NCBI GenBank assembly: GCA_946403625.1
Contig: CAMJAP010000003.1
Location: 1-64,000 of the forward strand
Direction: 5' to 3'
Length of the DNA stretch: 64,000 bases
Source of the DNA: an uncultured Lachnospiraceae bacterium
GTDB lineage: Bacteria > Bacillota > Clostridia > Lachnospirales > Lachnospiraceae
Below are positions 1 through 64,000 of the stretch, piece by piece; the first letter of the stretch is position 1, and every line of letters begins with the position of its first letter. A model generated the notes under the pieces. It was not told where the DNA came from, did no database searches, and saw only the letters and a list, made by a program, of their open reading frames with translations. The position numbers and the translations under genes were made by a program.

Positions 1-1911
1 AAAAATACGATCCATGAAGTGGTGGATGTGTGCGTGGTAGGTGCCGGACATGCCGGCTGTGAAGCGGCGCTGGCGTGTGCGCGGCTCGGGTTGGAGACGG
101 TGATCTTTACGGTCAGCGTGGATTCCATTGCGCTCATGCCGTGCAATCCCAATGTGGGCGGTTCCTCCAAGGGCCATCTGGTGCGCGAGCTGGATGCGCT
201 GGGCGGCGAGATGGGCAAGGTGATCGACAAGACCTTCATCCAGTCCAAGATGCTCAATGTTTCCAAGGGGCCGGCAGTGCACAGTCTGCGGGCGCAGGCA
301 GATAAGGCGGAATATACCAGAGAGATGCGCAAGCATCTGGAGCATCAGGACCATCTGATGATCCGTCAGGCAGAGGTCTGCGAGATCATCACCAACCGGG
401 ATCTGGGGGAAGAAAGTGGACCGCAGAAGATCTACGGAGTGCGCACCTTTACCGGGGCGCTTTATGAATGCAAGGCGGTGATCATCTGCAGCGGAACCTA
501 TCTGCGGGCGAGATGTCTGTGCGGTGAGGCCATCACCTATACGGGACCGAACGGTCTGCAGGCGGCCAATCATCTGACGGCTTCCCTAGAGGCGCACGGC
601 GTACCGCTGCGACGTTTCAAGACCGGAACCCCGGCGCGTATGGATCGTCGCAGTCTGGATTTTTCCAAGATGGAGCCGCAGCATGGCGATGCAAGGGTAG
701 TGCCGTTTTCGTTTTCAACGGATCCGGACAGCGTGCAGATCGACCAGGCGGATTGCTATCTGACCTATACTTCGGAAGAGACACACAAGATCATCCGGGC
801 CAATCTGGATCGTTCCCCCATCTATGCGGGCGTGATCGAGGGTACCGGACCGCGGTACTGCCCTTCCATCGAAGATAAAGTCGTGAAGTTTCCGGAAAAG
901 GAGCGCCATCAGGTCTTCCTGGAGCCGGAGGGACTGCACACGGATGAGATGTATGTGGGCGGTATGAGTTCGTCCCTGCCGGAAGATGTGCAGCTGGCGA
1001 TGTACCGGACCGTTCCGGGTATGGAACATTGCCGTATGGTGCGCAATGCCTATGCGATCGAATATGACTGTCTGACCAGCGGGCAGCTGAAACTGTCTCT
1101 GGAACTGAAAAATATCGAAGGCGTCTTCTGCGCCGGACAGTTCAACGGCAGCAGCGGATATGAGGAGGCGGCGGCCCAGGGCCTGATGGCCGGCATCAAC
1201 GCGGCCAGAAAGATACAGGGAAAGGATCCGCTCATCCTGGATCGTTCGGAAGCCTACATCGGTGTGCTCATCGACGATCTGGTGACCAAGGAGAACCGCG
1301 AACCGTACCGTATGATGACCTCCCGCGCGGAGTATCGTCTGATGCTGCGACAGGACAATGCGGACCTGCGTCTGCGGAAATACGGATACGAGACCGGCCT
1401 GATCTCGCAGGAAGATTATGACACGCTCTTAAAGAAAACGGAGTGGATCGAAAAGGAATCGGCGCGTATGCACGAGGTGATCGTGGGCGCCAACGACCGG
1501 GTACAGGCATTTTTGGAAGCTCACGGAACCGCCGGTGTTAAGAAGGGCACCTCTCTGGCGGAACTGATCTGCCGGCCGGAACTGGATTATGTGACGGTGG
1601 CGGAACTGGATCCGGAGCGCCCGGAACTGAGCGGTGTATCGGCCAAGGTGGCAGCTGAGATCGAGGAGCAGGTCAATATCAATATCAAATACGAAGGCTA
1701 CATCCGCCGGCAGGAAGCGCAGATCGCCCAGTTCAAGAAGATGGAAGAGCGGCGCATCCCGGCAGATATCGATTACGACGATGTGAAAAGTCTGCGCCTG
1801 GAGGCCAGAGCGAAACTCAAGGAATTCCGGCCCGAAAGCGTGGGGCAGGCATCCCGCATCAGCGGCGTAAGTCCTGCGGACATCTCGGTACTGTTAGTAT
1901 ATTTGGGTTAG
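1..1911 (+). CDS. mnmG: tRNA uridine-5-carboxymethylaminomethyl(34) synthesis enzyme MnmG (GidA), 5'-truncated by window edge
   Basis: [24 protein letters not shown]-binding N-terminus; C-terminus [16 protein letters not shown]. The frame stays open upstream of the listed GTG at 19 to base 1 ([10 protein letters not shown]..), so the true start is probably outside the window. Confidence 0.95.
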
Positions 1912-1917
1912 TATACT

Positions 1918-1961
1918 GCCTTCCCCTTTTTGAGGGAAAGTGGCCGCAGGCCGGATGAGGG
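1918..1961. repeat. Dispersed CCTTCCCC..GGGGAAGG-type intergenic repeat (copy 1)
   Basis: ctgccttcccctttttgagggaaagtggccgcaggccggatgaggg. Confidence 0.65.
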
Positions 1962-2034
1962 TTTTGTTGCACTACCACAGGATACATGATATACTGTAAT
2001 TTGTTATGGTTTTAGACTGAAGGAGAACGGAAGA

Positions 2035-2976
2035 ATGGCACTGAAAAGAGGCGGCCTGGGACGCGGTCTGGATGCGATGATCCCGAATAAGATCGCGAAT
2101 AAGAGTCCGGAGCAACCGAACGGACAGAATATGGAGCCGAAGGCGGAAAAGACGGCAGTTGTGCAGGAGCCGGAGATACCCGTAACCGACGGCACCCGGA
2201 TGGTCGTGGACATTCAGAAGGTCGACCGGAATCCCAAGCAGCCCCGTAAGAAATTTGACGAGAATGCTTTGGAGGAACTGGCAGATTCCATTCGACAGGT
2301 CGGGGTATTACAGCCGATCCTGGTAACGAAAAAGGGCGATATTTACGAGATCGTAGCCGGTGAGCGCCGCTGGCGTGCAGCCAGACTGGCAGAACTCAAA
2401 GAAGTGCCGGTGATCGTGCGTGAGTTTACGGAGCAGGAGATTGACGAGATCTCCCTGATCGAAAACCTGCAGAGACAGGATTTAAATGCGATCGAAGAAG
2501 CGCAGGCCTTCAAGCGCCTGAAAGAAGAGCACGGCATGACCGACGACCAGATCGCGGAAAAGGTTTCCAAGAGCCGTGCGGCCATTACCAACTCGATGCG
2601 TCTGTTGAAACTGGACAACCGCGTACAGGAGATGGTGATCGACGAAAAGATCAGCATGGGTCTGGCCAGAGCACTGCTTGGTGTGGAAGACAGCGACAAG
2701 CAGTTTGAGATGGCGCAGGATGCGTTCGACAAACGAATGAGCGTGCGCGATGTGGAAAAACTGGTCAAGCAGATGAACGCGCCGAAGCGATCGGTAAAAG
2801 ACAAGCAGGACCTGACACAGTATCAGATACAGTTTGATGAATATGCGAACCGTTTGACCGAAGCACTGGGTGTCAAGGTGGCGGTTACTTTGAAGGATAA
2901 AAATACCGGCCGTTTGGAGATCGACTTTTACAATACGGACGATTTTGAACGGTTGTACGATAAATTGAAAGCATGA
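2035..2976 (+). CDS. parB: ParB/Spo0J family chromosome partitioning protein
   Basis: MALKRGGLGRGLDAMIP start; NPKQPRKKFDENALEELADSIRQVGVLQPI and AGERRWRAARLA ParB motifs. Confidence 0.95.
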   Translation: MALKRGGLGRGLDAMIPNKIANKSPEQPNGQNMEPKAEKTAVVQEPEIPVTDGTRMVVDIQKVDRNPKQPRKKFDENALEELADSIRQVGVLQPILVTKKGDIYEIVAGERRWRAARLAELKEVPVIVREFTEQEIDEISLIENLQRQDLNAIEEAQAFKRLKEEHGMTDDQIAEKVSKSRAAITNSMRLLKLDNRVQEMVIDEKISMGLARALLGVEDSDKQFEMAQDAFDKRMSVRDVEKLVKQMNAPKRSVKDKQDLTQYQIQFDEYANRLTEALGVKVAVTLKDKNTGRLEIDFYNTDDFERLYDKLKA

Positions 2977-3518
2977 TGTTATTAACTTCGGAAACAGTGC
3001 CCGCGGGGGCAAGCAGATTGTTTAATGCGATAGGGCTGGGCAGACTGGATATCGGCTGGCTTTTTGTGGTGATGTTGCTCCTGCTCATTGCGGTGGTGGT
3101 GCTGCTCGTTCTGACGATGCGCAGATACAGTGATCTGAAATACCGCTTTGACCGCTTTATGATGGGCAAGCGAACCGCCAGTCTGGAAGACCGGATGACG
3201 GACCTGATCGGGGATGTGGAGCGTCTCAAGCAGGATTCCAAGGCGTACGCCAATGATATCGACCTGTTGTTTTCCAAGCACGAGGGTGCGATCCAGAAGG
3301 TAGGCCTGTTAAAGTACGACGCCTTTAAGGAAATGGGCGGAAACTTAAGTTTTTGCCTGGCATTTCTGGATGAAAAGGACAACGGTGTGATGCTCAATAC
3401 GGTACATTCCAATACCGGCAGTTATTCCTACACCAAACGGATCAAAGCCGGCAAATGCGACATCGACTTGAGCCCGGAGGAGCAGGAAACCCTGCGGCGG
3501 GCAACGGAAAATGCATAA
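2973..3518 (+). CDS. DUF4446-like membrane protein
   Basis: ATGA overlap with parB; one N-terminal TM; DAFKEMGGNLSFCLAFLDEKDNGVMLNTVHS typical of DUF4446. Confidence 0.8.
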   Translation: MMLLTSETVPAGASRLFNAIGLGRLDIGWLFVVMLLLLIAVVVLLVLTMRRYSDLKYRFDRFMMGKRTASLEDRMTDLIGDVERLKQDSKAYANDIDLLFSKHEGAIQKVGLLKYDAFKEMGGNLSFCLAFLDEKDNGVMLNTVHSNTGSYSYTKRIKAGKCDIDLSPEEQETLRRATENA

Positions 3519-3551
3519 AATATTTTTATATAGTTATAGAAGGAGACGGAC

Positions 3552-4829
3552 ATGTTAGACATCAAATTTGTAAGGGAAAATCCCGATGCGGTAAAGGAAA
3601 ACATCAAAAAGAAATTCCAGGACGAGAAGCTGCCGCTGGTAGACGAAGTGATCGAACTGGACCAGAAGCGCCGCGATGCACAGAAGGAAGCCGATGAGCT
3701 GAAGGCAAGCCGTAATGCGCTGTCCAAGCAGATCGGTGCCCTGATGAAGGAAGGCAAGAAGGAAGAAGCGGAAGCCGTAAAGAAGCAGGTAACCGAAAAT
3801 GCCGAGAAGCTGGCATCTCTGGAAGCGCAGCAGGCAGAAGCGGAAGAAAAGATGAACAAGATCATGATGGTGATCCCGCAGATGATCGATCCGTCCGTTC
3901 CGATCGGTAAGGACGACAGCCAGAACGTAGAGATCACCCGTTACGGTGAGCCGGTAGTACCGGATTTCGATATCCCGTACCATACCGAGATCATGGAGAA
4001 ATTCAACGGCATCGATCTGGATGCGGCAGGCCGTGTGGCAGGTAACGGTTTCTATTACCTGATGGGCGACATCGCCAGACTGCATTCCGCAGTGATCAGC
4101 TATGCAAGAGACTTTATGATCGACAGAGGATTCACCTACTGCGTACCGCCTTTTATGATCCGTTCCAACGTGGTAACGGGCGTTATGAGTTTTGCGGAAA
4201 TGGAAAATATGATGTACAAGATCGAGGGCGAGGATCTGTACCTGATCGGTACCAGCGAGCATTCCATGATCGGTAAGTTCATCGATCAGATCGTTCCGGA
4301 AGAGGAGCTGCCCAAGACACTGACCAGTTATTCTCCGTGCTTCCGTAAGGAAAAAGGTGCGCACGGCATCGAAGAGCGCGGTGTATACCGTATCCATCAG
4401 TTTGAGAAGCAGGAGATGATCGTTGTCTGCAAGCCGGAAGACAGCCCGATGTGGTTTGACAAGCTGTGGCAGAACACCGTAGATCTGTTCCGTTCTCTGG
4501 ATATTCCGGTAAGAACGCTGGAATGCTGCTCCGGTGACCTGGCAGACCTGAAAGTGAAGTCCCTGGATGTAGAAGCATGGAGCCCGAGACAGAAGAAGTA
4601 CTTTGAGGTAGGTTCCTGCTCGAACCTGGGTGATGCACAGGCACGCCGCCTGCGGATCCGTGTAAACGGCAAGGACGGCAAGTATCTGGCTCATACACTG
4701 AACAATACCGTGGTTGCTCCGCCTCGTATGCTGATCGCATTCCTGGAGAACAACCTGCAGGCAGACGGTTCGGTTCGCATTCCGAAGGCACTGCAGCCGT
4801 ATATGGGCGGAAAGACTGAGATTCGATAA
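3552..4829 (+). CDS. serS: Seryl-tRNA synthetase
   Basis: MLDIKFVRENPDAVKENIKKKF; class II aaRS motifs (FRKEKGAHGIEERGVYRIHQFEKQEM); AGGAG RBS. Confidence 0.97.
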   Translation: MLDIKFVRENPDAVKENIKKKFQDEKLPLVDEVIELDQKRRDAQKEADELKASRNALSKQIGALMKEGKKEEAEAVKKQVTENAEKLASLEAQQAEAEEKMNKIMMVIPQMIDPSVPIGKDDSQNVEITRYGEPVVPDFDIPYHTEIMEKFNGIDLDAAGRVAGNGFYYLMGDIARLHSAVISYARDFMIDRGFTYCVPPFMIRSNVVTGVMSFAEMENMMYKIEGEDLYLIGTSEHSMIGKFIDQIVPEEELPKTLTSYSPCFRKEKGAHGIEERGVYRIHQFEKQEMIVVCKPEDSPMWFDKLWQNTVDLFRSLDIPVRTLECCSGDLADLKVKSLDVEAWSPRQKKYFEVGSCSNLGDAQARRLRIRVNGKDGKYLAHTLNNTVVAPPRMLIAFLENNLQADGSVRIPKALQPYMGGKTEIR

Positions 4830-4856
4830 AAAATTAAATCCAAGGGGGTATTACAC

Positions 4857-6599
4857 ATGCAGAATACGCGCAAGCACAAGATCACTACGCGCATCCTGAC
4901 ATTGATTATGGCGATCATGGTGCTGTTCCAGCCGGTGATGAAGACGAGAGCGGCTTTGACGGCAGACCGGGCGATCGCAAAGGGGATCGATGTTTCCAAG
5001 TATCAGGAACTGATCGACTGGAAGGCCGTAAGGGCGGACGGTTACAGTTTCGCTTTTGTCCGGGCCGGTACCAGCACTACACCGGATCCCTATTTTGACC
5101 TGAATATGGTCGGTGCCGCTCAGGCAGGTGTCAAGACCGGTGTGTACATTTATTCCTACGCACTGACACCGGAAGAGGCAGCAGCCGATGCACAGAATCT
5201 GCTGGCGATGATCGCACCGCATGTTGTGAATATGCCGGTCGTGATCGACATCGAAACCGACAAGCAGAAGAAACTGACGCCGGAACAGCTGGCGGCAGTA
5301 GCCAATACCTTCTGTTCCGTGATCGAAGCCGCCGGCTATTATCCGATGATCTACAGCTCCACCAGTTGGTTTGACCGCAGTATCGGACCGGTAGGGTATG
5401 ACAAATGGGTGGCACATTATTCATCCGCTTGCGGACGCGATGATGCATCCTTTTGGCAGGCCAGCTGCACCGGCCGTGTCAAAGGCATCAAGGGTGATGT
5501 GGATATCGACCTGCAGTACAAGGATTTTTCCAAGCTGATCATTGCGAATGGTTTCCTGGAGCGTAAGGGAGCGGTTTATTTCTATCAGAACTACAAGATG
5601 CAGTTCAACCGTTTCGTGGATTATAACGGAGCGCGCTATTATGTGGACCAGGCCGGCAGACGCGTGAGCAACTGCTTTGCAAATCTGGGCGGCAGCATCT
5701 TTTACTTCGACGCCGGCGGCCGTATGCTGACCGGATGGCAGGAGATCGCCGGACTCCGTTACTACTTCGGTACGGACGGAAAGATGGCGACCGGATTTAC
5801 ACAGATCGGTGAGCAGATCTTCTTCTTTGCGGAGAACGGAGCTCTTTATACCGGCTGGCTGAATGACGGCGTACACAATTATCACTTCTATCCGGACGGA
5901 CATATGGCGTTTGGTATTTCGCCGATCGGTACGGATGCGTTCTACTTTGATGAACACGGCTGGCAGCAGGCCGGCTGGGTAACCGTAGGCGATGCACAGT
6001 ATTACTTCCAGCCGGATACCGGAACACTGAAGTTTGGCTGGTTCAACGACGGCACCGGCAACTTCTACTCCAATGCCGAAGGTAAGAAGCAGGTAGGCCT
6101 GCAGGCGATCGACGGTGCGATGTACTATCTGGGAGCAGACGGCCGTGAATGCTTCGGCTGGCAGGAGATCGCAGGTGCAAGATGTTACTTTGATCCGAAG
6201 ACCGGACATATGGTAACCGGTGTACAGGTGATCGACGGCAAGACCTATTACTTCAGCGCAGAAGGCGTGATGATGACCGGACTGGTAACGATCGGGGCAG
6301 ACAATTACTACTTCGATCCGGCAACCGGAGCAATGACCACCGGACTGGTGAGTGTGGGCGGACTGGTCTTCTACTTCGGAGCAGACGGTAAGGAAGCCGT
6401 GGGACTGGTATCGGACGGCAAGGATCAGTACTATATCGATCCGGCGACACATACCTTGCTGACGGGCTTCATCCCGATCGGACCGGCGTACTACTACTTT
6501 GATCCGGCCACCGGAAAGATGCAGACCAACACGGTAGCCTACTTTGACGGCATCCCGTTCCAGGTCGGCCCGGACGGTGTCGTGATCATACCGCAATAA
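4857..6599 (+). CDS. Secreted GH25 lysozyme with C-terminal cell-wall/choline-binding-type repeats
   Basis: Signal peptide; KGIDVSKYQELIDWKAVRADGYSFAFVRAG GH25 core; repeated G-W/F..YYF..G.M.TG units. Confidence 0.9.
   Translation: MQNTRKHKITTRILTLIMAIMVLFQPVMKTRAALTADRAIAKGIDVSKYQELIDWKAVRADGYSFAFVRAGTSTTPDPYFDLNMVGAAQAGVKTGVYIYSYALTPEEAAADAQNLLAMIAPHVVNMPVVIDIETDKQKKLTPEQLAAVANTFCSVIEAAGYYPMIYSSTSWFDRSIGPVGYDKWVAHYSSACGRDDASFWQASCTGRVKGIKGDVDIDLQYKDFSKLIIANGFLERKGAVYFYQNYKMQFNRFVDYNGARYYVDQAGRRVSNCFANLGGSIFYFDAGGRMLTGWQEIAGLRYYFGTDGKMATGFTQIGEQIFFFAENGALYTGWLNDGVHNYHFYPDGHMAFGISPIGTDAFYFDEHGWQQAGWVTVGDAQYYFQPDTGTLKFGWFNDGTGNFYSNAEGKKQVGLQAIDGAMYYLGADGRECFGWQEIAGARCYFDPKTGHMVTGVQVIDGKTYYFSAEGVMMTGLVTIGADNYYFDPATGAMTTGLVSVGGLVFYFGADGKEAVGLVSDGKDQYYIDPATHTLLTGFIPIGPAYYYFDPATGKMQTNTVAYFDGIPFQVGPDGVVIIPQ
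5550..6590 (+). repeat. Tandem cell-wall-binding repeats (about 20 aa each) in the GH25 protein
   Basis: Repeated YYFxxxGxMxTG(W/L)xxIxG pattern over about 340 aa. Confidence 0.85.
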
Positions 6600-6610
6600 A
6601 GAGTAACCCA

Positions 6611-6700
6611 GCCTTCCCCCGCTTGCGGGGGGAAAACAAGTTCCTACTTAACGAGTTTGCGAGTTTAGTAGGACTGTGCCCGAAGGGCGGAAGAGGGGCA
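6611..6700. repeat. Dispersed CCTTCCCC..GGGGAAGG-type repeat (copy 2, with internal hairpin)
   Basis: gccttcccccgcttgcggggggaaaa..TCCTACTtaacgagtttgcgagtttAGTAGGA..cccgaagggcggaagaggggca. Confidence 0.6.
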
Positions 6701-6772
6701 GAAGTATATATCCCCCAATATCCATCTTGTCAACTTCGGCGAAATCTGATAGGATTACTTTTGCTTGAAAAT

Positions 6773-6846
6773 GTCTGCGTAGCTCAGTAGGATAGAGCGA
6801 CCGCCTCCTAAGCGGTAGGTCGGAGGTTCGAATCCTCTCGTGGACG
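6773..6846 (+). tRNA. tRNA-Arg (anticodon CCT)
   Basis: Acceptor GTCTGCG/CGTGGAC pairing; anticodon arm ACCGC-CTCCTAA-GCGGT; T arm CGGAGGTTCGAATCCTCTCG. Confidence 0.93.
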
Positions 6847-6850
6847 CGTA

Positions 6851-6887
6851 AAACGGGTAATTGCAACGGCAGTTGCCCGTTTTTTTC
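6851..6887 (+). terminator. Intrinsic terminator downstream of tRNA-Arg
   Basis: ACGGGTAATTGC aacg GCAGTTGCCCGT followed by T7. Confidence 0.75.
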
Positions 6888-7118
6888 GTGCGAAAAAGCG
6901 GATTCCGTGCGTAGGCGTTGTGCGAAATGCAGCAGTCGCGGGCAAAAAGTGAGAAACCTCGGGACGATACGCCGAAAGTATGCGTATTTTCCGTGGTTTT
7001 TTCGGAATTTTTACATGGTTGCAATATCCACAAGATATGGTATAATGAGTTTTGGATTTTGTCAGTTGACATAAATTGTATTTGTGAAGGCATTAGACAA
7101 TATCAGGAGGAGAAAATT

Positions 7119-8324
7119 ATGAAGAGAAATCAGCTGAAGGCAGTATTCGGAGCAGCAGCCGTGGTTCTGATGCTGGCAGCTTGTGACAATCAGGGTGGTA
7201 AGGAAGGCCAGGGAGCAGAACCGACAGATGCACCTCCCGTTGTAGAATTACCCGGACTCGGTGATCCGGCAGATCCGACAGAGGCTCCGACCGAGGGCAC
7301 AGAGACACCGACCGAAACAGAAGTGGCGAACTCTGCAGAAGAAGTTCCGGCAGGTATGTATCGCAGCGAGCTGACCAACGAGATCATTTCCGAAGATCTG
7401 AAGAATCAGAGACCGATCGCGGTTATGGTAGATAATGAGAGCACCGCACTGAATCATTACGGTACCTCCAAGGCAGATATCGTTTACGAATTGATGAACA
7501 GTACCAAGAACGGCCGCATCACCCGTTTGATGCCGATCGTAAAGGACTGGGCACAGATCGATCAGTTCGGTAGTATCCGTAGTGCTCGTCCGACCAACTT
7601 TATGCTGGCAGCGGAGTGGAATGCGATCCTTTGCCACGACGGTGGTCCGTACTACATCGATGAGTACACCAAGAAGGCATACACCAACAACCTGAGCGGC
7701 GGTTTTGCCCGTTTCCCGAACGGAAAGAGCATGGAGTATACCGAGTACATCACATTTGACAAGTATACCAATCCGCAGACAGGCAAGTCCTATGACGGTT
7801 TGGGCAAGCGTATCGAATCGGCACGCTACAGCACAGAGTACAACAGCTACTATCCGGGACAGCACTTCATTTTCTCGGATACCGAGTTGAACCTGTCCGA
7901 TTTCCATTCGGATGCGTTTACGGCTAAGGAAGCGGACCTGTCCGGATGCTTCCCGCACAACTCATCCAAGCTGGTTTACAACGACGGCACCGGCAAGTAC
8001 GAATATTACGAGTACGGCAAGAAATATGCGGATGACGGAAACGGCGGCGCACCGCTGGCATTTGAGAATGTCATCCTGCAGAAGACCAACTACACCCAGT
8101 TGGATGAAAACGGTTATTTGATCTACAACTGTGTGATCGCAAGTAAGTGGGACGGCTATCTGTTGCAGAACGGTGAAGCAATCCCCATTACCTGGTCCAA
8201 GTATGGTGAGTCCGAGCGTACCGTATTCTGGAATGCAGACGGCACCGAGATCGTATTGAACACCGGTAAGACCTATATCGCTCTGGTACCGGATGATGTT
8301 TGGAGCAAGCTGGTACTGAAATAA
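7119..8324 (+). CDS. DUF3048-like (YerB-type) lipoprotein
   Basis: ATG at 7119 after AGGAGGAG; lipobox MLAAC; RPIAVMVDNESTALNHYGTSKADIVYELM .. RLMPIV .. GSIRSARP typical of DUF3048. The upstream ORF extension (6918) lacks an RBS. Confidence 0.85.
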   Translation: MKRNQLKAVFGAAAVVLMLAACDNQGGKEGQGAEPTDAPPVVELPGLGDPADPTEAPTEGTETPTETEVANSAEEVPAGMYRSELTNEIISEDLKNQRPIAVMVDNESTALNHYGTSKADIVYELMNSTKNGRITRLMPIVKDWAQIDQFGSIRSARPTNFMLAAEWNAILCHDGGPYYIDEYTKKAYTNNLSGGFARFPNGKSMEYTEYITFDKYTNPQTGKSYDGLGKRIESARYSTEYNSYYPGQHFIFSDTELNLSDFHSDAFTAKEADLSGCFPHNSSKLVYNDGTGKYEYYEYGKKYADDGNGGAPLAFENVILQKTNYTQLDENGYLIYNCVIASKWDGYLLQNGEAIPITWSKYGESERTVFWNADGTEIVLNTGKTYIALVPDDVWSKLVLK

Positions 8325-8360
8325 TCGACAGATCCGTAAAACGGAGAAAGAGCACACATA

Positions 8361-8396
8361 AAAACAGCCCGAAGCATTATGCTTTGGGCTGTTTTA
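8361..8396 (+). terminator. Intrinsic terminator
   Basis: AAAACAGCCCgaAGCattatGCTttGGGCTGTTTT. Confidence 0.75.
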
Positions 8397-8462
8397 GTCG
8401 CTAAAAACGGGTAACTTCTCAAACAAAACAAAGTGTGTTATATTTAGGGAGGCAGTAAAATT

Positions 8463-9644
8463 ATGGAAACCTATGTGATTCTGCGGGATCTTGCGATCAT
8501 CATCCTGGCAGCAAAGTTTATGGCGATCGTGGCGAAGAAGTGCAAGGCGCCCGGCGTTGTCGGAGAGATCCTGGCCGGATTGATCATCGGACCGTGCCTG
8601 TTAAATCTGGTACAGCCCACGGACTTTATCAATCAGATGGCTGAGATCGGCGTGATCCTGATCATGTTTTCCGCAGGATTGGAAACCAACCTGAAGGAAT
8701 TGAAAAAATCCGGTCTGATCGCATTGGCCATTGCCTGTGTGGGCGTTATGGTTCCGCTGATCGGCGGCCTGCTCCTGTATATGGGCATTTACGGCTTTGC
8801 GGGCCCGGGAACGGACGAATTCTTTGAAGGTTTGTTCATCGGCTGTATTATGACGGCCACTTCGGTTGGTATTACCGTAGAAGCACTTCGTGAGCTGGGC
8901 TTTTTGAAAGGCCGTGTGGGGCAGACGATCCTGAGCGCGGCGATCATCGATGATGTGATCGGTATTATCGTGCTCACATTCGTACTGGGCATGCGTGACC
9001 CGAACAGCGATCCGATGATGACGATCGGAAAGACCGTGCTGTTTTTGCTGATCTCCGTAGTCGGCGGCTATATCATTTACCGCATTATGAAGGTGGTGGA
9101 TGCCAGATATCCGCACACCAGACGTATTCCCATCATCGGCTTCGGCCTTTGCTTTATCTGGGCATATGCGGCAGAGCGGTACTTCGGCATTGCGGATATT
9201 ACCGGTGCTTATGTGGCAGGTATCGTCCTTTGCAACATCCGGGATGCGGAATACATCGACCGTAAGGTTTCGGTGAACAGCTATATGATGTTTGCTCCGG
9301 TGTTCTTTGTGGCGATCGGTCTGAAAACGGATTTTTCCGCCATCGATACCAGCAAGATCCTGTTTGCCATCGGATTTGTATTGGTTGCGATGCTGACCAA
9401 GATCATCGGCTGCGGCGCAGTGGCAAAGATCTGCAAGTTCAAGTGGATCGACTGTCTGAAGATCGGTGTGGGTATGATGACCAGAGGTGAGGTTGCGTTG
9501 ATCATCACCAACAAAGGTCTGAATATGGGGATCATTGATTCATCCTATTTTACCGCAGTGATCCTGCTGATCATTGTAACAAGTATTTCGGTGCCCATCC
9601 TGCTGAAAATGCTGTATGCAAAGGCACCGGATCCGGCGAAATAA
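8463..9644 (+). CDS. Cation:proton antiporter (CPA2 / NhaP-KefB-type)
   Basis: 12-TM pattern; KKCKAPGVVGEILAGLIIGP and ITGAYVAGIVL motifs. Confidence 0.85.
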   Translation: METYVILRDLAIIILAAKFMAIVAKKCKAPGVVGEILAGLIIGPCLLNLVQPTDFINQMAEIGVILIMFSAGLETNLKELKKSGLIALAIACVGVMVPLIGGLLLYMGIYGFAGPGTDEFFEGLFIGCIMTATSVGITVEALRELGFLKGRVGQTILSAAIIDDVIGIIVLTFVLGMRDPNSDPMMTIGKTVLFLLISVVGGYIIYRIMKVVDARYPHTRRIPIIGFGLCFIWAYAAERYFGIADITGAYVAGIVLCNIRDAEYIDRKVSVNSYMMFAPVFFVAIGLKTDFSAIDTSKILFAIGFVLVAMLTKIIGCGAVAKICKFKWIDCLKIGVGMMTRGEVALIITNKGLNMGIIDSSYFTAVILLIIVTSISVPILLKMLYAKAPDPAK

Positions 9645-9655
9645 GAGGATATCCT

Positions 9656-10225
9656 ATGAGGAAAAAGATCGTACACATCCTGTTGGGCAGCGCATTGGTC
9701 GTGATGCTGGCGGGATGCGGACAAAAGAAGGAAGAGGGTGTGGTGACACTGACACCGGCGGTGGATCCGGCGGCGCAGACAACCACGGCAGCTCCGGCAG
9801 CCGGAGAAGAGACTGCGGCATCCGGGGAGGAGACTTCGGAACCCGCGGAAACACCGGACGCATCGGATGCAACGGCGACACCGGGGGCTTCCGAAACGGC
9901 AGAGTTGCTTTCGCAGGAATATAAGGTATGTTTTGCCAACCTGACCGGACGCGATATCGTGAAGCTGCAGATCACTTTCAGCGGCAGCGGGATCGAGAAT
10001 CTGGAGGTTCTGGGCGAGAAACGGTTATATGACGGCGAAGAGTATACTTACCAGAGCAGCAATCTGGACGGATTGCGCGGAGCGACCAGGCTCAAGATGT
10101 CGGTGACGGCAACGGCCAAGGATGCAACGGTTATGCTGTTTCCGGAGATCGATGTGCTGGACCCGGCGCATACGGATGTGATCCTGACATCCTCTGCAGA
10201 AGGCTGGCGCATGTACTTACAATAA
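9656..10225 (+). CDS. Hypothetical lipoprotein
   Basis: Signal peptide with lipobox MLAGC; Thr/Ala/Glu-rich linker. Confidence 0.7.
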   Translation: MRKKIVHILLGSALVVMLAGCGQKKEEGVVTLTPAVDPAAQTTTAAPAAGEETAASGEETSEPAETPDASDATATPGASETAELLSQEYKVCFANLTGRDIVKLQITFSGSGIENLEVLGEKRLYDGEEYTYQSSNLDGLRGATRLKMSVTATAKDATVMLFPEIDVLDPAHTDVILTSSAEGWRMYLQ

Positions 10226-10237
10226 CAGGTAAAAGAT

Positions 10238-11563
10238 ATGGACAATATGGACATTTTTTCTTATATGGCAGAGCAACAGGCGGAGAAGGAATCTCCGCTT
10301 GCTTTGCGTATGCGGCCGACAACGATCGATGAGGTGGTCGGACAGCAGCATATCATCGGGAAAGACAAACTGCTGTATCGTGCGATCAAAGCTGACCGTC
10401 TGAGTTCGGTCATCTTTTACGGACCGCCCGGAACCGGCAAGACGACGCTGGCCAAGGTGATCGCCAATACGACCAGTGCCAACTTCAAGCAGATCAATGC
10501 GACCATCGCCGGCAAGAAAGATATGGAAGCGGTGGTGGAGCAGGCCAAGAACGACAAGGCCATGTATGACAAGCGGACGATCCTGTTCATCGACGAGATC
10601 CATCGTTTCAACAAGGCGCAGCAGGACTTTTTGCTGCCGTATGTGGAAGACGGAACCGTTGTATTGATCGGCGCTACCACGGAAAATCCCTATTTTGAAG
10701 TCAATACCGCTTTGCTCTCCCGCTCAAACATCTTTGAACTGAAGATGCTGGCAAAGGAAGATCTGCGTACGCTGATCCTGCGGGCGGTGAACGATAAGCA
10801 AAAAGGCCTCGCCAATATGGATGTGGTGATGGACGACGATGCGGTAGAGTTTTTGGCGAACGCGGCATGCGGCGATGCGAGAAGTGCGCTGGGCGCTGTA
10901 GAATTGGGCGCAATGACGACGGAGCGGGGCGCAGACGGCAGGATCCATCTGACCCTGGAGATCATCGCGGAATGCATCCAGAAAAAGCCCATCCGTTATG
11001 ATAAGGACGGCGAGATGCATTACGATATCATCTCGGCCTTCATCAAGAGTATGCGCGGCTCGGATCCGGATGCGGCGGTGTATTATCTGGCGCGGATGCT
11101 GGCGGCCGGAGAAGATATCAAGTTTATTGCGAGACGCATTATGATCTGTGCGTCCGAAGATGTGGGAATGGCAGATCCGAATGCATTACAAGTGGCCGTA
11201 GCGGCATCCCTGGCCGTAGAGCGGGTGGGTATGCCGGAAGCCCGCATCCTGTTATCGCAGGCGGCGGTCTATGTGGCAACCGCACCAAAGAGTAACGCGT
11301 CATACCTGGCGATCAACGAGGCATTGCGGATGGTGGAGAACGGTGAGGTCTATCCGGTACCGAGACACCTGCAGAACAAGCATGCCGACTCGGCGGGCGA
11401 AGAACGCGAGCAGGGCTATCTGTACGCACACGATTATCCGAACCACTACGTCGAGCAGCAGTATCTGCCGGACGCACTGGTGGGAACCAAACTGTATTCG
11501 CCTACGGATAACGGGTACGAAAAAGAAGTACGGAAGTATTTTAAGAAAATTAAGGATAATTAA
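10238..11563 (+). CDS. rarA: Replication-associated recombination protein A (RarA/MgsA) AAA ATPase
   Basis: LALRMRPTTIDEVVGQQHIIG; FYGPPGTGKTTLA; FIDEIHRFNKAQQDFLLPYVEDG. Confidence 0.95.
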   Translation: MDNMDIFSYMAEQQAEKESPLALRMRPTTIDEVVGQQHIIGKDKLLYRAIKADRLSSVIFYGPPGTGKTTLAKVIANTTSANFKQINATIAGKKDMEAVVEQAKNDKAMYDKRTILFIDEIHRFNKAQQDFLLPYVEDGTVVLIGATTENPYFEVNTALLSRSNIFELKMLAKEDLRTLILRAVNDKQKGLANMDVVMDDDAVEFLANAACGDARSALGAVELGAMTTERGADGRIHLTLEIIAECIQKKPIRYDKDGEMHYDIISAFIKSMRGSDPDAAVYYLARMLAAGEDIKFIARRIMICASEDVGMADPNALQVAVAASLAVERVGMPEARILLSQAAVYVATAPKSNASYLAINEALRMVENGEVYPVPRHLQNKHADSAGEEREQGYLYAHDYPNHYVEQQYLPDALVGTKLYSPTDNGYEKEVRKYFKKIKDN

Positions 11564-12528
11564 ACCGTCTTAAACCTGGTTTCCCCGGTATAACACTTCC
11601 CCTGATAACTATCCAAGCGTTTCATCTCCTGAAGTAACTGATTCAGGAGATTTTTTTTGTCGGTGCTCCAGGTCGGGGCGATCAGCAGGCTGCGCGGTCC
11701 GTCGCCGGTGAGACGGTGGATCACGGTCTCGGGGGACAGGTGTTCCAGACAGTCGATGACCAGCTGCAGGTATTCGGCGCGGGTCAGGGTTTCAAACTTG
11801 CGGGCGCTGTAATCTTTGGCCAGATCGGTGTCGATCAGGACATGCAGCAGCTGCAGTTTGATCCCGAAGATCGGGAAGGTGTTCAGGTATTCGATCGTAG
11901 AGAGCATCTGGCTGCGGTCTTCTCCGGGCAGGCCCAGGATCACATGAACGATGATGGGGATCTGCAGATCGTGCAACCGGTGTACGGCATCCTCAAAGAC
12001 CGAGTTTTCATAACCGCGGCGGATGTACTGTATCGTCTCGCGGTGAATGGTCTGCAGGCCCAGTTCGATCCAAAGGGATTTTTCCGGATAGGCAGCGCGC
12101 ACTTCCGCCAGGACTTCCATGATCTCATCGTCCAGACAGTCCGGCCGGGTAGCGATCGACAGTCCCACCACTTCCTCATCGGACAAGGCAGAAAGATAGC
12201 AGGCTCTCAGGTAATCCGGATCGCCATAAGTATTGGTATAGGGCTGAAAGTATGCAATAAACTTGTGCCCGTTGTATTTTTCATGGATTCGTTGTTTGCC
12301 CTCTTCGAGTTGGGCCGAAAGATCGGTGCTCCCTGCACCGGCCGCAGCAAATTCGCCACTGCCGCCGGCAGAGCAGAAGATACAACCGTCAGAATGGATC
12401 GTGCCGTCACGCACAGGGCAGGTACAGCCGATGTTCACGGCGATCTTGTAGACCTTCTCCCCGTAAACGCGACGACAGTATTCATCAAAAGCATAATAGG
12501 GTTTGCTTCCCCATTTTTTTACATCCAT
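11560..12528 (-). CDS. TIGR01212-type (YhcC-like) radical SAM protein
   Basis: GCTCPVRDGTIHSDGCIFCSAGGSGEFA; QPYTNTYGDPDYLR; TIHRETIQYIRRGY. Confidence 0.9.
   Translation of the reverse strand: MDVKKWGSKPYYAFDEYCRRVYGEKVYKIAVNIGCTCPVRDGTIHSDGCIFCSAGGSGEFAAAGAGSTDLSAQLEEGKQRIHEKYNGHKFIAYFQPYTNTYGDPDYLRACYLSALSDEEVVGLSIATRPDCLDDEIMEVLAEVRAAYPEKSLWIELGLQTIHRETIQYIRRGYENSVFEDAVHRLHDLQIPIIVHVILGLPGEDRSQMLSTIEYLNTFPIFGIKLQLLHVLIDTDLAKDYSARKFETLTRAEYLQLVIDCLEHLSPETVIHRLTGDGPRSLLIAPTWSTDKKNLLNQLLQEMKRLDSYQGKCYTGETRFKTV
11624..11658 (+). terminator. Intrinsic terminator for rarA, located inside the antisense 3' coding end of the radical SAM gene
   Basis: Perfect 10-bp stem ATCTCCTGAA gtaactga TTCAGGAGAT running into T8. 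Confidence 0.75.
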
Positions 12529-13679
12529 TATTTAATCTGTTCCATAACAGCCTTTGCTACCACATCAGCAACCTGCGGATGGAAAGCTTCCGGCAAAATG
12601 TGTTCTTCATCCAGCTCGTCTTCGGAGATCAGACCTGCGATCGCATAGGCAGCCGCCATCTTCATCTTTTCGGTGATCTGCTTTGCACGGCCTTCCAGAG
12701 CGCCGCGGAAGATGCCCGGGAATGCAACGACGTTGTTTACCTGGTTCGGGAAATCGCTGCGGCCGGTACCGATGATACGTGCGCCTGCCTCTTTTGCAAT
12801 ATCCGGCATGATCTCGGGAACCGGATTTGCCATAGCAAAGATGATGGCATCCTTGTTCATGCTGCGTACCATATCTGCGGTCACAATGCCCGGTGCGGAT
12901 ACGCCGATGAAGATGTCAGCGCCGACCAGAGCATCGCCCATGGTACCGCTGATGTTCTCCGGATTGGTCAGGGCAACCATCTTTTCCTGCATCCAGTTCA
13001 GGTTCTTTGCATCTTTGGAGATCACACCCTTGCTGTTGCAGAGGATGATGTTCTTGAAACCATAGTTTAACAGCAGCTTGGTGATCGCTACACCGGCAGC
13101 ACCGGCACCGCTGACAACCACCTTGCAGGCAGCCGCTTCCTTCTTAACGACCTTCAGAGCGTTGATGAGTGCAGCCAGAACGACGATCGCGGTTCCGTGC
13201 TGGTCATCGTGGAATACCGGGATGTCCAGGGTAGCTTTCAGTCTTTCTTCGATCTCAAAGCAACGCGGTGCGCTGATGTCTTCCAGATTGACACCGCCGT
13301 AGCCCGGAGCCAGCCATGTTACGGCCTTGATGATCTCTTCGGTATCCTGGGTATCCAGGCAGATGGGAACGGCATTGACACCGCCGAATTCCTTGAACAG
13401 TACGGCCTTGCCTTCCATAACCGGCATAGCAGCCTTCGGTCCGATGTTGCCCAGACCCAGAACGGCGCTACCGTCGGAAACCACCAGGATGGTGTTGGAT
13501 TTGATCGTATATTTGTAAGCAGCTTCCGGATCCTGTGCGATCACCTTGCAGGGTTCCGCAACACCCGGGGTGTAAGCCAGAGCCAGATCCTCCGCGCTCT
13601 TTACGGATGCTTTGGCAGTGGTCGTAAGCTTGCCTTTCCATTCTTCATGCAACTGTAATGCTTTCTCAGCGTTTGTCAT
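12528..13679 (-). CDS. NAD(P)-dependent malic enzyme
   Basis: [57 protein letters not shown]; 1-nt overlap with the downstream radical SAM gene. Confidence 0.93.
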
Positions 13680-14014
13680 TGTGGTATCTCCTTTTATATA
13701 GTATGATCTTGTTTTTTATCGGGAAAAAAGTTTCCTGAATTCATATATTGTATAAGTTTAGCATTTTGAAAGAAAAAGTACAAGAAAACTATTTGCATTT
13801 TCTGAAAATTAGTGTATAATGCATTCCGTAGGTAGTCATAAACAGATCAGTGGACATTTCGTTTAGGAAATCCCATCAATGATTAGCATACTTTTATAAA
13901 AAAGGTTAGCACGTTTTTTTGCACCGATATTTTGGCACAGTAGATTAAAAACAGTAGTTTTTAGCGATATTGTTAACTAACAGGTACTATTTATTTTTCA
14001 TTTGGAGGTAATGA

Positions 14015-15439
14015 ATGGAAGCAGACGTAATGAGAGAACGGTATAAGAGCATTTCTCTGGCCGATCTGAAAGAAATGGCGCGGTTTCGTAACATCAAGGG
14101 CGCAACCACGATGAAGAAAGCCGAGCTGATCGAGGCAATGGTGGCAAAGGATGAGGAAGATGAGAAGGAAAAGGCCGTAAAGGCAGCTGAGATCATCGCA
14201 TCCGCAACCAAGCCGGCGGAAGAGGATAAGGATAAAAAAGACGGTGATAAGACAGACCGCAAGAAGGCGTTTGATGTGGATTCGCTCACACCGGAGCAGA
14301 TCAAGGAACTGGACAGCGGCCAGACCGTAAACGGTATTTTGGAAGTAATGCAGGACGGTTTCGGTTTCATCCGTTGCGAAAACTTTTTGCCGGGCGTGAA
14401 CGATGTGTATGTGGCACCCAGCCAGATCCGTCGTTTCGGCTTAAAGACCGGCGATATCCTGGAAGGCAATACCAGGATCAAGACGGAGAAGGAAAAGTTC
14501 CGTGCCCTGCTGTATCTGACCACAGTCAACGGCTATGCACCGGAGACCACACAGAACCGTCTTAATTTTGAAGAAATGACCCCGATCTTCCCGAATCAGC
14601 GTATCTGTCTGGAACGCCCGGGCGCACCGGTATCCATGCGTATCATGGATCTGATCAGCCCGATCGGTAAAGGACAGCGTGGTATGATCGTGGCACAGCC
14701 GAAGGCAGGTAAGACGACACTGCTCAAGGATGTGGCAAAATCCATCAAAGTGACCAATCCGGATATGCATATGATCATTCTGCTGATCGACGAGCGTCCG
14801 GAGGAAGTAACGGATATGAAGGAAGAGGTTGGCGGACCGGGCGTGGAAGTCATCTACTCGACCTTTGATGAGACACCGGAGCATCACAAGCGTGTAGCGG
14901 AGATGGTAGTAGAGCGTGCAAGACGTCTCGTAGAATATAAGAAGGATGTCATCATCCTGCTGGATTCCATCACCCGTCTGACCCGTGCATACAACCAGGT
15001 AGTACCGCCCAGCGGCCGTACACTTTCCGGTGGTCTGGATCCCGCAGCAATGCATCCGCCAAAGAGATTCTTCGGTGCGGCCCGTAATATGCGTGAAGGC
15101 GGCAGCCTGACGATCCTGGCAACCGCACTGGTCGATACCGGCAGCAAGATGGACGATGTGGTTTACGAGGAATTCAAGGGTACCGGTAACATGGAACTGG
15201 TACTGGACCGCAAGCTTTCCGAGAGACGTATCTTCCCGGCTATCGATATCCCGAAGTCCAGCACCCGTCGTGAAGACCTGCTGCTCACCAAGGAAGAGAT
15301 GGATGCGATCAATACGATCCGTAAGGCGATCAACGGCGTACGTCCGGATGATTCGGTAGACAAGATCATCGATCTGTTTGCAAGAACCAAGAATAACAAG
15401 GAATTTGTGCAGATGGTTCAGAAAACACATTTTTATTAA
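14015..15439 (+). CDS. rho: Transcription termination factor Rho
   Basis: [60 protein letters not shown]. Confidence 0.97.
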
Positions 15440-15579
15440 ATCGTTATTAGATAAAAATGTGCTTGCATTCGGAAATAATCTATGGTACATTGTAAAAGTT
15501 GTTGTTAATTGTGGAGTGTTCCACACACGTATAAAGAAACAACCTTATTTATTCGTGAGGTGGAAAGAAGGAGTGTAAA

Positions 15580-15789
15580 ATGAGAGAAGGAATTCATCCT
15601 GAGTATTATCAGGCAACCGTAACCTGCAACTGCGGAAACACATTTGTGACCGGTTCTACAAAGTCCGAGATTCACGTAGAAATCTGCTCCAAGTGCCATC
15701 CGTTCTACACCGGCCAGCAGAAGGCTACCCAGGCTCGTGGTCGTGTAGATAAGTTCAACAAGAAGTACGGTGTAACTGCAAACAAGTAG
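15580..15789 (+). CDS. rpmE: 50S ribosomal protein L31
   Basis: [48 protein letters not shown] (C+ form). Confidence 0.97.
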
Positions 15790-15809
15790 ATTTTGTATTT
15801 TAGAACTGA

Positions 15810-15845
15810 GAAGTTGGGATGGGTGTACCCTGTCCCAACTTTTTT
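15810..15845 (+). terminator. Intrinsic terminator of rpmE
   Basis: AAGTTGGGA..TCCCAACTT followed by T-run. Confidence 0.75.
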
Positions 15846-15866
15846 CGTATCTTTACAGGAGTTGAC

Positions 15867-16946
15867 ATGGCAAAAAAGAAAAAAACAGTCTATTCCGGGA
15901 TCGGCGGCCAGGCCGTTCTGGAAGGCGTGATGATGCGCAACAAGGACGAATACGCCGTCGCGGTACGCAAGCCGGACGGATCGGTGGATGTGAATGTAAA
16001 GCAGACCAAGCACAAAGGCGACAGTCTGGTACGCAAGATCCCCTTTGTCCGCGGCGTCTTTAACTTTGTGGATTCGCTGGTGCTGGGAATGGATATTCTG
16101 TCCTACTCTGCGGAAGTGGGGGAAGGAGAGGAAGAGCAGGAAGACGGTATTTTGGAAAAGATCTTCCATGACAAGGCGGATGATGTGGTCATGGGGATCA
16201 CGGTGCTGATCTCCATCGCTTTTGCGATCCTTCTGTTCATGGTAGTGCCCTATGCGGTTTCGGAACTGCTGGGCAAGTATATCCGCAATCATTCTCTGGT
16301 TCTTTTGATCGAGGGCGTGTTGCGTATCCTGGTCTTTCTGATCTATGTGGCGAGCATCGCTTTGATGAAAGATATCCGCAGGCTGTACCAGTATCACGGT
16401 GCGGAACACAAATGCATCAACTGTATTGAATCGGGACGCCCGCTGACGGTAAAGAATGTGAAGCGTTCCTCACGGTTTCATAAGCGCTGCGGTACCAGTT
16501 TCCTGATCCTGGTGGTACTGATCGGTATCGTACTTTGTTTCTTCATCCGTACCGAAACGGTGTGGATGCGTATGCTGCTGCGCGTGGCGCTGGTGCCGGT
16601 GGTTGCCGGGATCTCCTATGAGCTGCTGCATCTGGCAGGTACCAAGGAGAGTGTTCTTTTGGATATCATATCGGCGCCGGGATTGTGGCTGCAGCGTGTG
16701 ACGGTTAAGGAACCGGACGATGAGATGATCGAAGTGGCGATCGCATCCGTAGAAGCGGTATTTGACTGGGAGAGTTTCCAGAAGAAGCATTTCAAGACCA
16801 GAACCGTAAAGAAGAAGCGGATCGAGCCGGACGGACGTGAGGTAGAGACCGGTGAGGAAACGCTGGAGATCAGTGTTCTGGATCGGGAAGAGATCGAAAG
16901 ACTGATCGCGGAGATGAAGCAGTCCGGCGGGGATGACGGCGAATGA
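15867..16946 (+). CDS. DUF1385 membrane protein
   Basis: ATG 15867 after AGGAG; YSGIGGQAVLEGVMMRNKDEYAVAVRKPDG; YHGAEHKCINCIESG. The listed start at 15819 lies inside the rpmE terminator. Confidence 0.88.
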   Translation: MAKKKKTVYSGIGGQAVLEGVMMRNKDEYAVAVRKPDGSVDVNVKQTKHKGDSLVRKIPFVRGVFNFVDSLVLGMDILSYSAEVGEGEEEQEDGILEKIFHDKADDVVMGITVLISIAFAILLFMVVPYAVSELLGKYIRNHSLVLLIEGVLRILVFLIYVASIALMKDIRRLYQYHGAEHKCINCIESGRPLTVKNVKRSSRFHKRCGTSFLILVVLIGIVLCFFIRTETVWMRMLLRVALVPVVAGISYELLHLAGTKESVLLDIISAPGLWLQRVTVKEPDDEMIEVAIASVEAVFDWESFQKKHFKTRTVKKKRIEPDGREVETGEETLEISVLDREEIERLIAEMKQSGGDDGE

Positions 16947-17806
16947 GCGGGATCACTTATCGCGAAGCCTATGTACGCGGAAAAGAGCAGCTGGAAAACG
17001 CCGGAGTGCCGGAAGCGGATCAGAATGCACGGATATTGCTGGAATATGTCTGCCGGACCGACCGACAGGCAATGCTGCTGGCGCCGGAACGTATTCTGAC
17101 GGAGACGGAAGAAGAGCAGTATTCGGAAGTGCTTAAGAAGCGGTGCGCAAGGGTTCCGCTGCAGCACATCACCGGATCGCAGTATTTTATGGGACTGGAA
17201 TTTGCGGTGGATGAGCGTGTGCTGGTGCCGCGGCCGGATACCGAGATTCTGGTGGAAGAAGTCCTAAAGGACGGGGCATCCGGAGCCAAAGTGCTGGATC
17301 TGTGTACGGGTAGCGGATGCATTTTGCTCAGTATATTAAAGTATTCCAGCTCGGCAACGGGCATCGGCGCGGATCTGTCCGAAGAGGCATTGCAGGTAGC
17401 AAAGGCGAATGCACAACAGCTGGAGATTGCGGCAACATTTTACCGGGGCGATCTGTTTGGGGCATTGCCGGAGGCGGAGAGCAGGGGCTTTGACATTATC
17501 GTATCGAACCCGCCCTATATCGAGACGGCGGAGATCGCGACACTGATGCCGGAGGTACGGGAACACGATCCGTATATGGCATTGGACGGCGGTGCGGACG
17601 GTTTGGATTTTTACCGCAGGATCATTGCGGAGGCACCGGAGCATTTTGCGGCGGAAGGACGGCTGTATCTGGAGATCGGAAGCACCCAGGCGCAGGCGGT
17701 GGAAGCCTTGATGAAAGAGCGCGGCTATACGGAGATACGGACCGTGAAGGACTACGCCGGATTAGATCGTGTTGTTGCGGGTGTTTACAGAGAAATAACG
17801 AGGTAA
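16943..17806 (+). CDS. prmC: Peptide chain release factor N(5)-glutamine methyltransferase
   Basis: VLVPRPDTEILVEEVL; VLDLCTGSGCILLSI; IIVSNPPYI. Confidence 0.95.
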   Translation: MSGITYREAYVRGKEQLENAGVPEADQNARILLEYVCRTDRQAMLLAPERILTETEEEQYSEVLKKRCARVPLQHITGSQYFMGLEFAVDERVLVPRPDTEILVEEVLKDGASGAKVLDLCTGSGCILLSILKYSSSATGIGADLSEEALQVAKANAQQLEIAATFYRGDLFGALPEAESRGFDIIVSNPPYIETAEIATLMPEVREHDPYMALDGGADGLDFYRRIIAEAPEHFAAEGRLYLEIGSTQAQAVEALMKERGYTEIRTVKDYAGLDRVVAGVYREITR

Positions 17807-17812
17807 AGAAAT

Positions 17813-18889
17813 ATGTTTGACAAATTGGAAGATTTATTGCATCGATTTGAAGAAATCTTAAACGAGCTTTCGGAGCCGGGCGTGGCAAGCGACACCAAGC
17901 GTTTCCAGCGCCTGATGAAGGAACAGAGTGACCTGACTCCGATCGTGGAAGCATACAAGGCATATAAAAAAGCCAATCAGGATGCTGAGGATGCCCTGAT
18001 GCTGCTGGAGGAGGAAAAGGATCCGGAGATGCGCGAGATGCTCAAGGAAGAGCATTCGGAAGCCAAGAAGAGCATCGCGGAGCTGGAGCAGAAACTCAAG
18101 ATCCTGCTGCTGCCCAAGGACCCGAACGATGACAAGAACGTGATCGTAGAGATCCGTGCCGGTGCCGGCGGCGAAGAGGCGGCATTGTTTGCAGCTGAAT
18201 TGTATCGTATGTATGCCCATTATATCGAGAGCCGTCGCTGGAAACTGGAACTGGTCAATGCGGACGAGACCGGCATCGGCGGTATGAAGGAAGCGGAATT
18301 CATTGTCAGTGGTAACGGCGCTTACTCCGTGTTAAAATATGAGAGTGGGGTGCATCGTGTACAGCGTGTGCCCAAGACCGAGACCGGCGGGCGTATCCAT
18401 ACTTCCACGGTAACCGTAGCGGTAATGCCGGAAGCCGAGGATGTGGATGTCAAGATCGACGACAAGGATATCCGTATCGATGTTATGCGTGCCTCCGGTA
18501 ACGGCGGACAGTGCGTCAACACAACGGACTCCGCGGTACGCCTGACACATTACCCGACGGGTATCGTGATCTACTCCCAGACGGAGAAATCACAGATCCA
18601 GAACAAGGAAAAGGCATTTGCTCTGCTGCGGGCAAAACTCTATGACCTGGAATTGCAGAAAGCGCATGATGCCGAAGCGGATATGCGTCGCAGCCAGATC
18701 GGAACCGGCGATCGTTCCGAAAAGATCCGTACCTACAATTTCCCGCAGGGACGCGTGACGGATCATCGTATCGGCCTGACCCTGTACAAGATCGACAGCG
18801 TGATGAACGGCGATCTGCAGGAGATCCTGGATGCTTGTACCACGGCCGATCAGGCGGCAAAACTGGTAAAGATGGGTGAGACGGCTTAA
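17813..18889 (+). CDS. prfA: Peptide chain release factor 1
   Basis: [43 protein letters not shown] (GGQ); [14 protein letters not shown]. Confidence 0.97.
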
Positions 18890-18898
18890 TTTTTGAGG

Positions 18899-19861
18899 AT
18901 GGAGAAATCTTTGAAAAAAGGCAGGATGAGCGAAAAAGACCGGTTGGAGATGATCCGGGATATATTGGTGGTGGTCGGCGGTATCTGTCTGATCGTGGCA
19001 GTCGTGATGCTTGGAAGAGGTATTTCGGACGATGTGCAGACCAGGAACCAGCAGGCGGAACTAAAGGCGATGATCGATGCTGCGACTCCCAAGAACCTCG
19101 GGCAGTCCACGGGAAGAGGCACCGGAACCCTGTCCAAGCCGGCGCAGGGCGGAACGACGCAGACTGCGGAGCCGGGATCGGAGGCGGAGGAGATCGTCGA
19201 AGAGTATATTGAGACACCGACTTCGATGTTGCCGCAGTATGCACTTTTGTACGAGCTGAATTCGGATATCGTCGGATGGCTGTATATCGTGGGTACCCGT
19301 ATTGACTACCCGGTGATGCAGACGCCTTCCAATCCGTACTATTATCTGCGCCGGGATTTTTACGGCAGTTACAATACGAACGGTTGTCTGTTTGCGGATC
19401 CGGCATCCCGTGTCGGTACGGGAAAGGCAGCCTATGACTATGAGGAAGGCACCACACCGGGAACCAACCTGATGATCTACGGACACCATATGCGCAGTAA
19501 GGAGATGTTCGGCGAACTGGATCTGTATGCCACCAGAGCATACGGGGAGGCGCATCCGGTGATCTGTTTTGATACACTCTATGAACACCGGGAATATCAG
19601 CTGCTGGCGGCTTTCCGCTCCGAGATCTATCATGTTGATGACGATGTGTTCAAGTATTATCAGTTCTTCAATGCGGATACGGAAGAAGAGTTCCGGAATT
19701 TCGTGGATAATGTGAAAGCGCTGGCCCTCTATGATACCGGAGTGACGGCAGAATTCGGAGACGAGCTGATCACGCTTTCCACGTGTGACAACAGTTCGGA
19801 ATACGGACGGTTTGTCGTGGTAGCCAAACGGATCCGGTATGAGGACGAGACGGAAGAATAA
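18899..19861 (+). CDS. srtB: Class B sortase
   Basis: N-terminal TM; GTRIDYPVMQ; LMIYGHHM; ELITLSTCDNSSEYGRFVVVAKRI (TLxTC..R active site). Confidence 0.9.
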   Translation: MEKSLKKGRMSEKDRLEMIRDILVVVGGICLIVAVVMLGRGISDDVQTRNQQAELKAMIDAATPKNLGQSTGRGTGTLSKPAQGGTTQTAEPGSEAEEIVEEYIETPTSMLPQYALLYELNSDIVGWLYIVGTRIDYPVMQTPSNPYYYLRRDFYGSYNTNGCLFADPASRVGTGKAAYDYEEGTTPGTNLMIYGHHMRSKEMFGELDLYATRAYGEAHPVICFDTLYEHREYQLLAAFRSEIYHVDDDVFKYYQFFNADTEEEFRNFVDNVKALALYDTGVTAEFGDELITLSTCDNSSEYGRFVVVAKRIRYEDETEE

Positions 19862-19873
19862 CACCCGAAGAGA

Positions 19874-20845
19874 TTACATACGGGCCAAAGATATGCCATA
19901 GGGATTGAGCGCATCCCTGTGGCTTTTTTTGATGAATTCCCGGTACTGGGTCGGGGTACAGTCCAGGAATTTCTTAAAGATCTTGTTGTAATAGCTGGCA
20001 TTGTGAAAACCGACGGCCAGGGACAGCGTCTGTATGGAATCGGCGGAAGCATCGGCGCGCTGCATACGACGGGCCGATTCAAACACGCGGTAGATCAGCA
20101 GATGGTCAAAGGGGGCCAGTCCGGTGGTGCGTTTGAAGCAACGGCAGCATTCGCTCTTGCTGACATGAATACTCTCGGCGATGTGATCTAAGGTAATGGA
20201 TTCCCGGTAGTGTTCCTGAATAAAAAGAATGGCTTTTTTGACCCGTTCTTCATCCAGCAGGGCACGTACCGATACCTGTCTTTGGGCGGAAGCATCTTTT
20301 TCCAACAGCTGCAGCCACAGACGGCAGAGCATACCTTTGGTCTCCAGCTCATAGCCGTATTCCTTTTTCAGGTTGGCATCCAGAATGGCATCGACACATT
20401 CCAAACCGCGACGGCCGTAAGCATCGCTGCGGTCCAGTACCACATGGGTAAAATCCGTATCCATAATGAGCGGGGAAAAATACTTTGCCGACAGAAAGGA
20501 ACCGTCTTCGAAAAGATAGGACGGATGGAACAGCGTGGAAAGGATCACGCACTTTTCCGCATTTGCCGGACGAATGGAATGCAGGCGGTTTTGGTTGATC
20601 CAGATTGCGGTGCCGGCCGGAACGAGGACTTCTTCCTCTCCGACGGTAAAGATCGCCTGTCCCTCACGCACCAGATCGATCTCCATTTCATCATGCCATT
20701 GGGGACGCACCCGTTCCATAAACATATGGGACAGGTCAATATAATAGACGCCGATCGGATAATCGGCATTGGTATGCTCAAAATAATCTTCAAAGACCTC
20801 GGCTGCCATAGCAAAAATCTTATCATAAATCCCGCGGTTTTTCAA
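19874..20845 (-). CDS. AraC family transcriptional regulator (cupin + HTH)
   Basis: ITLDHIAESIHVSKSECCRCFKRTTG.. LSLAVGFHNASYYNKIFKKFLDCTPTQYREF. Confidence 0.92.
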   Translation of the reverse strand: MKNRGIYDKIFAMAAEVFEDYFEHTNADYPIGVYYIDLSHMFMERVRPQWHDEMEIDLVREGQAIFTVGEEEVLVPAGTAIWINQNRLHSIRPANAEKCVILSTLFHPSYLFEDGSFLSAKYFSPLIMDTDFTHVVLDRSDAYGRRGLECVDAILDANLKKEYGYELETKGMLCRLWLQLLEKDASAQRQVSVRALLDEERVKKAILFIQEHYRESITLDHIAESIHVSKSECCRCFKRTTGLAPFDHLLIYRVFESARRMQRADASADSIQTLSLAVGFHNASYYNKIFKKFLDCTPTQYREFIKKSHRDALNPYGISLARM

Positions 20846-20959
20846 ATCATACTGATCCGCAGGCTATTCCCAAAAGCCAAAAGCCATGATATACTTATAG
20901 TCGGGTATCTGTCTTATGTACATGAAGAGTTGCTCTTTGGAGTAAACGGGGGAAATGCT

Positions 20960-22828
20960 ATGGTTGGTAACCGAAAAGTAGCAGCATTGTGCACATCTCG
21001 TATCTATGATCTGCAAGTCTATGATTATATACTTTCACTGTGTGACCGGTTAAGAGAACAGGGATTTTTCCTGTGGATCTATTCCATCAATGAGGATCTG
21101 TATTGGGTTGAGGATCATATTCCTTCCGAAGCGGAGATTTTTTCCTATATCGACTATGAAAAAGCGGATATCGTGATCCTGATGGATGAAAAGATCAAGA
21201 ATCACACGATCGCAAGAAAGATCATCGAAGACGCAAAGGAACATGATAAGCCGGTGGTGGTGATCGACGGTGAGTATGAAGGCTGCAGCGATGTGCGTTT
21301 TGATTTTGCGGCAGGTTTTGAATCGGTGATGCGTCACGTGATGGAAAATCATGTGGTGAAGAATCCGCATTTTATGGGCGGATATAAAGATAATGTGTTT
21401 TCGGAAGAACGCAAGCAGATCTTCCGCAGGGTGATCGAAGAGTATGGGATCCCCTACGATGAAGAGCGTATGGTCTGCTACGGTGACTACTGGGCGATGC
21501 CGGCCAGAAGAGCGACGGAGGCGATCATCGCAAGCGGAGACATCCCGGATGCGCTCTTCTGCGCCAATGATTTTATGGCGATCAATGCCTGTGATGTCTT
21601 TAAACTGCATGGCTACCGTGTTCCGGAAGACGTGATCGTTACCGGTTTTGACGGCTATGACGAAGCCTATCTGAACACGCCGGGAATGACCACGGTGGAC
21701 TGCATCTTAAAAGAACTGGCCGAGATGACGGTGCAGGCGGTGGATTATTGTATGTCGGGGGGAGAGACGAAGGCGTTTCGCGTGATCCCCAAACTGATAC
21801 CCAACGAATCCTGCGGCTGTCCCCGTTGTTCCTACATCGGACGGGCATCCGTCAGTACCTTTAATGACCGGTTTTACCGTTATCAGGATGATGTGCGCCT
21901 AACCCATGACTGTGTGACCAAGATGATCATGTCGGGAACCTTATCCGAAGCGGTTTCCAATATGGATAACAAATATACGGATCATATGTGCTGCGTGGTA
22001 AAGTCGGAGTGTTTCCGCAAGGAGCGCAATTTCTTTACCGAGGAGCCCTGGGATTCGGCTTACAATCTGGTCTACGATCCCGAGTATTCGGACGGGGAGC
22101 GGATCGTGTTTGACAAACGGCAGGTGATGCCGGATCTGGAGGCACGAATGGACAGCGGCTATCCGCTGATCTTCCAGGGGCTGGACTATATGGACTGTAC
22201 GATGGGCTATGTCGTTTATTTCTATGACAGCTATAACGTGACGGATTATGCCAAGACCGCGACACTCACGGAAATGGTGAACCAGGGACTGGGCGGTTAT
22301 ATCAATATGCAGTACCAGCAATACCTGATGTCACGTATGAAAGAAATCTACAAGATCGATGCGCTGACGGGGCTGCACAATCGTCTGTCCTTTAGGGAGG
22401 CGTTTGAAGCGATACAAAACGACCCGGAGATGGAAGGAGCACCGCTTTTGGTATTTATGGCAGATCTGGATTATCTGAAACGGATCAACGACGGCCATGG
22501 ACATCAGGCGGGAGACCAGGCAATCGAAGCCGTGGCCAAAGCACTGCAGACAGCATGTCCGCCGGATGCACTGTGCGTAAGGTTTGGCGGAGACGAGATG
22601 CTGGCGTTTGTGCCGGGCGGCGGAGATGCGGAAGAGATTTTGGACTACATAACGCAACGGCTGGAAATGCGCAGCAGGGAACTGGGATTTCGAATCTCGG
22701 CAAGTTGCGGTTCGTATCTGACCACGATCAGCAAGGATATGGATCTGCAAAATGTGATCGGTATCGTGGATAAAAAAATATATGAAGTGAAAAAAGCCAG
22801 AAAAAACAATCATCAGGAGGTTTTATAA
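20960..22828 (+). CDS. LacI/GalR-type ligand-binding domain fused to GGDEF diguanylate cyclase domain
   Basis: FCANDFMAINACDVFKLHGYRVPEDVIVTGFDGYDEA (LacI-like); DALTGLHNRLSF.. FMADLDYLKRINDGHGHQAGD.. VRFGGDEM; GGGGGAAA RBS before ATG 20960. The longer ORF (20210) overlaps AraC antisense. Confidence 0.88.
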   Translation: MVGNRKVAALCTSRIYDLQVYDYILSLCDRLREQGFFLWIYSINEDLYWVEDHIPSEAEIFSYIDYEKADIVILMDEKIKNHTIARKIIEDAKEHDKPVVVIDGEYEGCSDVRFDFAAGFESVMRHVMENHVVKNPHFMGGYKDNVFSEERKQIFRRVIEEYGIPYDEERMVCYGDYWAMPARRATEAIIASGDIPDALFCANDFMAINACDVFKLHGYRVPEDVIVTGFDGYDEAYLNTPGMTTVDCILKELAEMTVQAVDYCMSGGETKAFRVIPKLIPNESCGCPRCSYIGRASVSTFNDRFYRYQDDVRLTHDCVTKMIMSGTLSEAVSNMDNKYTDHMCCVVKSECFRKERNFFTEEPWDSAYNLVYDPEYSDGERIVFDKRQVMPDLEARMDSGYPLIFQGLDYMDCTMGYVVYFYDSYNVTDYAKTATLTEMVNQGLGGYINMQYQQYLMSRMKEIYKIDALTGLHNRLSFREAFEAIQNDPEMEGAPLLVFMADLDYLKRINDGHGHQAGDQAIEAVAKALQTACPPDALCVRFGGDEMLAFVPGGGDAEEILDYITQRLEMRSRELGFRISASCGSYLTTISKDMDLQNVIGIVDKKIYEVKKARKNNHQEVL

Positions 22829-22830
22829 CA

Positions 22831-23868
22831 ATGGGTAAGTTTGAAGGGTTTCAGAAGGGTGTAAATCTCGGCGGCTGGATCTCTCAGTTCGCAAAATACG
22901 ACAAGGCACACTTTGACAGCTTTATCACCAAGAAGGACATCGAAAGCATCGCATCGGTCGGCTTTGATCATGTGCGTGTCCCGGTGGATTACAATGTGCT
23001 GGAGGACGAAGACGGCAATCCGATCGAGAGCGGTTTTGCTTACCTGGAGAACTGCCGTGCATGGTGCGAAGAGTTCGGGCTGAATATGCTGATCGACCTG
23101 CACGAGTGCTACGGATATTCCTTCGATCCGCTCAAGAAAGATATGGACCGTAAGGCATTCTTTTATGACGATGCTCTGCAGGCGCGTTTTATGAAACTGT
23201 GGAAAGAGATCGTAAAACGTTTTGCGGCATATCCGAAGCAGGTGGCATTTGAGCCGCTGAACGAAGTGGTACTTTACGAAGTGGCAGACGCCTGGAATTC
23301 AATTTTGACCAAGTACATCAAGATGGTACGCGAACTGGCACCGGAGAGCTATATCGTTGTCGGCGGTGTATGCTACAACAGTATTACGACGGTACATCTG
23401 CTGGATGTTCCTTTGGATGACAAGATCGTCTACAACTTCCACTGCTATGAGCCGATCATCTTTACGCACCAGGGCGCATACTGGGTGGACAAGATGCCGA
23501 CGGATTTCCGTGTGGGCTATCCGAAGACTTTGAAGGAATATCAGGAAGTAAGCAACAGCCTGGCAACGGATCTGGCCGGCGCGGTATTTACCGAGGGTAT
23601 CAGCGAGATCGGCGAAGGCTTCTATGAAGACCTGTTTGCACCGGCACTGGAGAAGGCAAAGAAAGACGGCATTCCTCTGTATTGCGGTGAGTACGGTGTG
23701 ATCGACCTGGCAGATCCGGAAGACCGTCTGCGCTGGATGAAGGACATCCACGGCGTATTCAACAAGTACGGCATCGGCCGCGCACTGTGGAACTACAAAG
23801 AAAAAGATTTCGGTATGGTGGACGACAGTTTCGCATCGATCCGCGACCGTTTTATGGAGATTTTGTAA
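22831..23868 (+). CDS. GH5-type cellulase/endoglucanase
   Basis: GVNLGGWISQF; GFDHVRVPVDYNVLEDE; VAFEPLNEVVL (acid/base Glu); YCGEYGV (nucleophile Glu). Confidence 0.92.
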   Translation: MGKFEGFQKGVNLGGWISQFAKYDKAHFDSFITKKDIESIASVGFDHVRVPVDYNVLEDEDGNPIESGFAYLENCRAWCEEFGLNMLIDLHECYGYSFDPLKKDMDRKAFFYDDALQARFMKLWKEIVKRFAAYPKQVAFEPLNEVVLYEVADAWNSILTKYIKMVRELAPESYIVVGGVCYNSITTVHLLDVPLDDKIVYNFHCYEPIIFTHQGAYWVDKMPTDFRVGYPKTLKEYQEVSNSLATDLAGAVFTEGISEIGEGFYEDLFAPALEKAKKDGIPLYCGEYGVIDLADPEDRLRWMKDIHGVFNKYGIGRALWNYKEKDFGMVDDSFASIRDRFMEIL

Positions 23869-23878
23869 AGGAGTTTAT

Positions 23879-26131
23879 ATGCGTCCAAATAAAAAAGACA
23901 CAGAAAAAAAGATCGAAGCTCTGTTGCAGGAACTGACCCTGGAAGAGAAATCGCGTCTGATCCATGCATCGGAATTTTTCCGCTCGGGCGATGTGCCGAG
24001 ACTGGGGATTCCCAAGATCACCATGTCGGACGGCCCGATGGGTGTGCGCAATGACTTTTATCCGGCCAAATGGCGTCCGGTCGGAACCACGGCGGATGCC
24101 GTAAGCTACCTGCCCTGCAACACGGCGATCGCATCGACCTGGAACCGTGAGCTGGCCTATGATTCCGGTCGTGTGCTGGGACGCGAGGCCAGAGGACGTG
24201 GTAAGGATATGATCCTGGCGCCGGGCATCAATATCAAGAGAAATCCCTTGTGCGGCAGAAACTTCGAGTATATGAGCGAGGATCCGTATCTGATCGCAGA
24301 GATGGTGGTACCGCTGATCGAAGGCATCGAGGAAAACGATGTCTCCGCATGCGTAAAGCATTTTGCCTGCAACGCCCAGGAATGGGAACGTCTGTGGGTG
24401 AATGTGGAACTGGACGAGCGTACCCTGCGTGAGATCTATCTGCCGGGCTTTGAAGCTGCAGTCAAGCGTGCAAAGACCAAAGCGCTGATGGGATCTTACA
24501 ACCTGGTGCGCGGCGAACACGGCAGTCAGAGCAAATTCCTGCTGACCGAGATCCTGCGTAAGGAATGGAAGTACGACGGACTGGTGGTTTCGGACTGGGG
24601 CGCGATCCACGATACCAAGGCAGCAGCCGAAAGCGGTCTGGATATCGAGATGAGCGTGTTCCCGAACTTTGACGAATATTTCCTGGCCAATCCGGTGATC
24701 GAAGCCGTGAAGAAGGGCGAGATCGCGGAAGCGGATCTGGATAAGAAGGTACGCAATATCCTGCGCTTTATGTTGCGGGTGCGCCTGATCGAGATCGAAA
24801 TGAAAGCGCAGAAAAACGGCAAGACCAGCGCGAAGGCTGTGCCGGTAGCCGATCGTGATCCGGGATATTTTAACGGTTCCGCGATGCATCTGTATGCAAA
24901 GAAGACCGCCAGAGAAGCGGTGGTTATGCTGAAGAACGAGAAGCACCGTCTGCCGATCAAACCGTCACAGACCAGGAAACTGCTGGTGATCGGTAACAAT
25001 GCGGATCGTTTGCAGTCCAACGGCGGCGGCAGCGGCGAGATCAAGGCGCTGTATGAAGTGACACCGATCATGGGACTCACACGCGAGTACGGCGGCAACA
25101 CCGAAGTGCGTTTCACACCGGGCTATTATGTACCGAGAAAGATCCGCCCGGAGGTGAGCTGGCAGGAAGACAGTGTATCGCCGGAAGTAATGCTGGATGC
25201 CGAGGATCGTGACAAACGCAAAAACAGTGCCAAAGAAAAAGAACTGATTAAGAAATATCGTGAGGAAGCCGTACGTCTGGCAAAGGAATATGACGAGGTT
25301 GTGATCGTCGGCGGTCTGGATCATGAATATGATACGGAAGGCTGTGATCGTAAAGATCTGAAACTGCCCTATCAGCAGGATGCACTGATCAATGCGGTGC
25401 TGGATGTAAATCCGCGGGCCGTAGTAGTGATGCTTGCCGGCAGTCCGGTGGATATGACGGCTTGGAGTGACCGCGCACAGGCGATCCTGTGGATGGCATA
25501 CAACGGTATGGAAGGCGGAACGGCGCTGGCCGAGGTGATCAGCGGTACCGTCAATCCGAGCGGCAAACTGCCGGAATCCCTGCCCTCCGATTTTAAGAAG
25601 ACATCGGCAGCAGTGCTCGGTGACTATCCGGGACGCAAGTTGACCGCGGCAGAGAAGAAGAAAATGAACGCAACTCTGACGCAGACGTTCCGGGACGGTG
25701 TCTTTGTCGGCTATCGTTTTTATGAGAAATATAATGTGCCGGTACAGTACGAATTCGGCTATGGCCTGTCCTATACGGAATACAAGTACAGCGGCATGAC
25801 GGTGGAGAAAGCAAACGGCAAGGATGCGCTCTTTACCGTATCCGTCAAGGTGAAGAATACCGGACATGTCACCGGAAAAGAAGCGGTGCAGCTTTATGTC
25901 GGTGAAAAGGTTGTGTCGGAAGATAACCCCATCAAGGAGCTGAAAGGCTTTGACAAAGTGGAACTGGAACCGGGCGAAGAAAAGACGGTGCGATTCACAC
26001 TGACCGCAAAAGACTTTTCACATTTCAGCAACGAAAGCAACACCTGGCAGCAGATGAAGGGCAGGATGGTCATCTATATCGGTGCCTCCAGTGCCGACAT
26101 TCGAGCCAAAAAAGAAGTCACATTGAAATAG
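23879..26131 (+). CDS. GH3 beta-glucosidase
   Basis: PKITMSDGPMGVR; VKHFACNAQE; GLVVSDWGAIHD; C-terminal fibronectin III-like domain. Confidence 0.95.
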   Translation: MRPNKKDTEKKIEALLQELTLEEKSRLIHASEFFRSGDVPRLGIPKITMSDGPMGVRNDFYPAKWRPVGTTADAVSYLPCNTAIASTWNRELAYDSGRVLGREARGRGKDMILAPGINIKRNPLCGRNFEYMSEDPYLIAEMVVPLIEGIEENDVSACVKHFACNAQEWERLWVNVELDERTLREIYLPGFEAAVKRAKTKALMGSYNLVRGEHGSQSKFLLTEILRKEWKYDGLVVSDWGAIHDTKAAAESGLDIEMSVFPNFDEYFLANPVIEAVKKGEIAEADLDKKVRNILRFMLRVRLIEIEMKAQKNGKTSAKAVPVADRDPGYFNGSAMHLYAKKTAREAVVMLKNEKHRLPIKPSQTRKLLVIGNNADRLQSNGGGSGEIKALYEVTPIMGLTREYGGNTEVRFTPGYYVPRKIRPEVSWQEDSVSPEVMLDAEDRDKRKNSAKEKELIKKYREEAVRLAKEYDEVVIVGGLDHEYDTEGCDRKDLKLPYQQDALINAVLDVNPRAVVVMLAGSPVDMTAWSDRAQAILWMAYNGMEGGTALAEVISGTVNPSGKLPESLPSDFKKTSAAVLGDYPGRKLTAAEKKKMNATLTQTFRDGVFVGYRFYEKYNVPVQYEFGYGLSYTEYKYSGMTVEKANGKDALFTVSVKVKNTGHVTGKEAVQLYVGEKVVSEDNPIKELKGFDKVELEPGEEKTVRFTLTAKDFSHFSNESNTWQQMKGRMVIYIGASSADIRAKKEVTLK

Positions 26132-26138
26132 TTTTTTG

Positions 26139-26195
26139 CCTTCCCCTCGCTTGCGGGGGGAAGGTGTCGCGAAGCGACGGATGAGGGGCAGATGA
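26139..26195. repeat. Dispersed CCTTCCCC..GGGGAAGG-type repeat (copy 3)
   Basis: CCTTCCCCtcgcttgcggGGGGAAGGtGTCGCgaaGCGACggatgagggg. Confidence 0.7.
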
Positions 26196-26203
26196 GGGGC
26201 GGC

Positions 26204-26274
26204 CAGACAAAAGAACCGTCCCCTTGTCGGAAGACCGGCGGAGGGGCAGACATAAGAACCGTCCCCCTGTCCGG
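26204..26274. repeat. Two copies of a REP/RAYT-like motif (AGACAnAAGAACCGTCCCCyTGTC)
   Basis: cagacaaaagaaccgtccccttgtcgg and cagacataagaaccgtccccctgtccgg about 43 bp apart. Confidence 0.65.
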
Positions 26275-26367
26275 CATTTCGTAACGAATCAAAAGAGAAA
26301 GCGCATGAATATGGATTGCGCTTTTTTTGTACAAATCCTATAATAAAACCATAGAGCTTTTATACAA

Positions 26368-26835
26368 ATGCACGATATTTCGGGAGGCATGATGGCGGAT
26401 CGGGCAGCTGGGAATCAAACGAAACAGAATCTGGATGACCGGTATTGCTTCCGTTATTTCATACCGATCACCCACAGTGCGGACAATGTGTTGGAACACA
26501 GACATTCGCATACTTTGGAGATCACGACCTATATCTGCCTGCTCTCCGGGTTCATTCAGGACGATATTCCCGGTGGCGTTCAGAACGGGGCGAAGAAAAG
26601 AAGCCTGGAGAAATTCGGTGAGATCGAAAAGTACGCATCGGCATTTTTGAAGCGGTACGAAGGTAAGTATCTGAATGCGATGGAAGAATTCGGCGGGGAT
26701 GCGAGTATTGAGCATGTGGGCGATGTGATCTATCAGGTGATGAGTGAATATCTGCTCAAGGAACAGTTGTTTCTGGAACGACTGGAGATCGGAGAAAATC
26801 CATTAAGAGTATATGTGGTATCAACTTATTTGTAG
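26368..26835 (+). CDS. 6-pyruvoyl-tetrahydropterin synthase (PTPS/QueD)-like protein, XrtG-locus type
   Basis: EHRHSHTLEITTYI resembles the HGH Zn-binding strand; C-terminal RLEIGENPLRVYVVSTYL resembles the PTPS end; no Cys at CxxxHxH. Confidence 0.55.
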   Translation: MHDISGGMMADRAAGNQTKQNLDDRYCFRYFIPITHSADNVLEHRHSHTLEITTYICLLSGFIQDDIPGGVQNGAKKRSLEKFGEIEKYASAFLKRYEGKYLNAMEEFGGDASIEHVGDVIYQVMSEYLLKEQLFLERLEIGENPLRVYVVSTYL

Positions 26836-27017
26836 TTTGTGCCGATATATATAAAATAGGGGACTGTCAAAAAGGAAGTTTCCGAGAGGGGGATTACAGA
26901 AAGAATATATGAGGGAGAGCGTATCCAGGGAAGGATGCGCGTGCTTGAGGGGGCACGATCCAAACAGACGTAAAAAGGCGGCTGTATGTGTGTGCAAAGG
27001 CATGATGAGGAGCATGG

Positions 27018-28739
27018 ATGCATATGAAGAGAAATGTAGTAGAAAAAACAGTCTTTAAGAAGTGCGCAAAAAAATGGCTGGCATTGCTTTCTGCAGTGCT
27101 GGCCTTTTCGGCTTATACACCTGCAGGCAGCTATGTATATGCGGCAGAAGAGCAGGAAGAAAGTGAGCATTCCGCAGAAGAATCCGAAGAAACAACAGAA
27201 AATACCGAAGCGCAGGAAACTTCCGGTGAAGGGCAGGATGCGGTTTCGGAAGAAACATCCGAAGCGAATTCTTCGGAGGAGTCTGCTTCCGAAGAGTCTT
27301 CCGATGCGGCAGCAGACGCGCAGACCAATGAAGACGAGGCTTCCGGATCCGCAGAGGATACGACGGCTTCGGATGCAGAGGAAATGGACGGGACGCAGGA
27401 AGGCGATGGGGAAACTCAGCCGGAAGAAGATGTGAATCCCGAAGAAACTATGGAAGAAGAGGGAACGGAAGAAGATCCTTTTGCGGATCCGAATGCGCTG
27501 GATCTGGACGGCCTGATGGAAAAAGAAGGAATGCAGGGCAAGGAGATCCAACTGGAAGAAGTTTCGGAAGAGGAAGAAGAATACGAAGAAGCCATCTATG
27601 ACGGTATTGTGATCGACGGAAAGTTTTCGGACTGGGACGGCGTGAGCAAGACGGATGCCGGCGGAACGAGCGACTATCAGGATTTTGTCGAAGCGGTAGC
27701 GGTATTCCAGGATGGCGATTATATCTATGTATATATCCGCGATACCGGGATCGGCGCGGCAGCGTGGTCCGGCCCGCATGGAAACGGACAGTATTCGCTG
27801 GTAACGGATCTGGGCTATTCGGTATTGTTCCAGTTACACGCAACGGATAACGGATCCCATGTGAGCATCTCCGGGGTGAACGGAGCGGAGTGTGCATATT
27901 ATACCAAGGGCTGGGGCTATAGCGGCGAGTGGGAGATCTCGATCCCGGTTTCGGAATTGCCGTACAGTCGCGGAAGCTTTGCTTTCGGTTATTATCAGGC
28001 TGATCCGTTTATCGGTGAAGTAGCAGACCAGCGGGAAAAGGACGAAACCACCGGCAATACCACCGGCGAAGGCAGCGACGGACAGGATGAGGAACTGATC
28101 ATTTTTGACGGAATGTACGGGGACTGGAGTTCCTATCCGCACACACTGATCCACTATGCGACCTCCGGTACCTGGGAAAAATATGTGGACGGCGAAGGCG
28201 CGCTGTACACGGCAGGCAACAATCTGTACGGCCATGTGGTAACCCGCATGGGTGCGCACCTGACCGAGCATGGCGAGGAGATGCAGTACGGTGTGGTATT
28301 GCGCATCAATCAGGATAATAATCTGTGGTTCGAATTCCGTCTGATCGATGTGGATGCGAACGGCAGGATTAACTGGAATGTAAATGTGGCAGATCAGGAG
28401 AACGGTACGCACGAGTATTATATCGTGGATACCAGAGGCTGGTCGAATGCTGCAACGCTGGAAGATATCACCCAGGGCAATAACATCTACGGGCGTATGC
28501 GCATTACCAAGGGCGATATCTCCGATGAAGCAGAGTGGAAACTGGATCTGGGACTGATCGCGGAGCACTTCGGTTTGGAGGAGACCGATCTGCAGGTGCT
28601 CGAAGTAAGATATGAAAGGATCGGAGACAAGTGGCTGCAGACGGCAGGCGCTTCGACCGGACCGGTGGCAGGTATCCTGCTCAGCATGGCGGCAGCGGGC
28701 TCCGTTATGGTGCTGCAGCGTCGCAAAAAGGTGAACTGA
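27018..28739 (+). CDS. Secreted acidic protein with two CBM9/DOMON-like segments and a C-terminal Firmicu-CTERM-like sorting tail
   Basis: Signal peptide to AYA; about 140-aa Glu/Ser/Thr-rich region; IDGKFSDWDGV and FDGMYGDWSSY segments; C-terminus GPVAGILLSMAAAGSVMVLQRRKKVN. Confidence 0.75.
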   Translation: MHMKRNVVEKTVFKKCAKKWLALLSAVLAFSAYTPAGSYVYAAEEQEESEHSAEESEETTENTEAQETSGEGQDAVSEETSEANSSEESASEESSDAAADAQTNEDEASGSAEDTTASDAEEMDGTQEGDGETQPEEDVNPEETMEEEGTEEDPFADPNALDLDGLMEKEGMQGKEIQLEEVSEEEEEYEEAIYDGIVIDGKFSDWDGVSKTDAGGTSDYQDFVEAVAVFQDGDYIYVYIRDTGIGAAAWSGPHGNGQYSLVTDLGYSVLFQLHATDNGSHVSISGVNGAECAYYTKGWGYSGEWEISIPVSELPYSRGSFAFGYYQADPFIGEVADQREKDETTGNTTGEGSDGQDEELIIFDGMYGDWSSYPHTLIHYATSGTWEKYVDGEGALYTAGNNLYGHVVTRMGAHLTEHGEEMQYGVVLRINQDNNLWFEFRLIDVDANGRINWNVNVADQENGTHEYYIVDTRGWSNAATLEDITQGNNIYGRMRITKGDISDEAEWKLDLGLIAEHFGLEETDLQVLEVRYERIGDKWLQTAGASTGPVAGILLSMAAAGSVMVLQRRKKVN

Positions 28740-28740
28740 T

Positions 28741-29328
28741 ATGCTGTGGCTGATCGGCATATTAGCGACGGCAGTATGGCTGTACGTACTGCGCGTCATG
28801 GGCAAGGCGAAGCTTCCCGCCTGGCGTTTTTTCTGGGGCGGAGCAGGGCTTTTTATTCTCATGATGGTTTTTGTACGCCCGGTACTCACACAGCCCCTGG
28901 CGCAGGGAGTGTCTGCTCTGGCAGGCTTCTTCGGCAGGGCGACCGGCACGTTTACGCCGTATTTCAAGTATGGCACGATCTTTGTATATACTCCGGTCGG
29001 AGCGATGACACTGCAGATCGATATGGAATGCTCCGGTATTCTGGAGATCATGGCATTCATGTCCCTGCTGGTCTTTTTCGATGTATATAATCTGCAGGAA
29101 AAGATCCTGGTATCGCTGCTCGGCATTTTTTACATCCTGGTCGCCAATGCGATGCGTATCATCCTGATCTGCGAGATCATCCATATGGGCGGCAGCGGAT
29201 ATTATTTTATGGCACATACCTACATCGGTCGTATTTTCTTCTATGTGCTTTCGGTACTGTTGTATTTCTATGTATTTACCAAACCGCATATCATCAAGAT
29301 GCGTGTCGGCAATTTCAAGTATGATTAA
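28741..29328 (+). CDS. xrtG: Exosortase family protein, XrtG-like
   Basis: Multi-TM 195-aa protein; ECSGILE (Cys97), NAMRII (Arg139), AHTYIGR (His159) match the exosortase Cys/Arg/His pattern; adjacent to a CTERM protein. Confidence 0.8.
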   Translation: MLWLIGILATAVWLYVLRVMGKAKLPAWRFFWGGAGLFILMMVFVRPVLTQPLAQGVSALAGFFGRATGTFTPYFKYGTIFVYTPVGAMTLQIDMECSGILEIMAFMSLLVFFDVYNLQEKILVSLLGIFYILVANAMRIILICEIIHMGGSGYYFMAHTYIGRIFFYVLSVLLYFYVFTKPHIIKMRVGNFKYD

Positions 29329-29331
29329 GAG

Positions 29332-30714
29332 GTGCGGAATATGCTGAATCGATTTTTACATTCTTTCATATTCTGGGGCGCATGGATCATTATTCCGGTC
29401 CTGATGGAAACCGTACCGGCGATCGGCGGTTTCTTTCTGTTGCTGTTCCGCAGAGCCAAGGCGGGCAAAAAGATCGTTAAGCCCAAGGTATATCCCGAGA
29501 TCTCCATCATCATTCCGGTCTACAATTCCGCGCAGACTTTGTATAACTGTATCCGGTCCATCAAGATCAGTACCTATGATTCCAGCAAGATCCGCATCTT
29601 TCTGGTCAATAACCAGGGCAAGGATAACAGTTTCGAGATCTTTCAGCGGTGCCAGCTGGCATTCCCGGAACTGCATATGCAGTGGCTGAATGCGCAGCAG
29701 GGCAAATCGCGTGCCCTCAATCTGGCGCTTTACAACAGTGAAGGAAAATACATCATCAATCTGGACAGCGACGGTATCCTGGAGCCACACGCATTGCAGA
29801 ACCTGGTGGATAAGTTTGAGAACCGGCAGGACTTAAACTGTATGACCGGTGCGGTATTGATCGAGCCCAGACTGATCGATCAGTACGAGCATTTCTTCCC
29901 GCGACTGCTGCGGGAACTGGAGTTTATGGAATATGCCCAGGCGTTTCTGGCCGGCCGCAGTTATGCATCGGAGCTGAACAAAGTATATACGCTGTCCGGT
30001 GCGTTTTCGGCATTCCGTAAATCCGCGATCCTCAAATCCCGTATGTACAATACCAACACGATCTGCGAGGATACCCACATCACTTTCCAGATGCGCTACC
30101 TGCAGAAAGAACGCGTGGAGATCTGCGAGAACGCTTTGTTCTATGTGGATCCGATCGAGGGCATCAACAAACTGTATACGCAGAGACAGCGCTGGCAGCG
30201 AGGCAGTCTGGAAGTAGCCAAGCAGTTTTTGAATAAGAAGAACGATTTCGGCCGCAGTTTTCTGGACGTCAATGTGCACACGCTTTTGTACGATCACACC
30301 TTTGCGTTCCCGCGTGCCATCTGGTATCTGGCCCTTTTGTGTCTGCTGTTTATGAACTATTCGTCCAAGATGATCATCCTGTCCACGGCATTCATCTTCC
30401 TGACGTATATCATTGTCGGGTTTATGTATTTCGGAACGGTGTTGTATTTCTTCCGGGAGTTTCCGGATCTGAAGAGCTACTACGCCGGACACTGGTGGGT
30501 GGTCATACTGTTGCCGTTCTTTAATTTTGCGGTATTCTTTATCCGCCTGGCAGGTATTGTAAACAGTATCGGAACGGACAGTGCCTGGAAGACACGCAAC
30601 CTGACCGAAGAAGGACAGGCATTTGCGGCGGTGGTGAAAGACGATCTTTCCAAACCGGCCGACTGGCTGCGGCAGTTACGGGAATGGGTGAACAAACCGG
30701 AGGAGGCTGAGTAA
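29332..30714 (+). CDS. GT2 family glycosyltransferase, XrtG-associated type
   Basis: ISIIIPVYNSAQTLYNCIRSI; YIINLDSDGIL; RQRWQRGSLEV (Q..RW); C-terminal TMs. Confidence 0.85.
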   Translation: MRNMLNRFLHSFIFWGAWIIIPVLMETVPAIGGFFLLLFRRAKAGKKIVKPKVYPEISIIIPVYNSAQTLYNCIRSIKISTYDSSKIRIFLVNNQGKDNSFEIFQRCQLAFPELHMQWLNAQQGKSRALNLALYNSEGKYIINLDSDGILEPHALQNLVDKFENRQDLNCMTGAVLIEPRLIDQYEHFFPRLLRELEFMEYAQAFLAGRSYASELNKVYTLSGAFSAFRKSAILKSRMYNTNTICEDTHITFQMRYLQKERVEICENALFYVDPIEGINKLYTQRQRWQRGSLEVAKQFLNKKNDFGRSFLDVNVHTLLYDHTFAFPRAIWYLALLCLLFMNYSSKMIILSTAFIFLTYIIVGFMYFGTVLYFFREFPDLKSYYAGHWWVVILLPFFNFAVFFIRLAGIVNSIGTDSAWKTRNLTEEGQAFAAVVKDDLSKPADWLRQLREWVNKPEEAE

Positions 30715-30722
30715 CAGAGCGT

Positions 30723-31805
30723 ATGAAAGATTGGATCAGAAAACATTATTTTGCGACCGTAGCGGTGATCGCCTGTCTGATCGGACTGGTGTTGCTGTTT
30801 ATGTTCTGGCGGTTTATGGATCAATATGAAGAAGGCGTTCTGGAAGTCTGTGCGGAGGGACAGGATGCCTATGTACAGCTGGTGCTGGATCAGATCTATA
30901 TCCGCGATAACCGTTCGGATGCTTCGATCATCAAAGACATCCTGGGCAGTCTGGATGCGTCCACGAACAAGTACTGGACCTTCTCCAAAGAGGAAACCAT
31001 GCTCTTTGTAAAGGATGTTTCGGAAACCAATAAGTACAAGGGCTTTACCACGGCAACCTATTACATTTCCGAGAGTGCTTCGGAGTTTTTGAAAAATCTG
31101 CGGCTCAATTCCGTAACCCACGGCCGTATCACGATCGAGGATCGCAAGTATGTGGCCAGCGGTGTGATCTTTGAATACAACAATGCGGAATATCGTTTGT
31201 GCCTGCTGTCCAACGAAGAAGTTTTCCTGGATAACAACGCATTCCTCGGCGGCCGCATCAACATTTCCCTTTGCTATGCACTGGCGATCACGGTACTGGT
31301 AGTCGGCGCGATGCTCTTTGCACACCGCATCGGACGGCTGCGTGCAGAGATCGTCGATAAGGATGCGATGATGGTGGAACTGAATGCCAGCGTTGCCAAA
31401 CTGAACGAAAAACTGCTGGTCAAATCCACCTACGATATGCGCCGGACATTGTTCCAGGAAAGTATGCTGTATGATTTTCTGGATCGTATCGTACGCAAAA
31501 ATGTATGGCCCATTTCTTTTGCACTGATGAACTGCGCGAATGAAGGAACTTTTCTGGAACAGGCGCAGCTGGTGCTGGACCGCAGTGTATTGCGATTCCG
31601 GCTCACCGGTGATCAGGCCTATACGAATGCGGCGGTTTCCGGACAGATCCTGTTGGTATTTTTGAACTGTGACCAGAGGAAGGCGTTTACCTATCTGCGA
31701 CCGCTCTTAAATGTTTCCGTAACGGTTCGGACCGTGGAAGAATGGCAGCCGGATCGGGGAGACATTCACAAGTTTTTGGAAGATATGAGGAGTAAGAATC
31801 AATGA
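30723..31805 (+). CDS. Two-TM membrane protein with extracellular sensor-like region and possible degenerate GGDEF domain
   Basis: TM at about 10-30 and 180-200, coiled coil, C-terminal alpha/beta region. Confidence 0.6.
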   Translation: MKDWIRKHYFATVAVIACLIGLVLLFMFWRFMDQYEEGVLEVCAEGQDAYVQLVLDQIYIRDNRSDASIIKDILGSLDASTNKYWTFSKEETMLFVKDVSETNKYKGFTTATYYISESASEFLKNLRLNSVTHGRITIEDRKYVASGVIFEYNNAEYRLCLLSNEEVFLDNNAFLGGRINISLCYALAITVLVVGAMLFAHRIGRLRAEIVDKDAMMVELNASVAKLNEKLLVKSTYDMRRTLFQESMLYDFLDRIVRKNVWPISFALMNCANEGTFLEQAQLVLDRSVLRFRLTGDQAYTNAAVSGQILLVFLNCDQRKAFTYLRPLLNVSVTVRTVEEWQPDRGDIHKFLEDMRSKNQ

Positions 31806-32281
31806 AAAATCTGGAAAACCGGCTCTTTCATGAATACCGCCTGAAGTTCTACTTAAACGGCAATCATTATCTGATGTTTGATAATACCCGTGGGGAAACG
31901 CATCCGCACACCTGGGAATTTACGCTCAATATCCTGGTGGGACGGGAGACCTTTGTGGAGTTCAATCAATACGAGCGCACCATCGAACAGCTGCTAGCGC
32001 CGTATCAGAACAAAGTGCTCAACGAAGTGGATCCCTTTGATGCCATCGTTCCGACCCTGGAAAACCTGGTGGAGTATTTCGGCATCCGGGCACAGGAACT
32101 GGTGAAAGCCATCGGCGGGCGTGTGCTTTCGATCGAAGGCAGCGAGACACCGACCCGCAGCTATGTCATCAATTTCAACGATGCTTTTGACAGTTTTGAA
32201 ATGGAAGCCTATACCGAAGAAGTAAAACGCAGTGTGATCGATGCAGTACTGGATGATATCTTGGAGGATATTAAGAGTTGA
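31802..32281 (+). CDS. 6-pyruvoyl-tetrahydropterin synthase-like protein
   Basis: NHYLMFDN.. HPHTWEFTLNI.. SIEGSETPTRSYVINF resembles PTPS His motifs and ETPT strand; Cys of CxxxHxH absent. Confidence 0.65.
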   Translation: MKNLENRLFHEYRLKFYLNGNHYLMFDNTRGETHPHTWEFTLNILVGRETFVEFNQYERTIEQLLAPYQNKVLNEVDPFDAIVPTLENLVEYFGIRAQELVKAIGGRVLSIEGSETPTRSYVINFNDAFDSFEMEAYTEEVKRSVIDAVLDDILEDIKS

Positions 32282-34755
32282 AAACGGCGCTTAAAAAAAT
32301 CTGGCCGTTATTGGTAGTGGCGGGTTACGGAGTGCTTGCATGGATCCTGATGCAGGTGATCTCGCGCAGCGGACTTTATCCGGCCGGCGCGGATGTGATG
32401 ACACATCTGTACAAGGCGGATCTGATCCTGCGCAGTGCAAAAGCCGGCGATCTGTTCCCCGCATACGATCCGATGTGGTACAACGGTGTGGAAGTGCTTC
32501 GTTTCTGGGCACCGCTTTCTTACTATGTGCTGGCGCTGTGCGAGGGGCTGGCATCGGGCAATCCCTTCGGCGGATATATCCTGTTCTGCGGTCTGGTTTT
32601 TTGGGCAGGTGCGGTTTCGTTCTTTTTCGTGGCATGCAAAAAAGATATGGCACTTCCCGGAGCGTTTCTTGCACCGGTATGGATGCTGCTGCCGGGCAAT
32701 CTGCTGTTGTTCTACGGAGAAGGCAATCTGGCGAGAGCCTTCGGTCTGGTGCTGCTGCCGTGGCTTTTGTATATCCTGGAAAAATACCTGCAGGAAGGAA
32801 AGAAACGGCAGTTGTTGCTCGCGGCAGTGCTGCTGTTCACGCTCATCTTTACCGATCACGATCTGTCGGTGATGACATCCGTTGCATTCACACTGTACCT
32901 GATCGTCTATGCAAAGTTAAACGGCGGATGGATCCGTCTGGCGCAGGTGGTGCTTATGATGCTGGGGATCTTTTTGCTGACGGGCCTGTGGCTGCTGCCG
33001 TATCTGTGCGGACGGCAGATCCCGACGGACCTGGCCGAAACCATGTCGGATGCCTTTTACAGCGGTTTTCAATCCCTCAATCCGTTTGTGCGCAAGGAAG
33101 TGGATCTGTATCTTCCGTACTTCGGACTGGCGGCGTTTCTGGCCCTGCTCTTCGGACTGTTGTGCTCGGACCGCAGGAGCATTCCGGCCTTTGCCGTCGG
33201 ACTGTTATTGTTCTTTGCGACCACGCGCAGTGCTTATCAGGTGTTAAAGATCTTTTCGGGAAACCATTATCTGCATATGCTGCAGTATGTACCGGTCGCC
33301 ATGTGTCTTTTGATCTACGGAATGCTCTCGTGGAAACGTTGCAAATGGCAGGTACGTGCAACGGTCTGCATATTGTTGTTCCTGGATTGTCTGCCGTCCT
33401 TTCCGTTGTTTGCCGGCGATATGGATCACGATCCGGCGGAACGCCGTTTTGCGGCAGAGGAAAAGGAACTGCTTTTGGATACCGCCAAGCAGATCACGGT
33501 ACAGAGACTGGCCTTTCTGGACCTGGGGGATCTGGCATCGGACGGCAGCTGGATGGTGAATGTTTATGATGTGCCCCTGGCGGGCAGTTACGGATCGGAC
33601 ATTACCTGTGCGGCAACGACCTACAATATCACGCAGCTGGACCGTGCGTATGCCGGCGGAAACTTTAAGTATCTCTTCGACCGCATCCTGGAACTGGGCA
33701 ATGACAGTGTGCTGCTGCAGATGAAGCACGTGGACTGGAACGAAGAGGCCATCTCCGAACTGGATGCGGCGGCAGCACTGTCCGGGTATCATCTGGCGGA
33801 TGCCAACGAACGGTATCGTCTGTATCATAGGGATGTGCGCGGGGCGTTCGGTTTGGTGAGTAAGTTCGGTGCCATCGGCATCGGCAGCGGTGCGGGGCAG
33901 ATCTCGCTGGATTTCCCGACGGTAGAGGAAGTGACCTCGACCAATATCAACGATTATACTTATGAAGAACTCTCGCAGTACCAGACCGTATACCTGAACG
34001 GCTTTACCTATACGGATAAGGTTGCGGCGGAAGCAATGCTCTTAAAACTGGCGCAGAACGGTACCCGTATCGTATTGCTGGCCGACGGTATCCCGCAGGA
34101 TCCCGATACCAAGGCAAGAGAGTTTTTGGGCGTACATTCGCAGGAAGTGGTCTTTTCCAACGGCTATCCGGAACTGATCACCGAAAATTACGGGATCATC
34201 AATACGGATCTGTTTGCGGCAGGGCATGCACAGTGGCGTACAGTATATGTGACCGGTCTCAACAAAGTGCTGGGCTATACGGAAGAAGACAATATTGAAC
34301 TGCCGTTTTACGGAACGGTGCGGGATCCGAACATCTATGTGCTGGCGATCAACCTGACTTATCATTATGCACTGACCAAGGATCCGTCCCTGGAAGACCT
34401 GCTGTATGAGATCTTCTGTATGGAGATCGGAGAGATGCCGGATCGTCGTCTGGTGGATGTGGATGTGGAGTACGGAAAGGACAGCATTACGATCCGTACG
34501 GATGCCGACGATGTGGATACCACCTTGTCCGTACCGGGCAGTTTCGTGCTGCCGGAAGGCGCAAGAGAGCGTAACCGTCTGCTGCATGTGGATGCCGGCG
34601 AGACGGTGATCACCTTCGGACGACCGTATTTTGCAGGCGGCCTGGCGATGACGATCGGCGGTGTGATCCTGCTGCTTCTGACTTTTGTATTCGGAGCAAA
34701 GGCGGATCGAAAATGGAGACAGTATCAGGAAGAGAAAGAGGGGGCGAAGGCGTGA
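32278..34755 (+). CDS. Large membrane protein, 6-pyruvoyl-tetrahydropterin synthase-related (PTPS_related) type
   Basis: Many TMs; GADVMTHLYKADLILRSAKAGDLFPAYDPMWYNGVEVLRFWAPLSYYVLAL pattern; extracytoplasmic C-terminal domain and final TM. Confidence 0.75.
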   Translation: MKTALKKIWPLLVVAGYGVLAWILMQVISRSGLYPAGADVMTHLYKADLILRSAKAGDLFPAYDPMWYNGVEVLRFWAPLSYYVLALCEGLASGNPFGGYILFCGLVFWAGAVSFFFVACKKDMALPGAFLAPVWMLLPGNLLLFYGEGNLARAFGLVLLPWLLYILEKYLQEGKKRQLLLAAVLLFTLIFTDHDLSVMTSVAFTLYLIVYAKLNGGWIRLAQVVLMMLGIFLLTGLWLLPYLCGRQIPTDLAETMSDAFYSGFQSLNPFVRKEVDLYLPYFGLAAFLALLFGLLCSDRRSIPAFAVGLLLFFATTRSAYQVLKIFSGNHYLHMLQYVPVAMCLLIYGMLSWKRCKWQVRATVCILLFLDCLPSFPLFAGDMDHDPAERRFAAEEKELLLDTAKQITVQRLAFLDLGDLASDGSWMVNVYDVPLAGSYGSDITCAATTYNITQLDRAYAGGNFKYLFDRILELGNDSVLLQMKHVDWNEEAISELDAAAALSGYHLADANERYRLYHRDVRGAFGLVSKFGAIGIGSGAGQISLDFPTVEEVTSTNINDYTYEELSQYQTVYLNGFTYTDKVAAEAMLLKLAQNGTRIVLLADGIPQDPDTKAREFLGVHSQEVVFSNGYPELITENYGIINTDLFAAGHAQWRTVYVTGLNKVLGYTEEDNIELPFYGTVRDPNIYVLAINLTYHYALTKDPSLEDLLYEIFCMEIGEMPDRRLVDVDVEYGKDSITIRTDADDVDTTLSVPGSFVLPEGARERNRLLHVDAGETVITFGRPYFAGGLAMTIGGVILLLLTFVFGAKADRKWRQYQEEKEGAKA

Positions 34756-36929
34756 AGCAAAAGCGTTTTGCCAAAAGCATATCAGCAGTGCTCACCGGTG
34801 TGTTCCTGGCGGGATGCAGTGCGCCCTGGATGGTGCCGGAGGAGAGCGGTAATGCGGACCTGATCCCGGGACCGGTACAGGCGATCGATCACGATACACA
34901 GACCGGTGTGGATTATGCGTTCCGCTGCGGAGAGCAGTATCTGGAGATTTATGACGGCGAGAAATTTCAGCCGGTCTATCTGAACGGTGTGAATATCGGA
35001 TCGGGTTATCCCGGGTATTTTCCGGGAGAACTGGCAATCCCGGAAGAGACCTATTTGCGCTGGTTTCAGGAGATCTCGGAGATGAATTGCAATACGATCC
35101 GTATCTACACGACCATGATGCCTTCGTTCTACAATGCGTTTTACAGTTACAACTATACGGCGGATGCGGATCACAAACTGTATCTGTTGATGGGCGTCTG
35201 GTATGATGAGGATCAGATGGAAGCAACGGGAGATGCCTACGATCTGCTGGAAGGCGCGATCGGAGAAGCGCGGGAACAGATCGACATCATCCACGGAAAC
35301 GGTGAGATCGAAGAACGGCCCGGCAGAGCCTACGGCGTTTACACCAAAGATATCTCAGAATATGTACTGGGGTGGATCCTGGGGATCGAGTCGGATGCCT
35401 ATCTGGTGGGGACCACCAATGAGCTGCACCCGGATATCACGGGGTATGACGGAGAGTACCTGTATACGCAGGGGGAAGAGATTCAGGCCTTTGATGCGTT
35501 TTTGTGCGAACTCGGCGACGAGGTGATCGCTTATGAGACCAAACAGTACGGGATGCAACGGCCGGTCAGCTGGACCAACTGGCCAACGGCAGATGCCCTG
35601 TCCCATCCGTCCGAACCGGCACCGGACAAAGAAGATGCCGTGACGATCAATGTGGAACGTTTCAAGACCAAAGCCAATTTTGCGCCGGGGATCTTTGCTT
35701 CCTATCATGTCTATCCGTATTATCCGGATTTTATGTATCTGGATGTTTCTTACAATACCTATCAGGATAAGGATGGAGTGATCAATACGTATGAGGCGTA
35801 TTTAAAAGACCTGCGTGCGATCCACAACGTACCGGTACTGGTTGCGGAATTCGGTGTGCCGTCCTCACGCGGCTGTACGCACATCAATCCCTATACCGGC
35901 CTGGATCAGGGACATCATACCGAAAAGGAGCAGGGCTGGTGTCTGGATGCGATGGCAAGGGATATCTATAATAATGGCTATGCCGGCGGGCTGGTCTTTG
36001 CATGGCAGGATGAGTGGTTTAAGCGTACATGGAACACCATGGATTATACCGACCCGGACCGCAGGGCATTCTGGAACGATCTGCAGACCAGCGAGCAGAA
36101 TTTCGGCCTGGTGGAATTTATCCCCGGGGACGGCAGCCGGCAACTGGACGGAGATCTTTCGGAATGGGAAGACAGTGAGCTGATCGCGGAAGAAAACGGA
36201 CTCCGGCTCTATGCGGCAACGGATGCCAGATATCTGTGGCTGGCAGTGGAATCGGACAGCTGTGATCTGCAAAAAGAGCAGGTGCTGATCCCCTTTGATA
36301 TCACGCCGATGTCCGGAGCGCTGCATTATGAGAATAACGAGTTTGAGCGCCCGGTGGATTTTGTGGCGGATCTGAACGGACCGGAAGAAGGCAGTGTGAA
36401 CCGTCTGCTGGTGCATCAATACTATGACCGCTATGCCTTCTTTTATCAAAAGTACGATAATGTGCTGGATGTGACCGGCTACGATGATCCGCAGAACGAG
36501 ACCTTCGGACCGATCCTGCTTTCACTCAACAAAGCCTTTACCCAGCCGGAAACCGGGGAAACCTTCGATGCACTCAAATATGACACCGGTGAATTGCGCT
36601 GCGGTATGGGCGTGCCGGATACGGAATCGTATGATTCGCTGGCGGATCTGTGTTACGGGGAGAACTGCCTGGAACTGCGTCTGCCGTGGGAGATCCTCAA
36701 TTTCCGCGACCCGAGTACCAAAGAGATCGAGGACGATTTCTGGCAGAGAGGCGAATTGTGCGGCAGGGATATTTCGGAAATCTGGTTTGGGGTTAAGTGT
36801 GGAAAAGATCAGATAAATATGGTATCATACACCTGGGCTGACTGGGATCATGTGGAATTTACGGAGCGACGCAAGGATTCGTACTGGATCCTGCAGGGCT
36901 GTTTCGGAGAACTCAGTCTGGCGGAATAA
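34752..36929 (+). CDS. Glycoside-hydrolase-like lipoprotein with C-terminal CBM9-like domain
   Basis: GTG 34752 overlaps previous stop; lipobox FLAGC; TIM-barrel-like LNGVNIGSGYPG..NTIRIYT..VAEFGVPSSRG; LDGDLSEWEDSEL CBM9-like. Confidence 0.7.
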   Translation: MKQKRFAKSISAVLTGVFLAGCSAPWMVPEESGNADLIPGPVQAIDHDTQTGVDYAFRCGEQYLEIYDGEKFQPVYLNGVNIGSGYPGYFPGELAIPEETYLRWFQEISEMNCNTIRIYTTMMPSFYNAFYSYNYTADADHKLYLLMGVWYDEDQMEATGDAYDLLEGAIGEAREQIDIIHGNGEIEERPGRAYGVYTKDISEYVLGWILGIESDAYLVGTTNELHPDITGYDGEYLYTQGEEIQAFDAFLCELGDEVIAYETKQYGMQRPVSWTNWPTADALSHPSEPAPDKEDAVTINVERFKTKANFAPGIFASYHVYPYYPDFMYLDVSYNTYQDKDGVINTYEAYLKDLRAIHNVPVLVAEFGVPSSRGCTHINPYTGLDQGHHTEKEQGWCLDAMARDIYNNGYAGGLVFAWQDEWFKRTWNTMDYTDPDRRAFWNDLQTSEQNFGLVEFIPGDGSRQLDGDLSEWEDSELIAEENGLRLYAATDARYLWLAVESDSCDLQKEQVLIPFDITPMSGALHYENNEFERPVDFVADLNGPEEGSVNRLLVHQYYDRYAFFYQKYDNVLDVTGYDDPQNETFGPILLSLNKAFTQPETGETFDALKYDTGELRCGMGVPDTESYDSLADLCYGENCLELRLPWEILNFRDPSTKEIEDDFWQRGELCGRDISEIWFGVKCGKDQINMVSYTWADWDHVEFTERRKDSYWILQGCFGELSLAE

Positions 36930-36965
36930 TGTTTGGAACAGTTTGGTTTTCGGAGGGGGAAAACT

Positions 36966-38117
36966 ATGGATAACATACAGGTGAGCGGAGACGCACCAAA
37001 GGAGAAGTCTGCGCTTCAGACATACGGAACGATCATTGCGTTATTGGCAGCGCTGGTCGTATTGTTGGTAGGTGCCGCATTTTTGATCACGAACTTCCCG
37101 AAGAGTATGGGATCGCCGATGGATCGCGGTTTGCGGTGTTTGCAGGATAAGGAATATACGCAGGCGGTTGCGGCGTTTCGGGAAGCCATACAGCAGAATC
37201 CGCAAAATGTAAAGGCGTATGAAGGCATTGTATCTGCCTATGAAGGGCAGGGGGATGAGATCGCCGCACTGCATATGCTGGAGAAAGGGTATGAAAAAAC
37301 CGGTGATGAAACACTGGGGAGCCGGATGGAGGCGATGCGGGACTCTATGGGACCGATCATTACCGGCAGCAGTGCCACACCGGATCCGGACAGTCCGGTA
37401 GGAGAGGGCGAGACGGCCAGACAGCGGCAGGTGGCTCTTTTGCAAGAGGCGTATGAGCTGCTTTCCAAGAAAGACTATGACGGAATGTGCAGTGTGGACG
37501 GATCCGATGAGGCAGATCTGGTGATCTCGGAACTGCGGGGCGACCATGTGATCTATATCCCGGAGGACGGTAATCACGGTACCGGCACCGGCTGCGGGGT
37601 ATATCAGGTGAGCGGCGGTTATTTCTTCTACTATGGCGATTTCGTGGACGGTGAACGGCTGGGACACGGTGTATCCTACTGGTATAACGGCAGCGGCTAT
37701 GAGATCTACGACGGTGAGTGGAAAAATGATAAGCCGAACGGCTACGGTACTTCGTCGTTGGTATATTTCTACGGTGATGAGGAACACCGTACGGGTAATT
37801 TTGTAGACGGTCTGGAAGACGGCGATTTTGTGATCGAAAAGAAGGACGGCTACAGCAATACGGTTCTGACCGGCGAGTATTCGGTAGTATACGGCCGGCC
37901 GACGGAAGCAACGGAGCGTCTGGAAGAGATCGTTCAGGAAGTGGAAGCCAAGGAGGCCGCGGGGGAACCCGTGGGTCAGATGCTGCAGGGGCTGTACAAT
38001 GCTTACGATAATGCACAGACCTATTTGGATGAGACGATCTATCTGATCTTTGATGATTATACTTATATGACATATTACCGATACGGAGATCTGCTCGGCG
38101 CTTTGGGTTATCGATAA
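36966..38117 (+). CDS. Membrane-anchored TPR + MORN-repeat protein
   Basis: One TM; GLRCLQDKEYTQAVAAFREAIQQNPQNVKAYEGI TPR; YYGDFVDGERLGHGVSYW / YDGEWKNDKPNGYGTS / TGNFVDGLEDGDF MORN units. Confidence 0.75.
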   Translation: MDNIQVSGDAPKEKSALQTYGTIIALLAALVVLLVGAAFLITNFPKSMGSPMDRGLRCLQDKEYTQAVAAFREAIQQNPQNVKAYEGIVSAYEGQGDEIAALHMLEKGYEKTGDETLGSRMEAMRDSMGPIITGSSATPDPDSPVGEGETARQRQVALLQEAYELLSKKDYDGMCSVDGSDEADLVISELRGDHVIYIPEDGNHGTGTGCGVYQVSGGYFFYYGDFVDGERLGHGVSYWYNGSGYEIYDGEWKNDKPNGYGTSSLVYFYGDEEHRTGNFVDGLEDGDFVIEKKDGYSNTVLTGEYSVVYGRPTEATERLEEIVQEVEAKEAAGEPVGQMLQGLYNAYDNAQTYLDETIYLIFDDYTYMTYYRYGDLLGALGYR

Positions 38118-38126
38118 AAGTCACGG

Positions 38127-38155
38127 ACTCCGGTGGTTTTACCGGAGTTTTTTTT
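38127..38155 (+). terminator. Intrinsic terminator at end of the XrtG-like locus
   Basis: ACTCCGGTggttttACCGGAGT followed by T8. Confidence 0.75.
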
Positions 38156-38329
38156 GAACTTAATTTAATTTAAGTAAAAGTTCTGCTTGAGAATAGTCAT
38201 AGTTACTATATTTTATGCGTAAAAACCTACACGAAAATTAAGAAAAAGTGCTTGTGAAAGTCGCACGTACGAGTTAAAATAAAAGTAATGACACTTAAAA
38301 AAATGTCGAATCACAGGGGGACTTAAAAT

Positions 38330-38827
38330 ATGAAGATATTTAATGTGATCGATACGGAAAAAGTGGCTCGCGGAGTAGAGCAGTTAAGCAGAAAAGTAGG
38401 ACTCTCTATGTCATCGGAGGACAGCAGGGAGATCCTTCGCAATGTCTGGAAAAATGTGGAGAATTTTTTGCCGGACCGGTATCTGAATGCCGGTGCCAAT
38501 ACCCTTATGGTCTTTGATCTGGAATCGTTTCTCGGAAAACAGTTTTCCCGTTATATGATGGCCAGAAAGACCTATATCAATCATGTTTTGTATGCGTTCA
38601 ACAGCCGCGGTTGTATGTCGGAGTTTGTAAAGGTGTTTCCGCCGTATGTTACTTTTCCGGAGCAGGCGGCAACAATGGAACATGGCGACTACAACAAGGT
38701 GTATGACTATTACCTGACGATATTGGAGGAAAAAGACCTGCTGGCGCATTTCGAGGAGTTCCCCATACCGGCCGGACACGGGCTGCAGCATCTGCCGGAG
38801 GCGATCCGGACGAAGTATTTCACCTAA
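38330..38827 (+). CDS. Hypothetical protein
   Basis: GGGGGA RBS; 165-aa ORF, no recognised family. Confidence 0.6.
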   Translation: MKIFNVIDTEKVARGVEQLSRKVGLSMSSEDSREILRNVWKNVENFLPDRYLNAGANTLMVFDLESFLGKQFSRYMMARKTYINHVLYAFNSRGCMSEFVKVFPPYVTFPEQAATMEHGDYNKVYDYYLTILEEKDLLAHFEEFPIPAGHGLQHLPEAIRTKYFT

Positions 38828-38848
38828 AAAAATCTGCAATGATTTATC

Positions 38849-38880
38849 AAGGGCATCCTGCTATGCGGGGTGTCCTTTTT
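38849..38880 (+). terminator. Intrinsic terminator
   Basis: GGGCATCC tgctatgc GGGTGTCC followed by T5. Confidence 0.6.
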
Positions 38881-38931
38881 GATATTTCCAAAGCGCAACT
38901 GCCGCGATCCCAAATGTCAACCGGGAGATTG

Positions 38932-38971
38932 TTGACAAAAACAAAGCATATTGATATCATAATGATATCAA
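38932..38971 (+). promoter_or_regulatory. Sigma-A-like promoter with -10 inside a 21-bp palindrome
   Basis: TTGACA (38932-38937), 17-bp spacer, TATCAT (38955-38960); palindrome TTGATATCAT-A-ATGATATCAA (38951-38971). Confidence 0.7.
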
Positions 38972-39075
38972 ATAAAATTACATCTTGCGAAGGCCAAGCG
39001 GATGTATACAAACACAAAAGTTACAGGAACGCCGCAGGGCGGTATTCCCTGTAACAAGCCAAAGGAGGAGTAGTT

Positions 39076-40077
39076 ATGGGAACGAATGTAAAGGAAAAGA
39101 TCATTAAAGGTCACAAGATCGGCGGGTTGGTGTTAGTTGTCAGTATCCTGCTTTATATACTGGCAATCCCCGGAATTATGGTGGGCGGTTTCGTCGCATT
39201 GGCCAGCATCATCTGGCTGTGTGTCGGCTGGGTCACCTGGCTGGGACTGAAAGTTTTGAAACCGAATGAGGCACTGGTACTTACACTCTTCGGTAAATAT
39301 GTTGGAACTCTGGTAGGCGACGGTTTCTTCTGGGTAAATCCGTTCTGCACCGCATTCAACCCGGCATCCGGCACCAAGCTCGGACAGAGCGGTGATGTAG
39401 CAGTCAACAAATCCACCCTTACGGTGACCGCACAGGGCGCAACGGTATCGACGGATTCCTACAGCAAGAAGATCTCACTGAAGGTAATGACCCTTTCCAA
39501 CAGCAAGCAGAAGGTAAACGATGTACTGGGTAATCCGGTGGAAGTGGCAGTTGCAGTTATGTGGAAAGTAAGAGATACCGCAAAGGCAGTATTTGAGGTA
39601 GACAACTTTAAGGAGTATCTTTCCCTGCAGGTAGATACCGCAGTACGAAATGTAGTAAAGATTTATCCGTATGATGTAACCGACAATGTAGATACCACCG
39701 GTGACGGTGTAGCCGATGACGGCAGCCTGCGCGGATCCACCGAGCTGGTAGCCAGAAAGATCAAAGAAGAGATCCAGAGCAAAGTATTCGGTGCCGGACT
39801 GGAGATCGTAGATGCTCGTATCACCTACCTGGCATACGCTCCGGAGATCGCAGCAGCAATGTTGCAGAGACAGCAGGCATCTGCAGTTGTCGATGCAAGA
39901 AAGCTGATTGTAGACGGCGCGGTAGGTATGGTAGAATTGGCTTTGGAACGTCTCAATGAGAGACAGACCGTAGTGCTGGACGAGGAACGGAAAGCAGCTA
40001 TGGTATCGAACCTTCTGGTAGTGCTTTGCGGCAATCACGACGCACAGCCCATTGTAAATTCGGGGAGTTTATATTAA
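39076..40077 (+). CDS. SPFH/Band 7 domain membrane protein
   Basis: LKPNEALVLTLFGKYVGTLVGDGFFWVNPF; GLEIVDARITYLAYAPEIAAAMLQRQQASAVVDARK. Confidence 0.92.
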   Translation: MGTNVKEKIIKGHKIGGLVLVVSILLYILAIPGIMVGGFVALASIIWLCVGWVTWLGLKVLKPNEALVLTLFGKYVGTLVGDGFFWVNPFCTAFNPASGTKLGQSGDVAVNKSTLTVTAQGATVSTDSYSKKISLKVMTLSNSKQKVNDVLGNPVEVAVAVMWKVRDTAKAVFEVDNFKEYLSLQVDTAVRNVVKIYPYDVTDNVDTTGDGVADDGSLRGSTELVARKIKEEIQSKVFGAGLEIVDARITYLAYAPEIAAAMLQRQQASAVVDARKLIVDGAVGMVELALERLNERQTVVLDEERKAAMVSNLLVVLCGNHDAQPIVNSGSLY

Positions 40078-40274
40078 TGGCGGAAAAGAAACAGGTACCG
40101 TTACGGTTATCGGAAAAACTGTATGATGCGATCGCGGCGTGGGCGGAAGATGATTTTCGTTCGGTGAACGGGCAGATCGAGTATCTGTTGACGGAGTGCG
40201 TCAAGCAACGCAAGAAGGACGGCAAGTATGTCGGGCAGGATATCGATGTACCCCCGAAGCTGGACATCCAGTGA
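40077..40274 (+). CDS. Small Arc/RHH-like DNA-binding protein
   Basis: MAEKKQVPLRLSEKLYDAIAAWAEDDFRSVNGQIEYLLTECVKQRKK; overlaps SPFH stop. Confidence 0.7.
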   Translation: MAEKKQVPLRLSEKLYDAIAAWAEDDFRSVNGQIEYLLTECVKQRKKDGKYVGQDIDVPPKLDIQ

Positions 40275-40292
40275 GCGACCATCCGAACACAG

Positions 40293-40337
40293 CACCCGGT
40301 GCAAAGCGTAAATCGCAATGCATCGGGTGTTTTTTTG
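40293..40337 (+). terminator. Intrinsic terminator of SPFH operon
   Basis: CACCCGGTGCA..TGCATCGGGTG followed by T8. Confidence 0.7.
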
Positions 40338-40412
40338 TCGGTGATGTTTTACATCAAGTCGGAAATATGTTAAAATCGGTTCGTTGCAGGTAACAATAGC
40401 AGAACGGAAGAA

Positions 40413-41135
40413 ATGGCGCAGATGGGAGCATCGCAGTTTCGGGAAAATCTGATGGACAAAGCCACTATGGCGGTGTTTCGATTGCTGGCCGGCGGTTTGA
40501 AGAAAAAGACCGCACACGAGCAATATGCGCAGAACGAGGCGGCCTGGAAAGAAAAGGGAACGGATTCGTTTGTGGAGAATCAGCCGCAATTGACCTGGCT
40601 GTTGTACGGAACGGCCAATAAGCTGGAACGGAAACTGTTTTTTCATGGCCGGGATCTGACCGCTGCCGAGAATTCCTGCGAGGTGATCGCCACCTACAAT
40701 GCGCTGCTGGCGCTGGAGCGGGCAGCCGGAGCAGGGAAGAAGCATAAACACCGTACCCTGCCGGAGTTGTTGTATTTGTTTTCCAAAAAAGGGATCTGCT
40801 ACAAAGGCATCTTCGGGACGGATCCCAAGGCACTGGAGCGGTTCTTTCGGGAACATAATTTTCGGACGGCCGGCTGTCGGGGAAAACAGATCACCGAAGA
40901 GAGGCTGGCAGAATACGAAAAGGACTATGATGCCTTTATCATGACGGCATTTAACGAGGGACAGAACCCGTTTTCCATGGTGCATACGATGTGCATCTCC
41001 AAAGAAAAACAGGGTTACTGTCGGCATAATGACAGTGTACGGCTGAAGTATTATGAGCATTTGTATGATGCCGTGACGGATTATCGGGGCGGCAGAGGGC
41101 ATGCGTTCTGCGTTCTGGCGATCGGCAATCGGTAA
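40413..41135 (+). CDS. Hypothetical protein, possible papain-fold/C39-like cysteine peptidase
   Basis: AENSCEVIATYNALLAL (Cys), FSMVHTMCI (His), YCRHND. Confidence 0.5.
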   Translation: MAQMGASQFRENLMDKATMAVFRLLAGGLKKKTAHEQYAQNEAAWKEKGTDSFVENQPQLTWLLYGTANKLERKLFFHGRDLTAAENSCEVIATYNALLALERAAGAGKKHKHRTLPELLYLFSKKGICYKGIFGTDPKALERFFREHNFRTAGCRGKQITEERLAEYEKDYDAFIMTAFNEGQNPFSMVHTMCISKEKQGYCRHNDSVRLKYYEHLYDAVTDYRGGRGHAFCVLAIGNR

Positions 41136-41184
41136 CAAACGATTTCTGTATTAGGGGGAAATTCAGAAATGGCAGGGATGATAA

Positions 41185-41949
41185 ATGAGTGAAACAGAGC
41201 AGAAGATATTGTTCAGCGAGTCCAAGGATCAGCAGTTTCGCGATGCGGATGCGGACGGTGCCATCGGGATGCGGGCGTATCTGAATTACTTTCAGGATGC
41301 CGCAACCACGTTTATGCACCGGTTGGGCTGGGGCAACGATACCATCCATGAAAAGTACGGTGTTGCCTGGGTGTTTTTGAAATACCGTATGCAGGTATTG
41401 GCCAAAACCACCTATCACGAGCCGCTGCACATCGAGTGCTGGGCGGAACCGGCCGGGCATTCCGTAGCGCTGCGCAATGCGGTGGAGATCCGGATGGGAG
41501 ATCAGGTCATGGCGCGGGGACGACTGGAGAGTTGTCTGGTGGATCTGGATACTATGCGTGTGACCAGACTGGATCGGATCGGTTTTCGGCCGGAGGTGAC
41601 GCTGGAGCGGGCCAATCCGGTAGAGGCCTTTACGCAGATCCGTCAGAATACCGAGGACATGTGGGAGATCTATCCGTATACCGTGCGCTACACGGATCTG
41701 GACAACAACCGGCATATGACCAATCTGCGCTACATACAGCTGGTGATGGATGCGTTTCAACCGGAGGAGTATCGGGGCAAGATGCTTTCGGATCTGGAGA
41801 TCCATTACCGTAATCAGTGCATGTTCGGGGAGCAGCTTACGATCCTGCGCGAGAAGGAAGAGGATGCCCACCGCATACTGACACTCAAAAAAGACGGGAC
41901 CCCGGCGGTATGCGCGAGGGTGCGGTTTGCGGATGCGGTGATCCTGTAA
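41185..41949 (+). CDS. Acyl-ACP thioesterase
   Basis: Two hot-dog halves; MRAYLNYFQDAATTFMHRLGW; TVRYTDLDNNRHMTNLRYIQLVMDAF. Confidence 0.88.
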   Translation: MSETEQKILFSESKDQQFRDADADGAIGMRAYLNYFQDAATTFMHRLGWGNDTIHEKYGVAWVFLKYRMQVLAKTTYHEPLHIECWAEPAGHSVALRNAVEIRMGDQVMARGRLESCLVDLDTMRVTRLDRIGFRPEVTLERANPVEAFTQIRQNTEDMWEIYPYTVRYTDLDNNRHMTNLRYIQLVMDAFQPEEYRGKMLSDLEIHYRNQCMFGEQLTILREKEEDAHRILTLKKDGTPAVCARVRFADAVIL

Positions 41950-42090
41950 AAGTGCGGGAACGCAACTGCGAGATAATGGTAATATCACTGACGAGGTGAT
42001 AAAATATATTACAATAAAGCAATTCCGGGGAAGAATGACAAGCAGAGAAAAAGTCGAAGGACCGGAAGAAAAGAGAGGAGAAACAGAAAA

Positions 42091-43077
42091 ATGAGTATTA
42101 AAATCGGTATTTTGGGTTACGGGAACCTGTCCCGCGGTGTGGAAAGTGCCATCCGTCAGAACGATGATCTGGAGCTGGCAGTGGTATTTACCCGCAGAGA
42201 TCCGGCAAGTCTGAAAGTAAGAACGGAAGGTGTGCCGGTATGTTCCGTAGACAATATCGCAGACTGGAAAGACAAGATCGATGTGCTGGTATTGGGCGGT
42301 GGCAGTGCGACCGACCTGCCGGAGCAGACACCGAAGTACGCGGAGATGTTCAATGTCGTAGACAGCTTTGACACCCACGCACGTATCGGCGAGCATTTTG
42401 CAAATGTCGATGCCGCAGCCAAGAAGGGCGGCAAGGTCGGCATCATCTCCATCGGCTGGGATCCGGGTATGTTCTCCCTGGTTCGTATGGTATCCGATGC
42501 GGTACTTCCGGAAGGCAAGCATTATACTTTCTGGGGACGCGGTGTCAGCCAGGGACATTCCGATGCGATCCGCCGCATTGAAGGCGTAAAGGATGCAAGA
42601 CAGTATACCGTTCCGGTAGAGGCAGCCGTAGAGCAGGTGCGCAGCGGTTCCAATCCGGAGCTGACTACCCGTCAGATGCACACCAGAGAGTGCTTCGTGG
42701 TAGCCGAGGAAGGTGCAGACAAGGCTCGTATCGAAAAAGAGATCAAGGAAATGCCGAACTACTTCGCAGATTATGATACCACCGTACATTTCATCAGCGA
42801 AGAGGAACTGAAAGCAAATCACAGCGGTCTGCCGCACGGCGGTTTCGTGATCCGCAGCGGGGTGAGCGGTTTTGAAAAAGAAAACAAGCACATCATCGAG
42901 TACAACCTGAAGCTGGATTCCAATCCGGAGTTTACCGGATCCGTGATCGCAGCGTATGCAAGAGCTGCATACCGTCTGTCCAAGGAAGGCCAGAGCGGAT
43001 GCAAGACGATCTTCGATATCGCACCGGCTTACCTGAGTGCAAAGAGTGCGGACGAATTGAGACACAGCCTGTTGTAA
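42091..43077 (+). CDS. ddh: Diaminopimelate dehydrogenase
   Basis: MSIKIGILGYGNLSRGVESAI; ISIGWDPGMFSLVRMVSDAVLPEGKHYTFWGRGVSQGHSDAIRRIEGV. Confidence 0.95.
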   Translation: MSIKIGILGYGNLSRGVESAIRQNDDLELAVVFTRRDPASLKVRTEGVPVCSVDNIADWKDKIDVLVLGGGSATDLPEQTPKYAEMFNVVDSFDTHARIGEHFANVDAAAKKGGKVGIISIGWDPGMFSLVRMVSDAVLPEGKHYTFWGRGVSQGHSDAIRRIEGVKDARQYTVPVEAAVEQVRSGSNPELTTRQMHTRECFVVAEEGADKARIEKEIKEMPNYFADYDTTVHFISEEELKANHSGLPHGGFVIRSGVSGFEKENKHIIEYNLKLDSNPEFTGSVIAAYARAAYRLSKEGQSGCKTIFDIAPAYLSAKSADELRHSLL

Positions 43078-43096
43078 TGAAACATTGAAAACTTAC

Positions 43097-43128
43097 GCCC
43101 CGGAACTTTTCGTTTCGGGGTGTTGTTT
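43097..43128 (+). terminator. Intrinsic terminator of ddh
   Basis: GCCCCGGAAC ttttc GTTTCGGGGT. Confidence 0.55.
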
Positions 43129-43166
43129 AAAGAAAACAAAAAACGAAAAGATGGAGGGGTAGCGCA

Positions 43167-45467
43167 TTGAATGCTTGTCCGAATTGCGGAGCAGAACTAA
43201 AATTTGATATTGTGTCACAAAAGCTGGCCTGTCCGTTCTGCGGAGCCATGATCGATCCGTCCGCCTATACGGATTTCGGCGCTGCAGCAGAAGAAGTCCA
43301 TGTATCTGCGGATATGGCAGCCCCTGCGGAAGAAGGGATCGCACAGGATGTGGTTCCGGCATCGCAGGTGATCCCGGACAGTGTGTCGAATTACGCACAG
43401 GGTACCGGAAACCTCGGTCCTTCGGGCGGTGCCATGGGGCCGTCCGGCAGCTTTGCGTCCGTCGGCGGCGCGGGAACCGGTTTTGCAAGCCAGGGCAGCG
43501 GTGTGTCCGGCAGCTTTGCATCTCAGGGCGGTGCGACGCCTGCGGGCGGTGGCTTTGCAGGACAGGGGATCGGCACCTACGGCAGCAGCTTTGCATCGCA
43601 GGGCGCAGCACCGGTCGGCGGCGGTTTTATGCAGCAGGGCCAGGGCGGTGCCTTTGGCGGCAGTACGAACTTTGCCGCAGCAGGATCATCCACGGCGGCA
43701 GCACAGAATATGGCCGCGATGGGTGTCGGAGCTGCAGTGACCGGAATGACGGGAATGGCAGGCAACGCACCGATGGCAGGGCAGGCGCCGAATGCGATGC
43801 CCACGGCAACACCTTTCCCGGGACAGGCACCGGTAGCCGGAGGTTATATACCGACAGCCGCACCGTATCCGGGTACGATGCCGATGCAGGCACAGGCGTA
43901 TCCGACGCAGCAGGCACAGATGAATCCGTCGGTGGAGGATCCGAACTTTGATCCGACGGCAAACTATCAGGATCTGGAAGTGATCGCCTATAGTTGTCCG
44001 CAGTGCGGCGGCAGCATTTATTCCACGGACGAATCCGTGAACGGTTTCTGCAGTTTCTGCGGATCCAATATCACGCTGCAGTCCCGAATGGCAAAGATGA
44101 AATACCCCAAATTTGTCCTGCCGTTCCGTGTCAATAAAAATGCCTGCAAGCAGTATTACTTAAATCATGTGAAAAAGGCGTTTTTTGCGCCGAAAGAATT
44201 GAAGAATCCGGAGTATCTGGATCGTTTCCGCGGGATCTATATGCCGTATTGGGGCTATGATGTGATGTGTTACGGCAATGTAATGCTGGAAGGTACCCGC
44301 AGTTATCGTCGCGGAGATTATGTATTTACGGAGCATTATCAGTGTACCGGTCTGGTGGACGCCTTTTATAAGGGACTTTCCTTTGATGCATCGTCTTCGT
44401 TTGACGATTACTACAGCGAGCAGATCGCACCGTATGATGCGCACGCGAGGGTTGATTTTAACCCGGCATATCTGAGCGGTTTTTATGCGGACCTGCAGGA
44501 TGTATCCTACCATCTCTATGAGTCGGATGCGATCGATTTCGGACGGAAGCAGATCATGGAGGGGATCAAAAAATCCCAGGCATTTCCGGGGCTGAGTTTT
44601 TCGCCGCAGCAGGAGAAACGGATCAATCCGGCGGTCGATGCCCGTCACGACGGTGTTTATACGGCGTTCTTCCCGGTGTGGTTCCTGTCGTACCGGAACA
44701 ATGACCGTGTTGCCTATGCGGTCGTAAACGGACAGACCGGAAAACTGATCAGTGACCTGCCGGTCGATAAAAAGAAATTTGTGATATCGGCAGCCTTGAT
44801 GGCGATCCCGTTGTTCTTTTTGTTGATGTCACTGCCTACCATGATGCCGGCCAGTACGCTGCTTTTGGGCGAGCTGCTCTCCGTGCTGGCGGTAATGCGG
44901 CTGATGAGAACCGTGAAAAAAGTATACGAAAGAGACCGGAGACTGGATGACCGCGGATACCTGAGCAAGCGCAGTCAGGCAGAGTTTCATCAGGCGCAGG
45001 CAGAGATCGCCAAGAAAAAACGAAGAGAACAGGGCGTTGGCAGTGTGCTGATCATAGGAATATTTGTCAGCATTGTATTTGTGATCATGTCGCCGGAGGC
45101 AGCATTTGGTATGCTGGAAGGAATCTCAAAGGCCGGTAACGGCGGCAAGGCGATCATCGCGCTGATCCTGGCGGTGCTTCTGGTGGTGGTGAATGCCAGC
45201 GGCGGAAAGGTAGTGAAACAGGTGGCAAAGAGCGGGGCAGGAACGCTGATGCTGGGCGTATGGCTGATTTTTGCAGCCACTCTGTATGGCAGTTTCGTGA
45301 TCCTGCTGGATCCGGTGAGCAATCTGCCGTATTATCTCGGCGTGATCATGCTTTTTGCAGGAACGCTGATCGCACAGCTGATGGCTTTGGAGCAGTACAA
45401 CAATCTGACTACCAGACCGTTGCCGCAGCTGAACCGGAAGGGAGGTGACGACAGTGCGCAGGATTAA
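43167..45467 (+). CDS. Zinc-ribbon membrane protein with long Gly/Ala/Gln/Ser-rich low-complexity segment
   Basis: TTG start after GGAGGGG (MNACPNCGAELKFDIVSQKLACPFCGAM); second ribbon CPQCGGSIYSTDESVNGFCSFCGS; C-terminal TMs. Confidence 0.75.
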   Translation: MNACPNCGAELKFDIVSQKLACPFCGAMIDPSAYTDFGAAAEEVHVSADMAAPAEEGIAQDVVPASQVIPDSVSNYAQGTGNLGPSGGAMGPSGSFASVGGAGTGFASQGSGVSGSFASQGGATPAGGGFAGQGIGTYGSSFASQGAAPVGGGFMQQGQGGAFGGSTNFAAAGSSTAAAQNMAAMGVGAAVTGMTGMAGNAPMAGQAPNAMPTATPFPGQAPVAGGYIPTAAPYPGTMPMQAQAYPTQQAQMNPSVEDPNFDPTANYQDLEVIAYSCPQCGGSIYSTDESVNGFCSFCGSNITLQSRMAKMKYPKFVLPFRVNKNACKQYYLNHVKKAFFAPKELKNPEYLDRFRGIYMPYWGYDVMCYGNVMLEGTRSYRRGDYVFTEHYQCTGLVDAFYKGLSFDASSSFDDYYSEQIAPYDAHARVDFNPAYLSGFYADLQDVSYHLYESDAIDFGRKQIMEGIKKSQAFPGLSFSPQQEKRINPAVDARHDGVYTAFFPVWFLSYRNNDRVAYAVVNGQTGKLISDLPVDKKKFVISAALMAIPLFFLLMSLPTMMPASTLLLGELLSVLAVMRLMRTVKKVYERDRRLDDRGYLSKRSQAEFHQAQAEIAKKKRREQGVGSVLIIGIFVSIVFVIMSPEAAFGMLEGISKAGNGGKAIIALILAVLLVVVNASGGKVVKQVAKSGAGTLMLGVWLIFAATLYGSFVILLDPVSNLPYYLGVIMLFAGTLIAQLMALEQYNNLTTRPLPQLNRKGGDDSAQD

Positions 45468-46314
45468 GAATAGGAAAAAAGAATGGATCTTTGCATCGTT
45501 GCTGCTGTTCGCAGTCTGCCTGATCCTGCCGCTGACGGCACAGGCCAAGGACGAAGAGGATTATTACACGGAGTATACCGATTCGGAAACCGGTTATACG
45601 GCAATCCTGTACGATGAAGCGGATGTGTTGAACCAAAAGAGTGAAAGATTGATCCTGGAGGATCTGACCGAACTCACCAAATACGGAAATGCCGTGTTCT
45701 ATTCGGCGGTGGCGGACAGTTACGCAAACGAATCCAAAGCGCAGAGAATGGCAAGGAACTACTATGAAGGATGCTTTTCCTCCACCTCGAACGGTGTGAT
45801 CGTAGCGATCATTCTGGACAGTGATGAACAGGGCGGATGTATGCTGTGGGTAGAGACCTACAACAAGCTCAATAAGACCGTGACAACCTCCCAATGTACG
45901 GATATTGCGGATAATGCGGTTGCGACCACCAGAAAGCACGCATCCGGGAAATATTACGGATATGACGGAACCAGAAATTATTTCGGCTATGCGGACGAAG
46001 CGCTCTTACAGGTACAGAAGGTTTTGGACGGCAAGAATATTCCGGCGCCGATGAAGATCATCACCAGTGCGTTGCTGGCGATGGTTCTGGGTCTGCTGAT
46101 CAACTTTATGATCGTTGCGGGATTTAACCGCAAAAAGACACCGAAAGAAAAGGAAGTATTGGCGGGGCTGATCTCGCAGTTCCACTTCACCGATACCAAA
46201 TCTACGCTGATCCATATAGACAAACGCTACTCGCCCAGATCGAGCAGCTCCGGCGGAGGCGGCGGAGGAGGTGGCGGAGGCGGCCACAGCGGCGGAGGCG
46301 GCCACAGAGGCTAA
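45454..46314 (+). CDS. TPM-domain (YgcG-like) secreted/membrane protein with Gly-rich tail
   Basis: Signal peptide; AILYDEADVLNQKSERLILEDLTELTKYGNAVFYS; tail SSGGGGGGGGGGGHSGGGGHRG; GTG 45454 (or 45445). Confidence 0.75.
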   Translation: MRRIKNRKKEWIFASLLLFAVCLILPLTAQAKDEEDYYTEYTDSETGYTAILYDEADVLNQKSERLILEDLTELTKYGNAVFYSAVADSYANESKAQRMARNYYEGCFSSTSNGVIVAIILDSDEQGGCMLWVETYNKLNKTVTTSQCTDIADNAVATTRKHASGKYYGYDGTRNYFGYADEALLQVQKVLDGKNIPAPMKIITSALLAMVLGLLINFMIVAGFNRKKTPKEKEVLAGLISQFHFTDTKSTLIHIDKRYSPRSSSSGGGGGGGGGGGHSGGGGHRG

Positions 46315-46342
46315 AACCAATCACTGCAAAAAAAAGCAATCG

Positions 46343-46371
46343 AAAACCGGGGATGTGCTCCCCGGTTTTTT
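46343..46371. terminator. Bidirectional intrinsic terminator between convergent genes
   Basis: AAAACCGGGGA tgtgc TCCCCGGTTTTTT. Confidence 0.75.
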
Positions 46372-46405
46372 GCTGCTTATGGAAAAGTTTTAAGCAAAAG
46401 GATTC

Positions 46406-46765
46406 TTAATGAAAGTGCTCTTTTAACGCCTTGAAACTCTCTGCGCTGATGACATGCTCGATCCGGCAGGCATCCGCTTCGGCCGTGGTCTGGTCGATGC
46501 CCCAGGAAACCAGCATATTGGTGAGAAATTCGTGGCGTTCGTAGATCATATCGGCGATCTTCTTGCCGCTTTCGGTCAGATAGATATATCCGGCATCCGT
46601 CACCGTGATATGTCCGCGCTCACGCAGATTCTTCATGGCGATGGAAACGCTGGATTTGCGGAAGCCCATTTCATTGGCAATATCCACGCTGCGTACGACC
46701 GGCAGCTTGTGGCTCAGGATCAGTATTGTCTCCAGATAATCTTCGGATGATTCGTTGGTTTTCAC
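46406..46765 (-). CDS. DtxR/MntR family metal-dependent regulator
   Basis: SEDYLETILILSHKLPVVRSVDIANEMGFRKSSVSIAMKNLRERGHI. Confidence 0.88.
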   Translation of the reverse strand: MKTNESSEDYLETILILSHKLPVVRSVDIANEMGFRKSSVSIAMKNLRERGHITVTDAGYIYLTESGKKIADMIYERHEFLTNMLVSWGIDQTTAEADACRIEHVISAESFKALKEHFH

Positions 46766-46922
46766 TATGAGGTACCCCCTTTATAGCATCTCTTATAGAA
46801 ATAAGAATAGTATTTTTTTGTGAAAAAAGCAAGGGGAATATTGATAAAGGGCGCGTCTTATGGTATGATGCTGATAATGTTTGCGGGGAAGACGCAACAA
46901 AAAATCGAATAAGGAGGATCAT

Positions 46923-47615
46923 ATGATTTACTCAACAGAAGTGAAGGCTATGTGTCCCGTTACCCAGGGCGTTCATCATGGCGCTGCTCCTATCCCGGAG
47001 GAAGCAAAATGGGTACAGGCAAAAGAGATCAAAGACATCTCCGGCTATACACACGGTATTGGCTGGTGTGCACCGCAGCAGGGTGCCTGCAAACTGTCTT
47101 TGAATGTTAAAGAAGGTATCATTCAGGAAGCATTGGTGGAGACCATCGGTTGCTCCGGTATGACTCATTCCGCAGCTATGGCAGCTGAAATCCTTCCGGG
47201 ATTGACCCTGCTGGAAGCTCTGAATACCGACCTGGTATGTGATGCTATCAATACTGCAATGCGCGAGCTGTTCCTGCAGATCGTATACGGCAGAACCCAG
47301 AGCGCATTCTCCGAGGATGGTCTGCAGATCGGTGCAGGTCTGGAAGACCTTGGTAAGGGAACCCGTTCCATGGTTGGTACCACCTACGGTACTCTGGAGA
47401 AGGGACCTCGTTATCTGGAACTGACTGACGGTTATATTACCGAGCTGGCTCTGGATGAGAACGATGAGATCATCGGCTACAAGTATGTAAACTTCGGCAA
47501 GATGATGGAGTTCATCCAGAAGGGTGACGATGCAGCTACCGCTCTGCAGAAGGCATCCGGTCAGTATGGTCGTGTAGCAGATGCTGCAAGATTCATTAAC
47601 CCCAGACACGAGTAA
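46923..47615 (+). CDS. NifU-like iron-sulfur cluster assembly scaffold protein
   Basis: WCAPQQGACKLSLNVKEGIIQEALVETIGCSGMTHSAAMAAEILPG; AGGAGG RBS. Confidence 0.75.
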   Translation: MIYSTEVKAMCPVTQGVHHGAAPIPEEAKWVQAKEIKDISGYTHGIGWCAPQQGACKLSLNVKEGIIQEALVETIGCSGMTHSAAMAAEILPGLTLLEALNTDLVCDAINTAMRELFLQIVYGRTQSAFSEDGLQIGAGLEDLGKGTRSMVGTTYGTLEKGPRYLELTDGYITELALDENDEIIGYKYVNFGKMMEFIQKGDDAATALQKASGQYGRVADAARFINPRHE

Positions 47616-47630
47616 GGAGGAGAAAAAAAG

Positions 47631-48650
47631 ATGGCATTATTTGAATCATATGAAAGAAGAGAGCCGCAGATCCTTGCTTGTCTGAAAGAGTATGGCATTT
47701 CTTCCATCGAAGAGTGCAAGGAGATCACTGAGGCTGCTGGTATTGATGTATATAAGCTGATCGAAGGCATTCAGCCGATCTGCTTCGAAAATGCAAAGTG
47801 GGCATACACCGTTGGTGCTGCTATCGCAATCAAGAAGAACTGCCGCAAGGCTTCCGAGGCTGCTGCAGCAATCGGTATCGGCCTGCAGGCATTCTGCATC
47901 CCGGGTTCCGTTGCTGACCGTCGTAAGGTAGGTCTTGGCCATGGTAACCTTGGTAAGATGCTTCTGGAAGAGGATACCGAGTGCTTCGCATTCCTGGCTG
48001 GTCACGAGTCTTTCGCAGCTGCAGAAGGTGCGATCGGTATCGCTGAGAAGGCTAACAAGGTTCGTCAGAAACCGCTGCGCGTTATTCTGAACGGTCTTGG
48101 TAAGGATGCTGCTCAGATCATCTCCCGTATCAACGGCTTTACTTATGTAGAGACCAAGTACAACTACTTCACCGGTGAGGTTGAGGAAGTATTCCGCAAG
48201 TGCTACTCCAAAGATCCGGAGTCACCGCGTGCAAAGGTTAACTGCTACGGCGCAAACGACGTACAGGAAGGTGTTGCGATCATGTGGAAGGAGAACGTGG
48301 ACGTATCCATTACCGGTAACTCCACCAACCCGACCCGTTTCCAGCATCCGGTTGCAGGTACCTACAAGAAAGAGCGCGTAGAAGCTGGTAAGAAGTACTT
48401 CTCCGTTGCTTCCGGTGGTGGTACAGGCCGTACCCTTCACCCGGATAACATGGCTGCAGGTCCGGCTTCCTACGGTATGACCGATACCATGGGCCGTATG
48501 CACAGCGATGCTCAGTTCGCAGGTTCCTCCTCCGTTCCGGCTCACGTAGAAATGATGGGTCTGATCGGTGCAGGTAACAACCCGATGGTAGGTATGACGG
48601 TTTCCACCGCTGTATCCATCGAAGAAGCTGCAAAGGCTGGCAAGTTCTAA
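47631..48650 (+). CDS. GGGtGRT family protein
   Basis: SVASGGGTGRTLHPDNMAAGPASYGMTDTMGRMHSDAQFAGSSSVPAHVEMMGLIGAGNNPMVGMTV. Confidence 0.85.
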   Translation: MALFESYERREPQILACLKEYGISSIEECKEITEAAGIDVYKLIEGIQPICFENAKWAYTVGAAIAIKKNCRKASEAAAAIGIGLQAFCIPGSVADRRKVGLGHGNLGKMLLEEDTECFAFLAGHESFAAAEGAIGIAEKANKVRQKPLRVILNGLGKDAAQIISRINGFTYVETKYNYFTGEVEEVFRKCYSKDPESPRAKVNCYGANDVQEGVAIMWKENVDVSITGNSTNPTRFQHPVAGTYKKERVEAGKKYFSVASGGGTGRTLHPDNMAAGPASYGMTDTMGRMHSDAQFAGSSSVPAHVEMMGLIGAGNNPMVGMTVSTAVSIEEAAKAGKF

Positions 48651-48678
48651 GAACTGCATAATAGTAAGAAATAAAAGA

Positions 48679-48710
48679 ACCGTCGTTAGCGATAACGACG
48701 GTTTTTTTGT
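48679..48710 (+). terminator. Intrinsic terminator of NifU-like/GGGtGRT operon
   Basis: AACCGTCGTTA gcga TAACGACGGTT followed by T7. Confidence 0.8.
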
Positions 48711-48738
48711 TTTCCCCCCAAAGGGCGGATGAGGGGCC
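48711..48738. repeat. Dispersed repeat remnant (copy 4)
   Basis: ttttccccccaaagggcggatgaggggc shares the 3' half of copies 1-3. Confidence 0.5.
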
Positions 48739-48751
48739 ACCCCTATAGTTG

Positions 48752-50698
48752 TTAGCTCCTCGGCTGCCCGTCCTTAGCGTGCACTTCCTGTTTGATGCGA
48801 TACATCAACTGGTCGGCTTCTCGGACATAATCTTCCAACATCTTGCCGGAGGAAGGATTGGTCACTACATAAGCACAGCTGACGGTGATCTTGTAAGGAC
48901 GCCCGGAAGTGCTGTTGTTTTCTTCCAGGATCCCCAACAGCCGTTCTTTCAGATCCGCAGCGGTTTCTTCGCCGCTGTCCGGTGCGATGATGAGGAATTC
49001 GTCACCGCCGAATCGTACGCCGATCCAGTCGGGCTGGATGTTATCCCGAATGGCATTGGCCACGATACGGATCGCGATATCGCCTTGCAGATGCCCGTAG
49101 TGGTCGTTGATCCGCTTCATATAGTTGATATCAACAAACATAACCGTCATCGTCTGCTTCAGGCGGGTGCAGGTTTCAAAGATGGGGTCGACCTTGTTCT
49201 CATAAACAAAGCGGGTATACAGGCCGGTCATCGGATCCTTGTCATAAATGCGTTTCAGATCCTGATTCAACATATCCAGACGCAGATTACTGCGCAGCTG
49301 CATCAGGGACTGCTGTACTTTTTCCAGATACGAGAAGAGATTGCTGGAATCCAATACATAAGCATCATCCGCAAAGATGATATATCCGTAGTCGTATTCG
49401 TAGTTGTGCAGCGCACAGAAATAGTAGATGTGCTGCTCGCCGGGGGCTTTTTGGTAACCTGGGATCAGCTCACGTCCGTGCAGATGCGCATCCTGCACTT
49501 CTTTTCCGTTCAGCCAGGACACCACCACATCCATAGGGAAGCGGAATGGGTCATTGATATCAAAGATCTCGGCAGATGGCGTCAGCGGATTTTCAAAATA
49601 GTCCGGACACAGTACGATGGCAAAGGAGTCGCCTTCACAGCTGTGGTCGGCTGCATAGTGCTTGCTCAGCACCGGCTTTAAGGACGGGTAATCCGTCAAT
49701 CCGGTGATGCGCATTGCCAGGAGTCGCTCGCGTTGTTCTAAGATATTGAACTGCAAATGCTTGTGATACGAGGTCTGGCAAAATTCCTGACGGATCTTTA
49801 CATAGTCACGCCCGCCCGAACACCGGCAGCTTTCGCCCGGTACGAAAACGGACGGAAGCGAGAGCCTGGTTTCTATCGGCTTTCCGAGGATCTGGTCAAA
49901 CAGCATCTCGCAGCTGCGGTAGCCGACCTTTTGGAAGTTGGGGCTGACCGTGCACAGAGACGGGTAGAAGGTGGTTCCTTCACTGCCATGATCATAACCG
50001 GTCACGATCACATCCTCCGGAAGGGAATAGCCCAAACGGAGCAGTTCGGAAGAGACGGACAGGGCCATTACATCGTTGGCGCAGATGATCGCATCCGGCA
50101 GGGAAGGATTGGTGGAAACCATTTCCCGGATCAGGTAGCTGGGATCCGCATTGTTCCAGTTGCCGTAGCAGATATCTCCCGGCTCCAGTGTGATGCCATG
50201 CGCAGCCAATACCTCACGGGTGATTTCGAGACGTTCAATACTATCCACATGGTCGGGAGTACCGCCCATAAATACGACATGTTTTACATGGTGTTCTTCG
50301 ACAAGATGCGTCACCAGCGCTTCCATACCGTCACGGTTGCGCACGCGGATGGAAGGAATGTCGTCAATATCCATACCGATACTGACCACAGGTACGCCCA
50401 GATCTTTTGCCTTGCGGCAGAGTTCGATTGCAGTAGGTGGTGAATTGAGAGTTGCGGATAAAACGATGATCCCGTCAAAAGAAGACAGATCCCCCAATTG
50501 ATAGAGGTTCAGCTGTCCCTGAGTCAGAGTGGTATGCACACTGTAGGATGCGTAACTTAAGAAAACAAAGGTATCAAAGTCTTCCAGTTCAGCATAGCGT
50601 TTCACGCCTTCGAGCGTTTGCTGAAGAGCTTCCAGATTCCATCCGTTTCCGTATACCGCTATTTTATGCTTCATCTCCCCTAAGCACCCCCAATACAA
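48752..50698 (-). CDS. LacI/GalR-type ligand-binding domain fused to GGDEF diguanylate cyclase
   Basis: IICANDVMALSVSSELLRLGYSLPEDVIVTGYDHGSEG; DPMTGLYTRFVYENKV; MFVDINYMKRINDHYGHLQGD; VRFGGDEFLIIAP. Confidence 0.9.
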   Translation of the reverse strand: MYWGCLGEMKHKIAVYGNGWNLEALQQTLEGVKRYAELEDFDTFVFLSYASYSVHTTLTQGQLNLYQLGDLSSFDGIIVLSATLNSPPTAIELCRKAKDLGVPVVSIGMDIDDIPSIRVRNRDGMEALVTHLVEEHHVKHVVFMGGTPDHVDSIERLEITREVLAAHGITLEPGDICYGNWNNADPSYLIREMVSTNPSLPDAIICANDVMALSVSSELLRLGYSLPEDVIVTGYDHGSEGTTFYPSLCTVSPNFQKVGYRSCEMLFDQILGKPIETRLSLPSVFVPGESCRCSGGRDYVKIRQEFCQTSYHKHLQFNILEQRERLLAMRITGLTDYPSLKPVLSKHYAADHSCEGDSFAIVLCPDYFENPLTPSAEIFDINDPFRFPMDVVVSWLNGKEVQDAHLHGRELIPGYQKAPGEQHIYYFCALHNYEYDYGYIIFADDAYVLDSSNLFSYLEKVQQSLMQLRSNLRLDMLNQDLKRIYDKDPMTGLYTRFVYENKVDPIFETCTRLKQTMTVMFVDINYMKRINDHYGHLQGDIAIRIVANAIRDNIQPDWIGVRFGGDEFLIIAPDSGEETAADLKERLLGILEENNSTSGRPYKITVSCAYVVTNPSSGKMLEDYVREADQLMYRIKQEVHAKDGQPRS

Positions 50699-50982
50699 AC
50701 ATCACGCCTTTATTTTATCATATTTGTCATAGAGATACAACAAAAGAAGTATATTTTTTGTTAGAATACAACAAATTGTTGTTACTATTTGGGATTAAAA
50801 TGCAAAATGCGTAGTAAATGCGCGAGGGCAAACAAGAGAGGGCGCGGAATGGGGTGAAAACGCAACCTGCGGTAGCATATTTTCTAATCGAAATACCATT
50901 GTTAGCCGGGGGCGGACATGGTATATTTATGTTATGTTTAAAAAATGACCAAGAACGGATTGGCGAAAGGAGAAGGTAGCGG

Positions 50983-52149
50983 TTGAAAGAAAGAGAGATC
51001 GCAAATCGGATCGCGACCATAAAAGGGCTGAAGATGGTCCATTTCTACCGGCTTTTCGGCGGAGAAGGACCGATGTGCGGTATACTGGCGTACTATGGGG
51101 ATCAGACGATCAACATGTGCAATGGGGATACGCATTTTAAGGAATTGTTTGAGCGGATCGCGCTTGTATATGAAAGAGAAGCATCCGCAAATGAGATCCT
51201 GACAGATGAAGAAACGATACGGGTGCTGAAACAGGCAAACGCATTCCGGACAGAGGATTTTGAAAAAAAGCTGGAGGGATATACACAGGTTTCGGTGCCG
51301 ATACTGTTGCCGAAGGCATTCTGTGCATTGTATCTGGTGCCGATCATCCGTTATGTTCTGGAATCTCTTTATAACGGAAAGGATCCGGCATCTGCGGAAG
51401 AAAAAAAGGATCCGATCGTCTTTGACACATTACCCAGACAATGGTTCGGAAAAGGCATTTTACATGCGATGCGGGGAGAAAAGCATCTGCAATTCCCGTA
51501 TCAGATCTTTTCGATGGCCGGCGAATGCTATGATATTATGGTGCGCAATGTGCTTTCGGACGGCAATGCCTTAAAGATCGAGATCACATTCGGGTATGAC
51601 AGGATCACGGTTTCCTATTACGACAGTTATTACCAGTATCAGGGAAATCTGTTCTTTGTTATGAAAAAGCAGACCGGTTTTGTTTCCCACGAACTGCACC
51701 AGAAGGTGAGTTTTTCGGCGGACGGGTCCGATGCCGGAAGCGAGGGCGAAACCATGTTTACCGTGGAGAGCGAATGCGCTGCGGGAAGCGGGATTGTACC
51801 GACGGAACGCTGTCAGCAGCTTTTAGGGATCGGAGCCGGGGAATGGAATGTCTGTGAACTTCCCTGGGGAGAACGCATTCTGAGCGCATCGGTCAATGGT
51901 ACGGAATATCGTGTGCTGATGACGACGGAAAGTGATCTGACGATCAGTTATGTATTGTGTTTTCGTTATCTGACCGGAGAGGGCGATGCGCCGCTTGCAT
52001 TCGGAGAGTATTCGTTCCGTTTGTACGAACGAAGCGATATTACGGAATTGCATCTGCTGGATCTGGATCCGCCGGGAGAGGGCAGATATCAGGAGCGATA
52101 CGCAGGCAGATATTATAAAGCAGAGAACACAGGAACGGACCGTGCATAA
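50983..52149 (+). CDS. Hypothetical protein (possibly DUF3878-like)
   Basis: 388-aa ORF, TTG start after GGAGAAGG; family assignment from recall only. Confidence 0.5.
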   Translation: MKEREIANRIATIKGLKMVHFYRLFGGEGPMCGILAYYGDQTINMCNGDTHFKELFERIALVYEREASANEILTDEETIRVLKQANAFRTEDFEKKLEGYTQVSVPILLPKAFCALYLVPIIRYVLESLYNGKDPASAEEKKDPIVFDTLPRQWFGKGILHAMRGEKHLQFPYQIFSMAGECYDIMVRNVLSDGNALKIEITFGYDRITVSYYDSYYQYQGNLFFVMKKQTGFVSHELHQKVSFSADGSDAGSEGETMFTVESECAAGSGIVPTERCQQLLGIGAGEWNVCELPWGERILSASVNGTEYRVLMTTESDLTISYVLCFRYLTGEGDAPLAFGEYSFRLYERSDITELHLLDLDPPGEGRYQERYAGRYYKAENTGTDRA

Positions 52150-52175
52150 GACGGCGCAAACAAGGAGAGGAAAAG

Positions 52176-54419
52176 ATGGCAAATAACTATACCAATATCG
52201 GAAAAGTAACATTGAACAGAAAACTGAACAAAATTCTGGATGAGTTGCGTATGGATATGGCGAAGAAACCGTCCATCGCAGACGCAATCCAGGTATTGAT
52301 CGACGGTCTGGAGAAAATGAAGAACGGAAAGGAAGAGCCCAGGATCAAACCGCTGGCGCTCTACCTGGAGATCTTGGAGATGATCCGCGAAAAGACGCAG
52401 CATTCCGATACATTCCCTGTGCTGGTGTATAATGCGGCAACGATCTATGACCACCTGTTTTTGCTGGGAGAGAATACTCCGGATTTTGATGAAAAAGTAG
52501 AAGTCTTTAAACATCTGGCAGGTCAGAACGGTCTGCTGATGAAGGGCTTTTTTGATCCGTATCTGTTTGCGTCCTTTTCGGATAAGATGCAGTACCTGAC
52601 ACTGGTAAATGTGCTTGCGGAGCAGCAGAACGGCCTGAATGCATTTACGGTGCTCAAAGATCATGCATTGGAAGTTCGTCAGTTTTTGATCGACGATGAT
52701 GCTTATCTGGCATATCTGTTAAAGACGGCGCGGCTGTTATCGGAAACGGCACCGGATAGTTTTGATGAGGTTTTGAAGCAGGAACTGTGGAAGATGCAGC
52801 GTACCAACGGTCTGTATGACATCGATCCGGTTCGTCTGGCGCAGGTGGAGAAGAATGTACAGACGGCGTCTCTGACCGTGGAGAGCGGAAAGAACGTTCT
52901 GGAGGCGTTGGACAGAAAGAATCATGACATCGAGCGCATCATGCAGGAGATGGATGAGAGAACCAAGGAAAATGCCAAGAATGCGGAAATACTTTTGGAT
53001 ACCAAGGTAAAGAGCGCGGGAGAAAAGCTGGACGCCGTATTGCAGGAATATGCCGAATCGCAAAAGAAATCCATCTTTTTGGAGAAGGAGATCTTCCTGA
53101 AAGAACTGTTCTCGGAAGCAGAATCGGAAATGACGAAGTACAAAGGCATGGCGAAAGCGCTGACGGCAACCACATCGGCGGAGATCGCGTCTCTGAGCAA
53201 AGATGCGGAAGCTGCCATTGCGCGTCTGAACAGTGCGGCGAATACAAACGGCAAGCTGATGGAGGCATCCAAGCGGGCCAAGGAAGACAAAGACCTGCTG
53301 GATAAACTGGAGAAACTGACACTTCTGAACGACGTGATGATCGAAAAACTCGGAACGGATGTGCAGGAAAAAACGGTGGAGGTAAAGGAAGTACCGGTTG
53401 CCGCACCCGTGCAGCAGGTAGCAGCCGCTCCCGCCGATGCTCCGGCAATGCCGTTCTATCGCGGCGGTAAGGGCAGAGAGGAACGGCCGATCCCGACCGT
53501 CAATCCCCTGCTGGATCGAAACATCCCGTTCCAGAAACGCTACAGCATTGCCATGAAGGAAAAGCAGCGCAGAATGGAGCAGGGCGAGATCTTCCACGAA
53601 ATGTTCGACGATGTGCTTACCGCCGTGATGGAAGAAGTAAACCCGTATCTGATCGGACCTTCCGGCTGCGGTAAGACTTATATGACCCGTCAGATCGGAG
53701 AGATCCTGGGGATCGAACTTTTTGATATTGGTTATATTAATGAAGAATATGACATTCTGGGCTATGTAACGGCAATGGGCGAATACAGTGAGTCGAATTT
53801 CTATCGTCTGTATAAGTACGGCGGTATCGCTTTCTGCGACGAGCTCGATAACGGTAACAGCAAAGCAACGGTCAAACTGAATTCGTTTTTGTCCAACAGC
53901 CAGAAGGCAGGATATTGCTTCCCGGGCGGGGAGTATGTGGATAAGCATCCGAACTTCCGCGTGATCGCAGCCGGTAATACGGACGGATCCGGTGCCGATA
54001 TGAACTATTCGACCCGTGAAAAGATCGAGGAATCCGTACAGCAGCGTATGATCCCGATCTATGTGGATTATGATAACCGTGTAGAGCAGATGATCCTGCG
54101 GGATTATCCGGACTGGTTCGAATTTGCATGCGCATTCCGTGCAGCTACCGATGACTGGGAGACGGCCTGCGGCATTCCGGCACAGGGTATCTTTACGACC
54201 AGAGATTCTTACCGCGTGAAGATGTATCTGGATAACGGCAGCTTCACACCGCAAAAGATCATGAGTTATGAATTCGTGCAGACGAAAGAGCCGGAGTATT
54301 TGGGCTTTTTGAAGGAAGATATTTCCAAACGGTTGAAAAAAGGATCCGGAGCATTTGGCGTTTATCAGGTGTTTGCACAGGTAGCAGATGAAGCAAGAAA
54401 GAAAAGAAAAGGCGTATGA
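52176..54419 (+). CDS. MoxR/dynein-related (AAA_5-like) ATPase with long N-terminal helical/coiled-coil region
   Basis: GPSGCGKTYMTRQIG Walker A; GGIAFCDELDNGNSKATVKLNSFLSN Walker B; FRVIAAGNTDG. Confidence 0.85.
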   Translation: MANNYTNIGKVTLNRKLNKILDELRMDMAKKPSIADAIQVLIDGLEKMKNGKEEPRIKPLALYLEILEMIREKTQHSDTFPVLVYNAATIYDHLFLLGENTPDFDEKVEVFKHLAGQNGLLMKGFFDPYLFASFSDKMQYLTLVNVLAEQQNGLNAFTVLKDHALEVRQFLIDDDAYLAYLLKTARLLSETAPDSFDEVLKQELWKMQRTNGLYDIDPVRLAQVEKNVQTASLTVESGKNVLEALDRKNHDIERIMQEMDERTKENAKNAEILLDTKVKSAGEKLDAVLQEYAESQKKSIFLEKEIFLKELFSEAESEMTKYKGMAKALTATTSAEIASLSKDAEAAIARLNSAANTNGKLMEASKRAKEDKDLLDKLEKLTLLNDVMIEKLGTDVQEKTVEVKEVPVAAPVQQVAAAPADAPAMPFYRGGKGREERPIPTVNPLLDRNIPFQKRYSIAMKEKQRRMEQGEIFHEMFDDVLTAVMEEVNPYLIGPSGCGKTYMTRQIGEILGIELFDIGYINEEYDILGYVTAMGEYSESNFYRLYKYGGIAFCDELDNGNSKATVKLNSFLSNSQKAGYCFPGGEYVDKHPNFRVIAAGNTDGSGADMNYSTREKIEESVQQRMIPIYVDYDNRVEQMILRDYPDWFEFACAFRAATDDWETACGIPAQGIFTTRDSYRVKMYLDNGSFTPQKIMSYEFVQTKEPEYLGFLKEDISKRLKKGSGAFGVYQVFAQVADEARKKRKGV

Positions 54420-55360
54420 AAATAAAGCCGTACAGAATAACGCTGGACAATAAAACATATAGCATATACCGCATGGATTTTCACTCACTGACGGAACTGG
54501 AGATGTATCTGGAGGGCGGACCGAAGGTGAACAAAGAGATCTTTCCGGTGCAGAAGAGCGTGGAGATGCCGGAAAGCTTTGCCGGGGAATCCCTGGCGAA
54601 GGCGATCCGGTATTGCCATGGCGGATATGAGAACGGATTTGATCTGTTTCTGCAGGTGAAGAAGGAACTGGAGTCGGCCAATGTGAAGTATGAGTACTTC
54701 CGCCGCAGTGTGCCTGCAGTCGTCGGTTCCAGGCCGCATATTCCGAATTTTGTTGCGGGAACACCCAAGACCATGTATCGTCTTGACCGGGTGAAGGAAA
54801 AGAAGTTTGTCGATCTGTATATCAATCTGGTGTACAGCGGTGTGACGACGCAGGAGCAGATCATCAACCGCGGGATCCTGACGCTGAACCTGATCAGTTT
54901 GTATGAGCAGCAAAACATCGGTGTGAATCTTTATGCGTTTGAGGCGAGCTATCTGGCGAACGAGATTTTTATTGCAGAAGTCATGCTGAAGAAACCCGGG
55001 CAGTTGCTGAATGTCGGTAAATGCTATTATCCTTTGTGCGGACGCGAGTTCATCCGCAGACTTTTGGTGCGCGTGAAAGAATCGATGCCGTTTCAGCAGA
55101 ATTGGGGACGGGGCTACGGAAGCGTATTGCCGGAACCTATTTTGAAGCAGTGTATGAACATCGGTGATAACACGATCCTGATCCGTTCGCCCATCGAGAT
55201 GGGACTGAAAGGGAAGAATATTTACGAAGATGCGGCGATCTTTTTTGAACAGTTAAAACTGAACGATTCGATACAGGTGCCGAAGTACCGTGACTATATG
55301 AATAAAACAGAGGTACAGCGGGACGAATCCGGGAGATTTCGGAGTAAGGGAAACCAATAA
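54416..55360 (+). CDS. Hypothetical protein, VWA-like partner candidate (resembles a phage-associated DUF)
   Basis: ATGA overlap with AAA gene; KFVDLYINLVYSGVTTQEQIINRGILTLNLISLYEQQNIGVNLYAFEA VWA-like pattern without clear MIDAS. Confidence 0.5.
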   Translation: MKIKPYRITLDNKTYSIYRMDFHSLTELEMYLEGGPKVNKEIFPVQKSVEMPESFAGESLAKAIRYCHGGYENGFDLFLQVKKELESANVKYEYFRRSVPAVVGSRPHIPNFVAGTPKTMYRLDRVKEKKFVDLYINLVYSGVTTQEQIINRGILTLNLISLYEQQNIGVNLYAFEASYLANEIFIAEVMLKKPGQLLNVGKCYYPLCGREFIRRLLVRVKESMPFQQNWGRGYGSVLPEPILKQCMNIGDNTILIRSPIEMGLKGKNIYEDAAIFFEQLKLNDSIQVPKYRDYMNKTEVQRDESGRFRSKGNQ

Positions 55361-55375
55361 GGAGAAGAGTGATTC

Positions 55376-55993
55376 ATGAGCGAAATGAATGCAGAACGCT
55401 TTGCAGATATGTCGGCAATATTGCATCTGGGGCGGACCAGTCAGAATAAACTGGCTGATGTGAATAAAGTGGTGACGGACCGGATCCAGGGAGAAGATTA
55501 CAGCAAGGTGAATCAGCTGTTTGAGGAACTGCTGGCAATTGCAGGAGAGACCGATATCAAAAAGATGGCGCAAAAGGAAGAGCGACTGGACGGACTCAGC
55601 AGTGATCTGGCAGGACAGCGCATTGAACTGTTGAAAGAACTGGAACTGCTGCAGGCGATGCGCTGCACCAACGATGTCTATAACGAACAGTTGCGACGGG
55701 ACATCGATGAGGGCGAAGCGTTTTTACACTTGCCGGTACAGGCAGGACAGACGGATATTTATACCCGTCAGGATGCGATGCAGAAAAGAGTGCAGGAATT
55801 GATGCTGACCTACAATGTGGGTATCAGTTTTTCCGAGCAGATCAAACTGGCAGAGGCGAATATCACATCCTTATCCGACCGGATCTGGAATGTATTGATG
55901 AACCTGATCCCGTTGCTGCGCGGACGGCTTTCCGTGGAACATAGCCGGATCATGGTTACGGAGATCCGTAAAGTGATGGGTGAGGAAGCGTAA
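55376..55993 (+). CDS. TelA-like (toxic anion resistance) truncated protein
   Basis: QKRVQELMLTYNVGISFSEQIKLAEANITSLSDRIWNVLMNLIPLLRGRL resembles TelA core KRI..L.LSR....Q.APQIRLIQ.N....VEKIQ....NTIPLWK. Confidence 0.6.
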   Translation: MSEMNAERFADMSAILHLGRTSQNKLADVNKVVTDRIQGEDYSKVNQLFEELLAIAGETDIKKMAQKEERLDGLSSDLAGQRIELLKELELLQAMRCTNDVYNEQLRRDIDEGEAFLHLPVQAGQTDIYTRQDAMQKRVQELMLTYNVGISFSEQIKLAEANITSLSDRIWNVLMNLIPLLRGRLSVEHSRIMVTEIRKVMGEEA

Positions 55994-56002
55994 GGATGCT
56001 TT

Positions 56003-56788
56003 ATGGATAATAAATCGTTTGATACAAAGCGTATCGCGGAAGGTTATTTGAAAAGACCGTGGCTTCATAAAAGTGTGATCGAAGCGGTGAAAAAAGACCT
56101 GGATCTTTCGGAGAGTTTTAAATTCCGAAACGGACTGGATGTAGGATGCGGTGCCGGCTTGTCTGCAAAAGCGTTGCGTCTTATAAGTGATCAAGTAACG
56201 GGGACGGATATTTCTGAAGCTATGATCGATGTGTGCAAAGAAGTATACCGTGATGGTACGGCGTATTCCTTCTATGTGGCAAAGGCGGAAGAGACGGTGA
56301 TGCCGCAGGAAAAATACGATATCGTAACGGCGGCCGGTTGCATCAATTGGGTGGATGAACAGCGCTTTATGCGAAACATGAAAGAAGTGTGTGCAGATAA
56401 CGCGATCATCCTTATCTATGATTTCGGCATTACGGATCGTATGGAAGGGAATGCGGAATATACAGAATGGTACGAGGAAGAATACCTGAAGAGATTTCCG
56501 AAACCGCCCAGAAAAGAAAATAAATGGAAGCAGGAAGATCTGGCGGAAGGATTGTATATGGAGAAACAGACGGAGTATGAAATGACATATCCGTTTGAGC
56601 TCGATGCGTTTGTTGATTTTATGATGATCCAGTCCAATGTAAATGCAGCCATCAACAGCGGTGCGATATCGGAAGTAGAAGCAAAAGCGTGGATGCAGGA
56701 AACGCTGGCACTAATATTTAACAATAATGAAAAGAATCTGATCTTTGGTGGTTACAGCTGGTATATCAGACATATAGGGAATCAGTAA
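56003..56788 (+). CDS. Class I SAM-dependent methyltransferase
   Basis: NGLDVGCGAGLSAKALRLISDQVTGTDISEAMID; IVTAAGCINWV. Confidence 0.85.
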   Translation: MDNKSFDTKRIAEGYLKRPWLHKSVIEAVKKDLDLSESFKFRNGLDVGCGAGLSAKALRLISDQVTGTDISEAMIDVCKEVYRDGTAYSFYVAKAEETVMPQEKYDIVTAAGCINWVDEQRFMRNMKEVCADNAIILIYDFGITDRMEGNAEYTEWYEEEYLKRFPKPPRKENKWKQEDLAEGLYMEKQTEYEMTYPFELDAFVDFMMIQSNVNAAINSGAISEVEAKAWMQETLALIFNNNEKNLIFGGYSWYIRHIGNQ

Positions 56789-57106
56789 ATGAACATATTG
56801 TTTGTATGCAGTCAGAATAAAAGAAGAAGCCTGACGGCGGAAAAAATATTAAACGGATATAACGGACATACGGTTCGTTCCGCCGGAACGGAAAAGAATT
56901 CGAGGGTGAAACTGACGCCGGGACTGATCGGATGGGCAGATATGATATTCTGTTTTGAGAAGAAGCATCTTCGCAGGATCAAGGAAAACTATGCGGAGGA
57001 GGCTTCCGGTAAGAAGATCATCACAATGAACATTCCGGACGAATACGAATATCTGGATGAAGAACTGCAGGATCTATTGTGGAGCTACGCGGAAGAGTAT
57101 TTATGA
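56789..57106 (+). CDS. Low-molecular-weight protein tyrosine phosphatase-like protein
   Basis: MNILFVCSQNKRRSLTAEKIL (CxxNxxRS P-loop). Confidence 0.75.
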   Translation: MNILFVCSQNKRRSLTAEKILNGYNGHTVRSAGTEKNSRVKLTPGLIGWADMIFCFEKKHLRRIKENYAEEASGKKIITMNIPDEYEYLDEELQDLLWSYAEEYL

Positions 57107-57150
57107 TTAGCTGCCTGTTGCCGACGGTGACAGATCTCGTGATTACGGAC

Positions 57151-57188
57151 GAGGGCAGGGATGTGTCAAAGCATTCCTGCTCTTTTTA
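57151..57188 (+). terminator. Intrinsic terminator
   Basis: GAGGGCAGG..CCTGCTCTTTTT. Confidence 0.55.
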
Positions 57189-57369
57189 CATATTTTGACA
57201 AAAAGTCAACCGATAGTTGAAAATGGCGGATTTCTACACTGCAATTCTACCTATGCTTGATATGAAAGATTGTACTCAACGCAAAATAGTGTTATATTGA
57301 CATTGTTCCACCGGGGAATGATCGATCGTGATGAGAAATACATAATGTTCCGGACGGGAGGTAGTGTAT

Positions 57370-58317
57370 ATGGCAAATAACAGTTTTTCGACGACACTGC
57401 AAATGCTGCGCAAGGAAAGAAAAGTCACGCAGGAGCAACTGGCGTCGCATTTGGGGGTAAGCCCCCAGGCGGTATCCAAATGGGAGAACGGCAGTTATCC
57501 GGAAGGAGATCTGCTGCCCAGGATCGCCGATTTTTTCGAAGTATCGATTGATTATCTTTATGGCAGGACGGACAGAGATAAATCTTTTGAACAGATGGTA
57601 TTTGAAAAGGTGAGAGAAGTGTCCATCGACGATTATGAGAAAAGCGGAAGAATTGATGAACACAAAAATTTTGCCAAGCTGATCAAGAATATCATCTGGG
57701 CGATACAGACCGGAAGCTGGGTCAACAACGAACACTATTGGGAAAGACCGACTGACCCGATTGATTATCCCAAAATGGCTTCGGCAGTAGTGGATAATGT
57801 GTTTTATTCCTATGCAGGATTGCGTGAAGACAATGATTTTTATTTGTTCCTGCACGATCCGACCGATAAGAATGTGCTGGACGATCTCTTTCAGAATACG
57901 GAAAAGGTAGAAGCACTGTTTCAGTTATTGTCGGACAGAGAGAATATAACGATCATGGCCTATCTGTATTCTCTGGAGCAGGGAGAGTATGCGGGGATCG
58001 ATACGATAGCCAAAGCGACCGGGATAAAGAAGAGTAAAGTAGAAGCAACTTTGAAGGAACTGCAACGCATCACGACCGGAAAAGGAGTGAAACCGATCAA
58101 GTTTGTTCGCGAAGTTACTATGGAAAAAGAAAATGAGATTTATGGCGTTGACAGCGTTGTCGGCGGTTTGTTCATGGGACTTATGATGATTGCCGGAGAA
58201 TATGTTGACGCTCCGCAGGGCTATTCCATGCAGATGGATTGCAGAAGAGTGAGCTGGCTGAAGAAGAAACAAAGTGGGGGAAAAAATGAAGACGAAAAAA
58301 GAGGAAGAAAAAAATAA
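57370..58317 (+). CDS. XRE-family HTH transcriptional regulator with long C-terminal domain
   Basis: LRKERKVTQEQLASHLGVSPQAVSKWENGSYPEGDLLPRIADFFEVSIDYLYGR. Confidence 0.9.
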   Translation: MANNSFSTTLQMLRKERKVTQEQLASHLGVSPQAVSKWENGSYPEGDLLPRIADFFEVSIDYLYGRTDRDKSFEQMVFEKVREVSIDDYEKSGRIDEHKNFAKLIKNIIWAIQTGSWVNNEHYWERPTDPIDYPKMASAVVDNVFYSYAGLREDNDFYLFLHDPTDKNVLDDLFQNTEKVEALFQLLSDRENITIMAYLYSLEQGEYAGIDTIAKATGIKKSKVEATLKELQRITTGKGVKPIKFVREVTMEKENEIYGVDSVVGGLFMGLMMIAGEYVDAPQGYSMQMDCRRVSWLKKKQSGGKNEDEKRGRKK

Positions 58318-60145
58318 ATTTCACAAAGAATACGGGCCGCTAAAGAACCTTGGTTACATCGCAAAGGAGATGTACCGCTATGATAAGACTACGGCACTGG
58401 TGATCGTCATGTCGGCGATCTGTACGCCCGTAGCGGCATACCTTTGGACCTTTATGTCAAAGTTTGTGATCGATGTGGTGACAAGGAAGGATACGGCGGA
58501 GAAACTGCTGTTCATTATCTGCATCACCTTTGTGATACAGGCGGTGTTTACGATGCTGCAGTCCTGGACATGGGCGCAGTGGTGGAGATATATCGGAGCG
58601 CGCTTCGACCTGATCATCAAAAAGAATGTGAAGTTCATGACCATGCCCTATGAGTATCTGGAAGATAAGGATGCCATGGACTGCTACCAGAAGGCGGGGA
58701 ATTCATGCAACGGGAACAACAACGGTGTGGAAGGCATGATGCACCTTATGGAGAATTCCGCAGGAGATTTCTTTGTAGTGCTGACGGGACTTTGCATCAT
58801 GGGAACCTTAAGCGTATATGTAATGGCAGCGCTGACAGTCATTGCATTTGTGACCTTCCTGATCAAGAACAGGACCAACAAGGTCTGCAAAGCAAAGATC
58901 TGGGATCCGCTCTCTACATGGTGGCGTAAGGACTATTACCTTCAGAATACCTTTACGGACTTTAACTTTGCAAAAGATATCCGGATGTACGGCCTTAAGG
59001 ATTACCTGATAAAGAAATACCGCGAGATCAGTAAAGAACGCCTGGAAGCATCCAGAAATAATGAGATCCGCTGGTGGATCTGCGGACTGTTCGGAAATAT
59101 ATTATGGGCGTTGGCATCGCTTGGATTGTATGCGTGGCTGATCTGGTCGGTGATACATAAGAATCTGACTATCGGTAACTTCAGCTTGTACCTGGGATCG
59201 GCGGCAACTTTCTTTCAGTTCACCGGCAGTTTATTAGACCGGGTAAGTGATCTGCTGGCCAAAAGCCGTGAGGTGGATGACTTCCGCAGTTTCATGGACA
59301 TCGGGGATGTGCATGAAGATGAGGGTGAGAAATTACCTGCATACGATGACTATGAGTTCACCTTTGAGAATGTATCGTTCCAATATCCCGGTGCGGAAAA
59401 GTATGCATTGAAGAATCTGAACATTACGATAAAAGCCGGAGAAAAACTGGCAGTAGTAGGACTGAACGGCGCAGGCAAGTCAACCTTTATCAAACTTTTG
59501 CTCAGGCTCTATGAACCTACCGAAGGGCGCATACTGCTTAACGGAGAGGATATTGCAAAGTATGAACGAAAAGAATACTACAAATTGTTCTCACCGGTAT
59601 TTCAGGATGTATGGATGTTTGCGTTCCCGTTAAAAGCAAATGTTTCTATGAAGGATATGGAGGATACCGATGATCGCAGGGCCGCGCAGTGCCTGGAAGA
59701 TGCGGGTATGAAAAAAGCGGTGGAGGAACTGAAGGACGGCATAGATACGGAAGTGCTGAAAGTCGTATACGATGACGGTGTGGATTTCTCCGGCGGCGAA
59801 AAACAAAAGATCGCACTGGCCAGAGCGCTTTATAAGAACGGGCCGGTGGTGGTGCTGGATGAGCCCACTGCGGCGCTGGATGCACTGGCGGAAGCAAAGC
59901 TTTATGAGGATTTCAACAAACTGATCGGGAACCGAACGGCGGTCTATATCAGCCACAGATTAAGTTCTACCAGATTTTGTGATCATGTGGCGATGTTCGT
60001 GGACGGTGAGATGGCGGAGTACGGTACTCACGATGAACTGCTGGGAGCAGGCGGCGCCTACAGTGAGATGTTTACCGTCCAGGCAGCATATTATGTGGAA
60101 GGAGGAGAAGCGGGTGAAAGCGAAAACGCAGAAGAAGGACGATAA
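58286..60145 (+). CDS. ABC exporter half-transporter (TMD-NBD)
   Basis: VVGLNGAGKSTFIKLLLRLYEPTEGRI; FSGGEKQKIALARAL; VVLDEPTAALD. Confidence 0.93.
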   Translation: MKTKKEEEKNKFHKEYGPLKNLGYIAKEMYRYDKTTALVIVMSAICTPVAAYLWTFMSKFVIDVVTRKDTAEKLLFIICITFVIQAVFTMLQSWTWAQWWRYIGARFDLIIKKNVKFMTMPYEYLEDKDAMDCYQKAGNSCNGNNNGVEGMMHLMENSAGDFFVVLTGLCIMGTLSVYVMAALTVIAFVTFLIKNRTNKVCKAKIWDPLSTWWRKDYYLQNTFTDFNFAKDIRMYGLKDYLIKKYREISKERLEASRNNEIRWWICGLFGNILWALASLGLYAWLIWSVIHKNLTIGNFSLYLGSAATFFQFTGSLLDRVSDLLAKSREVDDFRSFMDIGDVHEDEGEKLPAYDDYEFTFENVSFQYPGAEKYALKNLNITIKAGEKLAVVGLNGAGKSTFIKLLLRLYEPTEGRILLNGEDIAKYERKEYYKLFSPVFQDVWMFAFPLKANVSMKDMEDTDDRRAAQCLEDAGMKKAVEELKDGIDTEVLKVVYDDGVDFSGGEKQKIALARALYKNGPVVVLDEPTAALDALAEAKLYEDFNKLIGNRTAVYISHRLSSTRFCDHVAMFVDGEMAEYGTHDELLGAGGAYSEMFTVQAAYYVEGGEAGESENAEEGR

Positions 60146-61970
60146 ACCCGGCGTATGGTTTATGACGCGTCATACACTGAAGTATGTTTTTAAGACCGCA
60201 TGGCAGGAAAAGAAGATCGTATTTTTACTCTACTTTATCAAGCTCATAGGACTGATCCTGGGAGAACTCAAACTCCTGTTGCTGCCCAAACTCCTGGTGG
60301 ATGAAGTGGTGGCCATTAGCGAAGGCGCGGCAGTGGATGTGCATCTTCATAATGCGATCCGGTATGTGGTACTTACGGTGGGCGCGGAGCTTTTATCCAG
60401 GACGCTGGGGAACATAGCCGATTCGTCGCTGGCTTACTGCTCGGTATATCTGGATCGTATACTTACATACAGGCTGTGCGAAAAGAGTATGGATATGGAT
60501 TTCCAGCACACGGAAGATCCCGAGGTGCTGGACCAGCGGACCAAGGCACAGGAGGGAATATCCTGGTACAGCGGAGGGATCACGGGTATGCTGGGTGTCG
60601 TATGCAGCGTGGCTTATAACATAGCGCTGATGCTCACATCCGTCACATTGTTTATGTTTTACTGTCCGCTGATCTTGCCGATACAGATCATTGGCATGGG
60701 ACTCATCACTTACTTTAACTTCCGCTCACAGAAGATCGCTACGGAAGCGTTTATGAAACTGGGCAAACTGAACCGCCTGTTTTTCTATTATCTGTATGAG
60801 GTGGCGTCGCAAAAATTCGGCAAGGATGCCAGACTTTATGACAGCAGTGATCTGATGAGCAGAAGGGCCGCAAAGTTCGGAAACGAAAGCGTGGAAGTGT
60901 TCAGGAATCGTTCGGAAGGTACGGTAAAGAACGATTACAAGGGAAATATCGTAAATGCTTTCCGGGATGCGCTGAGCTATTTCTATATCGGTTACCGCAC
61001 ACTGAAAGGTTTTTTGACACTGGGCGATCTGACCATGTGCATTTCCGCAGCCAGCAGGCTTTACCAGAGTTTGCTGGGGATCGGCAAGGGCGTTCAGAGC
61101 CTAACGGAAAAGTGCGGATACGCATATCAGTTCCTGGTATATCTGGATTATCCGGATGCGCTTTCTAAGGGCAGCGAAAAGATCCGGGAAGGTGAGCACG
61201 AGATCGTCTTTGAAAATGTGTCCTTTAAATATCCGAGGGCAGAAGAATATGTGCTTAAGAATGTGAACATAAAGATCAGGTCCGGGGAACACTTATCCAT
61301 CGTGGGATTGAACGGAGCAGGAAAGACGACTTTTATAAAACTGCTGTGCAGGCTCTATGATGTGAGCGAAGGCCGTATACTGATCGACGGTGTAGACATC
61401 AAGGATTATTCCATCGAAGAATACAGAAAGCTTTTTGCCGTGGTGTTCCAGGACTTCCAGTTGTTTGCTTTCTCGCTCAAGGATAATGTGGCTATGGGCC
61501 GGGCAGATGAAGATATGGATGAAACCAAAGTGGAAGAGTCGCTGAAACTTTCCGGACTGTATGAAGATGCGATCAAACTGGATGAAGGCATGGATACCCT
61601 GCTGTTTAAGAGTTTTGATGAACATGGAACAGAGCTTTCGGGTGGTCAGCGTCAGAAGGCAGCGATCAGCAGGGCGTTATACAGAAATGCGCCGATCGTC
61701 ATACTGGATGAGCCTACGGCAGCATTAGATCCGATCGCCGAATACGACATTTATAAAAAGTTTGATACACTTGTGGGCGGTAAGTCTGCGATCTACATAT
61801 CTCACCGGCTTTCCAGCTGTAAGTTTTGCGATCGCATTGCCGTATTCTCCGACAAGACCATTCGGGAGTACGGTACGCACGAAGAACTTGTTAAAAAAGA
61901 AAACGGGATCTATGCCGAAATGTTTGCAGCGCAGTCGCAATACTATACAAACTCAGGATTCTGTGCATAA
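60114..61970 (+). CDS. ABC exporter half-transporter (TMD-NBD), partner of the preceding gene
   Basis: GTG 60114 after GGAGGAG; IVGLNGAGKTTFIKLLCRLYDVSEGRI; LSGGQRQKAAISRAL; VILDEPTAALD. Confidence 0.92.
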   Translation: MKAKTQKKDDKPGVWFMTRHTLKYVFKTAWQEKKIVFLLYFIKLIGLILGELKLLLLPKLLVDEVVAISEGAAVDVHLHNAIRYVVLTVGAELLSRTLGNIADSSLAYCSVYLDRILTYRLCEKSMDMDFQHTEDPEVLDQRTKAQEGISWYSGGITGMLGVVCSVAYNIALMLTSVTLFMFYCPLILPIQIIGMGLITYFNFRSQKIATEAFMKLGKLNRLFFYYLYEVASQKFGKDARLYDSSDLMSRRAAKFGNESVEVFRNRSEGTVKNDYKGNIVNAFRDALSYFYIGYRTLKGFLTLGDLTMCISAASRLYQSLLGIGKGVQSLTEKCGYAYQFLVYLDYPDALSKGSEKIREGEHEIVFENVSFKYPRAEEYVLKNVNIKIRSGEHLSIVGLNGAGKTTFIKLLCRLYDVSEGRILIDGVDIKDYSIEEYRKLFAVVFQDFQLFAFSLKDNVAMGRADEDMDETKVEESLKLSGLYEDAIKLDEGMDTLLFKSFDEHGTELSGGQRQKAAISRALYRNAPIVILDEPTAALDPIAEYDIYKKFDTLVGGKSAIYISHRLSSCKFCDRIAVFSDKTIREYGTHEELVKKENGIYAEMFAAQSQYYTNSGFCA

Positions 61971-61974
61971 GGAA

Positions 61975-62009
61975 AAGGTGCCTGTCACGCGGTGGCAGGC
62001 ACTTTTAAA
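61975..62009 (+). terminator. Intrinsic terminator of ABC operon
   Basis: AAAGGTGCCTGTCAC gcg GTGGCAGGCACTTTT. Confidence 0.7.
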
Positions 62010-62082
62010 TTAGAACGATATTCTAAAATAATGTTGACAAAGGACAGGCACGATGCTATCTTGAAAATAGAACGATATTCTA
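62010..62082 (+). promoter_or_regulatory. Promoter (TTGACA-17-TATCTT) flanked by duplicated operator TAGAACGATATTCTA
   Basis: Operators 62011-62025 and 62068-62082 identical; -35 62034-62039; -10 62057-62062. Confidence 0.8.
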
Positions 62083-62101
62083 ATTATAGGAGGGCGCGGA
62101 T

Positions 62102-62983
62102 ATGAAAGCACGGATCTATTATTTTACCGGTACAGGGAACAGTATGCGGGCAGCGAGAGTGATCGCGGCGGGATTGGACAATGCAGAGATCGTATCGATG
62201 CGCTCGCGTCCGGAGGATGTGCCGGCAACGGATTGTGATGTGGTCGGCTTTGTCTATCCGGTCTATCATTGGACGATGCCTGCACCGGCGATCTCCTTTG
62301 TGAAACGTCTGGAGATCAATAAAGATGCGTATGTTTTCGTGGTAGCGATGCCGAGTTTTATCTGCGGTATAGCATGTGAACGGCTGGCGTCACTGCTTTC
62401 GAAGAAAGGCATCCGCATTGCCTATGGGAATCTGGTACACAGCGTGGCGAACTATGTGATCGTGTATCCGCCGTTCCCGTCACCGAAACTGCGTGTGCCG
62501 GCAACGGAACGCAAATTGAAAAAGATCGCAGCGGAGATTGCGGAACGAAAACACAGACCGATCCCGCACAGCAGCCGGATGCTCCGATGGCGGATGCGTT
62601 CGTTTATGGGGCCGTATCTGGAACTGCAAAAATATGCGGATAACCCGTTTACGGTCAGTGATGTGTGTATCTCATGCGGACTGTGCACCAGGGTATGTCC
62701 GTGCAAGAATCTTACTATGGAGAACGGCAAGCCGGTATTTCATCATCATTGTGCCAATTGTATGGCGTGTGTGGTCAATTGTCCGAAACGAGCGATCGGA
62801 TATGAGATCACCGGGGGCGACCGGAAACTGTTGGATGCATCCACTTCCAAGACGCCGCTGGTAAAAATCATGGGATTGCCGCCGAAACGAAAGCTGTATC
62901 GCAATCCGTATATCACAGCGGCGGATCTGTGCAAAGATCGGGAAAGTGCGGATCAAAAGAGCAGGGAGAAGAACCATGGCTAA
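62102..62983 (+). CDS. EFR1-type flavodoxin-like/4Fe-4S ferredoxin protein
   Basis: IYYFTGTGNSMRAARVIA; CISCGLCTRVCPCKNL and CANCMACVVNCPKRAI. Confidence 0.9.
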   Translation: MKARIYYFTGTGNSMRAARVIAAGLDNAEIVSMRSRPEDVPATDCDVVGFVYPVYHWTMPAPAISFVKRLEINKDAYVFVVAMPSFICGIACERLASLLSKKGIRIAYGNLVHSVANYVIVYPPFPSPKLRVPATERKLKKIAAEIAERKHRPIPHSSRMLRWRMRSFMGPYLELQKYADNPFTVSDVCISCGLCTRVCPCKNLTMENGKPVFHHHCANCMACVVNCPKRAIGYEITGGDRKLLDASTSKTPLVKIMGLPPKRKLYRNPYITAADLCKDRESADQKSREKNHG

Positions 62984-63545
62984 GCGTGGAGAGACAAGAG
63001 AAAAGATCGTGGCTGCGGCTACAAAAGTGTTTTTTGCATATGGATTTGAAGCGACTTCGGTCAAGATGATATTGGAAGAGGCGGATGTGGTTGCCGGTAG
63101 TTTCTATCATTTCTTCCCTTCCAAAGAGGCGTTGTTTGAGGCGGTGGTGGAAAACTTCCTGACGGACTATTCCGGGCAGATCAGCGGGATCCTGCAGCAG
63201 GACGGGCTGGGAATGGAAGAAGTGACGGATCGTTTTTTGGATGTGTTTATCAAAAGTACAAAAGTATATAGCGAGGTGCTGCAGGGAGACCGGCTGCACT
63301 GGACGGTTCAGAGCGCGCTGCGGGACAAGACATTTCAGACGATGGCAGGACCGATCGCAGCGTATCTTGCAAAGCAGGAAGCAGAAGGCACCATAAAAAA
63401 GAAACTGGATGTGGAGGCAGAGACTCTTGCGTGGCTCCTGATCCGCGGATCCGAGGCGGTGATCCATAGCAAAAAGAAGCCGAAGAATAAAGCGGAACTG
63501 AAAAAGCGACTGCTGGAGTATTGGGGAACGCTGGTAGAGTTTTGA
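62976..63545 (+). CDS. TetR/AcrR family regulator
   Basis: MAKRGETREKIVAAATKVFFAYGFEATSVKMILEEADVVAGSFYHFFPSKEALFEAVV. Confidence 0.92.
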   Translation: MAKRGETREKIVAAATKVFFAYGFEATSVKMILEEADVVAGSFYHFFPSKEALFEAVVENFLTDYSGQISGILQQDGLGMEEVTDRFLDVFIKSTKVYSEVLQGDRLHWTVQSALRDKTFQTMAGPIAAYLAKQEAEGTIKKKLDVEAETLAWLLIRGSEAVIHSKKKPKNKAELKKRLLEYWGTLVEF

Positions 63546-63548
63546 TCG

Positions 63549-63571
63549 CAGAAGAACCGTCCCTTTGTCTG
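63549..63571. repeat. Third copy of the REP/RAYT-like motif
   Basis: cagaagaaccgtccctttgtctg. Confidence 0.55.
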
Positions 63572-63744
63572 TTGGTTTTCACCCCCTTGTGATATTTATA
63601 AACTGTAATTTAGGCGTTGCAATTTTAGCTTATTTATTGTATTATATAAAAAACAGACAAGTATGATGTAATAAACATACCAAATGTGTCTGAAAAGATG
63701 TTTGGAATACATTTTCAGACAACTATAATCGGAGGCGGCGCATC

Positions 63745-64000
63745 ATGAACATAATCGGGAGAAGAGAGGAACAAAAAATGCTTTCAGACTGCCTGGATTC
63801 CGGGCGCCCGGAGTTTATGGTGGTATATGGCAGAAGACGCATTGGAAAAACTTTTCTTATCAGGGAGTATTTTGATCACAGGTTTTCGTTTTACGCTACG
63901 GGCGTCAATGATGTGAATATGTCAGAACAGCTGGGGTATTTTGCCGAAAGCCTGAAGGAGTACGGTTCTGAAGAAGAAGGACGGCCGGAAAATTGGAGAG
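63745..64000 (+). CDS. AAA ATP-binding protein (archaeal-type ATPase/DUF234-like), truncated at window end
   Basis: MNIIGRREEQKMLSDCLDSGRPEFMVVYGRRRIGKTFLIREYF after GGAGGCGG RBS; no stop before base 64000. Confidence 0.8.
   Translation, partial: MNIIGRREEQKMLSDCLDSGRPEFMVVYGRRRIGKTFLIREYFDHRFSFYATGVNDVNMSEQLGYFAESLKEYGSEEEGRPENWR

Follow-up and report, generated by a model that had tools for sequence, protein, structure and literature searches.

Exosortases of the XrtA type belong to family PF09721, carry Cys, Arg and His residues and process substrates that end in a motif, a transmembrane (TM) helix and a basic tail. For the PEP-CTERM/EpsH (XrtA) systems of Gram-negative bacteria, exopolysaccharide genes are described near the exosortase (PMC1569441). 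XrtG systems, which are annotated too in [Eubacterium] eligens, Lactococcus lactis pBV60 and Aneurinibacillus, appear in the open-access literature that we searched as a comparative-genomics pattern without a defined function, and a single paper in this literature mentions XrtG, reporting that its genes are over-expressed in aggregating L. plantarum. In Listeria monocytogenes, the pssA-E genes (lmo0527-0531) encode a processive family 2 glycosyltransferase (GT2) related to IcaA and BcsA that is controlled by a degenerate-GGDEF membrane protein; the same source treats PssD as orthologous to BcsB and assigns an RxxD I-site to PssE (PMC4125290). The gtsA-gtsB-pdeB genes of Lactobacillus acidophilus, together with dgcA-pdeA, comprise a GT2 like BcsA/PgaC and a non-catalytic c-di-GMP-binding protein, and DgcA raises exopolysaccharide (PMC6123363). 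With their degenerate GGDEF or EAL receptors, we count both precedents in favor of the c-di-GMP-linked reading developed below.

We found a genuine and complete XrtG/Firmicu-CTERM operon of a gut/rumen-type Lachnospiraceae at positions 26368-38117 of the window, the whole 64-kb stretch of DNA that was analyzed. The XrtG family is already known, and the present operon is a clostridial variant of it. We consider it probable that this variant forms a synthase-dependent exopolysaccharide operon tied to c-di-GMP and equipped with a surface protein that the exosortase processes, comparable in function to Listeria Pss. An earlier note on this DNA had proposed a complete locus of nine genes closed by a terminator, and this holds: all nine open reading frames (ORFs) are present and co-directional on the plus strand, neighboring ORFs from 27018 to 38117 are spaced by -43 to +8 bp, a 182-bp gap lies between the first gene and the CTERM gene, and a strong intrinsic terminator with an 11-bp stem and a T run follows on the same strand at 38125-38150. 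Profile matches over curated cut-offs complete this picture. Operon synteny is shared with 11 further genomes of the genus, so that the gene order is not due to chance, and of 35 genomes examined within the genus, the 12 that have TIGR03110 are precisely those that have TIGR03112 (Fisher p=1.2e-9).

Computational searches identified the core genes. The Firmicu-CTERM surface protein (27018-28739; TIGR04145 111.7 bits, cut-off 50) and the XrtG exosortase (28741-29328; TIGR03110 172.8 bits, cut-off 102.75; PF09721) were both correctly named in the earlier note, as were the XrtG-associated GT2 (29332-30714; TIGR03111 588.5 bits, cut-off 363.95) and the PTPS_related multi-pass membrane protein (32278-34755; PF10131 369 bits, cut-off 26.4). 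The latter is probably a GT-C type glycosyltransferase, an assignment that we take from established family knowledge. Its gene is followed by a lipoprotein gene (34713-36929), whose product is a candidate glycosidase-like TIM barrel with a weak GH113 resemblance and a C-terminal domain with a DGxxxxW start; it has no significant Pfam, NCBIfam or PDB sequence match, and its type recurs beside XrtG loci L017, L021-L023, L054, L064, L073, L077 and L082. The last gene encodes an accessory TM protein with TPR and MORN repeats (36933-38117; PF02493 and TPR families), which is syntenic solely in the closest relatives, L021-L023.

From these components we infer the following mechanism. The GT2 would polymerize and extrude a beta-linked polymer, to which the PTPS_related GT-C protein would probably add side sugars on the outside. 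After export, the C-terminal helix would hold the CTERM protein, XrtG (C97/R139/H159) would process it at GASTGP, and its processed domains could then stay at the surface beside the synthase or be joined to a cell-surface acceptor. The earlier note had proposed that the locus builds and anchors a glycan-modified surface protein or a protein-linked polysaccharide; a covalent bond between protein and glycan of this sort is hypothetical. Inside the cell, the degenerate-GGDEF protein p5 (30723-31805) and a PTPS-like domain would couple signals to synthase activity, the signal most likely being c-di-GMP from cyclases like that of the upstream gene.

The gene for p5 had been described as encoding a membrane sensor-like protein; the sensor part stands, with an sCache-like extracellular domain and a coiled coil, while a degenerate GGDEF domain had been missed. 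Curated profile searches gave no direct family match for this protein. Its C-terminus nevertheless aligned in register with GGDEF (hhalign, P=4e-4, versus at least 0.05 for other families), and its AF2 model (pLDDT 83) matched WalK and a phytochrome-DGC in Foldseek. Homologs at the same operon position match PF00990 with 60 bits in Clostridium ljungdahlii and 38 bits in a Clostridiaceae MAG, and the Desulfosporosinus homolog combines a GGDEF domain (81 bits) with an HD-GYP-type HD domain (130 bits). Throughout Lachnospiraceae, p5 is without the GGDEF signature and the I-site Arg; the Arg of RxxD is missing at its position in the window-type p5 and also in L057, L061 and L062, which led us to reject a PssE-like role for p5, with direct binding at an I-site. 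Binding of c-di-GMP by p5 is putative and, given these losses, may have disappeared.

Upstream on the plus strand lies a gene for a probable diguanylate cyclase (20210-22828) with a periplasmic-binding-protein-like domain (PF13377) and a GGDEF domain (PF00990, 94.6 bits), in which the GGDE signature is kept as FGGDEM. The 5' part of this ORF overlaps an opposite-strand ORF, and its true start is probably further downstream than the listed one. It is followed by glycosidase genes of families GH5 (22831-23868; PF00150, 110 bits) and GH3 (23879-26131; PF00933, PF01915). Counterparts of the cyclase and GH5 genes lie upstream of the operon in the sister loci L021 and L023, and the GH3 gene is syntenic in eight sister loci. 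These linked genes (20210-26131) were absent from the earlier note, as was the c-di-GMP connection. GGDEF matches number 55 in the genome that the window belongs to, which makes a nearby cyclase gene weak evidence there, and the 64-kb window contains no c-di-GMP riboswitch at the gathering threshold.

Comparison with relatives indicates that XrtG operons may be run by c-di-GMP. Genes for diguanylate cyclases (DGC) and/or EAL proteins occur within the XrtG clusters of Lactococcus, Enterococcus, Leuconostoc and others, and XrtG loci of Lactobacillales are linked to them at operon and genome level: DGC/EAL genes lie within 4 kb of the GT2 gene in 10 cases versus 1 outside (p=0.0007) and within 6 kb in 11 versus 0 (p=0.003). 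In an even sample of this order, GGDEF was present in 11/11 XrtG-positive versus 37/60 XrtG-negative genomes (p=0.009). All these counts treat related species as independent, and GGDEF is common in XrtG-negative genomes as well. The genomes of Enterococcus gallinarum and Leuconostoc falkenbergense each contain a single GGDEF gene and a single EAL gene, both inside the XrtG operon, and are without PilZ. For the lineage of the window itself, the case for c-di-GMP is less strong: outside Lactobacillales, the surroundings of the GT2 gene show no enrichment of GGDEF/EAL genes (p=0.97 and 0.90), and around Clostridia XrtG loci there is no local enrichment either.

It is conceivable, if on balance doubtful, that the Lachnospiraceae locus works without c-di-GMP control, p5 being a former GGDEF protein whose sCache domain senses an extracellular ligand and transfers the signal mechanically. 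The lineage-wide loss of the GGDEF signature and I-site Arg and the missing local enrichment speak for this, as does the replacement of the GGDEF part by a PTPS domain on the same sensor type in L041, L060, L065, L092 and L096. However, the closest recognizable p5 relatives are GGDEF or GGDEF-HD-GYP proteins in the same operon position, and the loss of the I-site leaves other binding modes possible.

The operon also encodes the two PTPS-like proteins that the earlier note had listed. The second (PTPS2, 31802-32281) clearly matches TIGR03112 (118.2 bits, cut-off 69.35). The first (PTPS1, 26368-26835; PF01242, 25.2) falls just below it at 68.1 bits, with no match for the N-terminal 36 model positions; its orthologs at the same position reach the cut-off in seven sister genomes, and in an eighth only if in-frame neighbors are counted. 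PTPS2 is a T-fold protein with an intact zinc triad (H22/H34/H36) plus E87 and E115, for which a PDB sequence search gave nothing useful, as was the case for the PTPS_related protein. Over 116 PTPS sequences, H22 is conserved in 111, H34 in 109, H36 in 111, E87 in 116 and E115 in 102, while the segment that precedes the HxH zinc motif contains a Cys in just one. A catalytic 6-pyruvoyl/6-carboxy-tetrahydropterin synthase (QueD/PTPS) was accordingly rejected, since the catalytic Cys is missing although zinc His and pocket Glu are present.

Very tentatively, and with little expectation that it will hold, we suggest that the PTPS-like T-fold of XrtG systems could be a receptor of a new type, one that binds c-di-GMP (a guanine nucleotide) and thereby switches the synthase. 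Several observations motivate this idea: a pterin/guanine-type pocket is kept despite the lost Cys, and the domain is fused either to the GT-C enzyme (L042, L044, L048, L049, L057, L061, L062 and others) or to the p5-type sensor in place of GGDEF. In E. gallinarum and L. falkenbergense, moreover, the only DGC and PDE lie in the XrtG operon and neither PilZ nor a c-di-GMP-I riboswitch was detected. All four pocket residues are lost in Lentilactobacillus laojiaonis, a species without GGDEF, EAL or PilZ genes. The paralogous or related loci L118, L148 and L152, which are without PTPS, argue against an obligatory receptor role.

It is unlikely that the operon forms no free exopolysaccharide and instead serves protein glycosylation and anchoring, with GT2 and GT-C decorating the CTERM protein and XrtG attaching the glycoprotein to the envelope. 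Nearly every locus does have a single dedicated CTERM gene adjoining xrtG and the GT2 gene, and the window's CTERM protein, which comprises a signal peptide, a long, acidic, Ser/Thr-rich linker, the CTERM-associated domain in duplicate, the GASTGP motif, a TM helix and a basic tail (QRRKKVN), could carry glycans on that linker. Many CTERM partners, however, are just 215-260 aa long and have no linker, and the CTERM domain lies inside the GT-C protein in L042 and inside XrtG in L043/L044/L046/L047, so that it appears to act as a module of a complex rather than as cargo. The GT2 itself has the invariant DxD, ED and QRxRW motifs of processive synthases, and its strongest named-function model is of the PgaC/IcaA type, with weak matches to cellulose and hyaluronan synthases. 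Together with PDB profile matches, this makes it a predicted processive polysaccharide synthase and favors exopolysaccharide synthesis over the glycosylation of proteins. The AF2 model of the CTERM protein (pLDDT 83.5) had no significant match in the PDB (best E 0.0096); a known carbohydrate-binding fold, hinted at by a CBM9-like DGxxxDW start, gained no support, as there was no Pfam match either, and glycan binding by this domain is a guess.

The proposed exopolysaccharide operon further includes a predicted proteolysis or transpeptidation of the CTERM protein by XrtG. The catalytic candidates C97, R139 and H159, already singled out in the earlier note, are conserved in 90, 97 and 96 of 97 aligned XrtG sequences, respectively. 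In a Syntrophomonadaceae-type clade, where CTERM is fused to the XrtG N-terminus, Asn or Ser takes the place of Cys and no sorting motif is left, while Arg and His are kept. Such fusions do not always bring Cys loss, as L065, L091 and L096 retain both Cys and motif; in the fusions, retention of the XrtG Cys goes with retention of the GxSTGP motif of CTERM, and loss with loss, which is consistent with the predicted cleavage. That XrtG is mainly a structural synthase subunit with dispensable cleavage, its catalysis only releasing or positioning the CTERM domain in some lineages, is quite improbable: the Cys-less fusions and L. laojiaonis, which keeps a Cys-less XrtG although no CTERM gene is detectable and whose GT2 and GT-C genes are still open, would fit, but the Cys in 90/97 sequences and the three motif-keeping fusions place catalysis under selection in most lineages, and the Lentilactobacillus locus may merely be decaying.

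Exopolysaccharide synthesis controlled by c-di-GMP would give the poorly understood XrtG systems a testable function, accessible in hosts that are safe and easy to work with, such as Lactococcus lactis and Lactiplantibacillus plantarum. The natural fusions that lose Cys and sorting motif together point to the target of the exosortase; they further suggest, as the end product of the exosortase, a surface domain that is kept next to the synthase. The PTPS domain, a pseudo-enzyme that recurs in these systems, is a specific candidate for a nucleotide-sensing module not recognized so far.

Compared with XrtA systems, the operon shares the PF09721 Cys/Arg/His residues, a substrate with motif, TM helix and basic tail, and predicted exopolysaccharide genes nearby; it differs in the shorter exosortase (about 195 aa), the usually single dedicated substrate per locus and the motif GxSTGP. 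Like L. acidophilus GtsAB/PdeB, it would be a GT2 exopolysaccharide system with a c-di-GMP receptor, but the L. acidophilus receptor is a degenerate EAL protein, and exosortase, CTERM and PTPS are absent from the description of that system (PMC6123363). Listeria Pss likewise combines a processive GT2 and a degenerate-GGDEF membrane protein in one operon, a likeness based on p5 fold, profile and positional homologs, whereas PssE has the RxxD that p5 is without, PTPS is absent from the Pss description (PMC4125290), and no BcsB family match to a PssD-like protein was found among the window's operon proteins at E<=1. The closest agreement is with the XrtG/Firmicu-CTERM system, as TIGR03110, TIGR03111, TIGR03112 and TIGR04145 are all adjacent, with one copy of each over cut-off. 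In contrast to Lactobacillales XrtG loci, which have a TIGR03766 GT-C, the present operon has a PF10131 GT-C, and to the known XrtG systems it adds a degenerate-GGDEF sensor, a second PTPS, and glycosidase-like and TPR/MORN genes.

All nine genes of the exosortase locus proposed in the earlier note are present where it placed them, and its identification of the locus proved real and correct. A profile search for XrtG-locus families with curated NCBIfam and Pfam models identifies the core: the Firmicu-CTERM surface protein (27018-28739; TIGR04145, 111.7 bits, cut-off 50), the exosortase XrtG (28741-29328; TIGR03110, 172.8 bits, cut-off 102.75), its associated glycosyltransferase GT2 (29332-30714; TIGR03111, 588.5 bits, cut-off 363.95), the second PTPS-related protein (31802-32281; TIGR03112, 118.2 bits, cut-off 69.35) and the PTPS_related protein (32278-34755; PF10131, 369 bits). 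The upstream PTPS gene (26368-26835) scores 68.1 bits, slightly below the TIGR03112 cut-off; seven of its orthologs in sister genomes reach or exceed it, and an eighth does so only if in-frame neighbours are counted. A terminator with an 11-pair stem (38125-38150) closes the gene block. All the sequence tests that could be applied place the locus in the XrtG kind.

The gene order was found again in 11 other genomes of the same genus, where TIGR03110 and TIGR03112 occur in an identical set of genomes (12 of 35, p=1.2e-9). Many of these sister loci carry the GH3 gene (23879-26131) upstream, and the closest relatives also carry the GGDEF and GH5 (22831-23868) genes. The listed GGDEF reading frame (20210-22828) probably starts too far upstream; its 5' end overlaps an opposite-strand frame (19874-20845), and the first Pfam domain in the frame does not begin before residue 332.

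In Lactobacillales, GGDEF or EAL genes lie within or adjoin 8 of 23 XrtG clusters, with Pfam in agreement, and they crowd around GT2 (10 within 4 kb versus one further out, p=0.0007). Lactococcus lactis plasmid pBV60 has the order diguanylate cyclase, EAL, CTERM, xrtG, GT2, PTPS and TIGR03766 glycosyltransferase, and catalytic motifs are intact in the EAL proteins of loci L039, L072, L105 and L107. The genomes of E. gallinarum and Leuconostoc falkenbergense each hold a single GGDEF gene and a single EAL gene, which lie together in the XrtG operon, and no PilZ; a c-di-GMP-I riboswitch was not found in the latter, nor among the 150 of 277 candidates scored in the former. Across an even Lactobacillales sample, GGDEF occurs in 11/11 XrtG-positive versus 37/60 XrtG-negative genomes (p=0.009). 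Lentilactobacillus laojiaonis (1.2 Mb) lacks GGDEF, EAL and PilZ genes altogether; in its XrtG operon (L121) the exosortase Cys is replaced by His and the His by Asn, the PTPS pocket is lost and no CTERM was found, while the GT2 and GT-C frames are still open. A Lactobacillales-like EAL-GGDEF-XrtG-GT2-PTPS-GT-CTERM cluster in a record titled Candidatus Methanovirga, an archaeon (L095), is probably a mis-binned contig.

Clostridia XrtG loci show no GGDEF/EAL enrichment beside GT2, and here the proposed c-di-GMP link rests on the membrane sensor gene p5 (30723-31805). This gene has no direct match among NCBIfam and Pfam models. Its positional homologs match PF00990 in Clostridium ljungdahlii (60 bits), a Clostridiaceae MAG (38 bits) and Desulfosporosinus (81 bits), the last with HD-GYP-type HD domains too (130 bits). 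In hhalign, the window-type family matches GGDEF in register at its C-terminus (P=4e-4), against P values no better than 0.05 for five other domain families. The AF2 model (pLDDT 83) predicts the alternating alpha/beta order expected for GGDEF, and its Foldseek matches include WalK sensor and phytochrome-diguanylate-cyclase structures. Because the GGDEF signature and the I-site Arg are both absent, cyclase activity is very unlikely. The sensor is fused to PTPS in L041, L060, L065, L092 and L096. The window genome, a Lachnospiraceae genome of 3.5 Mb, has 55 GGDEF-domain matches, an unusually large c-di-GMP repertoire.

The PTPS domain itself retains its zinc ligands and two glutamates (n=116), and the catalytic Cys is missing in 115 of the 116 sequences; hence this is no ordinary pterin synthase, and we infer a ligand-binding role. 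Fusions of the domain with PTPS_related occur in L042, L044, L048, L049, L057, L058 and L061-L063. Three Lactobacillales operons (L118, L148, L152) lack PTPS, with no such gene lying between their GT2 and TIGR03766 glycosyltransferase genes, and two of these genomes hold a second XrtG locus.

Among 97 aligned exosortases, a few from duplicate contigs, Cys97 is conserved in 90, Arg139 in 97 and His159 in 96. In the CTERM substrates the tail reads G[AT]S[ST]G[PA], followed by a hydrophobic helix and then basic residues. Natural fusions connect exosortase and substrate. The XrtG N-terminus is fused to a CTERM domain in L043 (identical to L119), L044, L046 and L047, and the N-terminal domain of the 400-aa XrtG of L131 resembles that of such fusions; in all of these Asn or Ser stands in place of the Cys, and there is no STGP motif. 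The fusions in L065, L091 and L096, where the CTERM helix is the first XrtG helix, retain both, and L045, which has a separate CTERM gene and shares its family with L044, keeps the Cys. Cys and motif thus go together, which indirectly supports XrtG acting on the STGP motif, and the fusions show that a CTERM domain permanently tethered to XrtG is an accepted end state. In L042, CTERM is instead fused to the C-terminus of PTPS-PTPS_related. Several lactobacilli (L111, L118, L126, L128, L148) carry tandem CTERM genes upstream of a single xrtG, so more than one substrate per exosortase is possible.

The XrtG kind is already known; a search of a collection of open-access papers found none connecting XrtG with c-di-GMP. 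On the comparative evidence, c-di-GMP-linked exopolysaccharide synthesis is the leading hypothesis, with a strong case in Lactobacillales and a moderate one in the window's own lineage. Membership of the Pss systems is not supported, since the locus has neither a BcsB homolog nor an I-site. Its predicted mode of action resembles that of Pss in Listeria (PMC4125290) and that of Gts in L. acidophilus (PMC6123363), with a GT2 synthase combined with a degenerate second-messenger protein.
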